Below, piece by piece: positions 1 through 38,525 of a DNA stretch of 38,525 bases. The stretch lies in the IMG/VR virus record IMGVR_UViG_3300038701_001382, positions 1-38,525 of that record. The stretch is one strand, 5' to 3'. The notes under the pieces are model-generated. The model was not told the DNA's origin and did not search any database. It saw only the letters and a list, made by a program, of their open reading frames with translations. The DNA is from a virus. Positions within the stretch are counted from its first letter, which is position 1, and every line of letters starts with the position of its first letter. Both the position numbers and the translations under genes were made by a program.

Positions 1-134
1 AGAGAGGGTAAGAAATGAGAACGCCGTTCAGTTTTATTTACCCCTCCCCAGAACCTTAATCCTTTTTTTTGGATCATTTATGGTTATATAATAGTGTCAA
101 ATAACCCCACAAAAGCATAAGGGAGGGCCATAAG
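1..134. other. left-end non-coding region, probable part of the packaging (cos) region
   Basis: No gene is seen before the terminase small subunit. The stretch has a pyrimidine-rich run, a T8 tract at 63-70, a TATAAT at 87-92 with no convincing -35 box, and a strong Shine-Dalgarno GGGAGGG at 121-127 for the first gene. The 9-mer CGCCGTTCA at 22-30 recurs at 38490-38498 near the other end. HNH at the right end and terminase here is the usual arrangement around cos in HK97-like phages, so the cleavage site probably lies across the joined ends. This is inferred from gene order. Confidence 0.4.
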
Positions 135-623
135 ATGCCACCACCACGCAAGCCGTCTCACTTAAGAGCGGTAGAGGGAAACCCCTCACACGCAAGGCCA
201 GTTAATCACGACGAGCCAACACCGCCGAACGGATACCACCAGCCGCCCGAGCATTTTTCTGAGAAAGCAAAGGCGTACTACAACGACATGTGTCAGGAGC
301 TTGACCGATACGGCATTATCACGGAGACCGACAGTAGAGCGGCAGAGATGCTAATCGAGGCCTACGTAGAGTACCGGGAGTTAAGCGACGACATTGCGCG
401 CAACGGGCTCAACTACTGGGTAGAAGGAACCAACGGACAGCAACTACTCAAAGCTAATCCATCGGTTGCGGCGCGTGCTTCTGCATGGAACCGGGTTCGA
501 GCTATGCTGACTGAGTTCGGAATGACTCCGGCGAGTAGGAGTAAGATCGTTGCTAAGAAATCGGATGATAACGAGGACAGTATCACCGACGACATTATGG
601 CAACGACGCGTAAATACAAATAA
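135..623 (+). CDS. terS: terminase small subunit (P27 family)
   Basis: Small subunit of the DNA-packaging motor. It recognises the phage packaging site and brings the large subunit to it. The N-terminus (MPPPRKPSHLRAVEGNPS) is the typical opening of the P27/Terminase_4 family, and the 162-residue length is normal. Residues about 50-140 are helical, with the family-like AEMLIEAYVEYRELSDDIA stretch. The start at 135 has a strong GGGAGGG Shine-Dalgarno 7 nt upstream. The large-subunit gene follows at once, and the HNH gene at the far right end completes the usual HNH-TerS-TerL packaging set. The family call is secure; the DNA site it binds is unknown. Confidence 0.93.
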   Translation: MPPPRKPSHLRAVEGNPSHARPVNHDEPTPPNGYHQPPEHFSEKAKAYYNDMCQELDRYGIITETDSRAAEMLIEAYVEYRELSDDIARNGLNYWVEGTNGQQLLKANPSVAARASAWNRVRAMLTEFGMTPASRSKIVAKKSDDNEDSITDDIMATTRKYK

Positions 624-672
624 CAATCCGGCGTTTATAACAGCGCTGCTAATGCGGCGCTTGAGAGGTTTT

Positions 673-2508
673 ATGAAAGCGTTTCAGTTGCTTGATGAGT
701 GGTACTTTGCTCATCCCCACCATGCGAGTGAAAACCCGGTAGTTGTTAAGGCGTTCGAGAAGCTTTACCTTGGCTTTGAGTACGCAAAAGCGGTGATCGA
801 TGGTGATAAGGTTTCATGTAAACCCATCATCTCGGCGTGTAATCGCATGTTTAACGACTTCGAACGTGATGACTATGACACAGATATCCGCTTTAATTTC
901 GATGAGGCGTTTAAAGTGGTGTTCTTTTACTGCAAATATATCAAGCACGTTAAAGGTAAATGGGCTGGAAAACCTGTTGATATGATGGATTTTCACGCAT
1001 TTATCATCATGAATATCATCGGCTGGCAGAAACCGCGCTGGCTTGAGGATGAGGAGAGCGGAGATCTTAAGCTTGATGACACTGGCAGTAAGATCCCAGC
1101 TCTTTCCGACAACGGAATGCAGCAATGGACTCGGCGCTTTAACACTGCGTACGTTGAGGTTGCCCGTAAGAACGCCAAGTCATTCCTAGGCTCTGGGCTC
1201 GGCTTATACATGACTGGGTTTGATGGTGAAGGCGGTGCAGAAGTGTACTCAGCCGCAACCACCAAGGACCAAGCGCGTATCGTGTTTGACGATGCCAAGA
1301 CAATGATCATGAAATCGCCTGAATTGTCCGGGGAGCTAGGCCACCACAAGCTGAACATACACCACCACAAAACCGCATCGAAGTTTGAACCGCTATCGGC
1401 GGACGCTAACACGCTAGACGGTAAGAACATCCATTGCGGCATTGTCGACGAGCTGCATGCGCACAAGACTCGTGACGTATGGGACGTGCTCGAGACCGCA
1501 ACAGGTGCTCGAGAGCAACCGCTCATCATTGCTATCACTACGGCTGGGTTTATACTTGATGGTATCTGCATGGAGCAGCGAGACTATGCCAAGAAGGTTC
1601 TAGAAAAAACCATCGATGATGATAGCTACTTCGCGGCGATTTACACGCTGGACGAGGATGACGATCCATTTGATGAGTCGGTATGGTTCAAGGCTAACCC
1701 GGCGCTAGGTATTGCAAAGAAATGGGAAGACTTGCGACGACTTGCAAAGAAAGCAAAGGAGCAAGTTAGTGCCCGCCCAAACTTCCTGACTAAGCATATG
1801 AATATCTGGGTTAGGGGTGAACAAACCTGGCTAAATATGGACAAATGGAAAGACTGCAAGCTATGTGACGCAAGACCAACCGATCTAACATGGGTGGGTG
1901 TTGATATGGCCGCAAAGATTGATATCGCCGCGGCCATCAAGATCCGGTACAGCGAGGACAAGCACATGCACATATACTGCAAGTTCTGGCTACCAGAGGA
2001 CCGACTAAACCAGTGTACCAGACAACAAGCCGAGCTATATCGTAAGTGGGAGATTGAAGGTCATCTGACATTGACTGACGGCGCTGTTATCGATCAGGAC
2101 CAAATAACCGACGAGGTGAAAGAGTGGCTTGCTGGGGACAACCTACAGGAGATTGGCGTTGACCCATGGAATACCACGCAATGGTCGCTAAACATGGCTG
2201 CTGATGGGTATCCAATTGTTGAGGTCATGCAGTCTACCAAGAACCTCAGCGAGGCAATGAAAGAGACAGAAGCCATGATTTACTCTGACAGGGTTCATCA
2301 TGATGGCAATCCAGTTATGGAATGGATGATGTCTAATGTTTGTGTAAAGCCGGACAGAAATGATAATATATTTCCATTAAAGGAGCGTCCCGAAAACAAA
2401 ATCGACGGCGCAAGTGCTTTATTTACTGCTGTTAGTCGTCTAATTTTAGGTGAGCAAAGCGGTGGTTTCGAATGGTATGACGCTGATGAAGATATCGTTT
2501 ATTTTTGA
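673..2508 (+). CDS. terL: terminase large subunit, ATPase/nuclease
   Basis: Motor ATPase and nuclease that cuts concatemeric DNA and pumps it into proheads. Numbered from the start used here (611 aa), the Walker A-like ARKNAKS is at 164-170 and Walker B GIVDE at 256-260. The RNase H-like nuclease acidic residues are D411 (VGVDMAAK), D497 (IGVDPW) and D578 (KIDGAS). This is the Terminase_1/P27-partner family. The start at 673 is chosen for its GAGAGG Shine-Dalgarno at 663-668. An in-frame ATG at 652 is an alternative, and an upstream in-frame extension to 550 would overlap terS and is unlikely. The 3-prime end overlaps the next small gene. Confidence 0.95.
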   Translation: MKAFQLLDEWYFAHPHHASENPVVVKAFEKLYLGFEYAKAVIDGDKVSCKPIISACNRMFNDFERDDYDTDIRFNFDEAFKVVFFYCKYIKHVKGKWAGKPVDMMDFHAFIIMNIIGWQKPRWLEDEESGDLKLDDTGSKIPALSDNGMQQWTRRFNTAYVEVARKNAKSFLGSGLGLYMTGFDGEGGAEVYSAATTKDQARIVFDDAKTMIMKSPELSGELGHHKLNIHHHKTASKFEPLSADANTLDGKNIHCGIVDELHAHKTRDVWDVLETATGAREQPLIIAITTAGFILDGICMEQRDYAKKVLEKTIDDDSYFAAIYTLDEDDDPFDESVWFKANPALGIAKKWEDLRRLAKKAKEQVSARPNFLTKHMNIWVRGEQTWLNMDKWKDCKLCDARPTDLTWVGVDMAAKIDIAAAIKIRYSEDKHMHIYCKFWLPEDRLNQCTRQQAELYRKWEIEGHLTLTDGAVIDQDQITDEVKEWLAGDNLQEIGVDPWNTTQWSLNMAADGYPIVEVMQSTKNLSEAMKETEAMIYSDRVHHDGNPVMEWMMSNVCVKPDRNDNIFPLKERPENKIDGASALFTAVSRLILGEQSGGFEWYDADEDIVYF

Positions 2509-2638
2509 TTTGCTTGGATTGTTCGGCTTTGGCTGTGCAATCGCTGGCGTTTATTTACTGTGGGGACTGCCGATTGCTCTTATGGTTGGCGGGATATCCA
2601 CACTGGCATTAACAATCGCGAAAAGATGGGGTGAATAA
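2486..2638 (+). CDS. small two-helix membrane protein between terL and portal
   Basis: A 50-residue protein that is almost entirely hydrophobic: a segment at about 5-28 and another at about 29-46, then a basic tail (AKRWGE). Small membrane proteins in this position, between large terminase and portal, are common in HK97-like siphophages and their role is unknown. It overlaps the end of terL by 23 nt, and its stop codon overlaps the portal start (TAATG), so translation is probably coupled. The ATG at 2486 is used; an in-frame ATG at 2477 would add three residues. No strong Shine-Dalgarno decides between them. Confidence 0.65.
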   Translation: MKISFIFDLLGLFGFGCAIAGVYLLWGLPIALMVGGISTLALTIAKRWGE

Positions 2639-3930
2639 TGGGACTGTTTAACTTTGGCGGTAACAAAGAGGAGCGCTCGCTTAGCTTGCAGACAGAGCAA
2701 GCTTTTTCTAACGGCGATTCTCTTGATACTGACACCGCCACCCCACAAAGTGCGTTAAATCTGCCCTCTGTTTACTCCGCTATGTACGTTATTGCTAGTG
2801 CATTCGGTCAGCTTCCGCTACACGTTTTACGTCGTAATGGCGATATCGTCGAGAAAGCAACAGATCACCCAGCCTCTAACCTGCTAAAGCTAGAGCCCAA
2901 TATATGGCAAACTAGCTATAAGTGGCGCGAGACAGAGCAATTTAGATGCCTTGGTTGGGGTAACGCATACACTCAGATCGTACGCAGTCGCGGACGTGTT
3001 GTTGAGTTCAAGACTCTTAGGCCTTGGGCAACGCAATTGCTTTACCGTATTGGTGCTAACGGACAGAAGCACTATTACTACAACAGCTATGATGATGACG
3101 GCACTCAGATCATTGTTCAGCCAGAGGACATGATCCACATCCGTGATGTTGGTTATGATGAGAAGATCGGACGATCACGCATCAGCCAGCATGCGGATGC
3201 GTTAGGCTGGGCGCTATCTATGCAGGACTACGGAAAGTCTTTCTTTGGCTCAAACGGTCGTCCAACTGGTGCAGTCTCACCAAAAATGGAGCTTAATGAG
3301 GGCTCATGGGAGCGGTTTAAAGCCATGTGGAACAAGGCAGCTGGCGCAATGAGCGCTAGCAGTAATAGAACTATGTTACTACCTGCCGAGCTAACCTATC
3401 AGAGCTTCACTATTCCACCTGAAGACATGCAATTTTTGGAGTCTCGCAAGCTTAGTCGCAATGAGATTGCTTCGATATTCAACGTCCCGCCTCACATGAT
3501 TGGTGACCTAGAGCGTGCAACGTTTAGTAATATCTCTGAGCAAGCGTTACAGTTCGTTAAATACACTATGATGCCTTGGATTGTGGCGTGGGAGCAGGAG
3601 ATTACCCGCAAGCTGTTTTCTATTAGTGAGCGAGCAGAAGGCTACTATGTCAAATTTGACTTGGCCGGGTTACTGCGTGGTGCACCTAAAGACAGGGCAG
3701 AATTCTATGATAAAATGATTCAATCCGGCGTATACTCTCGTCAGGAAGTTCGTGCGTTCGAGGATATGAACCCTGTTAACGGCCTTGATGAAATGGTAAT
3801 TAGCCAGAATGTTAAGTCAGTCCGCTTTATGGATGCAGAGGCGGATCTAAAAGTTGATGAAGCCAAACAAGGCTTTCAGTCAGAGCAAACGGCCCCAACA
3901 AGCAACGAAGAGGTGCAAACAAATGAGTAA
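2638..3930 (+). CDS. portal protein (HK97 family)
   Basis: Dodecameric portal at the unique head vertex, through which DNA enters and leaves and to which the tail joins. The 430 residues fit the HK97-type Phage_portal family (PF04860). Family-like features are QSALNLPSVYSAMYVIA near residue 37, the DMIHIRDVG stretch near 164, and the stem/wing region around FNVPPHMIGDLERATFSNIS (about 281-300). The C-terminal 40 residues are polar and low in structure. The start codon overlaps the preceding stop by one base, and the 3-prime end overlaps the protease gene by 8 nt, as expected in a tightly coupled head operon. Confidence 0.95.
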   Translation: MGLFNFGGNKEERSLSLQTEQAFSNGDSLDTDTATPQSALNLPSVYSAMYVIASAFGQLPLHVLRRNGDIVEKATDHPASNLLKLEPNIWQTSYKWRETEQFRCLGWGNAYTQIVRSRGRVVEFKTLRPWATQLLYRIGANGQKHYYYNSYDDDGTQIIVQPEDMIHIRDVGYDEKIGRSRISQHADALGWALSMQDYGKSFFGSNGRPTGAVSPKMELNEGSWERFKAMWNKAAGAMSASSNRTMLLPAELTYQSFTIPPEDMQFLESRKLSRNEIASIFNVPPHMIGDLERATFSNISEQALQFVKYTMMPWIVAWEQEITRKLFSISERAEGYYVKFDLAGLLRGAPKDRAEFYDKMIQSGVYSRQEVRAFEDMNPVNGLDEMVISQNVKSVRFMDAEADLKVDEAKQGFQSEQTAPTSNEEVQTNE

Positions 3931-4534
3931 AGAACTCAGAACATTTACAAACTGCGAAGTGCGAGCGCAACAAGAAGAAGGCAAGCCCGCTAGTATTTCT
4001 GGCTACGGTGCTGTATTCAATTCTCGCAGTAACGATCTCGGCGGTTTCGTCGAGATTATCAAGCCGGGTGCGTTTGATGGTGTACTACAGGATGACGTAA
4101 GAGCGCTATTTAATCACGATCCTATGTATGTACTGGGGCGAAACTTACGCACTATGTCACTTTCAATTGACGATACAGGTCTTCGTTATGACATTCCCGA
4201 AGCGCCAAACACTCAGACAATCCGCGATCTGGTGATTGAGCCGATGTGCCGTGGAGATGTTACTCAATCAAGCTTTGCATTCCGTGTGGCAAAGAATGGC
4301 GACACCTGGTATGAGGATGATGAAGGCGTCATTGTCCGCGAAATCCATAAGATTGAGCGACTGTATGACGTATCACCTGTCACCTATCCGGCGTATGAAG
4401 CAGCAACCTCTACAACAAGAAGCCTTGACGAGATTAAAAAGAAAGGCGAAAATAACCATGAATTAACTGAACAACGCAAGGCTGAAACCGCAAAATGGCG
4501 CGCTCAGGTTGACCGTTTCATTGAAACTTTATAG
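3923..4534 (+). CDS. prohead protease (peptidase S78 family)
   Basis: Serine protease packaged in the prohead. It removes the capsid protein's N-terminal delta domain and itself, allowing expansion. The family core is visible: GYGAVFNSRSNDLGGFVEII at 28-46, the likely catalytic His65 in ALFNHDP, and the catalytic Ser at 116/117 in GDVTQSSFAF. The VSPVTYPAYEAA motif near 150 is typical of Peptidase_S78 (HK97 gp4). Start 3923 overlaps the portal end by 8 nt and gives the canonical N-terminus. The C-terminal 40 residues are charged, probably the part lost on autolysis. It stands directly before the capsid gene, as in HK97. Confidence 0.92.
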   Translation: MSKELRTFTNCEVRAQQEEGKPASISGYGAVFNSRSNDLGGFVEIIKPGAFDGVLQDDVRALFNHDPMYVLGRNLRTMSLSIDDTGLRYDIPEAPNTQTIRDLVIEPMCRGDVTQSSFAFRVAKNGDTWYEDDEGVIVREIHKIERLYDVSPVTYPAYEAATSTTRSLDEIKKKGENNHELTEQRKAETAKWRAQVDRFIETL

Positions 4535-4546
4535 GAGTTACACAGT

Positions 4547-5764
4547 ATGTCTGTTGAAAAACTACATGATCTAGAACAGAAGCGCGACAATATTGCACGC
4601 CAGATGCGCTCATTAAATGAGACTATCGGTGATGGCGATTGGTCAGAAGATCAGCGCACAAACTTTCGCTCAATGCAATCTGAGCTAGGCGACCTTGACG
4701 ATAAGATCTCAATGGCAAAAGAAATGCGTCGACTTGACGCTGAAGATGCTAAGCATCAAGCTCAGCAAGAGCATGAAGAGCGAGCGCGTCACGATGCTGC
4801 TGGCGGTGACGAAAAGCGTTACGGTGAAATATTCGAAAAATCAATGCGTTTCGGCTTTGCTGAATTGACGCGTGAAGAGCGTGACATTATGAAGCGCGCC
4901 GGACAAAACACCGGTACTGACTCTGCTGGTGGTTACACAGTACCAACAGATTTTAACTCTCGCGTTATCGAAGCTATGAAGGCTTACGGCGGCGTTGCAA
5001 ACAACTGTCAAGTGATGAACACAACCGACGGTCGCGCTATTGAATGGTCAACCACTGACGGCACGGCTGATATGGGTGCGTTTATTGCTGAAGCAACAAA
5101 AGCAACCACTCAAGATGTAGTGTTTGGTCAAAAGACAATTGGCGCTAAAAAGCTAACATCTAACGTCATCCTGATCTCTAACGAGCTTCTACAGGATACC
5201 GGGATTGCAATGGACAGCCTGCTTGTAAACCGCATCGGTACTCGTATCGGTCGTAAAGAAGCTGACGCCATCGTAAACGGCACTGGTACTGGTCTTGAAA
5301 ACTCAGGTCTAGATAAGCAGGTTACAGCTAAAACCAATATCGCAACTGCCGCGGCCGTTAACTGGAAAGATATTAACAAACTAGTTCACTCTGTGGATCC
5401 TGCTTACCGTGGCGTTGCGAAGTTAGCATTTAATGATGCGACATTCGCGCTACTGAAAGAGCAAGAAGACTCACAAGGTCGTCCGCTATGGTTGCCCTCT
5501 GTTGCTGGCATGGCTCCGTCGACAATCCTTGGCGAGCAGTACTTTATCGATCAGGCAATCGCTAACGCTGCGTCAACTAACAAGTTCATGTACTATGGTG
5601 ACTTCAACAAGTTCATCCTTCGCCGCGTTCGTTACATGCAGCTTAAGCGCCTAAATGAGCTTTACGCTGAGTCTGATCAAGTTGGTTTCCTAGCGTTCCA
5701 CCGCTTTGACACTCTTCTAGAAGACACCTCGGCAATCAAGGCATTGGCTTGGAAAACTAGCTAA
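4547..5764 (+). CDS. major capsid protein (HK97 fold)
   Basis: Shell protein of the icosahedral head. Residues 1-80 are a charged coiled coil (the scaffolding-like delta domain). From about 120 the sequence is the HK97-fold Phage_capsid family: GTDSAGGYTVPTDFNSRVIE, then the E-loop and P-domain, IGTRIGRKEADAIVNGTGTG at about 227-246, and a C-terminal A-domain ending ALAWKTS. The length of 405 aa is normal for a capsid precursor cleaved by the neighbouring protease. Its own Shine-Dalgarno (AGGAG, 4532-4536) and a strong terminator 28 nt after the stop suggest high, separately tuned expression. Whether it crosslinks like HK97 cannot be told. Confidence 0.95.
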   Translation: MSVEKLHDLEQKRDNIARQMRSLNETIGDGDWSEDQRTNFRSMQSELGDLDDKISMAKEMRRLDAEDAKHQAQQEHEERARHDAAGGDEKRYGEIFEKSMRFGFAELTREERDIMKRAGQNTGTDSAGGYTVPTDFNSRVIEAMKAYGGVANNCQVMNTTDGRAIEWSTTDGTADMGAFIAEATKATTQDVVFGQKTIGAKKLTSNVILISNELLQDTGIAMDSLLVNRIGTRIGRKEADAIVNGTGTGLENSGLDKQVTAKTNIATAAAVNWKDINKLVHSVDPAYRGVAKLAFNDATFALLKEQEDSQGRPLWLPSVAGMAPSTILGEQYFIDQAIANAASTNKFMYYGDFNKFILRRVRYMQLKRLNELYAESDQVGFLAFHRFDTLLEDTSAIKALAWKTS

Positions 5765-5791
5765 GTAGAAACAATTAACTAAAAGCCAAGA

Positions 5792-5817
5792 GGCTGCCAA
5801 TTGCGGCAGCCTTTTTT
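5792..5817 (+). terminator. intrinsic terminator after the capsid gene
   Basis: A perfect 7-bp GC-rich stem (GGCTGCC 5792-5798 / GGCAGCC 5805-5811), a 6-nt loop, then six T. It lies inside the head operon, between capsid and connector genes, so it probably trims downstream expression relative to capsid. Confidence 0.88.
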
Positions 5818-5833
5818 ATTAGGAGTAACCCCA

Positions 5834-6166
5834 ATGGCAACAGAATTTATTACCCTAGAAGAAGTTAAGCAACAATCATACTTAGATGAAACGGACACCA
5901 GCGAGGATAGCTACCTATCACTACTAATCAAGGCATCAATTAAGCATATTGAGAGCTATACAAATCGGGTTATTGTCGCACCTGAGACCGCACAAGATCA
6001 GCGTCCAGAAAATGCGCTTGAGTGGTCTGATGACTTAAAGATAGGCGTACTGCTAATGATTGCTCATCTGTACGAAAACCGAGAAGCCGCAACTGACAAG
6101 GAAGTTAGGACCATTCCATACGGCTTTGAGCACTTCGTTGGTCGTTATCGTTACATTCCTGTGTAG
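5834..6166 (+). CDS. head-tail connector, gp6-like adaptor
   Basis: Connector protein expected to form a ring under the portal. The N-terminal FITLEEVKQQSYLDETDTS, the helical LLIKASIKHIESYTNR and ALEWSDDLKIGVLLMIAHLY are typical of the HK97 gp6-like Phage_connect_1 family, and 110 aa is the usual length. The ATG at 5834 has an AGGAG at 5821-5825; the frame is open upstream into the terminator but that part is not translated sensibly. It is the first gene of the head-completion set following the post-capsid terminator. Confidence 0.88.
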   Translation: MATEFITLEEVKQQSYLDETDTSEDSYLSLLIKASIKHIESYTNRVIVAPETAQDQRPENALEWSDDLKIGVLLMIAHLYENREAATDKEVRTIPYGFEHFVGRYRYIPV

Positions 6167-6173
6167 GTGAATT

Positions 6174-6503
6174 ATGAGAGCTGGAAAACTAAGAAGCAAA
6201 ATTGACTTAATGCGCCTTCAGCCCGTCACTGATGACGTTGGAGATACAACAGAGCTATGGGTTAAGTACGCATCAGGTGTTCGGTGTGACGCTCGCTCGG
6301 TGTCCTCTCGTGAGCAGATGCGCCACAACGCCGAACTCTCAGAGCTGGTATACACGATAGAGATGCGATACCGGGGTGACGTAAAGGCGAGTGACAGGAT
6401 CGTGCTTCATGGCGTTGGTGAGCTTGCCATTATTGGACCACCAAGGCCCGGAGATGATCAGAAAAACAGAAGTATGATAATCACTGCGAGGCTAGATCAA
6501 TGA
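6174..6503 (+). CDS. head closure / head-tail joining protein (Phage_H_T_join family)
   Basis: Head-closure protein (HK97 gp7/SPP1 gp16-like) that seals the connector and gives the tail its docking surface. The opening MRAGKLRSKIDLMRLQ and the beta-rich body are the family signature, for example WVKYASGVRCDARSVSSREQ and the YRGDVKASDRIVL stretch. Length 109 aa is normal. It starts 8 nt after the previous gene and overlaps the next by 4 nt (ATGA), so it is translationally coupled. Confidence 0.88.
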   Translation: MRAGKLRSKIDLMRLQPVTDDVGDTTELWVKYASGVRCDARSVSSREQMRHNAELSELVYTIEMRYRGDVKASDRIVLHGVGELAIIGPPRPGDDQKNRSMIITARLDQ

Positions 6504-7036
6504 GTGGCGACGTAAAGTTTGATGTTCCCGGACTTGATGAGCTTGATCGCGCACTCAAGTCAATGGAAGTTGTGACACAAAAGAAAGTGCTAAGAAAAGC
6601 AGTAAGAGAAGGTGCTAAGCCTGTCCTGATTGACGCTCAGAGAGGAGTTAGGCAGAAGTGGGGCGATAACTCGGGCGCGCTACACGACTCAATCAAGCTG
6701 CGCACGAGCGCCCCACGCAACCCGACTTGGGCAGATATGATTGCCAGCATAGGCGTATTCAGGATAAAAGCAATCGAATCAATAGCCAACGAGGCGTACT
6801 ACAACGGGAGGTATGTAACCGCTCCAGTTCTAGCGTATTGGTTTGAATATGGCGTTCAGCCTCACTCCCTTGGTAAGAAAAGCAGGGCTAGCAGTGGCAG
6901 ATCGACTGGTGGTGGTCATCATCCGGGGATAAATGCGGCTCCTGTTCTTCGCCCATCTATGGATAACAACGTCGATATAGTCACCAGACGCACAGCTAAC
7001 GTACTAAAATACGAGCTTGATAAGCTTGCAAGGTAA
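6500..7036 (+). CDS. HK97 gp10-like head-tail/tail completion protein
   Basis: Member of the HK97-gp10_like family (PF04883), found between head closure and tail terminator genes and needed to complete the head-tail joint or tail. The N-terminal FDVPGLDELDRALKSMEVV followed by the helix KKVLRKAVREGAKPVL is the family hallmark. The central ALAYWFEYG-like segment (LAYWFEYGVQPH) and the C-terminal PVLRPSMDNN stretch also fit. A Ser/Gly/His-rich loop lies at about 127-150. It is coupled by an ATGA overlap to the preceding gene. Confidence 0.86.
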   Translation: MSGDVKFDVPGLDELDRALKSMEVVTQKKVLRKAVREGAKPVLIDAQRGVRQKWGDNSGALHDSIKLRTSAPRNPTWADMIASIGVFRIKAIESIANEAYYNGRYVTAPVLAYWFEYGVQPHSLGKKSRASSGRSTGGGHHPGINAAPVLRPSMDNNVDIVTRRTANVLKYELDKLAR

Positions 7037-7054
7037 CAAATATAAGGATCGCTC

Positions 7055-7432
7055 ATGTTCACACAACGCGCCAAAATATATTCACTCATCAAAAACACGC
7101 TAGGTATAGATGTTCATAACAAGCGAATACCGATTGACGCTACAAAGCCAGCCGCAAGCTACATGATAACCAGTAAACCAACCGAGGGACCAGTAAAGGG
7201 TGGAATTGATTTGCGGCGCTGCAACGTTCAAGTTGATATTATCTGCGACACAAAACAGACCGATCTAGACTCGCTATCCTTTAAACTCGAAGAGCTGGAT
7301 AATACTCAGTCAGATGACTTTCAGCTAATTTCAATTAGCAGCGTTACCGATTTACCCGGTATTGATGGAAATGTCGACTTCTATCAAACATCTATTGATA
7401 TTGAGTTGGTTTTTCGATCAAGTAACTTGTAG
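7055..7432 (+). CDS. tail terminator/completion protein (DUF3168/gpU-like)
   Basis: 125-residue protein in the position of the tail terminator, which caps the tail tube and meets the head. The N-terminus MFTQRAKIYSLIKNTLG and the alternating strands ending FYQTSIDIELVFRS resemble DUF3168/gpU-like terminators. Assignment rests on position plus this pattern; no catalytic motif is expected. It is the last gene of the head operon before a 155-nt non-coding gap with a promoter-like box and hairpin. Confidence 0.7.
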   Translation: MFTQRAKIYSLIKNTLGIDVHNKRIPIDATKPAASYMITSKPTEGPVKGGIDLRRCNVQVDIICDTKQTDLDSLSFKLEELDNTQSDDFQLISISSVTDLPGIDGNVDFYQTSIDIELVFRSSNL

Positions 7433-7453
7433 ATTTTATTCAACTACATGCGC

Positions 7454-7459
7454 TATAAT
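7454..7459 (+). promoter_or_regulatory. possible promoter -10 box before the fiber-like gene
   Basis: Exact TATAAT at 7454-7459 in the 155-nt gap after the tail terminator gene. No good -35 is seen at 16-18 nt, so the call is tentative. It stands upstream of a hairpin plus T6 plus ATG arrangement like those at 18131 and 24870, both of which also have promoter-like boxes upstream. Confidence 0.45.
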
Positions 7460-7549
7460 ACTTATGTTGCATTGTGGGGATGCATCATTGTCTGTCAGGG
7501 CGCGCACTGGCGGACACTCCCCCACAGCGACAACTCCCCACATACAAAT

Positions 7550-7587
7550 AGCCCCACGCCGATCCACCTCACGCACGGGGCTTTTTT
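7550..7587 (+). terminator. terminator-like hairpin abutting the next start codon
   Basis: AGCCCC (7550-7555) pairs with GGGGCT (7577-7582) around a 21-nt loop and is followed by T-tract 7582-7587, directly against the ATG at 7588. It looks like an intrinsic terminator, although the loop is long. The start codon has no Shine-Dalgarno. Confidence 0.6.
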
Positions 7588-8742
7588 ATGTCTGAATGCT
7601 TACCAACAAAAGAAAATATTTCCGTTTATGAGGGCGACGATTGCGTCATGCAATTCACGTCCCAATTTGGCGACCTAACAGGCGCTACAGTTAAACTTCA
7701 AGCCCGCATTGATACATCATCAAGATATGCAATCATCGACGTTGACGGCGCTCTCGTTGATGCCGCACAAGGCATATATAGTGTCACATTCCCTAGCTCA
7801 GTAACGCTAGGAAAAGGACAAGACAAAGCGTACTACTACGATATCAAAATACAAAAGTCAGACAAGAGCATACACACAGATCGTAGCGGAATGCTGACTA
7901 TTGACCCAAGAACAACTGACCTTAACGCACAGCCAGTTATCACTACATCCGGCGTCGATATCAAGAAAGACGGCGCATTATTTAAAGCTGATGCCTCTGA
8001 TATCGATTTCTTAGGAAAGAACGTGCACGCTAACGTTGTAGGCAACGGCGTCCAGATCTCAGTTGATAAAACAAGCGGCTTTACGGATGAGGGTAGTATA
8101 GGTCAGTCCGACGACCCGAAAACCAAGACCACAGGATCGTACTACGTCACCGAGCAATTTATCGGAGCGCCAACGCTACCCTCCGGTGATTACGTTGGGA
8201 TGATGCTAATTCAGAACAATATCGACTCTGACAATGGTCGTCACATTCTTTATTTCAACACAGATGGCATGTTCACGCTAACGAAAGAGGCTGGAGGATG
8301 GGACACTGACTGGAAGCACTACCGGGCTGGTGTGTCTTTCTCTGATGAAGGCTCAATGATTGGCGACTTCTCTAGCGTGGATTTTAAGGGCGCTGGTGCT
8401 GGTGCGGTTGACCTAGGTGCATTTACTGGCTCAACGATTGCTGACAACGAGAGCATCAAGGACGCACTACAGACGTTAGAAACTAAAGCCGAGGCAGATG
8501 CTCAGATTTATGCTAACAACCGTTCAGAGCTTACCACGCAAACAAATACGGCTGGTACGTGGACTACGTTTACTCATAATCTGAATGAAGATCGATTAGC
8601 TTCTGTAAGCTTCTTTGATGAGGGAAACAACATGCAGAACCTGAACGGATCTGTTTTGTGGAGACCTAAATCTGGTGATTCAAATTCAGTTGAGGTGTAC
8701 GCGTCTCAGGTCAAGACAATGACTATCGTTTTTAGAGCGTAG
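7588..8742 (+). CDS. fiber-like or decoration structural protein
   Basis: 384 residues, probably a virion surface protein. Residues 1-110 form a beta-rich domain with the look of the BppU N-terminal/Ig-like modules that anchor receptor-binding proteins. Residues about 165-250 contain a knob-like pattern seen in phage fibers (HILYFNTDGMFTLTKEAGGW then TDWKHYRAG). The C-terminal 100 residues hold a short helix (IKDALQTLETKAEADAQIYA) and a beta-rich tip. Lying between the head-tail genes and the tail tube gene, it could be a head fiber, neck fiber or second receptor-binding protein. The ATG directly follows a hairpin plus T6 with no Shine-Dalgarno, but the encoded N-terminus fits the domain. Confidence 0.6.
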   Translation: MSECLPTKENISVYEGDDCVMQFTSQFGDLTGATVKLQARIDTSSRYAIIDVDGALVDAAQGIYSVTFPSSVTLGKGQDKAYYYDIKIQKSDKSIHTDRSGMLTIDPRTTDLNAQPVITTSGVDIKKDGALFKADASDIDFLGKNVHANVVGNGVQISVDKTSGFTDEGSIGQSDDPKTKTTGSYYVTEQFIGAPTLPSGDYVGMMLIQNNIDSDNGRHILYFNTDGMFTLTKEAGGWDTDWKHYRAGVSFSDEGSMIGDFSSVDFKGAGAGAVDLGAFTGSTIADNESIKDALQTLETKAEADAQIYANNRSELTTQTNTAGTWTTFTHNLNEDRLASVSFFDEGNNMQNLNGSVLWRPKSGDSNSVEVYASQVKTMTIVFRA

Positions 8743-8749
8743 GTTATTT

Positions 8750-8968
8750 ATGTCGGCGGCAAGTTCAATGTACGGAAAGGCCGCCGTTTTTCTTCTTACC
8801 GTTCTTGTTAGCGTTTTTGGTTGGATGAGTAAAAATATTTATGACTCCACTAGGTTGATGGACAAGAGGCTAACTATTGTTGAGTCAACGCTAATAGACA
8901 GGACTGAAGCGGTTAAACGGCTTGCTGTTCTTGAGCACAGGGTTGATAAACTAGAAAAGGCACCTTAA
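8750..8968 (+). CDS. small membrane protein with C-terminal coiled coil
   Basis: 72 residues: one N-terminal membrane helix (about 10-29, KAAVFLLTVLVSVFGWM) then a heptad-patterned charged coil (LTIVESTLIDRTEAVKRLA, VLEHRVDKLEK). Such TM-plus-coil proteins are often annotated as holin- or haemolysin-like phage proteins, but there is no proof of function. The gene resembles in layout 23681-23995, which likewise follows a fiber gene and precedes a bidirectional terminator. Its stop codon lies in the loop of the terminator at 8955-8980. Confidence 0.6.
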   Translation: MSAASSMYGKAAVFLLTVLVSVFGWMSKNIYDSTRLMDKRLTIVESTLIDRTEAVKRLAVLEHRVDKLEKAP

Positions 8969-8983
8969 CTGGTGCCTTTTTTT
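8955..8983. terminator. bidirectional intrinsic terminator between convergent operons
   Basis: Ten-bp stem AAAAGGCACC (8955-8964) / GGTGCCTTTT (8971-8980), 6-nt loop, with T tracts on both strands. It ends the + head/fiber transcript and the leftward accessory island. The + gene's TAA (8966-8968) sits in the loop, and the - gene's stop (8982-8984) touches the T tract. Confidence 0.9.
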
Positions 8984-9161
8984 ACATTGCTAACTTACCC
9001 TTCTCTATGGCGCGTATTATCTTGTCTCTCCATCGTTTCCAGTTGTGTTTATCTCCGTCAGCGGTCATTAACACAGAAGCCTCATCAATGCTTCTAGTCT
9101 GGTCTAGAAGGCTTTGTGCTAGCTCTAAGCTAAACGCCGACATACCTAGTGTATTACTCAT
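8982..9161 (-). CDS. small hypothetical protein, last gene of the antisense island
   Basis: 59-residue protein beginning MSNTLGMSAFSLELAQSL. It is mostly helical, with a basic Trp-containing segment (HNWKRWRDKIIRAIEKGK) at about 39-56. Its ATG overlaps the stop of the 9158-9448 gene (ATGA), which argues for a real, translationally coupled gene although it is short. The stop lies at the edge of the bidirectional terminator. Function is not recognised. Confidence 0.62.
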   Translation of the reverse strand: MSNTLGMSAFSLELAQSLLDQTRSIDEASVLMTADGDKHNWKRWRDKIIRAIEKGKLAM

Positions 9162-9448
9162 TTTGATTGCTCTAGTAGTTTTTTGGCTTCACGTATTACT
9201 ATGTAGTCATATTCATTACTAAATTCACCATCAAATTGACTCACCAGTTCTCTCATGCAACACTCCAACTCAGCAATGTGTTGTACGTGTTGGTCGTGTG
9301 TCGTAATGCATTTGAATATTGCATCACGCTCGTACTCACCAGATGCCTTGCAGATATCATCCCCATATCCATCAATAATATTGCACCTACCTGACTTCTT
9401 AGGATTTGCAAACATTGCCTTATCACTCATCTTAATTTCTTTGCTCAT
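9158..9448 (-). CDS. hypothetical protein of the antisense island
   Basis: 96 residues, acidic, with five cysteines (one in GRCNII, one near DICKA, one in FKCITTH, two in ELECCMRE) and a helical C-terminus (YDYIVIREAKKLLEQSK). The spread of Cys and His suggests possible metal binding, but no known motif is complete. An AAAGAGAG Shine-Dalgarno precedes the start and lies directly after the 30-nt hairpin repeat at 9457-9486. An in-frame ATG six codons later is possible. Neighbours suggest a job linked to the two PP-loop enzymes, but this is not shown. Confidence 0.62.
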   Translation of the reverse strand: MSKEIKMSDKAMFANPKKSGRCNIIDGYGDDICKASGEYERDAIFKCITTHDQHVQHIAELECCMRELVSQFDGEFSNEYDYIVIREAKKLLEQSK

Positions 9449-9456
9449 AATTCAGC

Positions 9457-9486
9457 TCTCTTTGTTATCGCGCCCCGTAGGGCGCG
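9457..9486. repeat. intergenic hairpin repeat, copy 1
   Basis: 30 nt identical to 10363-10392. It holds a 7-bp stem CGCGCCC/GGGCGCG. On the minus (coding) strand the loop is TACG, a UNCG-type very stable tetraloop. No T tract follows on the minus strand. The Shine-Dalgarno of the downstream gene begins within the repeat, so it is more likely an mRNA stability or processing element than a terminator. Confidence 0.85.
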
Positions 9487-9499
9487 GTTGGTTTATTGC

Positions 9500-10354
9500 T
9501 TAACTTCCACAGTATCCGCCATCACACTGTCTAGCAAACTCTCTCCCTTCCTTGGTGTTATCGTCATATGCAATGTCACTTTCCTCGCTCGTTGAATTAC
9601 CATTAAACTGATAAGCCTCTGGAATGTAAGGCGCTTTCCATCCTCTAGGTCCGCAACCCCATTCAACAACCTGGCGAATACCGACACCTCCGCCAGCGCG
9701 ATAAGGTCTAAACATAGTTCTAGGTTTTTCGTTTTTCGTAAAACCCATGTCAATCTCTATGGCCTCAATTTCAGCTATTCGCTTTTCATCCCCTGCCATT
9801 TGTGCCATATCAGACTTGTTTGCGCATACACATGGGTAACACTCCATAGAAGAGTGAGTCAGAGGCTCAAACCCAGCTCTAACTATTAATTCGTCGCGCA
9901 TCTCTTTAGTGTGAAGATATAATGGATTCCAGCACTCTCTCCCGTCATGCTTTGGTGATTCATCTTGCCACTGCGGAAGGTCGGAACGATTTTGAGATTC
10001 CTCTCTGCGCCTACCTGTAACGATTGTTAACTCTTTTTCTGGATCTATTCTATTCAAAAGCTCAAGAGTGGGTTTTTCCTTTAGCTCATGGGTGCAAAAC
10101 TGCATTTTACTTGCAGGCATAGGCCATCCTTTTTTGCGCCTAACTAAGCTCTCCATCCCTTCGGATTTTGTAATTAAAAACTGAATGCCATTTTCAAAGC
10201 ACCAATTTGACACTTTCGCTATCCTTGCCGGCCAATCAGATCGTGACCATCCAGTGTCATTGTAAACAACGCCAAAACTATGGCCCTTTTCCTTCATAAA
10301 TTGAATTAGCGCTATTGAGTCATTACCGCCAGAACACGCAACTAAATATTCCAT
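9500..10354 (-). CDS. PP-loop ATPase, PAPS-reductase/DndC-like family
   Basis: 284 residues. The PP-loop SGGNDS at residues 9-14 is the ATP-pyrophosphatase motif of adenine-nucleotide alpha hydrolases (PAPS reductase, DndC, TtcA). Other family landmarks are FCTHELKEKP, VTGRRREESQ and a Cys cluster CYPCVCANKSD, which could hold an Fe-S cluster; two more Cys end the protein (CDGGYCGS). These enzymes adenylate a substrate or move sulfur. The substrate here is unknown. A second, differently built PP-loop enzyme lies just upstream (10426-11262), sharing the order of these motifs. The gene follows the second copy of the hairpin repeat. Confidence 0.8.
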   Translation of the reverse strand: MEYLVACSGGNDSIALIQFMKEKGHSFGVVYNDTGWSRSDWPARIAKVSNWCFENGIQFLITKSEGMESLVRRKKGWPMPASKMQFCTHELKEKPTLELLNRIDPEKELTIVTGRRREESQNRSDLPQWQDESPKHDGRECWNPLYLHTKEMRDELIVRAGFEPLTHSSMECYPCVCANKSDMAQMAGDEKRIAEIEAIEIDMGFTKNEKPRTMFRPYRAGGGVGIRQVVEWGCGPRGWKAPYIPEAYQFNGNSTSEESDIAYDDNTKEGREFARQCDGGYCGS

Positions 10355-10362
10355 ATCTCATA

Positions 10363-10392
10363 TCTCTTTGTTATCGCGCCCCGTAGGGCGCG
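10363..10392. repeat. intergenic hairpin repeat, copy 2
   Basis: Identical 30-nt copy of 9457-9486. The stem CGCGCCC (10375-10381) / GGGCGCG (10386-10392) lies between the two PP-loop genes and just before the Shine-Dalgarno region of the 10354 start. Confidence 0.85.
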
Positions 10393-10425
10393 TTGGTCTA
10401 TATACTGTCAGTTAAGATGGCCTGG

Positions 10426-11262
10426 TTAGCTTGTAGCTTCACAAACAAAAACCTCGCACGACTCAGAGCATGAGCCTGTGTCCGTCATTTTTGCGCCACG
10501 GATTCTAGACTTTATTTCACTACCTGTTGAGCCGTCGAACATTGCCACAACTTGCTCTAGTGACTTTTTACCTCGGTACATTTGTGACCAGTGACCCGTT
10601 TTGTTATCGTGGCGAACTGATCTTCCATATAGCATTGTTAGAAACTCATGATAAAACTCAGGTTCGTCACGCTGAGCTGCTGCGAGCTTAAGGTTTGACT
10701 TTTTAGGGCAGAATACACAGTTACCAAGATGCTCAGGCAAATCTAAATCAAACGGCATTTCATGCCAGAATTCCAAGATATCATCCTTTTCAAAATCGCT
10801 AATTTCAGCTAGGTATCTAATGGCTTTCTTTGGTGTCAATCTCTTTGGCTCGTCAGCTCGAATCCCTAGCCATATCTCGTAATTACCTCGCCCGTACTTT
10901 TCCTGACAGTATTTAGTGAATGGGACCAGCTTCATTCTGTCCGTGCAGAACATACCGCCAATATAAGGAACTCCATATTTAGCGATCATCTCACTGAATG
11001 GTTTTAAATCAGGACCGATGGAATTAATGTCAACGATTGCAAAACCATTACCAGCACCAAGAGGGCTAGAAAAATCGGTACGCAAGCAAGTAAGATTAAG
11101 ACCAAATTCATCATTAACTCTTCTAATAAATTCATACGTTTTAGGATGTTCAGCTCCTGTGTCCATGTAGATAAAATCAACATTGTCACCATGAATCTTT
11201 TTCATTAAGTAACATAAATAAGCACTTGTTCTGCCGCCGCTAAAGCTAACTACTTTTTTCAT
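10426..11262 (-). CDS. PP-loop ATPase, phage PAPS-reductase-like protein
   Basis: 278 residues with PP-loop SGGRTS (about 8-13, in VVSFSGGRTSAYLCYLMK), then FIYMDTGAEHPKT, FCTDRMKLVPFTKYC, GIRADEPKR, and the pair CVFCPKKSN. The tail is Cys-rich (GSCSESCEVFVCE). This matches the phage PAPS-reductase-like family. The C-x2-C pairs suggest an Fe-S cluster or zinc, but canonical sulfate assimilation is unlikely, since no partner enzyme is present. Start: ATG 11262 after GGTGAG is preferred over a GTG two codons earlier. Coupled function with 9500-10354 is inferred from adjacency and shared motif order. Confidence 0.8.
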   Translation of the reverse strand: MKKVVSFSGGRTSAYLCYLMKKIHGDNVDFIYMDTGAEHPKTYEFIRRVNDEFGLNLTCLRTDFSSPLGAGNGFAIVDINSIGPDLKPFSEMIAKYGVPYIGGMFCTDRMKLVPFTKYCQEKYGRGNYEIWLGIRADEPKRLTPKKAIRYLAEISDFEKDDILEFWHEMPFDLDLPEHLGNCVFCPKKSNLKLAAAQRDEPEFYHEFLTMLYGRSVRHDNKTGHWSQMYRGKKSLEQVVAMFDGSTGSEIKSRIRGAKMTDTGSCSESCEVFVCEATS

Positions 11263-11278
11263 ACCCACTCACCATCTA

Positions 11279-12220
11279 CTAGTTTGAATTACTAAAGCGA
11301 CATCCGGCGTCGAATAGCTGACCGTAAACATCAACTGCACCATCTCGCTTTCTTAGGTCTGCGCTAGCCATGCAAACCTCAATAAACGCCTCACGCTCTG
11401 TTAGTTCTGTTAATGCTTTTCGGTAGAGGTCGCCAGATGAAGCAACAAGCAAGCTAGTCAAATTATCAAAGATAGGGCTATAGTCTTGAACGGTAGGGGC
11501 ATTATCAAACACATAGAACTTTACACCTTCGCTATGCATTTTGAATAATTCCCATTCATGTTCAAACTCAACCTTCACATACTTTTCTTTGGTGTGTTTA
11601 GGTTTTGGTTGTTCAGTCGGTGCAGCTACCATCTCGCACAGCGGTTTTACATTACAGAATTCATAGCTATCATTAGTGTCACCCCTCCATGAATCCTCAT
11701 GACGTAGAAATACAACCTCAACACCACCTCGGTCACACAGCCACCATTCACCGTTCTTAGGATTGATTTTCGAATACTCAGCAACCGCCTTAGCCTCTAC
11801 CGCTTCGTTGTCTTGAGCCATTACGTCAAAAGCCTCTTTCTCTTCTGGTGTTTCTGTTTGATCGTATTTACTAAGAATGTAGTTGATGATTTTTTCTTTA
11901 ACTGATTCATCTTCATCAGCAGCATCAGCAGCATAAGCATAAGCAGCATAAACAGCATCAGCAGCATCAGCAGCATCTTTACACTTTTGTCTATTTTCCT
12001 CAGATGGATTTGATGACCAATCTTTAGCAGCTTGGATTACTTTCTTTTGTGCATCGCCGTCACTAGAACACAAATGAATCACAAGCTCAGTACTATAAAC
12101 CGTAAGCTCTACTAGCTCTTTATGTGAGTAGTCTTTAACCCACTTTTTTAAGTTCTGGTAACTAAAGTTTTCTACCGTGATTTCTTTCTTCGCTTCTGCG
12201 TATGTGTTGTATGTGTTCAT
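11279..12220 (-). CDS. hypothetical protein with Ala/Asp/Tyr-rich repeat
   Basis: 313 residues, acidic. Residues about 82-104 are a low-complexity stretch of Ala with Asp and Tyr (DAADAADAVYAAYAYAAD), flanked by charged helices. Similar Ala-Tyr-Asp repeats occur in diverse phage proteins of unknown role. After a linker, residues about 150-200 hold Trp- and Cys-containing strands (NGEWWLCDRGGVEVVFLRH), and the C-terminal part is helical. AAGGAAA precedes the start. It leads into the PP-loop genes with a 16-nt gap, so it is co-transcribed with them. No catalytic motif is recognised. Confidence 0.65.
   Translation of the reverse strand: MNTYNTYAEAKKEITVENFSYQNLKKWVKDYSHKELVELTVYSTELVIHLCSSDGDAQKKVIQAAKDWSSNPSEENRQKCKDAADAADAVYAAYAYAADAADEDESVKEKIINYILSKYDQTETPEEKEAFDVMAQDNEAVEAKAVAEYSKINPKNGEWWLCDRGGVEVVFLRHEDSWRGDTNDSYEFCNVKPLCEMVAAPTEQPKPKHTKEKYVKVEFEHEWELFKMHSEGVKFYVFDNAPTVQDYSPIFDNLTSLLVASSGDLYRKALTELTEREAFIEVCMASADLRKRDGAVDVYGQLFDAGCRFSNSN
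11914..11977. repeat. in-frame GCA/ATC-type microsatellite in the 11279-12220 gene
   Basis: About 64 nt made almost only of GCA, ATC and ATA triplets (units such as AGCAGCATC and AGCATA). All units are multiples of three, so slippage would change the Ala-rich tract length without frameshift. Confidence 0.75.
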
Positions 12221-12268
12221 GTTCTTGTTTTCCTTATTGGCCCCACTATTGCAGGGCGATTATAGTGT

Positions 12269-12646
12269 TTATTGGTTTAGCTTGGCTAATAGCTCTACAA
12301 CTTCTAAACCAGTCCGCTCCGAGCCTTCGTTATATTGGAACGTGCCGCCGTAGTTCACGTTTACCCATTCGCCATCTTCATCTTGCACTTCATAGTCATT
12401 AGCAGGAATGAATTCAGATAGCATGACCTTAAGCTCATCACGCTCTTTAGTTACCTGTTCTAGTTGGGCTGATAAATCCCAAACCCTTTGTAGTGGAAGA
12501 TCGCCCGCAATCGCCAATGCCATTCTTTCGTAGGCGTGTTGTCTGCCTTTATCTAGCAAGCCCCAAACTTCATGACCAAGCGTATCTGCACGATGCATAA
12601 CCACAGCTAAATTCTTGGTGTCGTCTCTGTCTTTCAATTCACTCAT
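12269..12646 (-). CDS. hypothetical protein of the antisense island
   Basis: 125 residues. A helical N-terminal half (AVVMHRADTLGHEVWGLLDK), a coiled segment (LSAQLEQVTKERDELKVMLS) near 64-83, then an acidic aromatic part (NDYEVQDEDGEWVNVNYGG). ATG 12646 is chosen because GGAG lies 8 nt upstream and it overlaps the previous gene's stop by 8 nt; the frame extends seven codons further upstream. Function is not recognised. It belongs to the leftward operon from the 12903-12931 promoter. Confidence 0.62.
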   Translation of the reverse strand: MSELKDRDDTKNLAVVMHRADTLGHEVWGLLDKGRQHAYERMALAIAGDLPLQRVWDLSAQLEQVTKERDELKVMLSEFIPANDYEVQDEDGEWVNVNYGGTFQYNEGSERTGLEVVELLAKLNQ

Positions 12647-12869
12647 TGTTATTCTCCGATAGTTCATTTAAAACATCTTCAAGCTCTTGCTTGTCGAGTG
12701 TGTCTAGCACTATGCCTAGACTGTTATTAAACACAACGTGCTCAATCAACGTACGTTCGTACTTACTAATGGGTAGCCTTGCGATAACCTTTATTGACGC
12801 ATCCAGCTCGTCACGGCTATGCCCTGAGTAGTACGCTAAATTTTCTGTTAGCACTTCTGCCCATTTCAT
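12639..12869 (-). CDS. hypothetical protein, first gene of the antisense island
   Basis: 76 residues, helical and acidic (MKWAEVLTENLAYYSGHS at the N-terminus; LDKQELEDVLNELSENNNE at the end). It is the promoter-proximal gene of the leftward accessory operon: a TTGACG-N17-TATAGT promoter lies 34 nt upstream on the minus strand, with TAACTA-type repeats over its -10 box. Small acidic promoter-proximal phage proteins are often host-interaction factors, but nothing here shows that. Confidence 0.58.
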   Translation of the reverse strand: MKWAEVLTENLAYYSGHSRDELDASIKVIARLPISKYERTLIEHVVFNNSLGIVLDTLDKQELEDVLNELSENNNE

Positions 12870-12878
12870 GATTCTAGT

Positions 12879-12952
12879 TACCTATAACTTAACTCTGAGA
12901 TAACTATATATACATTATTTGCACACGTCAAGAGTTAGCTATAAAATAACTG
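12879..12952. promoter_or_regulatory. overlapping divergent promoters with TAACTA-type operator repeats
   Basis: Leftward promoter: TTGACG (complement of 12926-12931), 17-nt spacer, TATAGT (complement of 12903-12908). Rightward promoter: TTGCAC 12919-12924, 17-nt spacer, TAAAAT 12942-12947. The -35 boxes sit side by side. Repeats at 11-bp spacing lie on each -10 region: TACCTA 12879, TAACTC 12890, TAACTA 12901; and TAGCTA 12936, TAACTG 12947. One bound protein at each set would block the polymerase. Confidence 0.75.
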
Positions 12953-12981
12953 TGTTACGTAACTAAATGAGGAATTACATA

Positions 12982-13704
12982 ATGGCTGACGCAATTTTAG
13001 TAGCCGGAACCCGTACTTATTTCAAGATCGCAGGCTCCCCCGGTGACTACCTAGAAGTTGAAGGGATTCGCTCTCTTGGCGCTATCGGTGCTACTGGTTC
13101 ATACGTGGACCAAACAACATTAAAAGACACCACACGTCGATACGTTGGCGGCCTAAAGGATACGCAAGAGTCCACAATGAGACTTGCTGTTTATCCGGGC
13201 GATGCAAATCAGGACACGCTCATCCAAGCTGCGCAGAACACCAAAAACGCATCAATGAAAATTGTCATGCCGCCTGACTCAAATGGTAAACAATTCGTAG
13301 CCGTGTTTGACGTTGCCCTTTCTGGATATCAACTTCCTGAAATGTCTGACGGTAACACGATTATTGAATACGAAATCAGCTACCGGCTATCCGGCGAACC
13401 TGCATTTTCATTTTCAGATCAGGGTAAGGTGTACTCAATCTCAGCACTCAGCGTTACCAGTGGCGGCGCATTCACTTTGTCAGATGGTGATTACCAGCTT
13501 GAACAAGGTAAAGACTTTATCACTTCCGGTGATGGCGTTGGCGCTATGGTGACAGTGACTATAGCTAGCAACACAATTTCAGCCGTTAAGTCTGTCGATC
13601 ATGGCGGTCTAGGTTACGAACAAAACGATACGCTTACAGTGTCTAAAGTCGGCGGCGTGGTGGCTGGGACAAACGGCACGCTAACAGTAACATCAGTTTC
13701 TTAA
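12982..13704 (+). CDS. major tail tube protein
   Basis: 240 residues. Subunit of the tail tube, stacked around the tape measure. The N-terminal two thirds (MADAILVAGTRTYFKIAG, then TTLKDTTRRYVGGLKDTQES, and the YEISYRLSGEPAFSF end) are typical of siphophage tube proteins. Residues about 150-240 form an extra beta-rich domain (SALSVTSGGAFTL and HGGLGYEQNDTLTV) of the sort often displayed on the tail surface. ATG 12982 is chosen over 12967 for its GAGG Shine-Dalgarno at 12969-12972. It has its own promoter after the antisense island, followed directly by the chaperone genes. Confidence 0.88.
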   Translation: MADAILVAGTRTYFKIAGSPGDYLEVEGIRSLGAIGATGSYVDQTTLKDTTRRYVGGLKDTQESTMRLAVYPGDANQDTLIQAAQNTKNASMKIVMPPDSNGKQFVAVFDVALSGYQLPEMSDGNTIIEYEISYRLSGEPAFSFSDQGKVYSISALSVTSGGAFTLSDGDYQLEQGKDFITSGDGVGAMVTVTIASNTISAVKSVDHGGLGYEQNDTLTVSKVGGVVAGTNGTLTVTSVS

Positions 13705-13710
13705 CTTGCT

Positions 13711-13724
13711 GGGCCGTAAGGCCC
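13711..13724 (+). other. short hairpin between tail tube and chaperone genes
   Basis: GGGCC/GGCCC stem with a GTAA (GNRA-type) loop. No T tract follows, so it is not a classical terminator. It may mark a processing point or tune expression after the abundant tube gene. Confidence 0.5.
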
Positions 13725-13743
13725 ACTTCCCCACGAGGTTAAA

Positions 13744-14085
13744 ATGGCAGTACTTAAATCACTCTCATGCATCGAATCAAAGCTAAAACAGGAAGTTGTT
13801 GAAGTCCCAGAACTGGGCGAGGATGCGCAAATAATTGTTCGTGAGCTTAACGCTAGGCGCATGAGTGGATACCGTGATGGTCTGAATGAGTTCCCAGACT
13901 TTCCGGCGGAGCATCTTATCGTAGCGTGTTGCGTTGATGATGAAGGCAAACAGATCGCCTCTCACAGTGATGTTTTAACGCTTTCTGAAATGCTTCCTGT
14001 TGAGGTTTCTAACCGCTTATTCACGGCGTGTCGCAATGTAAACGCTGTGATCTTTGAATCAATTGAATCAAAAAAAAAGCCCTAG
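13744..14085 (+). CDS. tail assembly chaperone, short form (lambda gpG-like)
   Basis: 113-residue protein located between tube and tape measure, the usual place of the gpG-like chaperone that coats the tape measure during tail assembly. The gene ends in a run of nine A followed by GCCC and TAG, with an A AAA AAG heptamer exactly in frame, so a fraction of ribosomes slip -1 to make the longer form. The charged beta/alpha body (ELNARRMSGYRDGLNEFP, LSEMLPVEVSNRLFTACRN) fits this chaperone class. Its first seven residues (MAVLKSL) are the same as those of the tape measure protein. Confidence 0.85.
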   Translation: MAVLKSLSCIESKLKQEVVEVPELGEDAQIIVRELNARRMSGYRDGLNEFPDFPAEHLIVACCVDDEGKQIASHSDVLTLSEMLPVEVSNRLFTACRNVNAVIFESIESKKKP

Positions 14086-14330
14086 AGGACAACCCGTACG
14101 AACAGTTAATCGGTAGGGTAGCTGAAACAATCGGCTACCCTTTTTTCATGGTAGAAGAGTTTCCGGTTAGCGAGCTTGATAGGTGGGCTGTCCGATTCGC
14201 AATGCAGAATGAATTGGCGTCAGGTGGAAAGAAAACGCCGAGCAAGCAAAGCTCTGTTACACCTGATACAATATCAGTAGAAAATTCGCAGGCTCTTTTA
14301 ATGGAGCTTTTCAGAGGAAATAAGGGTTAA
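13744..14330 (+). CDS. tail assembly chaperone, -1 frameshift fusion (gpGT-like)
   Basis: Made by -1 slippage at 14073-14079. After the shift, reading continues in the -1 frame from GCC at 14079 to the TAA at 14330, adding about 83 residues (ALEDNPYEQLIGRVAETIG, later PVSELDRWAVRFAMQNELAS). The T part has no credible independent start near the junction, the frames overlap correctly, and the stop lies 2 nt before the tape measure ATG. This is the lambda G/GT arrangement: the short form predominates and the fusion links chaperone to tape measure and tube. Confidence 0.88.
14073..14079 (+). promoter_or_regulatory. programmed -1 ribosomal frameshift site
   Basis: Heptamer A AAA AAG in the zero frame (codons 14074-14076 and 14077-14079), within a run of nine A. 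A downstream pairing CCCTA 14080-14084 with TAGGG 14114-14118 could act as the stimulating structure. Confidence 0.88.
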
Positions 14331-14332
14331 CT

Positions 14333-16255
14333 ATGGCAGTTTTAAAATCACTCTTAGTAACGCTAGGGTTAAACAGTGCTCAGTACAGGTCTGATCTGGA
14401 AGGCTCACGCAAGAAAACAAAGAGCTCATTTAGTGATATGTCTAAATCTGCGTCAGAATTCGCGGATAAAACTAAAACATCATTCACCGTCGCATCTGCG
14501 GCAATCATCGCCGCCTCAACTGCGGCGCTTAATCAACAAAAAGAACTAGAGAGATATGCTCAAGCATCAGGTCAGACAGTTGAAGAATTCTATAACATGG
14601 CAATCGCTGTTCAGACTGTCGGAACCAACATGGATCAGCTCGGTTCAATTCTTGGCGATACTGAGGAAAAGATAGGTGACTTCCTAAACACTGGCGGTGG
14701 TGGCTTCCAAGACTTTGCCGACGCTATGGGTATGACCAAGGAAGAGGCACGAGCTACCGCACTAGAGTTGCAAAAGCTATCTGGTCGTGACGTTCTGGTT
14801 GAAATGGTTCGTCAAATGGAAGAAGCCGGGGTTAGTTCCGAACAGATGAATCACGCACTAGAGGGAATGGCTTCTGAGGCTAGATACCTTCTCCCACTCC
14901 TAACAAACAATGCTGAACAGTTAGAAAAACTAGAGGATAGATTTTCCGGTCTGGCAACGACGATTGATGAAGAGACCACGAAAGAGTTAAACGAAATGCT
15001 AACGGTCTCAAAGCTGGTCGTTAACAATATGAATAACGCACTAGCAACCGCGTTAGCTGGCATCTCTGACGACTTTATAAAGGCGGGGGAAAATGTCGCT
15101 TTCTTCTGGGCCTCAATGCAGAAGGGAACCGAGCAACAATTGATAAGTGACATGGCAAAAGTCAGTGATGCAATTAAAGCGACAAGGCGCGAGCTTGAGG
15201 AGCTTGATGATGGTGACGCTTGGTATGATTTCATGGGCGGAAGCGTTGTTGACGATCAAATAAAGCGCCGTGAGGAAAGGCTAGAGGAATTACTTAAACA
15301 ACAAGAAGAGCTCAAAAGACAATATAACCTAGGTTTTGGCGTTGGCGTTAACGCTGTCGAGCTTCCAGATGGTAGCTTTGAGCTTGAGGAGTCTAAACCA
15401 TTAGAGCTGACTGTCACCCCAAAACTGGACAAAAAAGCAAATAACGAAATACAAAAAACATTTGGCGAGATGTACGGTGAAACAGATCAGGTTGATGTTT
15501 ACGCGCTCAATCTGTCTAAGCAAAACGCCGCATTAGCTGAATCACTTGCTGAGCGTCTGGATCTAGAAACGGAAACCCTAGACGAGCAGCACGCTAGAGA
15601 ACTTGAAATGCTTCAAACTGGCCTTAGTGATTACGATGAATATCTGACGGCCAAGGCAAACCTAGATAAGAAGTACGCTAAGGCAAAAGAGGCAGCGGAA
15701 GTATCCTCAATGCAAGCGGTACTATCTGCAACCGAGTCATTCTCAAGCGCGTTACTTGCCGTTATGGATGAGCAAAGCTCAGGATACAAGGCCATGTTCC
15801 TGCTAAATCAAGCCTCGGCATTTGCTAACGCAATGATTTCAGCTAACTTGGCTTACTCTCAAGTACTTGCGCATGATGCTGGTATTTTAGGTATGGGTGC
15901 AGTGGCTACAGCTGAAGTGGTTCGTGGTCTTGGTTATGCATCAGCGGCTGCGATTGCTGGTCAAACTATTGCTGGCGTATTTCATGGTGGTGGTGCTATC
16001 CCAGAAAACAACGGCGAACAAACGTACCTACTAAAAGGTGGCGAATACGTAGAGTCACAAGCTGAGAGGCGCAAAATAGATGATATGATATCTGACGGCT
16101 CAAGTGGCATGTCCGTCACTGTCGACCTTAGAGGTACGACTGGAGATAAGGAGTTAGATAGAAAGCTTAAAGCAAGCGCACAACAGGCGTATACTATGGT
16201 TGCTATGGACTTCAAGTCTAATGGCAACATAGCTAAAATGGCTAGGAGAAACTAA
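14333..16255 (+). CDS. tail tape measure protein
   Basis: 640 residues. Sets tail length and is threaded through the tube. N-terminal helical region with the usual opening (MAVLKSLLVTLGLNSAQYRS), a hydrophobic segment (TVASAAIIAASTAAL) near 51-65, long coiled coils with Asp/Glu/Lys at about 270-480, and a hydrophobic, Ala-rich region (about 500-560) that may cross the membrane on ejection. The C-terminus has RGTTGDKELDRKLKASAQ. By the family rule of roughly 0.15 nm per residue the tail would be near 95-100 nm. It follows the chaperone pair as usual. No lysozyme domain is seen. Confidence 0.93.
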   Translation: MAVLKSLLVTLGLNSAQYRSDLEGSRKKTKSSFSDMSKSASEFADKTKTSFTVASAAIIAASTAALNQQKELERYAQASGQTVEEFYNMAIAVQTVGTNMDQLGSILGDTEEKIGDFLNTGGGGFQDFADAMGMTKEEARATALELQKLSGRDVLVEMVRQMEEAGVSSEQMNHALEGMASEARYLLPLLTNNAEQLEKLEDRFSGLATTIDEETTKELNEMLTVSKLVVNNMNNALATALAGISDDFIKAGENVAFFWASMQKGTEQQLISDMAKVSDAIKATRRELEELDDGDAWYDFMGGSVVDDQIKRREERLEELLKQQEELKRQYNLGFGVGVNAVELPDGSFELEESKPLELTVTPKLDKKANNEIQKTFGEMYGETDQVDVYALNLSKQNAALAESLAERLDLETETLDEQHARELEMLQTGLSDYDEYLTAKANLDKKYAKAKEAAEVSSMQAVLSATESFSSALLAVMDEQSSGYKAMFLLNQASAFANAMISANLAYSQVLAHDAGILGMGAVATAEVVRGLGYASAAAIAGQTIAGVFHGGGAIPENNGEQTYLLKGGEYVESQAERRKIDDMISDGSSGMSVTVDLRGTTGDKELDRKLKASAQQAYTMVAMDFKSNGNIAKMARRN

Positions 16256-16257
16256 CT

Positions 16258-16854
16258 ATGTCTTATAGAGAATTCCCGGCGGGACTAATTCCCGCCACAA
16301 ACAAAGTCGTACTAAACAGCCCAACATTCGGATTCACCAGTATGACCGGGGTTAATCAAAACGTTATCGCTCCGGGCGCTCGCTGGCAAATCGAAATGAC
16401 ATTTAATTTGTTACAGGGTAGCAATAAGCGAATACTGCAAACATTCCTTAATAGCCTCAGTGGTAGAGCTGAGGCAGTTAAAATCTATGACCACAGTAGA
16501 GATGGACGCCCAGCAATGGGCGCGCCTTCCGTTAGTGGTGACGGACAAACAGGAAAACGACTCCTTACTATTGGATGGATTGCCAATCAAAAAGTGCTAG
16601 AGATGGGCGATCTGTTCACGGTGAATAATGAGCTCAAAGAGGTTATGGAAGACGTGTGGACAGATGACCAGGGGATAGCAACAATCACTTTCAACCCGCC
16701 ACTAAGAAAGCAGCCACCTAATGGGGCCTTACTTGAGACAGAGCGACCGTACATGATTGCAACAATGGACGCGGACGGTATAGGCGTATCAAATATGCCC
16801 GTTGGTTTTGGTGAGTTCGAGTCCGTAGTTTTTAGCGAGGCAATATACAAATGA
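16258..16854 (+). CDS. minor tail protein downstream of tape measure (lambda gpM-like position)
   Basis: 198 residues with a beta-rich body, starting MSYREFPAGLIPATNKVVLN. Motifs such as QIEMTFNLLQGSNKRILQTF and FNPPLRKQPPNGALLETERP are those of tail-tip proteins in siphophages with this layout. It likely caps the tape measure/tube end or forms a distal tail ring. It starts 2 nt after the tape measure stop and overlaps the next gene by 4 nt. No enzymatic residues are evident. Confidence 0.65.
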   Translation: MSYREFPAGLIPATNKVVLNSPTFGFTSMTGVNQNVIAPGARWQIEMTFNLLQGSNKRILQTFLNSLSGRAEAVKIYDHSRDGRPAMGAPSVSGDGQTGKRLLTIGWIANQKVLEMGDLFTVNNELKEVMEDVWTDDQGIATITFNPPLRKQPPNGALLETERPYMIATMDADGIGVSNMPVGFGEFESVVFSEAIYK

Positions 16855-17435
16855 CAGTGCAATTATTCTCTAACACCATCATTGATGAAATGAACAGCGA
16901 CACACCGCGCTTAGTAATTGCTGTCGAGATACTCTACAAGTCAGCTCCAGTAAGGGCACATACTGGCGTAGGATTTATCACCATTGACGGGCGGACATAT
17001 ATCGGCGTTGGCTCGCTTGGGGCTATCGATCCAGTAAGACAAACAGCAAATAACGGACCGTCAACCATGAACATATCAATGAGTGGCTTGGATCCTACGT
17101 TGGTTTCAGAGACTCTCAACGAGCGCACACAAGGAAGTAAAGTAAAAATGATGATATGTGCGCTTGATGATGATTTGCAGGTTACAAGCGCTTCTATACT
17201 ACTTGCTGGCCGGGTATCCACTCAGAGGTTTGCTTACGGCTCTGAAATGTCAGTTGAGGTTGAGGTGGTTGATAGACTGGCTGACTGGCAGCGTAAAGGC
17301 TCCAGACGCTTTGATCCGGAAAGTCACAAAGCAGAACAGCCGGGCGATGATTTCTTTCAGGCTACAGCTCAAATGTCAGAAAGAGCCATCTACTGGGGCT
17401 CATCCAAGGACGCACCCGGATTCAACTATAATTAA
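16851..17435 (+). CDS. minor tail protein (lambda gpL-like position)
   Basis: 194 residues. Beta-rich protein with GVGFITIDGRTYIGVGSLGA near 39-58 and a C-terminal block PGDDFFQATAQMSERAIYWG, a pattern found in tail-tip proteins that precede the NlpC-like/DUF6950 gene. In lambda this position is held by gpL, an Fe-S tail tip protein; no clear four-Cys cluster is seen here. It is coupled to the previous gene by ATGA and followed by a UUCG-loop terminator, after which the tail operon is broken by an accessory cassette. Confidence 0.65.
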   Translation: MTVQLFSNTIIDEMNSDTPRLVIAVEILYKSAPVRAHTGVGFITIDGRTYIGVGSLGAIDPVRQTANNGPSTMNISMSGLDPTLVSETLNERTQGSKVKMMICALDDDLQVTSASILLAGRVSTQRFAYGSEMSVEVEVVDRLADWQRKGSRRFDPESHKAEQPGDDFFQATAQMSERAIYWGSSKDAPGFNYN

Positions 17436-17437
17436 TC

Positions 17438-17459
17438 AAGCCCTCTTCGGAGGGTTTTT
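17438..17459 (+). terminator. intrinsic terminator with TTCG loop
   Basis: CCCTC (17441-17445) TTCG GAGGG (17450-17454) followed by five T, with A17438-A17439 extending the pairing. The C(UUCG)G loop is highly stable. It splits the tail operon before the 17539-18103 cassette. Confidence 0.88.
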
Positions 17460-17462
17460 AAA

Positions 17463-17510
17463 TATCTATAAAATAACTATTGAATAACTATCATAACTCT
17501 ATTATAGTTA
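17463..17510 (+). promoter_or_regulatory. promoter with tandem TAACTA operator repeats
   Basis: TTGAAT 17480-17485, 17-nt spacer, TATAGT 17503-17508. TATCTA 17463, TAACTA 17474 and TAACTA 17485 are spaced exactly 11 bp. TAACTC 17494 and an inverted TAGTTA 17505 follow. The repeats cover the -35 box and flank the -10 box of the promoter for the small cassette. Confidence 0.8.
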
Positions 17511-17538
17511 TCTCATCCTAAAGAGAGAGGAAATAAAA

Positions 17539-17826
17539 ATGAGTGAAGCTAAGTTTACTAAGGGCGAGTGGTGGGTAAATCACACTGGGAAACACCACAA
17601 CAACCCAGAGATATCTCAACACGAGATCTGCTACTCAAAAGAAGGTGAATGCGTAGTTGACCATGTATATGACGTTAATGACGCCCACCTAATAGCAGCG
17701 GCTCCAGAGATGTATGAAATGCTTAATAATATTCTAGATGAAAGGGTCGGAGTAGCTAAAAATGACTACGTGTTAGATGATGAAATTGAATCCTTACTAG
17801 CCAAGGCACGAGGTGAGCAACTATGA
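17539..17826 (+). CDS. small phage protein with AHLIAAAPEMYE motif
   Basis: 95 residues. The N-terminal FTKGEWWVNHTGK and the motif DAHLIAAAPEMYEMLNNIL are found in a widespread family of small phage accessory proteins whose function is unknown. It has an excellent GAGAGAGG-type Shine-Dalgarno (17522-17530) and its own promoter with operator repeats. It is the first gene of a three-gene cassette placed between two tail genes. The ATG of the next gene overlaps its stop. Confidence 0.75.
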   Translation: MSEAKFTKGEWWVNHTGKHHNNPEISQHEICYSKEGECVVDHVYDVNDAHLIAAAPEMYEMLNNILDERVGVAKNDYVLDDEIESLLAKARGEQL

Positions 17827-17957
17827 CCGAGCAAGAAATGTGGCAAGAAGCAAACGCAGCGAATCGTGAGTACCTAAATGGCAAATTCTCATGGTTCGAT
17901 TTTATGGCAATCGTTCGTGACTTAGCGGAGGCTGCAAAATGCAAGTCTGGAAAGTAA
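17823..17957 (+). CDS. small hypothetical protein
   Basis: 44 residues starting MTEQEMWQEANAANREYLNG, with a hydrophobic/aromatic centre (FSWFDFMAIVRDLAEAAK). Its ATG overlaps the preceding stop (CTATGA) and its end overlaps the following gene by 19 nt, so it fits a coupled cassette. It is too short for confident family assignment. Confidence 0.6.
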   Translation: MTEQEMWQEANAANREYLNGKFSWFDFMAIVRDLAEAAKCKSGK

Positions 17958-18103
17958 CCCTAGAGAAAAACGGCAAGCGCTGGGACTCGTACACTAGCGC
18001 AAAATGTAAGTGCGACGCAATACGTCAACTTGAATCCAAATACAACTGCGGCGCTAAGGTCATCAAAGCCGAGGTAAGCAAGAATAAGAAAGTGGAGTAC
18101 TAA
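17939..18103 (+). CDS. small basic hypothetical protein
   Basis: 54 residues, strongly basic, starting MQVWKVTLEKNGKRWDSYTS, with three cysteines (KCKCD and NCGAK). GGAG lies 10 nt before the start. The fold and function are not recognised; the lysines suggest nucleic-acid or protein binding. It ends the cassette, with its TAA inside the first TAACCA repeat of the next regulatory site. Confidence 0.6.
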   Translation: MQVWKVTLEKNGKRWDSYTSAKCKCDAIRQLESKYNCGAKVIKAEVSKNKKVEY

Positions 18104-18130
18104 CCACATAATAACCATCCATGCTACAAT
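18101..18130 (+). promoter_or_regulatory. extended -10 promoter with paired TAACCA repeats
   Basis: TAACCA at 18101 and 18112, spaced 11 bp, then an extended -10 TGCTACAAT (18122-18130). No -35 box is obvious, as allowed for TGn-type promoters. It drives the tail-tip genes after the accessory cassette. Confidence 0.62.
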
Positions 18131-18159
18131 AGCCCTATGTTAACGCGTAGGGCTTTTTT
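18131..18159 (+). terminator. terminator-like hairpin abutting the next start codon
   Basis: AGCCCTA (18131-18137) / TAGGGCT (18148-18154), 10-nt loop, T6 at 18154-18159, then ATG at 18160. A transcript from the -10 box at 18125 would start inside the left arm and so could not form the hairpin, whereas read-through from upstream could. Confidence 0.75.
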
Positions 18160-18543
18160 ATGGACACTGCAACAGTAACAGAGATTTCTAGCTACATACG
18201 AGATAATCGGGATACTCCTTTTGAATGGGGCTCATTTGATTGTTGCGTGTTCGTGGCAACTGCAATTAAAATTCAAACTAAGATTGATGTTTACAAGCCT
18301 TATTCCGGCAAGTACAAGACAGAGATTGGAGCGGCCAAGGCACTGAAGAGGTACGGTTCAATTGAAGATACCCTTGATAAGTACTTCGAGCGAATCAATC
18401 CGGCGCTTGCTGGTCGCGGTGACGTTCACATGCTAAGCAATGGAATAATGGCATTACAGTTCTCTGGCGGAAAATGGGCCACCACTGAAAGCGGAGTTTC
18501 AATCGTGAACGAAGAATCTACAATATGTTGGAGAATTAAATAA
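18160..18543 (+). CDS. tail assembly cysteine hydrolase-like protein (DUF6950/NlpC-P60-like)
   Basis: 127 residues. The motif TPFEWGSFDCCVFVATAI, with probable nucleophile Cys28, is the signature of the small NlpC/P60-like family that replaces lambda gpK in tail-tip operons. It may cut peptidoglycan during DNA entry or serve only in assembly. The segment AGRGDVHML (near residue 88) could carry the His. The ATG at 18160 gives the expected N-terminus, which supports this unusual start directly after hairpin plus T6. Its stop overlaps the ATG of the tail tip gene. Confidence 0.8.
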   Translation: MDTATVTEISSYIRDNRDTPFEWGSFDCCVFVATAIKIQTKIDVYKPYSGKYKTEIGAAKALKRYGSIEDTLDKYFERINPALAGRGDVHMLSNGIMALQFSGGKWATTESGVSIVNEESTICWRIK

Positions 18544-21218
18544 TGGCAGCAGCAATAGGTGCGGTAGTTATAGCGGCTGGTGGCTGGGGTACGGTTGCAA
18601 CCGTTGCCCTTGCCGCTGCGTCATTCGCATACGCGTACAGCGCCCAAAAGAAAGCTAAAGGCGCAAGTCAGGAGCCAGCAGAACGCAAGCAGGTGTTACG
18701 CTCAAGCTCGGCACCAAAAAACTACATATACGGAAGGACTAGATCATCTGGGCTGCTTGTGTTTGCACAGGAAGAACAGGGGGACCAAACCGATGGCGAG
18801 TGGATTCACTTAGTTCTAGCAAATGCCGGGCACAAGATAAACTCAATTAGCAATGTTATGCTCAATGAGGAGTCAATCACAAACTATCCTGATAACTCAT
18901 CGTTTGCGGCATATCCTGAAGGTCGAAACGATGCTGATCCATTCCTGTTGGCTAACTGCCCCGGCTGGACCAGTAGTATGATTGGTAAGGATATTGCTTG
19001 GTCTAGAGTCTCATTGAAGTTCGATCAAGAGAAATTCCCTAGCGGGCTACCAAACATCACTATGGAAAAGGAAGGATTTAAGGTTGAAGATATTCGTACT
19101 GGCGCTGTGCAATGGTCCGACAATCCGGCGCTTTGTATTCTTCACTTCTTGCGCCTTAAAGGCTGGGAGGATGAGTATTTAATTCTTGATACCTTTAAGG
19201 AAGCAGCGAACATATGTGATGAGGAGATATCTGTTCCCACTGGAGGTAGTGAGCGAAGATATAGAATAGGTTGTGAGTTTGATGATTCAGACACTCCAGC
19301 TAGCGTGCTTGATAAGATGCTTGCCTCTTGTGGCGGTGAGTGGGTTCGTGTTGGTGGTCGCATAGGTCTACGCGTTGCTGCGTACTACGGCCCGGCTTTT
19401 ATAGAAATCACAGAAGATGACATAATTGACGGAATAGAGATTCAACCGGAAGTAGACAGAAGCTCATCATTTAACATTGTTCGCGGAACATTTGTCGATC
19501 CAAGTCAGAATTACACAGAGATTGACTACCCAGAAGTTAAGGTCGATGGATGGGTTGCTGATGACGGTGAGCAAATTGTCATGGACTTTGACTTAAACTA
19601 CGTTCAGTCTGGATGGCAAGCTCAGCGACTAGCTGATATTGCGCTCAAGCGTAGTAGGCTTGGTATGACAATAAAGCTACCATGTAACCTTCGTGGATTC
19701 CAAGCTACTCCGGGGACAATGATAAACCTTTCATTACCAACGATAGGCTTTAACAAAACTGAATTCATGGTCGTTGATTGGGAATTTTCCATTGATGGCG
19801 GGGTTTCTCTTGTTGTTCGTAGGGATATGCCAAGCTTCTATAATGATGCCGTTGGGCGTCCAGTAATTCCGCCGCCGCTAATCGATCTGCCTACTGGCGG
19901 AGTTCCAGCACCGACTAACCCTTTATTTTCAGCGCAAGCTGTGGGTGATGTGGTTCAAGGCGTTATATCTTGGACCAATACAGTGTTCCAGATATCCTAC
20001 ACAAATGTCATTATAAAAGACGGTGCCGGGTTTATCGTGCAGTCTGCACAGGTGCCTTTCCCATCTTCAGAGCTTCCATTAAACGGTAGGCTGGCTGGTG
20101 ATTATGATATTGAGCTGCAAAACGTTGCGGTTAATGGCGCTAAGTCTACAGTCACAAAAATGACCATTACAATTAGCGAGCCGCAAACGCCGGACGTTGT
20201 TAGCATTAAGGCGTCAAACTGGTCTATTCATTTGGTGCCGGGTTACACGCTTGGCTCTGTTCCATTTGGCACGCTGTTCGAGTTCTATGTTGATGAGACG
20301 CAACAAGCAGATCCACCTCCTGCTAGTAGAGAGCCTGATGAGGTAGCTTCAAGCTGGAATCAGGGCGGATTAACTCCTGATAATTATTACTACTACTGGA
20401 TTCGAGCGGTCAACTCGTACGGTAAGTCAGGCTGGGTGCAAAAGACGGTAAAGACAACTAGAGAGAGTGGGCTTGTTGAAACTCTGGTAGAAAAGCTAAT
20501 AGGTATCGAGATTTATGCGCCATACATTGCCAGTGATGAGACCGATAACCCGGCATTTCTTCTTGATGGCAGGCCAGATCACGGTAACGGGTTAATTAAA
20601 GGGGCTACCATTGAAGCGTCCACAATGAAATCCGATAACTACGTTGCTGGAGCTACTGGATTTCAGCTAACAAGAAGCTCAGCAGAGTTCAACAGTGGCG
20701 CTGTGTTTCGCGGAACACTAGCGGCAGCTAGCGGTAGTTTTACCGGCACAGTTCAAGCTGACAAAATCATCGGCGACGTTGTTTCATCTACGATTATGAG
20801 CATCGACACTGGAAACAAGAGCACTTCTGGCAGCCAGTGGGTTACAATTGCCACCGTAAGGTGCAGGAACGGCAACCCTAAATCAGGAGTTTTTTACCTG
20901 TCACCTATACCTATGTATCACAGTATTACGTCAAGTAGTCCTGAGAGCTCTTGGTTTATCAACTTCGGGGCTAGAATTCTAAGGAATGGCTCGGTTGCCG
21001 CTCAGATTTACGAGAGGGTTAACGGCAGTGGGAGAGAGACAATCGCAACTGCGTATTCTTCACCAAGCTTTGCTCAGAACATGAACCCCGGTGATGACTA
21101 TACGTTTACCTTGCAGATACTTTCAGGGCCAAGCTCGGGACAGTACATAGGGCACTCTAAAAGCCTGTCGTCTTCCGTTGCTCCACAATTCTTTGTTAGA
21201 GGCTCCGCGTTCCCATAA
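18543..21218 (+). CDS. central tail tip protein (lambda gpJ-like)
   Basis: 891 residues. Forms the tail hub/tip and contacts the receptor or carries fibers. A hydrophobic N-terminus (AAAIGAVVIAAGGWGTVATV), then the tip-attachment region with YIYGRTRSSGLLVFAQEE near 60-77, and hub domains to about 440 (WEFSIDGGVSLVVRRDMP). Fibronectin III-like strands follow at about 460-650 (YYYYWIRAVNSYGKSGWVQK). From about 650 a fiber-like tail (IEIYAPYIASDETDNPAF, repeated GATIEASTM-type strands) ends beta-rich. The order after the DUF6950 gene is canonical. The C-terminal 200 residues are the part most likely to set host range. Confidence 0.88.
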   Translation: MAAAIGAVVIAAGGWGTVATVALAAASFAYAYSAQKKAKGASQEPAERKQVLRSSSAPKNYIYGRTRSSGLLVFAQEEQGDQTDGEWIHLVLANAGHKINSISNVMLNEESITNYPDNSSFAAYPEGRNDADPFLLANCPGWTSSMIGKDIAWSRVSLKFDQEKFPSGLPNITMEKEGFKVEDIRTGAVQWSDNPALCILHFLRLKGWEDEYLILDTFKEAANICDEEISVPTGGSERRYRIGCEFDDSDTPASVLDKMLASCGGEWVRVGGRIGLRVAAYYGPAFIEITEDDIIDGIEIQPEVDRSSSFNIVRGTFVDPSQNYTEIDYPEVKVDGWVADDGEQIVMDFDLNYVQSGWQAQRLADIALKRSRLGMTIKLPCNLRGFQATPGTMINLSLPTIGFNKTEFMVVDWEFSIDGGVSLVVRRDMPSFYNDAVGRPVIPPPLIDLPTGGVPAPTNPLFSAQAVGDVVQGVISWTNTVFQISYTNVIIKDGAGFIVQSAQVPFPSSELPLNGRLAGDYDIELQNVAVNGAKSTVTKMTITISEPQTPDVVSIKASNWSIHLVPGYTLGSVPFGTLFEFYVDETQQADPPPASREPDEVASSWNQGGLTPDNYYYYWIRAVNSYGKSGWVQKTVKTTRESGLVETLVEKLIGIEIYAPYIASDETDNPAFLLDGRPDHGNGLIKGATIEASTMKSDNYVAGATGFQLTRSSAEFNSGAVFRGTLAAASGSFTGTVQADKIIGDVVSSTIMSIDTGNKSTSGSQWVTIATVRCRNGNPKSGVFYLSPIPMYHSITSSSPESSWFINFGARILRNGSVAAQIYERVNGSGRETIATAYSSPSFAQNMNPGDDYTFTLQILSGPSSGQYIGHSKSLSSSVAPQFFVRGSAFP

Positions 21219-21267
21219 GGGGCGCGAGGGTGTAAAATACAAAATATCAATCAAGAGAGGTTACAAA

Positions 21268-23604
21268 ATGCCATTAGTAATATCAGGAAAATTGTCGCTA
21301 CCAGTAACAGGTCAGCCAGCATCAAACGCGCAAATTAGATTTAGAGCGGTGACAGCGGTCGGTGAAATAATTCCCGGCGCTGAATCCGTTGCTAGATGCG
21401 GCGCTGACGGAACGTATAGCATAAGCATTGAGTTTGCCCGCTACGAGCTGGCAACTAAGGTATCAACGCCAGAATTTAACATTCATGGTAATGTGACTAT
21501 TAACAGCGATACTCAAGCGTCAGATCTTGAGGACTTGATAACGCTTATTGGTGTAGCCCCATCGCTCAGTGATGAATTAATAAACAAGTTCAACACACTT
21601 ACCGCTAGGGCGGAAAAAGCCGCATCTGATGCAGAGAATAGCGCCCAGAGTGCGTCATCAGATGCTCAGAGCGCTAATGCATCTCTTACTGCTATCACTC
21701 CAATGTATCAGTATTTCAGCTCTAACTACCCTATATTTGAAACTAATTACAGTGACTTTCAGGTTAAGTACCCTGACGTTGTTTCAAAGCACGCAGAGGT
21801 GGTGACTCTTGCTGGAGAGACTGTTACCAATGCAGACTTGGCCGAGAAGTGGGCGACCAACCCGGAGGATTCACCGGTTGAGACGGGGAAATACTCAGCT
21901 CTGCATTGGGCTGAAAAGGCGAAATACAACGCCAATCAAACGTTTATTTCCGGCGGATTGTTTACCCCAACATCAAGCCAAGAATACCCGGATGTTAGCG
22001 CCGTTGTGCGTGACACCATCTGGATTATTGAGTTCTCATCCCACAATGACACTTACACATTTACTGGTGGGCAGTTATCAGGCGATACCGTAAAAAATGG
22101 TGATATGATCTTCTGGGACACTCCGCAAAATACATGGAGCATTATACCAACTTCAATTAGCGGCGTGTTGTCAGTAAATGGCAAGCCCGGACCTGCTCCA
22201 GTAATAACGGCTGCCGACATCGGAGCGCCAGCTTTAGACGGAGATAACAACATATCGGTAAATACCGTCAAAATGTCAAAGGATAGACATACCGGAATTA
22301 TACCTAGTTACGCCACAATACCATTCAGGAATAACACGACAAATGATAGTGAATTGAAGTTTGCCAACTTGGACACAGTAAAGTCATTCCTCAATTACTC
22401 AGGCGCTGACTTTGACATAACTGAACTTAAGTACTCAGGAGAAGTAAGGGCAGAAACAAGTGCGACAGGTCTTGATGTTAAAAATAATGGCGGCGTTGAG
22501 CTAATAGCGCACAATACAGCAAGCACAGATCCGGCAGATGTGCACGCTAGGACGTCCGCTGAAGGGTTTGTTTTGCGTCAGGCGGCAGATGCTGGATACT
22601 TAATCTCAACTGATGGTAGTGGGAATAACCCATTTACATCAATGAGATCTGTTAGAGGTGGCGCTTCTGAGTTGTGGCATAACAACACCAAGAGATTTGA
22701 AACCGCTGATTATGGCGCGCTAATCACAGGTGATTGCACCGTAGAAGGGCAGAGAATAAGCATTATAAATGCACTTAATGGCCCGGTGTTTTTTGCTATG
22801 GCATCTACAGATCAGGCGGTCAATAGGGGAATAAAGATAACCCAAGAAGCTAACGCTGTGGGCGCGGTTCAATCCACTTTAGGTGACGGGTCTCAGCCAA
22901 AAAGCCAAATAACTTGGACTTACGGTAGCGGTACAAGCTTGCACTACGATGATGACGCAAAAATATCTACCATAGAAACCGGGGTGTCAGTCAACGGTCA
23001 GGGCATTTTCACCCGCAACGGTGATGCAGTAACACTAAAGGGTACATTAAATGGAGTCTCAGCGGCTCCAATTCTAAGATACAAGCAGGGTGATAACTCT
23101 GATATTGGCTATATTGGTTATAGTTCGAGTAGCAACTCAGATCTTTATGTTGCAAATGGAATTGGAAACCTGCATCTATCACCGGTAGGTGCCACTTACA
23201 TCAATAATCCGGAGTCATTAAGCGCCCAAGGAAACACAGGTCCGTCATTGATTCGCAAGGATTACCTAGAGGATAGATTAACAATAAAAACGCTCTACTC
23301 TGGCAATGCTGCTAATGGGCAGACTATAACTGTAAACTCTGGAATATCAACAACCATAGATATACAGCTCACAGCAAAGGTAAACTATCCGAGCGCTAGC
23401 GAAGTGCATACGTTTAGTGTAAGTTTTGACAGTTCTATAATTTCTGTTGGCGAAAGTCTAAGAGTGCTATCAATAAACTCAGGTTCTGACAGTGCCGTCT
23501 TGTGGGTGGATATAGTTAGTGACACTCAACTATCCATAATATCGTCATCTTCTGGCGGATGGGCAGCGCCGGAGTTGGTGAAAGTTGGTGCGCATATAAA
23601 GTAG
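21268..23604 (+). CDS. tail fiber protein
   Basis: 778 residues. The N-terminal domain (MPLVISGKLSLPVTGQPASN, beta-sandwich) resembles modules that attach side fibers. It is followed by a coiled coil rich in Ala/Ser (TARAEKAASDAENSAQSASS, near 110-130) typical of trimeric fibers. EKWATNPEDSPVETGKYSAL then HWAEKAKYNA (about 192-221) is a known phage fiber motif. The rest is a long beta-rich shaft with a C-terminal tip that has no visible intramolecular chaperone motif. The start 21268 has AGAGAGG 7 nt upstream; the open frame before it is not used. A strong terminator follows the stop. Confidence 0.85.
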   Translation: MPLVISGKLSLPVTGQPASNAQIRFRAVTAVGEIIPGAESVARCGADGTYSISIEFARYELATKVSTPEFNIHGNVTINSDTQASDLEDLITLIGVAPSLSDELINKFNTLTARAEKAASDAENSAQSASSDAQSANASLTAITPMYQYFSSNYPIFETNYSDFQVKYPDVVSKHAEVVTLAGETVTNADLAEKWATNPEDSPVETGKYSALHWAEKAKYNANQTFISGGLFTPTSSQEYPDVSAVVRDTIWIIEFSSHNDTYTFTGGQLSGDTVKNGDMIFWDTPQNTWSIIPTSISGVLSVNGKPGPAPVITAADIGAPALDGDNNISVNTVKMSKDRHTGIIPSYATIPFRNNTTNDSELKFANLDTVKSFLNYSGADFDITELKYSGEVRAETSATGLDVKNNGGVELIAHNTASTDPADVHARTSAEGFVLRQAADAGYLISTDGSGNNPFTSMRSVRGGASELWHNNTKRFETADYGALITGDCTVEGQRISIINALNGPVFFAMASTDQAVNRGIKITQEANAVGAVQSTLGDGSQPKSQITWTYGSGTSLHYDDDAKISTIETGVSVNGQGIFTRNGDAVTLKGTLNGVSAAPILRYKQGDNSDIGYIGYSSSSNSDLYVANGIGNLHLSPVGATYINNPESLSAQGNTGPSLIRKDYLEDRLTIKTLYSGNAANGQTITVNSGISTTIDIQLTAKVNYPSASEVHTFSVSFDSSIISVGESLRVLSINSGSDSAVLWVDIVSDTQLSIISSSSGGWAAPELVKVGAHIK

Positions 23605-23608
23605 TTAG

Positions 23609-23636
23609 TAGCCCTCTTAATTGAGGGCTATTATTT
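23609..23636 (+). terminator. intrinsic terminator after the tail fiber gene
   Basis: Stem TAGCCCTC (23609-23616) / GAGGGCTA (23623-23630) with a 6-nt loop, followed by a T-rich stretch (TTATTT). Its right arm also holds the -35 box of the next promoter. Confidence 0.8.
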
Positions 23637-23649
23637 ATCTTGATACAAT
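23621..23649 (+). promoter_or_regulatory. promoter overlapping the terminator hairpin
   Basis: TTGAGG 23621-23626 (loop and right arm of the terminator), 17-nt spacer, TACAAT 23644-23649 preceded by TGA, an extended -10. It drives the 23681 gene. Read-through of the hairpin and promoter use may affect each other. Confidence 0.65.
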
Positions 23650-23680
23650 AACTCATCCCATAAAATTAGGAGTCCCCACA

Positions 23681-23995
23681 ATGGAGCCGTCAAGTTGGTT
23701 AAAACAAAATGCTGTGAGCTTGGCACTTGCAGCGATGACAATATCATCATCTTTCGTTATCACCCAGCAATCCACCAGTGATAATACGCGAAGGATAACA
23801 AACGTAGAGAAGTACACGCGCGTCAAGTCGGCAGAATTAAAGCTGGTTGAGGTTGACGTTGCTGTACTAAAGGAGCAACAAAAGACCAATGCAGTCAATA
23901 ACTCTGAAATTAGCGATTTGCTTAATCAGACTGTTACAGAGCTTAAAAGTACCCGACTAGCAGTTGAGCGACTTAGCGCGAAGGTGGATGGATAA
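23681..23995 (+). CDS. membrane protein with C-terminal coiled coil, possible holin-like
   Basis: 104 residues: an N-terminal membrane helix (about 8-28, LKQNAVSLALAAMTISSSFV) and a long heptad coil (KLVEVDVAVLKEQQKTNA, TVTELKSTRLAVERLSAK). It recalls haemolysin/holin-like proteins seen near lysis genes, yet it lies 1.3 kb before the endolysin gene, separated by the regulatory switch. The TAGGAGTCCCCACAATG leader before the start is repeated before the gene at 25108. Its architecture matches the 8750-8968 protein. Lysis role is inferred only. Confidence 0.6.
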   Translation: MEPSSWLKQNAVSLALAAMTISSSFVITQQSTSDNTRRITNVEKYTRVKSAELKLVEVDVAVLKEQQKTNAVNNSEISDLLNQTVTELKSTRLAVERLSAKVDG

Positions 23996-24010
23996 TAGAA
24001 AGTGCATATA

Positions 24011-24040
24011 AGAAAGGCCCAATTACGGGCCTTTTCTTTT
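24011..24040. terminator. bidirectional terminator between convergent genes
   Basis: AGAAAGGCCC (24011-24020) pairs with GGGCCTTTTCT, 6-nt loop, and T tracts on both strands. It ends 23681-23995 (+) and 24053-24397 (-). Confidence 0.85.
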
Positions 24041-24052
24041 GTGTATTTAGTG

Positions 24053-24397
24053 CTACATAAACCAGTTATTTGAATACGCGATATAAATCAGCATTGCAAC
24101 GTTAACCCCTACCGATACGCCACACCGGCTTAACCATGAATTGCGCGACCTCTCATAGTAGCTTGATACTCTACGCACCGCGTCAATGTGCTTTCTTGAT
24201 GACGTCAAATCACTCTCTAGCAGTGCAATGTCAAACAGCATTCTATTTCGCTCAGACTCAACACTTGCAATTGCATCACTTCTATTTGTAATGTTAGGGT
24301 TTTCTTTTACTTGCTCGGCACATAATCTGTCAATTGAATCTCTTGCTGCTACTGTCATTTTTGGTCTAACGAATTTAATTGAATTTGAGTTAGCCAT
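24053..24397 (-). CDS. hypothetical protein with C-terminal membrane helix, divergent from the regulator
   Basis: 114 residues: a basic N-terminus (KFVRPKMTVAARDSIDRL), a helical acidic middle, then a C-terminal membrane helix (about 93-110, VSVGVNVAMLIYIAYSN). CAGAGAGGGA is its Shine-Dalgarno. It is the only leftward gene in the lysis region and faces the HTH-like gene across overlapping promoters, a layout like a phage control switch. Membrane proteins in this place often act in superinfection exclusion, but this is only inference. Confidence 0.6.
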   Translation of the reverse strand: MANSNSIKFVRPKMTVAARDSIDRLCAEQVKENPNITNRSDAIASVESERNRMLFDIALLESDLTSSRKHIDAVRRVSSYYERSRNSWLSRCGVSVGVNVAMLIYIAYSNNWFM

Positions 24398-24420
24398 TTA
24401 TCCCTCTCTGTAATTACTGT

Positions 24421-24468
24421 TTGACTTAACCGTTAGGTAACTATAATATAACGATAATTGAAATGCAA
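24421..24468. promoter_or_regulatory. divergent overlapping promoters with three operator repeats (switch region)
   Basis: Rightward: TTGACT 24421-24426, 17-nt spacer, TAATAT 24444-24449, for the regulator gene. Leftward: TTGCAT (complement of 24463-24468), 17-nt spacer, TATAGT (complement of 24440-24445), for 24053-24397. TAACCG 24427, TAACTA 24438 and TAACGA 24449 are spaced 11 bp and sit between the two -35 boxes, overlapping both -10 boxes. Confidence 0.8.
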
Positions 24469-24483
24469 ACGGAGCACAGAGAA

Positions 24484-24813
24484 ATGACTAAAAAGGTACG
24501 CATTCACCGCGATATGACAGAAGACGAAAAGCTAATTTCGGTTGAGCGCATGGTAGAGGTCGTTAACGCCGTTGGTGGACGTAAAAACCTTGAGATGTTG
24601 GTGCCCGGCTTATCCGCTCAAGAGATATCCAATGTGAAACAAAAGCAATACGTCAGCCCTCAGATTGCTATCCGCATTGAGAAGGCCTTACTTAAGCGAT
24701 ACGGCAGCGAAAATGAACTCGATCAGGAGCGGTATAAGAGGTTCACCAGATATTACTTTTGTCCCGATCTGACTGATTTGGACTTTGATCGTGTTGAATT
24801 GAGTATGCAATGA
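24484..24813 (+). CDS. small HTH-like transcription regulator
   Basis: 109 residues. Residues 26-68 (VVNAVGGRKNLEMLVPGL, then SAQEISNVKQKQYVSPQIAI) look like a lambda-repressor/YdaS-type helix-turn-helix, with SAQEISNVKQK as the probable recognition part. The rest is charged, ending in an acidic tail. ATG 24484 is chosen because GGAG lies 9 nt upstream. An in-frame ATG at 24463 overlaps the leftward -35 box and has no Shine-Dalgarno. Its own promoter carries the TAACTA-type repeats, so it is the best candidate for the regulator that reads these repeats across the genome. No CI-type cleavage domain is present. Confidence 0.65.
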   Translation: MTKKVRIHRDMTEDEKLISVERMVEVVNAVGGRKNLEMLVPGLSAQEISNVKQKQYVSPQIAIRIEKALLKRYGSENELDQERYKRFTRYYFCPDLTDLDFDRVELSMQ

Positions 24814-24822
24814 GGTTAGAAT
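24794..24822 (+). promoter_or_regulatory. promoter inside the end of the regulator gene
   Basis: TTGAAT 24794-24799, 17-nt spacer, TAGAAT 24817-24822. It would transcribe the hairpin at 24870 and the genes from 24901 on. Confidence 0.6.
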
Positions 24823-24869
24823 AACAGCGTAACTTCCCTAGCCAGTTGAGACGTTACAAACACCTCTCT

Positions 24870-24900
24870 AATCCCCACACTAACCATGTGGGGATTTTTT
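24870..24900 (+). terminator. terminator-like hairpin abutting the next start codon
   Basis: Ten-bp stem AATCCCCACA (24870-24879) / TGTGGGGATT (24887-24896), 7-nt loop, T6 at 24895-24900, then ATG at 24901. It is the strongest of the three hairpin-T6-ATG arrangements. Confidence 0.85.
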
Positions 24901-25074
24901 ATGGCTACACCTACTCAAATAAACATGATAACTAACCTCATTAGAACCAGTATTCACAATTACAATGAGCTTGAAGTTTTCCTTGACTACGTTGCGTCTA
25001 TGATTACAGCGAGAGAGTCTGGAGATTGCGCCCAATTAAAAGCCGATATTCAAAGAGAGCTATCTGATATATAA
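24901..25074 (+). CDS. small hypothetical protein in the lysis region
   Basis: 57 residues, helical, starting MATPTQINMITNLIRTSIHN and ending in acidic/charged helices (LKADIQRELSDI). No membrane helix is seen. The ATG directly follows hairpin plus T6 and has no Shine-Dalgarno, as at 7588 and 18160. It lies between the regulator and the lysis genes. Function is not recognised. Confidence 0.55.
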   Translation: MATPTQINMITNLIRTSIHNYNELEVFLDYVASMITARESGDCAQLKADIQRELSDI

Positions 25075-25107
25075 TTACTCTGGGTTAACTAAATAGGAGT
25101 CCCCACA

Positions 25108-25290
25108 ATGAAACTATTAGATGGTGGTGCCGTTCTGCTTATCTTTGCGGCGCTTTATTGGGTGGTATCTGATGCATTCACGGAGCCACAATGCTACGTT
25201 CAAACAAATGAAAAGCCTTACGTTGCAAAGTGGATGAGTTGTAGCGATATTCCTAGCGAGTGGATCGTACTGGAGAGTGAGCATGAGTAA
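25108..25290 (+). CDS. small membrane protein before the endolysin gene
   Basis: 60 residues with an N-terminal membrane helix (about 7-24, GAVLLIFAALYWVVSDAF) and a periplasmic-type tail with two cysteines (PQCYVQ and WMSCSD). Position just upstream of, and overlapping, the endolysin suggests a lysis role (pinholin, antiholin or spanin-like), but there is no lipobox or proline-rich spanin feature. The TAGGAGTCCCCACAATG leader is shared with 23681. The stop overlaps the endolysin start by 8 nt. Confidence 0.55.
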   Translation: MKLLDGGAVLLIFAALYWVVSDAFTEPQCYVQTNEKPYVAKWMSCSDIPSEWIVLESEHE

Positions 25291-25621
25291 GAACTTTCAA
25301 CGCAAGGAGTTGGCTTGCAAACACTGCGGTCAGGAGGTTCATAGCCCTGAGCTAATTGCAGTCTTAGAGCTTGTTAGACTAAAGTTCAAATCGCCAGTCA
25401 TCATAACTTCAGGATATCGATGCCTTGAGCATAACGACAATGTAGGTGGTGCGCCAAACTCAAAGCACATCTATGGAATCGCCGCTGATATCAAAGTAAA
25501 GGGAGTTTCCCCGATTAAGGTGTTTGAGTTCATTGATGATACATTCCCTGAAACTTACGGGATTGGCTTATATTCTAGCTGGGTGCATATCGACACCAGA
25601 ACAGGCAAGGCGAGGTGGTAG
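25283..25621 (+). CDS. endolysin, peptidase M15-like (zinc D-Ala/L-Ala-D-Glu peptidase fold)
   Basis: 112 residues. Zinc peptidase that cuts peptidoglycan cross-links. Motifs: ITSGYRC at 41-47, SKHIYGIAADI at 60-70 with zinc ligands His62 and Asp69, and WVHID at 100-104 with the third ligand His102. This is the Peptidase_M15_3 arrangement, and the length is that of a bare catalytic domain. No wall-binding domain or signal peptide is present, as expected for a Gram-negative phage with a separate holin. ATG 25283 is preferred to 25277. A CKHCG near the N-terminus may add metal binding. Confidence 0.9.
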   Translation: MSKNFQRKELACKHCGQEVHSPELIAVLELVRLKFKSPVIITSGYRCLEHNDNVGGAPNSKHIYGIAADIKVKGVSPIKVFEFIDDTFPETYGIGLYSSWVHIDTRTGKARW

Positions 25622-25623
25622 CA

Positions 25624-25845
25624 ATGACTAAATATACTGGAATAGTAAGGTTGATAGCTGCAATTGGTCCAAACCTGAAGAGCTGGATTTTTGCTGATGG
25701 TAAGTTTAGCTTTAAGCGCGCACTGCTTCTTATTGTCTCTTTGCTGATATTGCTCTTTAGCGTTGAGTATTTCGGCGCTGCAAATACGGAGATAGCACTA
25801 ACACTGCTAGACTCACTCAGTGATATTCTTGGTTACGCACAATAA
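25624..25845 (+). CDS. putative holin
   Basis: 73 residues with a strong hydrophobic helix (about 33-49, ALLLIVSLLILLFSVEYFG) after a basic/amphipathic N-terminus, and a second weaker hydrophobic part (TEIALTLLDSLSDILG). Its place directly after the endolysin gene (2-nt gap) supports a holin-type role in permeabilising the inner membrane. One clear helix would make it a class III-like or unusual holin. It is the last gene of the + lysis group, followed by the 25848 terminator. Confidence 0.6.
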   Translation: MTKYTGIVRLIAAIGPNLKSWIFADGKFSFKRALLLIVSLLILLFSVEYFGAANTEIALTLLDSLSDILGYAQ

Positions 25846-25847
25846 AT

Positions 25848-25870
25848 AAAGGGCCATCATTGGCCCTTTT
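25848..25870. terminator. bidirectional terminator between lysis and early regions
   Basis: AAAGGGCCA (25848-25856) TCAT TGGCCCTTT (25861-25869), with T or A runs at each side. It ends both the + lysis genes and the - early operon; the last minus-strand gene has its TGA in the loop (25857-25859). Confidence 0.88.
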
Positions 25871-25994
25871 CCTCTATGTACTTTTTGCGAATCCATTCAC
25901 CAACATCCAAGACAACCTTTGCCATAGTGGCGTAGTTCTTAGCATCCTGAAGCCTGTCAGACCGCCATATCATATTCAGATACCATTCTTGCAT
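25857..25994 (-). CDS. small hypothetical protein, last gene of the leftward early operon
   Basis: 45 residues (MQEWYLNMIWRSDRLQDAKN at the start, then VVLDVGEWIRKKYIEEKGQ), helical and basic. The ATG overlaps the preceding stop (TAATG) and the stop lies in the loop of the bidirectional terminator, which suggests a real coupled gene. No function is recognised. Confidence 0.58.
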   Translation of the reverse strand: MQEWYLNMIWRSDRLQDAKNYATMAKVVLDVGEWIRKKYIEEKGQ

Positions 25995-26296
25995 TAGTTT
26001 CGCTCCAGTTCGTTAATAAATGCCGCACAGCACATTATGTGTGCTGAGTGTGGCAGCTTCGATTCAGGATCTATTGTCTCGCCTTTCTGAATTGCAAAGG
26101 CGTGTCTGAGTAAAGCAGCCCTGTAGCGCTCCAGCCCGCAATCCACATCTTGCCAAGAGTTTGCGGCGTACTTTTCAGCGCCGAACGTTAACACCTTAGC
26201 CATATCGTCTATGGCGCCAGCGGGTAACAGATCATAACGCGGTTTTTCTTGGTCGTATTTAAGGCCTTTTACTAGCTCCTTGTTATCGCTGCTCAT
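25994..26296 (-). CDS. dATP/dGTP diphosphohydrolase-like protein (DUF5664, MazG-like)
   Basis: 100 residues. The sequence KYDQEKPRYDLLPAGAIDDM followed by VLTFGAEKYAANSWQDVDC, then RYRAALLRHAFAIQKGETID and LPHSAHIMCCAAF is the complete signature of the DUF5664 (dGTP/dATP diphosphohydrolase N-terminal) family. Members hydrolyse purine dNTPs or belong to MazG-like nucleotide housekeeping. No PurZ-type gene accompanies it, so it is unlikely to serve a 2-aminoadenine genome. It may shape the dNTP pool for replication. It overlaps the genes on both sides by 1-4 nt. Confidence 0.85.
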   Translation of the reverse strand: MSSDNKELVKGLKYDQEKPRYDLLPAGAIDDMAKVLTFGAEKYAANSWQDVDCGLERYRAALLRHAFAIQKGETIDPESKLPHSAHIMCCAAFINELERN

Positions 26297-26580
26297 AATG
26301 ACGCTCCAATTTTTAGAAACTCGTCAGGTGATAAGCCACCAATACGAGACACGTTGTTTAATTGCTTCTGTAGCCATCCTAGCGGGAATATTTGCTTTCT
26401 TCCCTGCTGGCACACTGCTTTTATTCTAGGGCTGATTACGCGCGATTCCACGCATCTTAGAGTGTGCTTAATTGCCTTGTTTGGCTGCTTACTGTTGAAC
26501 TCAGCCGACAGTAAGCAACTAGTTAGCATGCTTGTGAACTCTTTCGCGTCGAGTTGCTTTTGCTCTGTTGTGATTGTCAT
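26293..26580 (-). CDS. hypothetical early protein
   Basis: 95 residues, basic, helical. The middle (SKQPNKAIKHTLRCVESRVI) and the segment KQIFPLGWLQKQLNNVSRIG are conserved-looking but not recognised. ATGA overlaps couple it to the adenine methyltransferase upstream and the nucleotide hydrolase downstream. It could be a DNA-binding accessory protein, judging from charge alone. Confidence 0.6.
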   Translation of the reverse strand: MTITTEQKQLDAKEFTSMLTSCLLSAEFNSKQPNKAIKHTLRCVESRVISPRIKAVCQQGRKQIFPLGWLQKQLNNVSRIGGLSPDEFLKIGASL

Positions 26581-27071
26581 TTCATTGAATCTCTATCAAT
26601 AAGGTGGACAGATTGTTTAACTGGCGATTTAGGATCGAATATGAACACTACCGATCCATTGTTGTTTCCGTTTACTGGCTTCTGTGTGTCTGCGTTGATG
26701 AAAGATAGTCGGCCTGATATAAAGTGACACTCTGTACAGTGCTCAAATGCCTTCTTAAACCATTTAACTGACGTATCAGCCGGGATGAGCATCACTGTTA
26801 AACATCCTCGCCTCATCTCTTCTACAGCCTTTTGCACCCATGGCATGATATCGCTGTATGGCTGGTTGCACCAATTACCCCAAATTGACCAATTGCTATT
26901 TAGCGCGTCGTCCTCCTGAGTTAGCCACATGTCGCAAAGCTTGTTCTGATCACTAGATGCAACGTCCATTTTCAAATCAAAACGCCTGTTGTAGAAATCA
27001 AACACAAACTTTGGGGTTTGCCATAGATCGCGAATCTCGGATGGTGTATTGCTTTTGTGTTCTGTGTTCAT
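26577..27071 (-). CDS. phage DNA N6-adenine methyltransferase (Dam family) with altered NPPY motif
   Basis: 164 residues, PF05869-type enzyme that methylates adenine in phage DNA, usually to evade restriction. Family landmarks are DLWQTPKFVFDFYNRRFDL at 15-33, MDVASSDQNKLCDMWLT, WGNWCNQPYSDIMPWVQKA near 65-83, MLIPADTSVKWFKKAFEHC and ISGRLSFINADTQKP. The catalytic motif normally reads (D/N)PPY; here it is NQPY, with Gln replacing the first Pro. The codon CAG is unambiguous in the sequence. The enzyme may still work, since the Asn and Tyr are kept, but activity must be regarded as uncertain. Confidence 0.86.
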   Translation of the reverse strand: MNTEHKSNTPSEIRDLWQTPKFVFDFYNRRFDLKMDVASSDQNKLCDMWLTQEDDALNSNWSIWGNWCNQPYSDIMPWVQKAVEEMRRGCLTVMLIPADTSVKWFKKAFEHCTECHFISGRLSFINADTQKPVNGNNNGSVVFIFDPKSPVKQSVHLIDRDSMK

Positions 27072-27075
27072 TCAC

Positions 27076-27201
27076 TTAATCTCTCTTAAATTTATGAAGA
27101 AGATGACCAAGGCCTCGGCGCTGATACCATTTTTTAGTTCGTGAGCGCTCACAATCCTGAAAGCGCTCGCTTAGTGTCTTTTTAGTAACAGTTGAGGTCA
27201 T
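27076..27201 (-). CDS. very basic small hypothetical protein
   Basis: 41 residues starting MTSTVTKKTLSERFQDCERS and ending HLLHKFKRD, with about a third Lys/Arg/His. The start lies inside the end of the 27182 gene and has GGAG 8 nt upstream. It fills what would otherwise be a gap before the Dam gene. High basicity suggests nucleic-acid binding. The inverted repeat with AGCGCT arms at 27143-27168 lies within its coding sequence. Confidence 0.52.
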   Translation of the reverse strand: MTSTVTKKTLSERFQDCERSRTKKWYQRRGLGHLLHKFKRD

Positions 27202-27364
27202 ACAGGCGCTCCAGTTCTTTATCTTCTCGGCGTTGCTCAATGATTCGATGAGCGGCCATGCGTGAATAATCTTCTTTACTTGGCATTGTCAGGCCTTTGT
27301 TTCTAGATCTCTTAGATGAGCTGGTTCGATTTATAACAAAGTTGCGGAATTCTTGATTATTCAT
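27182..27364 (-). CDS. small basic hypothetical protein
   Basis: 60 residues (MNNQEFRNFVINRTSSSKRS, then a helical charged end IIEQRREDKELERLYDLNCY). It overlaps the preceding methyltransferase-like gene by 8 nt with GAGG upstream of the start, so it is coupled. No known family is recognised. Confidence 0.58.
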   Translation of the reverse strand: MNNQEFRNFVINRTSSSKRSRNKGLTMPSKEDYSRMAAHRIIEQRREDKELERLYDLNCY

Positions 27365-27842
27365 TTTTCATAGCCTCATTTTTCATAAATACGATCCAGT
27401 GCGTTTTCTGTTGCTTACCGCTACGGTGTCCAATCATTGGTCGGTATGGAGAAAGCGCCACTATTTCAGATGTTAGTATCTGGTCTTCATTCCACTTAAA
27501 AATTAGAACTCCGTCATGCTCAAGGACTCTAAAGCACTCGCTAAACATCTCAGCAAGATAAGGCTTAAATTCCTTTGGAAGTTTGCCGTATTTCAGAAAT
27601 GTCCAAGACTTCTCGCCTACGTTCTTTAGGTGAGGAGGATCTAGCACGACTATTTTAAATTGCCCATCCGAAAAGCTTAGATTTGTAAAATCACCGATTA
27701 CGTCAGGATCTACAACTAACTGACGCCCATCACAAAGAGTTGTTTCAATGCTTCTCTTGTCATGAAATACAGTAAGCGGATTTTCTTTATCAAACCAAAA
27801 CATTCGAGATCCGCAACATGCATCTAAGGTATTTTTATTCAT
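27357..27842 (-). CDS. class I SAM-dependent methyltransferase, phage type
   Basis: 161 residues. LDACCGSRMFWFDKENP at 6-22 holds the SAM-binding motif I, followed by DKRSIETTLCDGRQLVVDPD, the catalytic-type motif VVLDPPHLKN (D-P-P-H) near 65-74, and a conserved end HRSGKQQKTHWIVFM. This very regular family is found in many siphophages and is annotated as a DNA or unspecified methyltransferase. Its substrate is not known. Together with the Dam-like gene it suggests two modification activities. The C-terminus is a short tandem repeat MKNEAMKNE. Confidence 0.85.
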   Translation of the reverse strand: MNKNTLDACCGSRMFWFDKENPLTVFHDKRSIETTLCDGRQLVVDPDVIGDFTNLSFSDGQFKIVVLDPPHLKNVGEKSWTFLKYGKLPKEFKPYLAEMFSECFRVLEHDGVLIFKWNEDQILTSEIVALSPYRPMIGHRSGKQQKTHWIVFMKNEAMKNE

Positions 27843-28113
27843 TACCTAGCACCTCATCGATTTGCTGAACAAAGCCACGATACATTTCTAGTTGCTCTAC
27901 TGGCGTTCCTTCTGGTGCGTGCTCGATAATGCCCTCGAAGAATGCCCGGTGATTGCATAGCATTTCAGCCATTGCGTCGTGCGTGTTGATTGCGTGTTCA
28001 GCCGCTTCAAATGGTGCAACTCCATCATTTTGCTCATCAACCATGCAGAATCTATTAATTCGCATAACGTCGCCTTGGCCTACTGGTAAATTAAAGTATT
28101 TACTCATCAACAT
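27835..28113 (-). CDS. small early protein, first gene after the 28143 promoter
   Basis: 92 residues, acidic, with the motif AEHAINTHDAMAEMLCNHRA reminiscent of the AHAINNHD-type segment common in small phage proteins of unknown function. AGAGAGG lies 6 nt before ATG 28113. It is the promoter-proximal gene of the leftward methyltransferase/nucleotide operon. Confidence 0.62.
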   Translation of the reverse strand: MLMSKYFNLPVGQGDVMRINRFCMVDEQNDGVAPFEAAEHAINTHDAMAEMLCNHRAFFEGIIEHAPEGTPVEQLEMYRGFVQQIDEVLGNE

Positions 28114-28142
28114 AAAAACCTCTCTTAATTGTGGGGTGCGCT

Positions 28143-28184
28143 TAACTATGGGGTAACTATAAAATAACTAGATTATGTGTACAA
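28143..28184 (-). promoter_or_regulatory. leftward promoter with three perfect TAACTA repeats
   Basis: Minus-strand TTGTAC (complement of 28179-28184), 17-nt spacer, TATAGT (complement of 28156-28161). TAACTA occurs at 28143, 28154 and 28165, all exact and spaced 11 bp, covering the -10 box. This is the cleanest copy of the operator in the genome. Confidence 0.85.
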
Positions 28185-28190
28185 GCTTTT

Positions 28191-28532
28191 TCATAGAGAA
28201 TCTATAGAAAAATTTGTGCTGTTTTGCTGTGCTTGATATTCCATTTGGTTATAAGCTTCTATTGCTGGCTTCATGATCTTGTCGCGCTCATCATCTAGGC
28301 AGCGTTTAACGAAATGGCGTAATCTGGTGTTTGCTGCCTTTCGTGCTGCGTTCTCTTTTTTATGTTCTACGTCCTGTAGCGTGAAAGCTTCCGTATAAGC
28401 TTGTGAGTATCCAACGCACGCAGTAATACGATGCTGTGGCTTTAACTTTAAAAGCTGCTCAGACAACCAAACAGCATCCCTATCGCTGTGATTAACTGGC
28501 AGTGTTACTTGTGGTTTGTTGTAGTAGCTCAT
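28191..28532 (-). CDS. hypothetical early protein
   Basis: 113 residues starting MSYYNKPQVTLPVNHSDRDA. Helical and charged, with LSEQLLKLKPQHRITACVGY and a basic helix KKENAARKAANTRLRHFVKR. This may be a DNA-related accessory or antitermination-type protein, but no family is recognised. ATG 28532 overlaps the VRR nuclease stop (ATGA), with GAGGTG upstream, so it is preferred over the in-frame start 18 nt earlier. It is the last gene before the 28143 promoter region. Confidence 0.62.
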   Translation of the reverse strand: MSYYNKPQVTLPVNHSDRDAVWLSEQLLKLKPQHRITACVGYSQAYTEAFTLQDVEHKKENAARKAANTRLRHFVKRCLDDERDKIMKPAIEAYNQMEYQAQQNSTNFSIDSL

Positions 28533-28936
28533 CTCTGCACCTCTAGCCATGTGTTAAATGCTTCCTTTAGTCCTTCGCATCCGAAAGCAACGCCGATAAA
28601 TGCACCTTTATCCTTGGCGTTTAGCAGGTATTCTTGCTGCCCTTTCTGCCATTGCGACTTTTTGTGATCTTGTCTTTTTAGCTCTACAACGAACGTCGGA
28701 CAGCCCGGTATGATGCAATCGCTGGCTCCGGTAGGTATTCCTCCAGTTCTTGATTCATAGTTGACTTGATTGTGTTTGCGCTTACCCTCGTTCTTTGGGT
28801 GTATGAATAGCGCACGATAGTCAGGGTGATTATGCTTGAGCCACGACACGAAATTGATTTGCTCTACATCCTCTGTCGGGCAGTCACCGCGGTAACTCAT
28901 GTCGCCAAACACTGGTATTTGTGGGTTAACTTTCAT
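28529..28936 (-). CDS. VRR-NUC domain nuclease
   Basis: 135 residues. PD-(D/E)XK-type virus replication-repair nuclease. Landmarks are EDVEQINFVSWLKHNHPDY, FIHPKNEGKRK, the GIPTGASDCIIP loop bearing the catalytic Asp, and FVVELKRQDHKKSQWQKGQQ with the E-x-K pair. The family acts on DNA junctions or flaps in phage replication and recombination. Shine-Dalgarno AGGTG. It follows SSB after a minus-strand terminator and lies with the RecE-like exonuclease and helicase genes. Confidence 0.88.
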   Translation of the reverse strand: MKVNPQIPVFGDMSYRGDCPTEDVEQINFVSWLKHNHPDYRALFIHPKNEGKRKHNQVNYESRTGGIPTGASDCIIPGCPTFVVELKRQDHKKSQWQKGQQEYLLNAKDKGAFIGVAFGCEGLKEAFNTWLEVQR

Positions 28937-28947
28937 ATTTCACCTAG

Positions 28948-28969
28948 AAAAAAGGCGACCGAAGCCGCC
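28948..28969 (-). terminator. minus-strand terminator between SSB and VRR nuclease genes
   Basis: On the minus strand GGCGGC TTCG GTCGCC (complement of 28954-28969) followed by six T (28948-28953). UUCG loop. No promoter is seen between it and 28936, so it probably attenuates rather than isolates downstream genes. Confidence 0.82.
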
Positions 28970-28979
28970 TGTGTAGCTA

Positions 28980-29453
28980 TTAGAATGGTGGGGTGTCGTC
29001 ATCAGAATAATTGTATTGAGGCTGGCTTTGACTCTGTGTTTGCTGCTGTTGTGGCTGCTGCGGTTGCCCCCACCCTCCATGCTGCTGTTGGCGTGATTGC
29101 GATTGCGAGCCTGTCATTTCGCTAACCGGTAAGGCTCCTTCAAGTCTTGGGTTTTCCATAATCATTGTGACGTAAGTGACGCCGCTATCAGCTTGAAATA
29201 GTTCAGCCTTTAGCTTTTCTGATGCAACGGTAACAAAAGATCCTTCCTCGAATGCTTTTGAGTAAAAGTCATTAGCACCCTGAGTTTTAGCAAAGAACAT
29301 TGCTTTGTAGTTCGTGTATGTTTTCTCTTCTGTTCGGTAGTCCTTGATCACCTCAGCAAGTTCGATGATATACATTGTTGATTGCCCGTCTTGCCCAACT
29401 CCCGGCTTTACAAATGGCTGCTTTCTTAGTTTTCCGCTAACTACATGAGTCAT
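28980..29453 (-). CDS. ssb: single-stranded DNA-binding protein
   Basis: 157 residues. N-terminal OB-fold part to about 110 (AMFFAKTQGANDFYSKAFEE), then a Gln/Ser/Gly-rich linker, and an acidic tip ending DDDTPPF. This is nearly the bacterial SSB tip (DDDIPF) that docks replication and repair partners, so the protein may recruit host factors. It coats single strands in phage replication and recombination. Neighbours are the recombination genes. A possible promoter with operator-like repeats lies just upstream (29481-29515). Confidence 0.88.
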   Translation of the reverse strand: MTHVVSGKLRKQPFVKPGVGQDGQSTMYIIELAEVIKDYRTEEKTYTNYKAMFFAKTQGANDFYSKAFEEGSFVTVASEKLKAELFQADSGVTYVTMIMENPRLEGALPVSEMTGSQSQSRQQQHGGWGQPQQPQQQQTQSQSQPQYNYSDDDTPPF

Positions 29454-29480
29454 GTTATTGCTCTCTATTCTGTGGGGTTT

Positions 29481-29515
29481 TGATTATAGCATGGTTAGCA
29501 AATAGTTAACCATGC
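29481..29515 (-). promoter_or_regulatory. operator-like region upstream of ssb, palindrome plus 11-bp repeats
   Basis: GCATGGTTA (29489-29497) and TAACCATGC (29507-29515) form a perfect inverted repeat with 9-nt centre. TGATTA 29481, TGGTTA 29492 and TAGTTA 29503 recur at 11-bp spacing (reverse orientation of TAACTA). A TATAAT lies on the minus strand (complement of 29483-29488), with only a weak -35. Confidence 0.6.
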
Positions 29516-29522
29516 ATTTTGT

Positions 29523-30101
29523 TTACTCTTCGTCGCCGTCAGCTACCACCGGGGCAGCCTCTTGTAATCGCTTATACTGCTCTTCCGTTAGTTGACCGGT
29601 TCTCTGGCATTGCGCGACGATTTGCTCTAGGCTTTTGCCCTCATTCATCCAGCTAACCATAGTTTCAAATCCCGCGTTAAACTTATCCTCCGGGTAGGTT
29701 GGCAACTCCATAGATAAATAACCTACCGGGTAAGGAACTCGCTTTTGTCTGTTCAGTGTCAACATAAACGCCATACCGTTAGTGTTGATATCAGACAGCG
29801 CACGAACTCGAATTCCGCCAACCTCTTTCCCGGCGTAAATAACACTAGAATCCATGTACAACTGTGCGGATTTTCCGATCCAGTTCGCAGATTCATTCCC
29901 CCATGCTGCAGCAAGAATACGAATCATGCCCTTGCTTGGCTTCCATGGTCGGTTGTTGTCGCCATTAAAGTAGATAGACACTGGTTGATCGCCTTGACGC
30001 ACCACTACATCACGAATGGTGATGATAGGCTCACACCCCATGATATCCACAGCGTTGAGCTGATCAGACTTTGCTTGCATTGCTTGTGATACATCAGCCA
30101 T
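29523..30101 (-). CDS. conserved phage protein of the recombination module
   Basis: 192 residues. The stretch VSIYFNGDNNRPWKPSKGMI, followed by RILAAAWGNESANWIGKSAQ, LYMDSSVIYAGKEVGGIRVR and the C-terminal LEQIVAQCQRTGQLTEEQYK, belongs to a family often found beside phage exonuclease and SSB genes. Its function is not established; a recombination-mediator or annealing role is a guess from context. It overlaps the exonuclease stop by one base. The acidic C-terminus (VVADGDEE) resembles partner-docking tails. Confidence 0.65.
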   Translation of the reverse strand: MADVSQAMQAKSDQLNAVDIMGCEPIITIRDVVVRQGDQPVSIYFNGDNNRPWKPSKGMIRILAAAWGNESANWIGKSAQLYMDSSVIYAGKEVGGIRVRALSDINTNGMAFMLTLNRQKRVPYPVGYLSMELPTYPEDKFNAGFETMVSWMNEGKSLEQIVAQCQRTGQLTEEQYKRLQEAAPVVADGDEE

Positions 30102-30982
30102 TAGATAATACCTCCATCTTCTAATTCATTCTCATAGGCAGCCAATGCCCAATTTGGTAAAGAGATCATTTGCGAGTCTTGCGCGTAACAATCCCATTTT
30201 TCAGTATTTAAACAGTCAGCGTATGTGTTTAGGTTTTTGCGGTACGCTTCACGTCCAATGTGCAATGAGCCATCATCAAGATAGTACACGCCAACGCCGT
30301 GACATGGCTTTTCCTCTACAGCGATAAACTTCATACCCTTTAGTCGTTCGCCAGTAATCCACTCGTACTGATCAAGGTAGAAAGCGGCTTGAACGTGGTA
30401 TCGGTAGTTCGCAACTGATTTGCTAAAACCTTCAGCGCTAGCATCTTGCGTTTTCTTTAGGTCAACCGCCCATCCGTCAACAATTGCCAATCTATCAAAG
30501 CGGTGACGACACAGTACGCCAGTAATGGGATCGCGAACGATGCCTGATAACTCACTGTAACCGTCTTGCTCGAGTAGTCGGCGAGCTTCTGGGTGTGCAT
30601 AAACCGCCTTTTGCATGTCCGCAATGTGCTGACAATCGCTACCAGTAAACACCTTTTCCTCTCCGTAAACCTCCTTAGCTTTGCGGTACTCTGCCTGTCT
30701 GCGGTCCTTGATTTCAGGCAGCATCATGTATTCACGACTGAACACTTCAGGCTCTAGTATTGCCGCGTGAATGGCACTGCCCATTTGCATTGGGCGAGTC
30801 TGCACTATTGGCACTTTGTATTTGTAATGTGCCGGGCTGCGCTCAATCAGATCTAGTCCAGTTTTAGAAATACCCTCTAGTGAGTGATAGGTACTGTTTG
30901 GCATATTGGCGTAGTAGTGACCTGTAGTTAGATCGATTTCGGAAATGCCCTCTCTACCATCTAGTAAATTAAGTTTTTTCAC
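30101..30982 (-). CDS. RecE-like PD-(D/E)XK exonuclease (DUF3799 family)
   Basis: 293 residues. Exonuclease that makes 3-prime tails for recombination. Motifs: ISKTGLDLIERSPAHYKYK near 35-53, MQMGSAIHAAILEP, SGIVRDPITGVLCRHRFDRL with the first catalytic acidic residue, and WAVDLKKTQDASAEGF with the D-x-K pair, then YRYHVQAAFYLDQYEW. This is the PDDEXK_DUF3799 (RecE C-terminal-like) family. The GTG at 30982 is preferred since AGAGG lies 8 nt before it; another GTG occurs three codons earlier. No RecT homologue is clearly seen; the 29523 protein could be the partner. Confidence 0.85.
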   Translation of the reverse strand: MKKLNLLDGREGISEIDLTTGHYYANMPNSTYHSLEGISKTGLDLIERSPAHYKYKVPIVQTRPMQMGSAIHAAILEPEVFSREYMMLPEIKDRRQAEYRKAKEVYGEEKVFTGSDCQHIADMQKAVYAHPEARRLLEQDGYSELSGIVRDPITGVLCRHRFDRLAIVDGWAVDLKKTQDASAEGFSKSVANYRYHVQAAFYLDQYEWITGERLKGMKFIAVEEKPCHGVGVYYLDDGSLHIGREAYRKNLNTYADCLNTEKWDCYAQDSQMISLPNWALAAYENELEDGGII

Positions 30983-31005
30983 TTTTAACACCTCTGTTAG
31001 CTAGT

Positions 31006-31055
31006 TGGTTCACTATACACAGACAGTGAACCATTTGCAAACTATAAAATAACTA
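31006..31055 (-). promoter_or_regulatory. leftward promoter with palindromic operator and upstream repeats
   Basis: Minus-strand TTGCAA (complement of 31035-31040), 17-nt spacer, TATAGT (complement of 31012-31017). The spacer and -10 carry a perfect inverted repeat TGGTTCACT (31006) / AGTGAACCA (31025-31033). TAACTA-type repeats GAACCA 31028, AAACTA 31039 and TAACTA 31050 are 11 bp apart; the last forms a second TATAGT (31041-31046) with a poor -35. Confidence 0.72.
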
Positions 31056-31058
31056 TAT

Positions 31059-33029
31059 TTATGATTGTTCCATTTCAGAGCGTAGAATTAGCTTTCCTAC
31101 AATCGACTCACCTTTGTCATTCTTGCGGTGAGTGATAGCGCCGATAGTGTCCAGAGTGTTGCTCAATCCACACAATTCACCGGCGTTTCTAGCCTTTCTT
31201 ACCGCAGCTTTTAGTGCTGTTGTGTTAGCGTGGTGCTTGGTGAGTTTGTTGTAGAAAATGCGCTGAGCTGTCTTGTTCTCGCTAAACGGCGAATAGAAGT
31301 TGCTAGCAATTTCTCCATTCGGAAGGTGGTATTCCACAATAACCCCATTGTTAGGCGTTGGTCTCATGGTAAAGCGCTCTACTGGCTTAAACTCGTTCGA
31401 GCTATACGCCTTACGAAGTAGCTTTTCATTTGGGTCAATCAGTGTGTTATCACAACAGCGGCAACTTCTTGCGGTAGGTGCATTCTCAGCGCCACAGCCA
31501 TGATTTACTATGCGTCCATTGATGCGGAACGGTTCACAAATGCGCGATTTCCAGAAGAAATCACAACGATCACCGCCTACATGTCCACGGCAACGAACCG
31601 CGTATTTACTGTTCATCTCGCCACACTTAGGGCATTCGATCAGGTCATTTGCATCGTGTGCCTTGCTGTAATCTGCATCTTCTAGAATTGGGTCATCATA
31701 CAGATCTTTAAGCTCCATTAGGGTATCGCTGTAATCCAGAACCAAACAGTCGCTTTTAATCACCCCGGCGTCTATTTGGAAATCCTTTAGCAGACGCAAG
31801 CCTCGCCCGATAAGCTGCACTAGAAGCGTTAGAGAGCCGATTTTGCGTAGTATTACAATGGTGTCAATTAGCGGAATGTTGACGCCAGTAGTAAGGCACC
31901 CGATTTGTAGTAGGTACTTAATTTCGCCCCGGTAGGCTTTATCTAGTGCTTCCTTGCGTTTCTTGGTGCTCATCTCTTCAGTGATGATCTCAAAGCTGCC
32001 TTCAGGCAAGAATCGCGACGCCTCTTTACAGTGCTTTTTCCCTGCGCACGTGATTAGCACACAGTTGCGTGCTTTGGTCTTTTCCATTACCTCAATCATT
32101 ATCTTCTCAGTGGCGGTCTCCGCCTGAACCATGAGCCTTTCCATCTGGCGCATCTGTTCGGTGGTAAAATCTTGCGCGCCGTCATTCCCTTCACTTCTGA
32201 ATTCAGACAGATCGTAACCTACATCATCATGGGCAAATCCGAACGTACAAGGAACAAGGTAGCCCTTGTTTGTTAGGTATTCCTGACTAATGTCGCACAG
32301 ACGAGCGCGCCAAAAGTAGCCATCATCACCGCATAAATCTATCGGCGTCTCCTTCTTTGCTTCTAGGTAGAATTCACCGACTGGTACAGGAAGGATTGGC
32401 TTTACCCCTCGGTAGTCAGTCCCAGTCAGCCCGATAATTCTGACCTTTGGGTTGCGGCGCTTTAACTCAGCTATGATCTTCATGTACTGACTTTCTGGCT
32501 CATCGAACGAAACCATGTGACATTCATCAATAGGAACTAGATCAAACGAAATGCCGTGTAGTTTTGATGGATTGTAGACTTTGCCTGCCTCAATGTTTAC
32601 ACCTAGGTATCCATCAGGTAGAACACCGCAAGCGATATCGTATTTGATATCATTCTCAAGGCTGCGCCACACTGTGCCCTCGCTACCAAGTATAACCGGG
32701 TATGCTGTTGACTTAATGCCAAGTGACGCGCTGTAAATGCTGTTCTTGCACTCAGCCAGCCAGCAATCATCGGCGTCTTGGGCAATTATTTCACCCTGTC
32801 GACTTAGTACCAATACGCGGCCATTGCGATCGGAAACGTGCTTACAAAGCCCTGCTATAATAACCGTCTTACCTGCACCAACCGACGCTTTGACAACCGC
32901 TGGGGCGTCACTTGATTTTACGTGCTCTATAATGCGGTTGAATGCATATTGCTGATAAGGTCGGTTAGTAAGCTTACCAAATGTCATACATTGCTCTGTA
33001 GGCAACTCCAAATGTTCAAATTTGTTCAC
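31059..33029 (-). CDS. superfamily 2 DNA helicase with zinc-finger region
   Basis: 656 residues. DEAD/DEAH-type helicase: YQQYAFNRII, Walker A SVGAGKT at 49-55, DECH at 168-171, GLTGTD motif III near 209, helicase C-terminal domain with TTGVNIPLIDTIVI and motif VI QLIGRGLRLL near 433. Then a Cys-rich block (CPKCGE, VRCRGH, CDFF, HGCGAENAP, CRCCD) forming zinc-ribbon-like sites, and a C-terminal tail. Likely unwinds DNA in phage replication or recombination. The start is GTG 33029, given by the AGAGGTGTTACC leader; the open frame upstream overlaps the 33040 gene and is not used. Confidence 0.88.
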   Translation of the reverse strand: MNKFEHLELPTEQCMTFGKLTNRPYQQYAFNRIIEHVKSSDAPAVVKASVGAGKTVIIAGLCKHVSDRNGRVLVLSRQGEIIAQDADDCWLAECKNSIYSASLGIKSTAYPVILGSEGTVWRSLENDIKYDIACGVLPDGYLGVNIEAGKVYNPSKLHGISFDLVPIDECHMVSFDEPESQYMKIIAELKRRNPKVRIIGLTGTDYRGVKPILPVPVGEFYLEAKKETPIDLCGDDGYFWRARLCDISQEYLTNKGYLVPCTFGFAHDDVGYDLSEFRSEGNDGAQDFTTEQMRQMERLMVQAETATEKIMIEVMEKTKARNCVLITCAGKKHCKEASRFLPEGSFEIITEEMSTKKRKEALDKAYRGEIKYLLQIGCLTTGVNIPLIDTIVILRKIGSLTLLVQLIGRGLRLLKDFQIDAGVIKSDCLVLDYSDTLMELKDLYDDPILEDADYSKAHDANDLIECPKCGEMNSKYAVRCRGHVGGDRCDFFWKSRICEPFRINGRIVNHGCGAENAPTARSCRCCDNTLIDPNEKLLRKAYSSNEFKPVERFTMRPTPNNGVIVEYHLPNGEIASNFYSPFSENKTAQRIFYNKLTKHHANTTALKAAVRKARNAGELCGLSNTLDTIGAITHRKNDKGESIVGKLILRSEMEQS

Positions 33030-33039
33030 GGTAACACCT

Positions 33040-33297
33040 CTAAAATTTAAATGCTTCTTGAGGCCTCTTTGAGCGTGAGCCTCGTTTTGCTGCTGGTTGT
33101 TTGTACTTAAAACCGGCATTTTCTTGCTGCGCTAGTTGTCCGGCATAGTTGCAACAGTCCCGAAACGGATCTTTTGAGTTGCATAGTTGTTCTTGATAGT
33201 ACTCGGATGATTTTCGCCCATAGTAGGCTGCACGACTCTCGTGCAACCCCTGACGAATAAGTTCTTTCTTAACTTCCTGCTCAATAAATTTCTTCAT
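33040..33297 (-). CDS. small basic hypothetical early protein
   Basis: 85 residues. Helical N-terminus (MKKFIEQEVKKELIRQGLHE), two cysteine pairs in the centre (QLCNSKDPFRDCCNYAG), and a basic C-terminal tail (KYKQPAAKRGSRSKRPQEAF) suited to nucleic-acid binding. It overlaps the beta-clamp-like gene by 4 nt (ATGA) and precedes the helicase, so it is probably a replication accessory protein. No family is recognised. Confidence 0.62.
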   Translation of the reverse strand: MKKFIEQEVKKELIRQGLHESRAAYYGRKSSEYYQEQLCNSKDPFRDCCNYAGQLAQQENAGFKYKQPAAKRGSRSKRPQEAFKF

Positions 33298-33848
33298 ATT
33301 CTGACCATCATGATTATGTGTTTAGCGTCAAACTCTGGACTAATGAGGCCTACACAGACCTTGCTGTCATCGTAGTATTCAAAAACCCCGGCGTTCAATT
33401 GTGATTCTAGAGCGCTCCCTATCTTCTTAACGTCGGCAACGTAATCAAGGTTAAGCCCTATTTGACTCATTGATTTTGGCTCACCTGTCGGGATGACTCT
33501 CTTGTATTTCGGGAAAATGCCGTCAATAACTTCAAACCTGATAACCTTGTTTAGCTTGGACATGAGTCTGTTTGTAAATAAGATGACGCCTGAATTGTCA
33601 TTAAGGTAAACAAACTCGGCCTCGATTGCTGAAGCTGGCACGCTGCCTAGTATCTTAAAAATTTCTGGCTTCATGCTATCTAGGTCTGATTTGCTTTTGG
33701 GGGTGATAATGGTCATTCTGTGTCCGTCTGTTGACACCAGCTTACCATCGCCAATAAGCATTCCATTTAGGTAGTAGCGTATGTCATTTTTTGCTGTAGT
33801 GATTGATGCTGCTTTAAGTCCGCGAGCGTCTATTTTGAATGATTTCAT
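33294..33848 (-). CDS. truncated beta sliding clamp (DnaN) homologue, possible clamp mimic
   Basis: 184 residues, about half of a bacterial beta clamp (about 366). It begins where E. coli domain 2 begins: DIRYYLNGML at 22-31 (E. coli RYYLNGML), LVSTDGHRM at 37-45 (VATDGHRL), IFPKYKRVIP at 111-120 (FPDYRRVLP). It then jumps directly to IGLNLDYVADVKK (130-142), matching E. coli GFNVSYVLDV. It ends MMVRI, like VMPMRL. So domain 1 and the first half of domain 3 are missing, while residues equivalent to the protein-binding cleft (L155, T172, G174, H175, R176, P242, R246, V247, N320, Y323, 360-366) are kept. The start 33848 has AGAGG 9 nt upstream. The DnaN homology is firm; the mimic role is inferred. 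Confidence 0.82.
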   Translation of the reverse strand: MKSFKIDARGLKAASITTAKNDIRYYLNGMLIGDGKLVSTDGHRMTIITPKSKSDLDSMKPEIFKILGSVPASAIEAEFVYLNDNSGVILFTNRLMSKLNKVIRFEVIDGIFPKYKRVIPTGEPKSMSQIGLNLDYVADVKKIGSALESQLNAGVFEYYDDSKVCVGLISPEFDAKHIIMMVRI

Positions 33849-33869
33849 TGGTAACACCTCTAAATTGAC

Positions 33870-33931
33870 AAGGGCAAATTCACCCTTAACTGAACAATAA
33901 CTATTAAATAACTATAATTGAATGATGTCAA
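33870..33931 (-). promoter_or_regulatory. strong leftward promoter with three operator repeats and leader hairpin
   Basis: Minus-strand TTGACA (complement of 33926-33931), 17-nt spacer, TTTAAT (complement of 33903-33908). TAACTG 33887, TAACTA 33898 and TAACTA 33909 are 11 bp apart, covering -10 and spacer. Just downstream AAGGG/CCCTT (33870-33874 / 33883-33887) can pair in the leader of the clamp-like gene. Confidence 0.85.
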
Positions 33932-33947
33932 GAAAACTTTTTAGATA

Positions 33948-34805
33948 TCAGATCGCCAACTGCCTTTTTTTTAGCTCATCACTAACTTCATTCCTGTCGT
34001 CTGACTCATCAACAAGTGGCATGTCATCTTTACTATCAAGTATCCCGCTTGTGTTTTTTATTATTCCCCTGTTGTACATCCAAGCCGTATTCTCATAGCT
34101 AAACGTAACCCGTACCTCTTGACCTGTCTTGTACCAGTGATGATATGCAGTGATTACGCTACTGGTCCACGCAATACCGTCAGTCATCCTAGCTTCACAC
34201 CGGGGTATTAGGTGCCATGAGCCGTATGAGATGCCGTTAGCTAAATACTTGATGCCATCGTTGGTAATGCACGCAATATTCACAATTGCACCGTTCTCGT
34301 TAATCAGGTCGAACGCCGGGGCTCCTAATGCAGTAACACGGCAATCATAAGGCGGTTGAACGCCGTACATATTAAACGCTGGATGCTTCTGTATTATCGG
34401 CATGCTTTCCCATACATCCACGGCGTTATCCCTTTGCTTGTGGTCTGCCGGGGTGGTGCGCTTTTGCTTGGTAGCTACCTTATGCTCAACTCGCCTCAAG
34501 TCCTCCGTAGAAACGCCACCAATGAAGTCGCCAATATCCTTGACCAGATCAGAGAACGAAATACCAGTGCATGACATGATGACGTCTTCCGGCGATTTCA
34601 TGCTATCAGCGGCACAGCTACGACAAAACAGTGCCAGCCGTCCGTCTTCTTCTCTCCAGTGAGCTCTATCATCACCGCCACAGCATGGGCATGGATGGTT
34701 TACTGAGTTCTTACCGCGCATCTTTGGAACTTCAATTCCGTACAAACCTAGTATTTCCTCCCAACGGTCAACCAAGTACGGCTCTAGGCTTCTGTAGTCA
34801 ATCAT
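33948..34805 (-). CDS. primase, P4/phage type zinc-binding with degenerate Toprim region
   Basis: 285 residues. N-terminal zinc-binding primase domain: HPCPCCGGDDRAHW at 37-50 and LFCRSCAAD at 59-67. Then FSDLVKDIGDFIGG and a linker, and a region like the P4 alpha primase core (GAPAFDLINENGAIVNIACI, then GIKYLANGISYGSWHLIP near 191-208). The following Toprim-like stretch (ARMTDGIAWTSSVITAYHHW) lacks the usual E-G-x-x-D-A pattern, so catalysis may be weak or shared. It is coupled by ATGA to the small gene 34802, and lies next to the DUF3987 ATPase. Together they look like a split primase-helicase. Confidence 0.8.
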   Translation of the reverse strand: MIDYRSLEPYLVDRWEEILGLYGIEVPKMRGKNSVNHPCPCCGGDDRAHWREEDGRLALFCRSCAADSMKSPEDVIMSCTGISFSDLVKDIGDFIGGVSTEDLRRVEHKVATKQKRTTPADHKQRDNAVDVWESMPIIQKHPAFNMYGVQPPYDCRVTALGAPAFDLINENGAIVNIACITNDGIKYLANGISYGSWHLIPRCEARMTDGIAWTSSVITAYHHWYKTGQEVRVTFSYENTAWMYNRGIIKNTSGILDSKDDMPLVDESDDRNEVSDELKKRQLAI

Positions 34806-34993
34806 AGGAAGTACCTTTTCGCCAGCTCCTCACAAGCAATTATCAGCTCATCTTCAAGGTGGTAGTGATATAGCGGCTTTCTTGTTTTCTTCATGTAAGC
34901 TACGTTTTCCTGAATTATTTCCACATCACTTATGCTGTACTCATAAATGATATGCTCGTTCCATTCATTCCATTTTTTGCTGTTCCTCTTCAT
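34802..34993 (-). CDS. small hypothetical protein between primase and ATPase genes
   Basis: 63 residues, charged and aromatic (MKRNSKKWNEWNEHIIYEYS then HYHLEDELIIACEELAKRYF). Small, helical, with ATGA overlap to the primase gene and a 3-nt gap after the ATPase gene. Probably a replication-module accessory. Function is not recognised. Confidence 0.6.
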   Translation of the reverse strand: MKRNSKKWNEWNEHIIYEYSISDVEIIQENVAYMKKTRKPLYHYHLEDELIIACEELAKRYFL

Positions 34994-34996
34994 CCA

Positions 34997-36379
34997 TTAA
35001 CCCCTGTAGATAAACGTTTCGCGTGAACCGTTGATGCGCTTCTCTATGATTCCTTTTGACAGTAGTGAATTCATAGCATCGTCGATTTTGTTCCTTGCGT
35101 TCTTGCCGTGCTGCTTGAAAATGTCGTGCTTGACTAGTGCGTCCTTTATCTGGCGCATAGTTTTTCCAGATATGCCTTTTGCGTTGTTGGCCATGTAGTC
35201 CTCAAGCTTGCTTATTTCAACATTCTTGCCTGAAATGCCCTTCTCCTCACAAAGGCTAACCATTCCCATTAGGATTGATTTCACTACAGCTATCGCTATT
35301 GTCATTGTGTCCTTGTCGATCTCTTTGTTTTCGTCGTAACCCTCCATTACGTGAATGGTGGCGGCTACCTTGTACATTTGGAAAGCCATCTTCGACCATA
35401 TGCCACGGAATAGGCTGGTTGAGTATTTCTCTCCATCAGCCAGACTTGGCTCAATATCAATCATTTGATTAATAACCAGTCTATAAGCCTCTTTGCTGAT
35501 TCTTATCATGGCGAGATCTTCAATCCCGGTCTTTTTAATCCGGTTAGTTATGATTGAGGCAATATTGTTGAAATCGTTAATTTTGTCGTAGGTTCCAGCT
35601 CCGTACATTTCAGGGTTTCTAGTGCCGAACATGTTCCCCTCAAGTATCATCAGAAAGCGCTCACAAAGCCCTGTGCCGTCCGATTTCTTTAAGACCATAT
35701 CTATCACGCCTTCTTGGCTTATCGCTATCATGCTTCCGTGAGGCTTGCCGAAAAAGCCGCTTCGACTAACACGGTCTGAAGCGTGCCACTCGCCATTGAA
35801 GCCTTTAAGTATAATGTCCTTGTTTGACTGGCCATCACTGTAAGCGCCACCAATCATCGTTTTAATCAATCCTTGCTCGGTACTACATAGAGCAAACAAT
35901 CCATTGGTCTTTGTCATTGACTCGTCAACCGCTTCCGGCGTTGGATCTGTCATTGGTAGCCTTAGCATTTGGTTTTCTGCAAGCTCCTTGAGTTCATAAT
36001 CATCAAGGTCGCCCTTTTTGTCCTTCTCTGACTTGGCGATTTGCTTCCTAACCTCTTCGCGCTTCTTGTTTATCTCTGATATTGAGTTCATGAAGCCTTC
36101 TTGAAGACACTCGAGCGTTGAGGTTTTGGCTGAACCCGGCGGTTGCTCTCCAAGCACATACAAGCCGACAGGCATTCTGCTGTTACTTGTTCCCTTTGAT
36201 ACGCAGTAAGCGGTGCTGCATATCTGACTAGCAACGCCGATAGCAATTAGCGTTGTTGTCTCTAGCGGGAACTGGTTGTTGTTTGACGCCTCTCTCGCTG
36301 CGTCTCCGATTACTGTGCCTTTCATGAATGCGCTAATGTAAGCGCTTGATTCTGGTTTGTTGATAGCCTTCTTGGACAT
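34997..36379 (-). CDS. DUF3987-family replicative ATPase (primase-helicase partner)
   Basis: 460 residues. The Walker A-like GEQPPGSAKT at 77-86 is followed by a charged coil (KKREEVRKQIAKSEKDKKG), then the DUF3987 signature DPTPEAVDESMTKTNGLFAL near 143-162 with CSTEQGLIKTM (acidic Walker B-like), GFNGEWHASDRVSRSG and a C-terminal winged-helix-like region (ISGKTMRQIKDALVKHDIF). Family members act as helicase-like partners of P4-type primases. It starts with GAGAGG upstream and lies close to the origin-like repeats, so it is the best candidate for the initiator helicase. Confidence 0.85.
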   Translation of the reverse strand: MSKKAINKPESSAYISAFMKGTVIGDAAREASNNNQFPLETTTLIAIGVASQICSTAYCVSKGTSNSRMPVGLYVLGEQPPGSAKTSTLECLQEGFMNSISEINKKREEVRKQIAKSEKDKKGDLDDYELKELAENQMLRLPMTDPTPEAVDESMTKTNGLFALCSTEQGLIKTMIGGAYSDGQSNKDIILKGFNGEWHASDRVSRSGFFGKPHGSMIAISQEGVIDMVLKKSDGTGLCERFLMILEGNMFGTRNPEMYGAGTYDKINDFNNIASIITNRIKKTGIEDLAMIRISKEAYRLVINQMIDIEPSLADGEKYSTSLFRGIWSKMAFQMYKVAATIHVMEGYDENKEIDKDTMTIAIAVVKSILMGMVSLCEEKGISGKNVEISKLEDYMANNAKGISGKTMRQIKDALVKHDIFKQHGKNARNKIDDAMNSLLSKGIIEKRINGSRETFIYRG

Positions 36380-36382
36380 TTA

Positions 36383-36592
36383 TTAAGCCTCTCTCAATGC
36401 GTAAAGCGTGCCGTCTGTAATTCTTGTTGTAACTATCCAGCCTTTTCGCTTGGCTGTCTGTAGTAAGCTCCTTTGCGCTCTTAATGCTGTCCTGCCGTTT
36501 AGCGGAACAATGACCACTCTCCCTATGACAAGGAATGAATAATCAATCCCGGCTCTTCTCTTTGGTAACGATAAAAACTCTGACTTATTCAT
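36383..36592 (-). CDS. small basic protein, first gene of the replication operon
   Basis: 69 residues, strongly basic, starting MNKSEFLSLPKRRAGIDYSF with a helical basic part (RTALRAQRSLLQTAKRKGWI). The motif is reminiscent of small DNA-binding proteins, but no family is recognised. It lies directly beside the repeat-rich origin region and could bind it. ATG 36592 with AGGTGG upstream is preferred over 36619. No clear promoter is seen in the repeats upstream. Confidence 0.62.
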   Translation of the reverse strand: MNKSEFLSLPKRRAGIDYSFLVIGRVVIVPLNGRTALRAQRSLLQTAKRKGWIVTTRITDGTLYALREA

Positions 36593-36619
36593 ACTAAACC
36601 ACCTGAATCTGTGTTTCAC

Positions 36620-37070
36620 ATATGTTCGTCAAAATTACTCACAATGTAAAGTGCAAAAATCCGATTGATAATCGCCGTGTTAATCTCTTTTTTCGATAAA
36701 ATCAGGCTTAAATCAGCTTAAATTCGTCATTGACGACAAAAAACGTCGTCACGGTTTTGTTATATAAATCATTTACTTAACGTATGTTGCGGATATTTCG
36801 ACGAATTTCGAATCGTCAAGGTTTTTCTATGTAAATCATATACTTAAGCTATTTTTTGCCAAAATGACGAATCGCACGCCCATATCTGAGAATCAGCGCC
36901 GATAAAAATGGGCGCAAAAATAGAAAAAAATAGAAAAATAGAAAAAGAGAGAGGGGGGTTAGTCGTCATTTATTATTATAATATACTTAATCCCTTACTC
37001 CATAAGGGCTGAGCGTGACGACAACCATGACGAAAAGTGCAGAATTTTGACGAAAATGACGAATCCTAGA
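36620..37070. other. probable replication origin: TGACGA iterons and AT-rich tract
   Basis: No gene is seen at 36593-37140. TGACGA or its complement occurs at 36626, 36724, 36731, 36746, 36813, 36865, 36963, 37016, 37028, 37048 and 37057: 11 copies in 437 bp, where about 0.2 would be expected. A 34-nt direct repeat (36747-36780 and 36814-36847, 29/34 identical) joins one iteron to an AT-rich CTTAA end; a shorter third copy ends at 36990. An A-rich tract lies at 36915-36958. It stands next to the ATPase/primase operon, as an origin should. Confidence 0.75.
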
Positions 37071-37079
37071 TTATTTCTC

Positions 37080-37114
37080 TTGCACTCTGGATAAATATAG
37101 TTATTATGTAGTTA
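37080..37114 (+). promoter_or_regulatory. rightward promoter with two TAGTTA repeats
   Basis: TTGCAC 37080-37085, 16-nt spacer, TATTAT 37102-37107. TAGTTA at 37098 and 37109 are 11 bp apart, the reverse orientation of the TAACTA operator. It drives the right-end genes. Confidence 0.68.
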
Positions 37115-37140
37115 TCGAAACAAACAAGAGTAACAAGATT

Positions 37141-37368
37141 ATGAACAACGAATTAAAAGACCACCTAACACATATTGGACAACATGAGCAGGTTAGTTGC
37201 TGTAAGTGCAAAAATCCTATCCCGACACAACCGCTGGACTATGAAGAGAAGCAGGAGTCGACAACACCATTAGTCGAAATTCATTATGAATACTGTCACG
37301 GCATATACGTTGTGCTTGGTTTGCTGATTGGGATGATTATCGGCTTTTGCTTTGGGGTGGCTCGCTAA
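37141..37368 (+). CDS. small membrane protein with Cys motif
   Basis: 75 residues. N-terminal soluble part with VSCCKCKNPIP (possible metal site), then a C-terminal membrane helix (about 55-73, GIYVVLGLLIGMIIGFCFGV). It starts 27 nt after the TAGTTA repeats. No known family. The next gene's ATG overlaps its stop (TAATG). Confidence 0.6.
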   Translation: MNNELKDHLTHIGQHEQVSCCKCKNPIPTQPLDYEEKQESTTPLVEIHYEYCHGIYVVLGLLIGMIIGFCFGVAR

Positions 37369-37499
37369 TGTCATTAGTCGAATTCGAAACGCAGTACATG
37401 ATAGAGCTTGAAGATGAATGGGCATCATGTCGCGGCACATTCCTTAATTGGGGCGAGTTTGTTTATCAGCGTTGGATGGAGTTTAGTTATGGTTCTTAG
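37368..37499 (+). CDS. small acidic hypothetical protein
   Basis: 43 residues starting MSLVEFETQYMIELEDEWAS and ending FVYQRWMEFSYGS. Acidic and aromatic. Its ATG overlaps the preceding stop and its end overlaps the following start by 11 nt, so it sits in a tightly coupled chain. Not recognised. Confidence 0.58.
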   Translation: MSLVEFETQYMIELEDEWASCRGTFLNWGEFVYQRWMEFSYGS

Positions 37500-37614
37500 G
37501 GGATTGATCTGGGTTGCTATGGCGTTTGGTCTGGCTTGGTTTGGTGCACCGTGGGAACCGATATGTACCTGTATTATCTGTTCTCAGTTGTGGTTTATAA
37601 GGAGTTGGAAATAA
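37489..37614 (+). CDS. small membrane protein
   Basis: 41 residues with a hydrophobic helix (about 5-19, GLIWVAMAFGLAWFG) and a Cys-containing tail (PICTCIICSQLW). GGAG lies about 8 nt before the ATG. The stop overlaps the HNH gene start (TAATG). Role unknown. Confidence 0.52.
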   Translation: MVLRGLIWVAMAFGLAWFGAPWEPICTCIICSQLWFIRSWK

Positions 37615-37961
37615 TGCCACCTAGACTACCTAAAAGCTGCCGTGAGCGTGGTTGTCCTAATACAACAACGGAGAGTCACGGTTACTGCACCAAGCATGCT
37701 GGTTTAGCGTCATGGGGTAAGTATCAGCAGCAACGTGGCACTAACCCATATAATAACCGTAAGTGGTATGCACTACGCGATAAGGTGAAGCGTAGGGACC
37801 AAGGATTGTGTCAGGAGTGCAAGCGTAACAACCGGGTTACTGCTGGCACACAGTGTGACCACATCCTGTCACTGGCTCGTGGTGGTGAGATGTACGATAT
37901 CAATAATGTAGAGCTGCTGTGTAAGCAGTGTCATAACAAGAAGACAGCGAGAGGTGAGTAA
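37614..37961 (+). CDS. HNH endonuclease (packaging-associated)
   Basis: 115 residues. The N-terminal zinc knuckle CRERGCPN with C-T-K-H is typical of phage HNH proteins. The body has the YNNRKWYALRDKVKRRD stretch, CQECKRNN, then the HNH core CDHILSLARGGEMYDINNVE and LLCKQCHNKKT. In HK97-like cos phages this enzyme helps terminase cut at cos. Its place beside the right end, before terS on a circularised map, agrees. Strong AAGGAG at 37599-37604. The upstream in-frame extension is not used. Confidence 0.92.
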   Translation: MPPRLPKSCRERGCPNTTTESHGYCTKHAGLASWGKYQQQRGTNPYNNRKWYALRDKVKRRDQGLCQECKRNNRVTAGTQCDHILSLARGGEMYDINNVELLCKQCHNKKTARGE

Positions 37962-38125
37962 TGATAAGAGAGGATGGATACTACTGGGTTAAGCGTCAAA
38001 ACGTCTGGGTGATTGAGTATTTCTGCAATAATGCTGGTGAGCCATTCTGGACGATGGAAGGTGGTACAGTGTTGGAAAGGTTCTGGCAAGAGATTGACGA
38101 AAGACGAGTGGTGAGAGGTGAGTGA
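37961..38125 (+). CDS. small hypothetical protein
   Basis: 54 residues, Trp- and Tyr-rich (MIREDGYYWVKRQNVWVIEY, GEPFWTMEGGTVLERFW), resembling small phage proteins with WxVxRxxxWxVxEY strands found next to HNH or early genes. The ATG overlaps the HNH stop (TAATG). Function unknown. Confidence 0.62.
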   Translation: MIREDGYYWVKRQNVWVIEYFCNNAGEPFWTMEGGTVLERFWQEIDERRVVRGE

Positions 38126-38126
38126 T

Positions 38127-38345
38127 ATGTTTGAGGTAATTGGGTTTGCGATTGCGTTGATTGTTATGTGTGGCTTCACCGTGATGATGATATTTATCGG
38201 CGTATACTGCATGGGACAATACAACATAGGAGGAGTTCCTCACACATGGAAGGATAGAGTCTGGATTATTCCAGCTTTGATTCTGCTTTATTTAGGATGG
38301 AGTGTGTTAATAGATAACTCACCAATAAGCATTGTTATAAGCTAG
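38127..38345 (+). CDS. small two-helix membrane protein
   Basis: 72 residues with two hydrophobic helices (about 3-27, FEVIGFAIALIVMCGFTVMM; and about 47-62, IIPALILLYLGWSVLI) joined by a polar loop. GAGGTG at 38114-38119 supports ATG 38127 rather than GTG 38118. It is the last gene before the right-end terminator. Function not recognised; holin-like topology is possible but unproven. Confidence 0.58.
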   Translation: MFEVIGFAIALIVMCGFTVMMIFIGVYCMGQYNIGGVPHTWKDRVWIIPALILLYLGWSVLIDNSPISIVIS

Positions 38346-38380
38346 ACGATTAATATAACAAAACATTCTAAGCTACCAGA

Positions 38381-38409
38381 AGCCCTCTAACGCACATAGA
38401 GGGCTTTTT
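38381..38409 (+). terminator. intrinsic terminator at the right end
   Basis: Nine-bp stem AGCCCTCTA (38381-38389) / TAGAGGGCT (38397-38405), 7-nt loop and T5. It ends the HNH operon before the packaging region. Confidence 0.88.
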
Positions 38410-38513
38410 GCATTCATTAATGCCTATCTATGTCTTTTATCGTTAATAGGGGGCTATGACAATCTCTGGAGCTGGAGGGGGCTAAATACCGCCGTTCATC
38501 TTCTTTTCTTCCC
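38410..38513. other. right-end non-coding region, probable part of the packaging site
   Basis: No gene. It has G-rich patches (GGGGGC at 38448-38453 and GGAGGGGGC at 38474-38482) and CGCCGTTCA at 38490-38498, which also occurs at 22-30. The phage sequence stops at 38513, with adapter sequence after it, consistent with a physical DNA end. Confidence 0.4.
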
Positions 38514-38525
38514 AGATCGGAAGAG
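38514..38525 (+). other. sequencing adapter remnant, not phage DNA
   Basis: AGATCGGAAGAG is the start of the common Illumina TruSeq adapter, all 12 bases matching. It should be trimmed. Its presence exactly at the contig end shows that reads ran off a fragment end at 38513. Confidence 0.93.

Follow-up and report, generated by a model that had tools for sequence, protein, structure and literature searches.

At the E. coli frd terminator/ampC attenuator, an upstream unit is terminated within the leader of the gene that follows, and in IS10-type fold-back inhibition, read-through RNA is kept from translation. The PeSL cassettes of T4-type phages are small units composed of an early promoter and a stem-loop, which are located between genes and look mobile. 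In the T4 genes e, soc, 49, and I-TevI and in mobE of phage Aeh1, a hairpin occludes the ribosome-binding site (RBS) and has a late promoter inside it; the helix of the read-through RNA hides the Shine-Dalgarno (SD) sequence and/or the AUG, whereas transcripts started locally, in which the 5' part of that helix is absent, are translated (PMC3014915, PMC2988022). Some phage genes have a terminator in their 5' end, for example the mobE and segF genes in T4-like phages, with a termination of ~30% in mobE (PMC2988022).

We analyzed a virus record of 38,525 bases (the window), whose + strand carries genes for the head, the tail, and lysis and whose proteins have their relatives in Vibrio phages, K396 being the nearest. 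An earlier note on this DNA had reported that a hairpin, exactly six T, and an ATG follow one another three times, and we indeed found this arrangement at 7550-7590, 18131-18162, and 24870-24903 (Table 1; sites are designated below by their start codons, 7588, 18160, and 24901). A scan of both strands for a hairpin, T5-7, and ATG returned these three sites and nothing else, compared with a mean of 0.02 and a maximum of 1 in 300 dinucleotide shuffles of the window. The word TTTTTTATG occurs four times on the + strand and is absent from the - strand, as is its reversed control from the window. The K396 orthologues of the proteins starting at 7588, 18160, and 24901 (60%, 57%, and 68% identity) align from Met1, and protein conservation starts at Met1 in the orthologues of all three genes, so that the three ATG starts are real, as had been claimed for 18160. 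A search for the pattern in related phages, which the note had recommended, showed that all three arrangements are kept at the orthologous starts of K396 (8408, 21865, and 29516, with T6, T6, and T7, respectively). Searches of IMG/VR with the 7588 and 24901 proteins, and of GTDB genomes with the former, returned no relatives. A fourth near-case at 14115-14150, with TTTTTC-ATG (ATG at 14148), was rejected for lack of conservation in K396 and of an SD-like arm; it precedes a 60-aa frame between the tail chaperone and the tape measure.

Table 1. Features of the three hairpin-T6-ATG sites (window coordinates)
Site	Feature	Start	End	Strand	Basis or remark
7588	Leader -10 TATAAT	7454	7459	+	Distance to GTTGCA identical in K396 and the 1.004.O group
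7588	Structured leader RNA (predicted)	7465	7549	+	Helix 1, 7466-7470/7527-7531; helix 2, 7474-7479/7520-7525; covarying helix 3, 7489-7516; second CCCCAC copy, 7536-7541
7588	Terminator-like hairpin, AGCCCC (7550-7555)/GGGGCT (7577-7582)	7550	7582	+	SD-like GGGG in 3' arm
7588	T6 before ATG	7582	7587	+	Sequence
7588	Gene with tail/virion-type domains	7588	8742	+	PHROG 10818/24595 matches
18160	Extended -10, TG-C-TACAAT (TGCTACAAT)	18122	18130	+	Sequence; directly abuts hairpin; abutting -10 kept in K396 (TATACT) and in unrelated phages
18160	Hairpin	18131	18154	+	5' arm, 18131-18140; loop, 18141-18144; 3' arm, 18145-18154; folds
18160	SD-like UAGGG in 3' arm	18148	18152	+	Anti-SD -3.4 kcal/mol; about 6-7 nt from AUG
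18160	T6, putative terminator U-run and spacer to AUG	18154	18159	+	Sequence
18160	DUF6950/PHROG 2134 gene, 127 aa, between tail genes	18160	18543	+	Cassette-started gene; family matches
24901	Promoter (predicted), TTGAAT-17-TAGAAT	24794	24822	+	K396, TTGACA-17-TAATAT at matching place
24901	Terminator hairpin (predicted), AATCCCCACA/TGTGGGGATT	24870	24896	+	SD-like GUGGGG in 3' arm; conserved in K396 and 2.044.O
24901	T6 before ATG	24895	24900	+	T7 in K396, T5 in 2.044.O
24901	Gene for 57-aa conserved protein	24901	25074	+	First gene of endolysin block
24901	Endolysin	25277	25621	+	PHROG 894; same block as 24901 gene

As in the T4 genes, the RBS is paired in the predicted read-through RNA at all three loci and in their orthologues. 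The local transcript would lack the 5' arm at 18160 and in its recurring counterparts (see below), as judged by the position of the -10 box, whereas at 24901 and 7588 the promoters lie upstream of the whole hairpin, unlike in the T4 set. Homing endonucleases and a phage lysozyme, which are also represented in that set, are among the hairpin-T6-ATG genes found here. The T4 late promoter TATAAATA, which is read with gp55, was absent from the cassettes, whose boxes are of the extended -10 type used by the host. The cassette hairpin further differs in being terminator-like, in having its U-run as the putative spacer between SD and AUG, and in a stem that ends at the AUG; moreover, phages of other groups also have the cassette, there in front of genes for virion proteins, integrases, and kinases. 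With no T4 late promoter and a terminator-like stem ending at the AUG, we do not file the cassette as a member of the T4 type. It shares with the mobE and segF terminators an apparent intrinsic terminator that would limit read-through into or beyond a gene, yet theirs are within the coding region, whereas that of the cassette reaches up to the start codon, with one arm as the putative SD. The likeness to PeSL cassettes lies in the small promoter and stem-loop units between genes; to our knowledge, no fusion of a -10, a terminator, an SD, and a start codon has been described for them. Likewise, the frd/ampC and IS10 elements are not fused with a -10 and a start codon, nor are they recurring cassettes. 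A literature search found no description of such a fused element among open-access papers. What is new relative to the T4 genes is that the modeled hairpin doubles as an intrinsic terminator, with the ATG straight behind U6.

The earlier note saw no SD at these starts. This turned out to be incorrect, since the G-rich 3' arm of each hairpin (CGGGGC, UAGGGC, and UGGGGA) is SD-like and located 5-7 nt from the AUG, inside the stem, with a predicted anti-SD pairing of -3.4 to -5.5 kcal/mol. A G-run in the 3' arm was found at 10/10 orthologous sites (-3.4 to -7.2 kcal/mol, 5-7 nt from the AUG), the pairing being similar to or somewhat weaker than that of the phage's other genes. Fold predictions for the full-length RNA gave a probability of ~0 that the G-run is unpaired, at the three loci and in the orthologues. 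At the window sites and in the recurring cassettes, a GC-rich stem is followed immediately by a U-run, as in intrinsic terminators. Because the 3' arm is SD-like at 5-7 nt yet fully paired in the full-length RNA, the G-rich arm and the U-run of the modeled terminator are, in shape, an SD and its spacer. The feature common to all three sites, according to the folding models, is thus a dual-use hairpin: a terminator-like stem with a G-rich arm as SD-like element.

A single mechanism does not account for the three sites. The promoter-like boxes that had been noted upstream of each are present (at 7454, 18122, and 24794), but only the one at 18160 abuts its hairpin, the promoters of 7588 and 24901 being ~85 nt and ~45 nt or more upstream, respectively, so that a local transcript would contain the whole hairpin. 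We judged promoters by sequence, often as an extended -10 without a good -35; indeed, the -35 at 18160 is poor, and the predicted promoter therefore rests on the extended -10. Since this -10 abuts the 5' arm, the RNA start predicted from its position (~18137) falls within the arm, and the local transcript would lack the 5' part of the stem. Folding predicts the hairpin in the 18160 read-through RNA (-15 kcal/mol) and its loss in the local RNA; for the short K396 transcript, the model still partly pairs the SD arm.

We propose, with a probability of roughly two in three, that the 18160 element does four jobs in one and that the hairpins of the other two sites act as an attenuator (24901) and as the end of a leader RNA (7588). 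At 18160, the extended -10 ends where the hairpin begins, and the first bases of the 5' arm would belong to the promoter and be absent from the local RNA. Polymerase arriving from upstream would copy the whole hairpin and U6 and tend to terminate right before the AUG, and any RNA that reads on past the hairpin would have its SD locked in the stem. RNA started locally, ~23 nt before the AUG, could not form the stem, which would leave UAGGG (GAGGG in many relatives) free, with U6 as the spacer to the AUG. The gene would in this way be insulated from its neighbours and driven by its own promoter alone. The earlier proposal of a gene silent by read-through and active from a local promoter hence fits 18160, where the abutting box is conserved, but not 7588 or 24901. 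As a point against this model, no intergenic hairpin precedes the wider homologues of the 18160 gene, whose starts coincide with or lie within the end of the preceding gene; the cassette thus belongs to the genome position and not to the gene family.

At 24901, all transcripts, local or not, would cross the hairpin, which should attenuate the lysis block; we infer that the hairpin is an attenuator at the head of this block. An in-frame ATG at 24886, inside the hairpin, is not conserved, and the gene start is 24901. Vibrio phage 2.044.O contains an unannotated gene of 57 aa (25097-25267), the orthologue of 24901-25074 and of the K396 gene at 29516, which is preceded by a hairpin and T5 directly before its ATG.

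The 7588 hairpin would be the last element of a leader RNA that hides both the SD and the AUG. This leader is conserved from ~7465 in three diverged phage groups, and its helix 3 has ten pairs in every phage, whereas arms mixed between groups pair at 5-8 of the 10 positions. Fold predictions pair the AUG as well in the leaders of the window, K396, and 489E54-1. A search of the window, K396, and 1.004.O leaders against Rfam 15 gave no match above the gathering score, and the leader pattern had no match in IMG/VR and one, in a spirochaete, in GTDB. The 489E54-1 leader is 92% identical to the 1.004.O type and precedes a different gene; the leader thus goes with a position in the genome and not with a particular gene. 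The hairpin, the SD-like arm, and the ATG are kept in the 1.004.O group, where ACC replaces T6 (GGGGCTTACC-ATG), and in 489E54-1, which has T3 instead (GGGGGCUUUAUG), so that the T-run is dispensable at 7588 and T6 was not supported as an essential part of this site. With its own promoter, a length of ~120 nt, a covarying fold, and a terminator-like end, the leader might be a separate small RNA running from the promoter at 7454 to a terminator at 7587, the adjacency of the next gene being secondary. We consider this unlikely, because the RNA would continue into the gene in the 1.004.O group and in 489E54-1, where the T-run is missing, and because the adjacency of hairpin, SD-like arm, and ATG persists despite that loss. 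Three CCCCAC copies of the leader are spaced exactly 16 nt apart (7520-7557, with 7474-7479), and similar triplets exist in K396 and the 1.004.O group. Each conserved CCCC(A/G)C copy could possibly pair with the 5' GUGGGG and thereby free or close the last hairpin. GUGGGG/CCCCAC words are common to sites 7588 and 24901 and to the downstream RBS at 25101, which gives no firm base for RNA-RNA control.

We looked for the 18160 arrangement in other phages. BLAST with 111 bases around 18160 gave matches confined to the cassette, in Vibrio and Pseudoalteromonas phages; their E-values were 0.002 to 0.3, so that each was read individually. The matches extend to the annotated ATG, before genes non-homologous to the 18160 gene, and in 1.017.O, 1.246.O, C7, H103, and TW1 the cassette precedes neck, minor head, and coat-type genes whose annotated start is the ATG after T6. 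Searches of annotated phages with two cassettes returned hundreds of weak matches with E up to 10, many of which are therefore chance; those inspected fully end at the annotated starts of a tail protein (Acinetobacter phage Brutus), a portal protein (Vibrio phage 1.113.A), and minor tail proteins (Pantoea phage MED16 and Escherichia phage Ioannina). T6 was found in K396, in the five phages with neck, minor head, and coat-type genes, and in 1.113.A, MED16, Ioannina, and Brutus. Cassette phages thus have hosts in the genera Vibrio, Pseudoalteromonas, Acinetobacter, Pantoea, and Escherichia, and the genes behind the cassette encode portal, head morphogenesis, head, neck, tail, and minor tail proteins, integrase, deoxynucleoside monophosphate kinase, and homing endonuclease. 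Their -10 boxes (TACAAT, TATACT, and TAAACT) often have the TG, and their 3' arms mostly read UAGGG or GAGGG. Over 23 cassettes, the predicted folding energy was -11 to -21 kcal/mol for the full hairpin and 0 to -1.8 kcal/mol for the local transcript. The portable promoter/terminator/start cassette suggested earlier therefore stands for the 18160 type, which precedes non-homologous genes elsewhere, but not as one mechanism for the three sites. In Vibrio phage 1.164.O, the hairpin and T6 are kept, the ATG has become ATT, and a new SD and ATG are located further downstream.

Two IMG/VR scans for hairpin-T6-ATG, blind to the upstream sequence, yielded 217 distinct matches, which we clustered by protein and downstream DNA; T6 was fixed in these scans, and the freedom of the T-run was judged only on relatives found by other routes. 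A -10-like hexamer (at least 4/6 matching) abutted the hairpin before 13 of the 30 distinct open reading frames (ORFs) of at least 80 aa, compared to 4 of the 134 short ones (odds ratio 25, Fisher p 3e-8, deduplicated), the remaining 17 long-ORF clusters having no abutting -10. The hexamer peaks sharply at an offset of 0 or 1 nt before the hairpin, and the extended TG was present in 7/12 cases, against a background of 6%. Clusters included portal, head morphogenesis, head, and adaptor proteins, P2-type integrase, and deoxynucleoside monophosphate kinase. Among all terminators collected, a -10 abuts 51/263 of those with a following ATG versus 30/517 of those without. Clustering by the DNA around the hairpin gave a weaker result (p 8e-5) and was discarded, as the cassette itself had merged different genes.

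The arrangement might nevertheless be a coincidence, if T6-AT(T/G) is a common terminator end in phages and a gene close behind it sometimes uses the ATG, with no special regulation. In 231 generic IMG/VR phage terminators, the T-run was indeed followed by ATT in 50 and by ATG in 33, far above other triplets, and the ATG, which mostly has no long frame, opens frames no more than ATT does. Most ATGs in the scan matches open no gene either, and we rejected T6-ATG as a general phage start mode, since ATG is common after terminators and mostly opens no gene. Coincidence is nonetheless an improbable explanation, a little more so than the small RNA, for three conserved gene starts within a window of 38 kb and again in K396, for the link of long frames to a -10 at one exact offset, and for the recurrence of the 18160-type cassette before unrelated genes.

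Another possibility, also raised by the note as a translation mode using the U-run and the hairpin, is SD-independent initiation, in which an AUG after U6 is recognized via ribosomal protein S1, with the hairpin serving only to position the AUG. U-rich leaders can assist initiation, and UAGGG at 18160 is a weak SD. The relatives of 7588, however, keep the hairpin, the SD-like arm, and the ATG with ACC or T3 in place of T6, and many cassettes have GAGGG arms with an anti-SD pairing of ~-6 kcal/mol. Initiation by the U-run alone is not needed to explain the starts, and we give it even less credit than coincidence.

Between phages, the stem arms (AGCCCTAT/ATAGGGCT, AGCCCTGT/ACAGGGCT, AGCCTCATT/AATGAGGCT, and AGCCTTATC/GATAGGGCT) have diverged through compensatory and G-U changes, a sign of RNA pairing and not of a DNA palindrome. 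That a phage- or host-encoded regulator binds the inverted repeat as a DNA operator, as the classic location of the repeat directly downstream of the -10 and the similar arm sequences would allow, is the least probable of these explanations, because the arms covary, G-U pairs break DNA symmetry while keeping RNA pairing (AGCCTTATC/GATAGGGCT in K396 and H103), and the six-T run is constant beside the stem.

Returning to the dual-use hairpin, we lean slightly toward the more general view that the 18160 type is a module of ~40 bp, fusing a -10, an intrinsic terminator, an SD, and a start codon, that serves unrelated genes in phages of several host genera as a lock for read-through RNA, open for local RNA, and that moves or arises anew as a unit. 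Phages would place it mostly at the head of virion-gene blocks, which it would insulate. A single small element may thus stop read-through and at the same time begin a new gene block, which, if true, would explain both the separation of neighbouring transcription blocks at no cost in DNA in compact phage genomes and the apparent lack of an RBS in some phage genes. The sequence rule TAnnnT, hairpin, T6, ATG would then lead to true starts of gene blocks and point to missed genes, such as the one in 2.044.O. As a minimal insulated start element, the cassette would be suited to a plasmid reporter, and the conserved 7588 leader RNA is a second, separate target for study.

A variant cassette of 1.113.A (4914-4965) has an ATG that opens a frame of four codons, MGEI, ending in TAATG; its overlap with the start of the following gene, at 4963, looks like stop-start coupling. 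Just upstream of the integrase ATG, four P2-type integrase cassettes and relatives contain a LexA-box-like CTG-N10-CAG (e.g., CTGTTCAAACATACAG and CTGTATATACATACAG), which sits between a TTGAC(C) -35 and the -10 and suggests that the P2-type integrase may be under SOS control. Repeated ATAACTAT/ATAGTTAT words, perhaps the site of a phage regulator, are found in intergenic positions of the window (~12910-12960, 17480-17530, and 24440-24460) and of K396 (6400-6440, 20030-20060, and 29040-29060). In the window, the genes at 12967 and 24463 are nearly devoid of an SD and are closely preceded by a -10-like box.

Follow-up and report, generated by a model that had tools for sequence, protein, structure and literature searches.

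TAACTA direct repeats at 11-bp spacing lie on predicted promoters across the genome of a Vibrio-type siphophage

Mycobacteriophage L5 has many asymmetric stoperators over its genome that are served by one phage protein, the immunity repressor of a temperate phage, and these are single 13-bp sites, many of them away from promoters. The operators of phage 186 Apl are six-base direct repeats 10 to 11 bp apart, at which the protein acts cooperatively and represses the two promoters that they overlap (PMC7498355). YdaS of CP-933P represses two divergent promoters that it covers (PMC8630535), and the ArcA boxes of enterobacteria comprise two to five direct repeats spaced 11 bp apart, often lying over sigma-70 promoters (PMC3798270).

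We analysed a 38.5-kb virus record (IMGVR_UViG_3300038701_001382, 38,525 nucleotides, hereafter the window) that carries siphophage genes and belongs to a Vibrio-type phage. No integrase or CI-like repressor was found among the genes scanned in the window, nor did it give tRNAs or Rfam matches. Its nearest annotated phage is Vibrio phage K396 (OZ196344; L044), which is collinear with it and has proteins ∼35 to 80% identical. Vibrio phages 1.181.O, P23, and pYD38-B and Plesiomonas phage phiP4-7 were also compared and have only some replication, tape-measure, or accessory genes in common with the window. Searches of viral_contigs and genome_contigs by helicase, regulator, or major tail protein confirmed no close relative, and a sequence search of the PDB gave no relevant match.

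The closest known mode is that of Apl, together with P2 Cox and lambda Xis-type proteins: the window likewise has six-base sites as 11-bp direct repeats that overlap promoters (Table 1). Apl sites, however, form two clusters (pR-pL and attP) and Apl is also an excisionase, whereas in the window arrays of two to three units stand at about ten promoters and the genes scanned gave no integrase. As with the L5 stoperators, many asymmetric sites across the genome would serve one proposed phage repressor, but here they are arrays at promoters. What is new is that one such operator extends over about ten promoters, which belong to early, accessory, and structural genes.

Table 1. Repeat arrays, associated promoter elements, and gene regions of the window, with the matching positions in K396
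Feature	Window position	Strand	Predicted promoter	K396
terS/terL, portal, protease, and capsid genes	135-5764			
Possible further operator TAACCATGAATTAACTG, end of protease gene	4453-4469	+		3781
Three units TACCTA, TAACTC, TAACTA; the last covers the -10	12879-12906	+	Leftward, accessory operon: TTGACG(12926-12931)-17-TATAGT(12903-12908)	15218
Putative operator pair over -10	12936-12952	+	Rightward, major tail protein gene (12967)	15264
Tail genes	12967-23604			
Putative operator triple between tail gene with terminator and cargo gene 17539	17463-17490	+	TTGAAT(17480-17485)-17-TATAGT(17503-17508)	19987-20030
Weak pair TAACCA/TAACCA before gene 18160, doubtful	18101-18117	+		None
Triple common to divergent promoters	24427-24454	+	Rightward, candidate regulator: TTGACT(24421-24426)-17-TAATAT(24444-24449); leftward: TTGCAT(24463-24468)-17-TATAGT(24440-24445)	29016-29044, same TTGACT-17 and TATAGT-17 geometry
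Candidate binder, 109 aa, weakly Cro/YdaS-like helix-turn-helix	24484-24813	+		Start agrees with orthologue
Replication genes	25994-36379	Mostly -		
Three perfect TAACTA over promoter	28143-28170	+	Leftward: TTGTAC(28179-28184)-17-TATAGT(28156-28161)	32538-32585
Units before ssb gene, doubtful	29481-29508	-		None
Units overlapping -35 region	31028-31055	+	Leftward, exonuclease: TTGCAA(31035-31040)-17-TATAGT(31012-31017)	35846-35875
Triple in spacer and -10	33887-33914	+	Leftward: TTGACA(33926-33931)-17-TTTAAT(33903-33908)	38447
Perfect pair over promoter	37098-37114	-	Rightward, gene 37141: TTGCAC(37080-37085)-16-TATTAT(37102-37107)	41636

Direct reading of the sequence confirmed the three perfect TAACTA copies at 28143, 28154, and 28165 from which the preliminary description had started. 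The exact form TAACTA-N5-TAACTA occurs at five sites in the window, and with up to two mismatches at 20, against 3.6 ± 1.8 in shuffled sequence (maximum, 9). The excess is specific to the 11-bp spacing: of all exact same-strand pairs at distances of 1 to 60, five are 11 bp apart, one is 22 (the triple), and one is 59, with none at the other distances, and when up to one mismatch is allowed there are 11 sites at spacing 11 versus one at spacing 10 and none at spacing 12.

Pairs of the seven-base unit TAACTA(T) were also scored with a matrix trained on this window only, at thresholds of 12 and 14 bits. The window holds 16 pairs at either threshold (0.97 and 0.28 expected, respectively) and the reversed-sequence control holds none, a count that is to some extent circular, since these very sites served to train the matrix. 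The independent test is therefore K396, in which the same matrix finds 18 pairs at 12 bits (0.80 expected) and 13 at 14 bits (0.12 expected). The four other phages show 0 to 3 pairs each at 12 bits and no clear excess; the counts in P23, three at 12 bits (1.07 expected) and one at 14 bits (0.20 expected), make its excess at most slight.

The sites are mainly intergenic, as had been claimed, with 15 of the 16 in the window mostly between genes against 7% expected by area. For K396 the figure is 10 of 18 against 5%, and several of the others lie in tiny annotated frames or gene ends. For eight of the ten places listed beforehand, K396 has an array at the corresponding position; those at 18101 and 29481, the weakest, have no counterpart and may not belong. 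The outermost units are weak at 12879, 31028, and 29481, and the last region can also be read as an inverted repeat of 11 bp (29489-29515) with the score of a terminator-like hairpin. The statement that no repeats precede terS or occur in the head gaps does not quite hold, since terS is preceded by a weak pair at 80-97 (11.7 bits), and the possible operator TAACCATGAATTAACTG, which lies inside the protease gene near its end and ∼80 bp before the capsid gene, is identical in K396. Around it (4440-4470) ∼30 bases are identical to K396, codon third positions included, and TTGACG-17-GAAAAT in front of it is possibly an internal capsid promoter.

By their sequence, the arrays sit on predicted host sigma-70 promoters. 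Among 18 TATAGTTA octamers in the window and K396, 10 have a TTG exactly 17 bp upstream and none has one at 15, 16, 18, or 19 bp, so the -10 hexamer itself is part of a repeat unit; the 22 other TATAGT copies, without the following TA, show no peak of TTG spacing. Other arrays fall on the spacer and a shifted -10 (33887 and 37098) or on the -35 (31028). Repeat orientation relative to transcription is mixed, the position differs among promoters, and divergent promoters are served by arrays at two places, 12879/12936 and 24427. At 12936 the pair stands 46 bp away from the strong one at 12890, a distance identical in K396 (15218 to 15264). The genes that follow 17463 and 33887 are unrelated between the two phages, and those that follow 31028 are barely alike; arrays at the same gaps before differing genes thus indicate that the promoter-operator stays in place as the cargo is exchanged. 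The proposal that one operator links accessory, replication, and tail promoters draws good support from the chance tests, the intergenic bias, the conservation in K396, and the promoter geometry. Separately, the exonuclease promoter lies within an inverted repeat, GGTTCACT...AGTGAACC (31012-31035), possibly a second operator.

We think it fairly probable that the arrays are operators of a phage-encoded, autoregulated repressor, probably the product of gene 24484-24813. Each TAACTA(T) unit would be one recognition word, and two to four units, 11 bp apart on one helix face, would be bound head to tail and, we infer, cooperatively. Because the units fall on the -10 box (TATAGT-TA), the spacer, or the -35 of what look like ordinary sigma-70 promoters, a bound protein would exclude RNA polymerase. 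On entry all promoters would be free, and as the candidate protein builds up, it would lower the activity of early, accessory, and tail promoters together. Temporal control does not usually involve operators common to early and tail promoters, which counts against a repressor.

Activators of the CII or PhoB type usually bind at a fixed place and in one orientation, beside a poor -35 or substituting for it, whereas a steric repressor tolerates mixed orientation, varying position, and divergent promoters, which an activator normally does not. The arrays do not show a fixed position and orientation at promoters with a weak -35: at most sites the repeats overlap a -10 that has a good TTG -35 exactly 17 bp away, and they run in both directions over -10, spacer, or -35. 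The mixed orientation, varying positions, and divergent pairs therefore favor a repressor, as judged from geometry, and the PhoB/OmpR- or CII-type mode first suggested for the repeats becomes less likely than repression by a Cro/Apl-like protein. An activator encoded by the phage (CII, MotA, or PhoB-like) and switching on a promoter class at a set time would suit the array at 31028, which lies both on the -35 and upstream of it, a classic activator place, and PhoB/OmpR-family sites are typically 11-bp direct repeats (PMC3798270), but overall we regard such an activator as unlikely.

The best candidate for the binder of the proposed repressor operators is the gene 24484-24813 product. The array before the gene covers its own promoter and a divergent one, both geometries being kept in K396, and transcription from one of these two covered promoters would make the gene autoregulated. 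The K396 orthologue is 50% identical, with an identical QEISN block in the putative recognition helix. No orthologue was found outside K396 and its near-twin K394. Among the phages examined the protein is present only in the two with arrays, a co-occurrence that amounts to one independent relative.

We regard this product as a probable helix-turn-helix protein, with weak similarity to YdaS/Cro. It matches the Pfam YdaS/Cro family PF15943 at 16.8 bits (E = 0.006), below the curated cutoff of 30, and hhalign against YdaS/Cro/DicC over the helix-turn-helix region gives P = 0.0024 and a probability of 12%, a score that exceeds all 60 of 60 column shuffles and is the top one among 19 shared small proteins. 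Identity to YdaS/Cro proteins is 22% over 45 residues. A structure predicted for the window protein alone, of low confidence (mean pLDDT, 51), resembles mostly XRE/Cro-type proteins at a Z of about 5, and Foldseek with this model returned no E under 2.6. Homologue searches gave four weak matches in 395 genomes, all in long unrelated frames, and none in plasmids. The setting resembles that of YdaS/Cro in the lambdoid prophages Rac and CP-933P, where a small gene stands beside a divergent pair, here a putative helix-turn-helix gene with the pair under an array, but the window protein is distant, has no CI/CII neighbors that we could see, and would have its sites across the whole genome. For most Cro-type proteins the target is an inverted rather than a direct repeat, which counts against the 24484-24813 protein as the binder.

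A repressor regulon might instead be run by another phage protein, such as the 59-amino-acid product of 8982-9161, which is common to the window and K396 and was not found in the other relatives compared. We rate this as improbable because the product is unlike the Cro/YdaS profile and has only a subthreshold Pfam match, and no operator adjoins its own gene.

Binding by a host regulator such as ArcA appears very unlikely. The window repeats equal ArcA boxes in spacing and multiplicity, lie over sigma-70 promoters as these do, and have the GTTA core in common with them (PMC3798270, PMC7303359), but the word of ArcA, an OmpR-family host regulator, is TGTTAA, whereas that of the window is TAGTTA. 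The window arrays depart from the consensus TGTTAA-N5-TGTTAA (PMC7303359): none of 12 GTTA-N7-GTTA pairs in the window has a T before either GTTA, and TGTTA-N6-TGTTA is absent. A host regulator would also sit poorly with the absence of a clear array excess in the four phages sharing replication genes, three of which are on Vibrio.

An effect of composition (AT-rich promoter DNA with TATAGT -10 boxes) or remnants of copied promoter cassettes could draw on the -10 box belonging to the unit and on near-copy arrays around a K396 cargo gene (6378 and 7454), but is scarcely credible given the shuffles, the 11-bp specificity, the units outside -10 boxes, and the arrays at matching gaps in phages widely diverged elsewhere. 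ParR partition-type iterons were set aside, given the promoter location of the sites and the failure to find a partition gene.

Contigs from sequence collections with the exact 17-base or triple-repeat patterns were apparently unrelated to the window. In L071 many arrays occur together with local tandem repeats and a gene for a single-subunit RNA polymerase-like protein, and two near-identical arrays but no related proteins occur in L027/L042.

An extended form of the phage-repressor reading, possible though rather doubtful, is that in a lytic siphophage one autoregulated Cro-like protein polymerizes on 11-bp repeats in the -10 boxes of nearly all promoters, new cargo genes arriving with, and being wired in by, ready-made promoter-operator cassettes. 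If the phage-repressor reading itself is right, it would provide a compact genome-wide brake for a Vibrio phage and a simple sequence code predicting promoters, and it would show how phages without a CI-type switch can coordinate early, accessory, and structural genes and take up cargo genes under existing control.

Some further features of cargo and accessory regions were seen. The near-identical K396 arrays at 6378-6426 and 7454-7482 lie on both sides of a queuine tRNA-ribosyltransferase gene, as if the cargo had been inserted at, or had brought along, a promoter-operator cassette. The array at 33887 stands before gene 33294-33857; a Pfam match that falls short of the cutoff (E = 1.4e-4) likens its product to the DNA polymerase III beta clamp in the central domain, at odds with its best PHROGs family, which is labeled RusA-like. 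Two PAPS-reductase-like genes lie side by side at 9500-11268 in the window, the second 82% identical to a gene of Vibrio phage P23.
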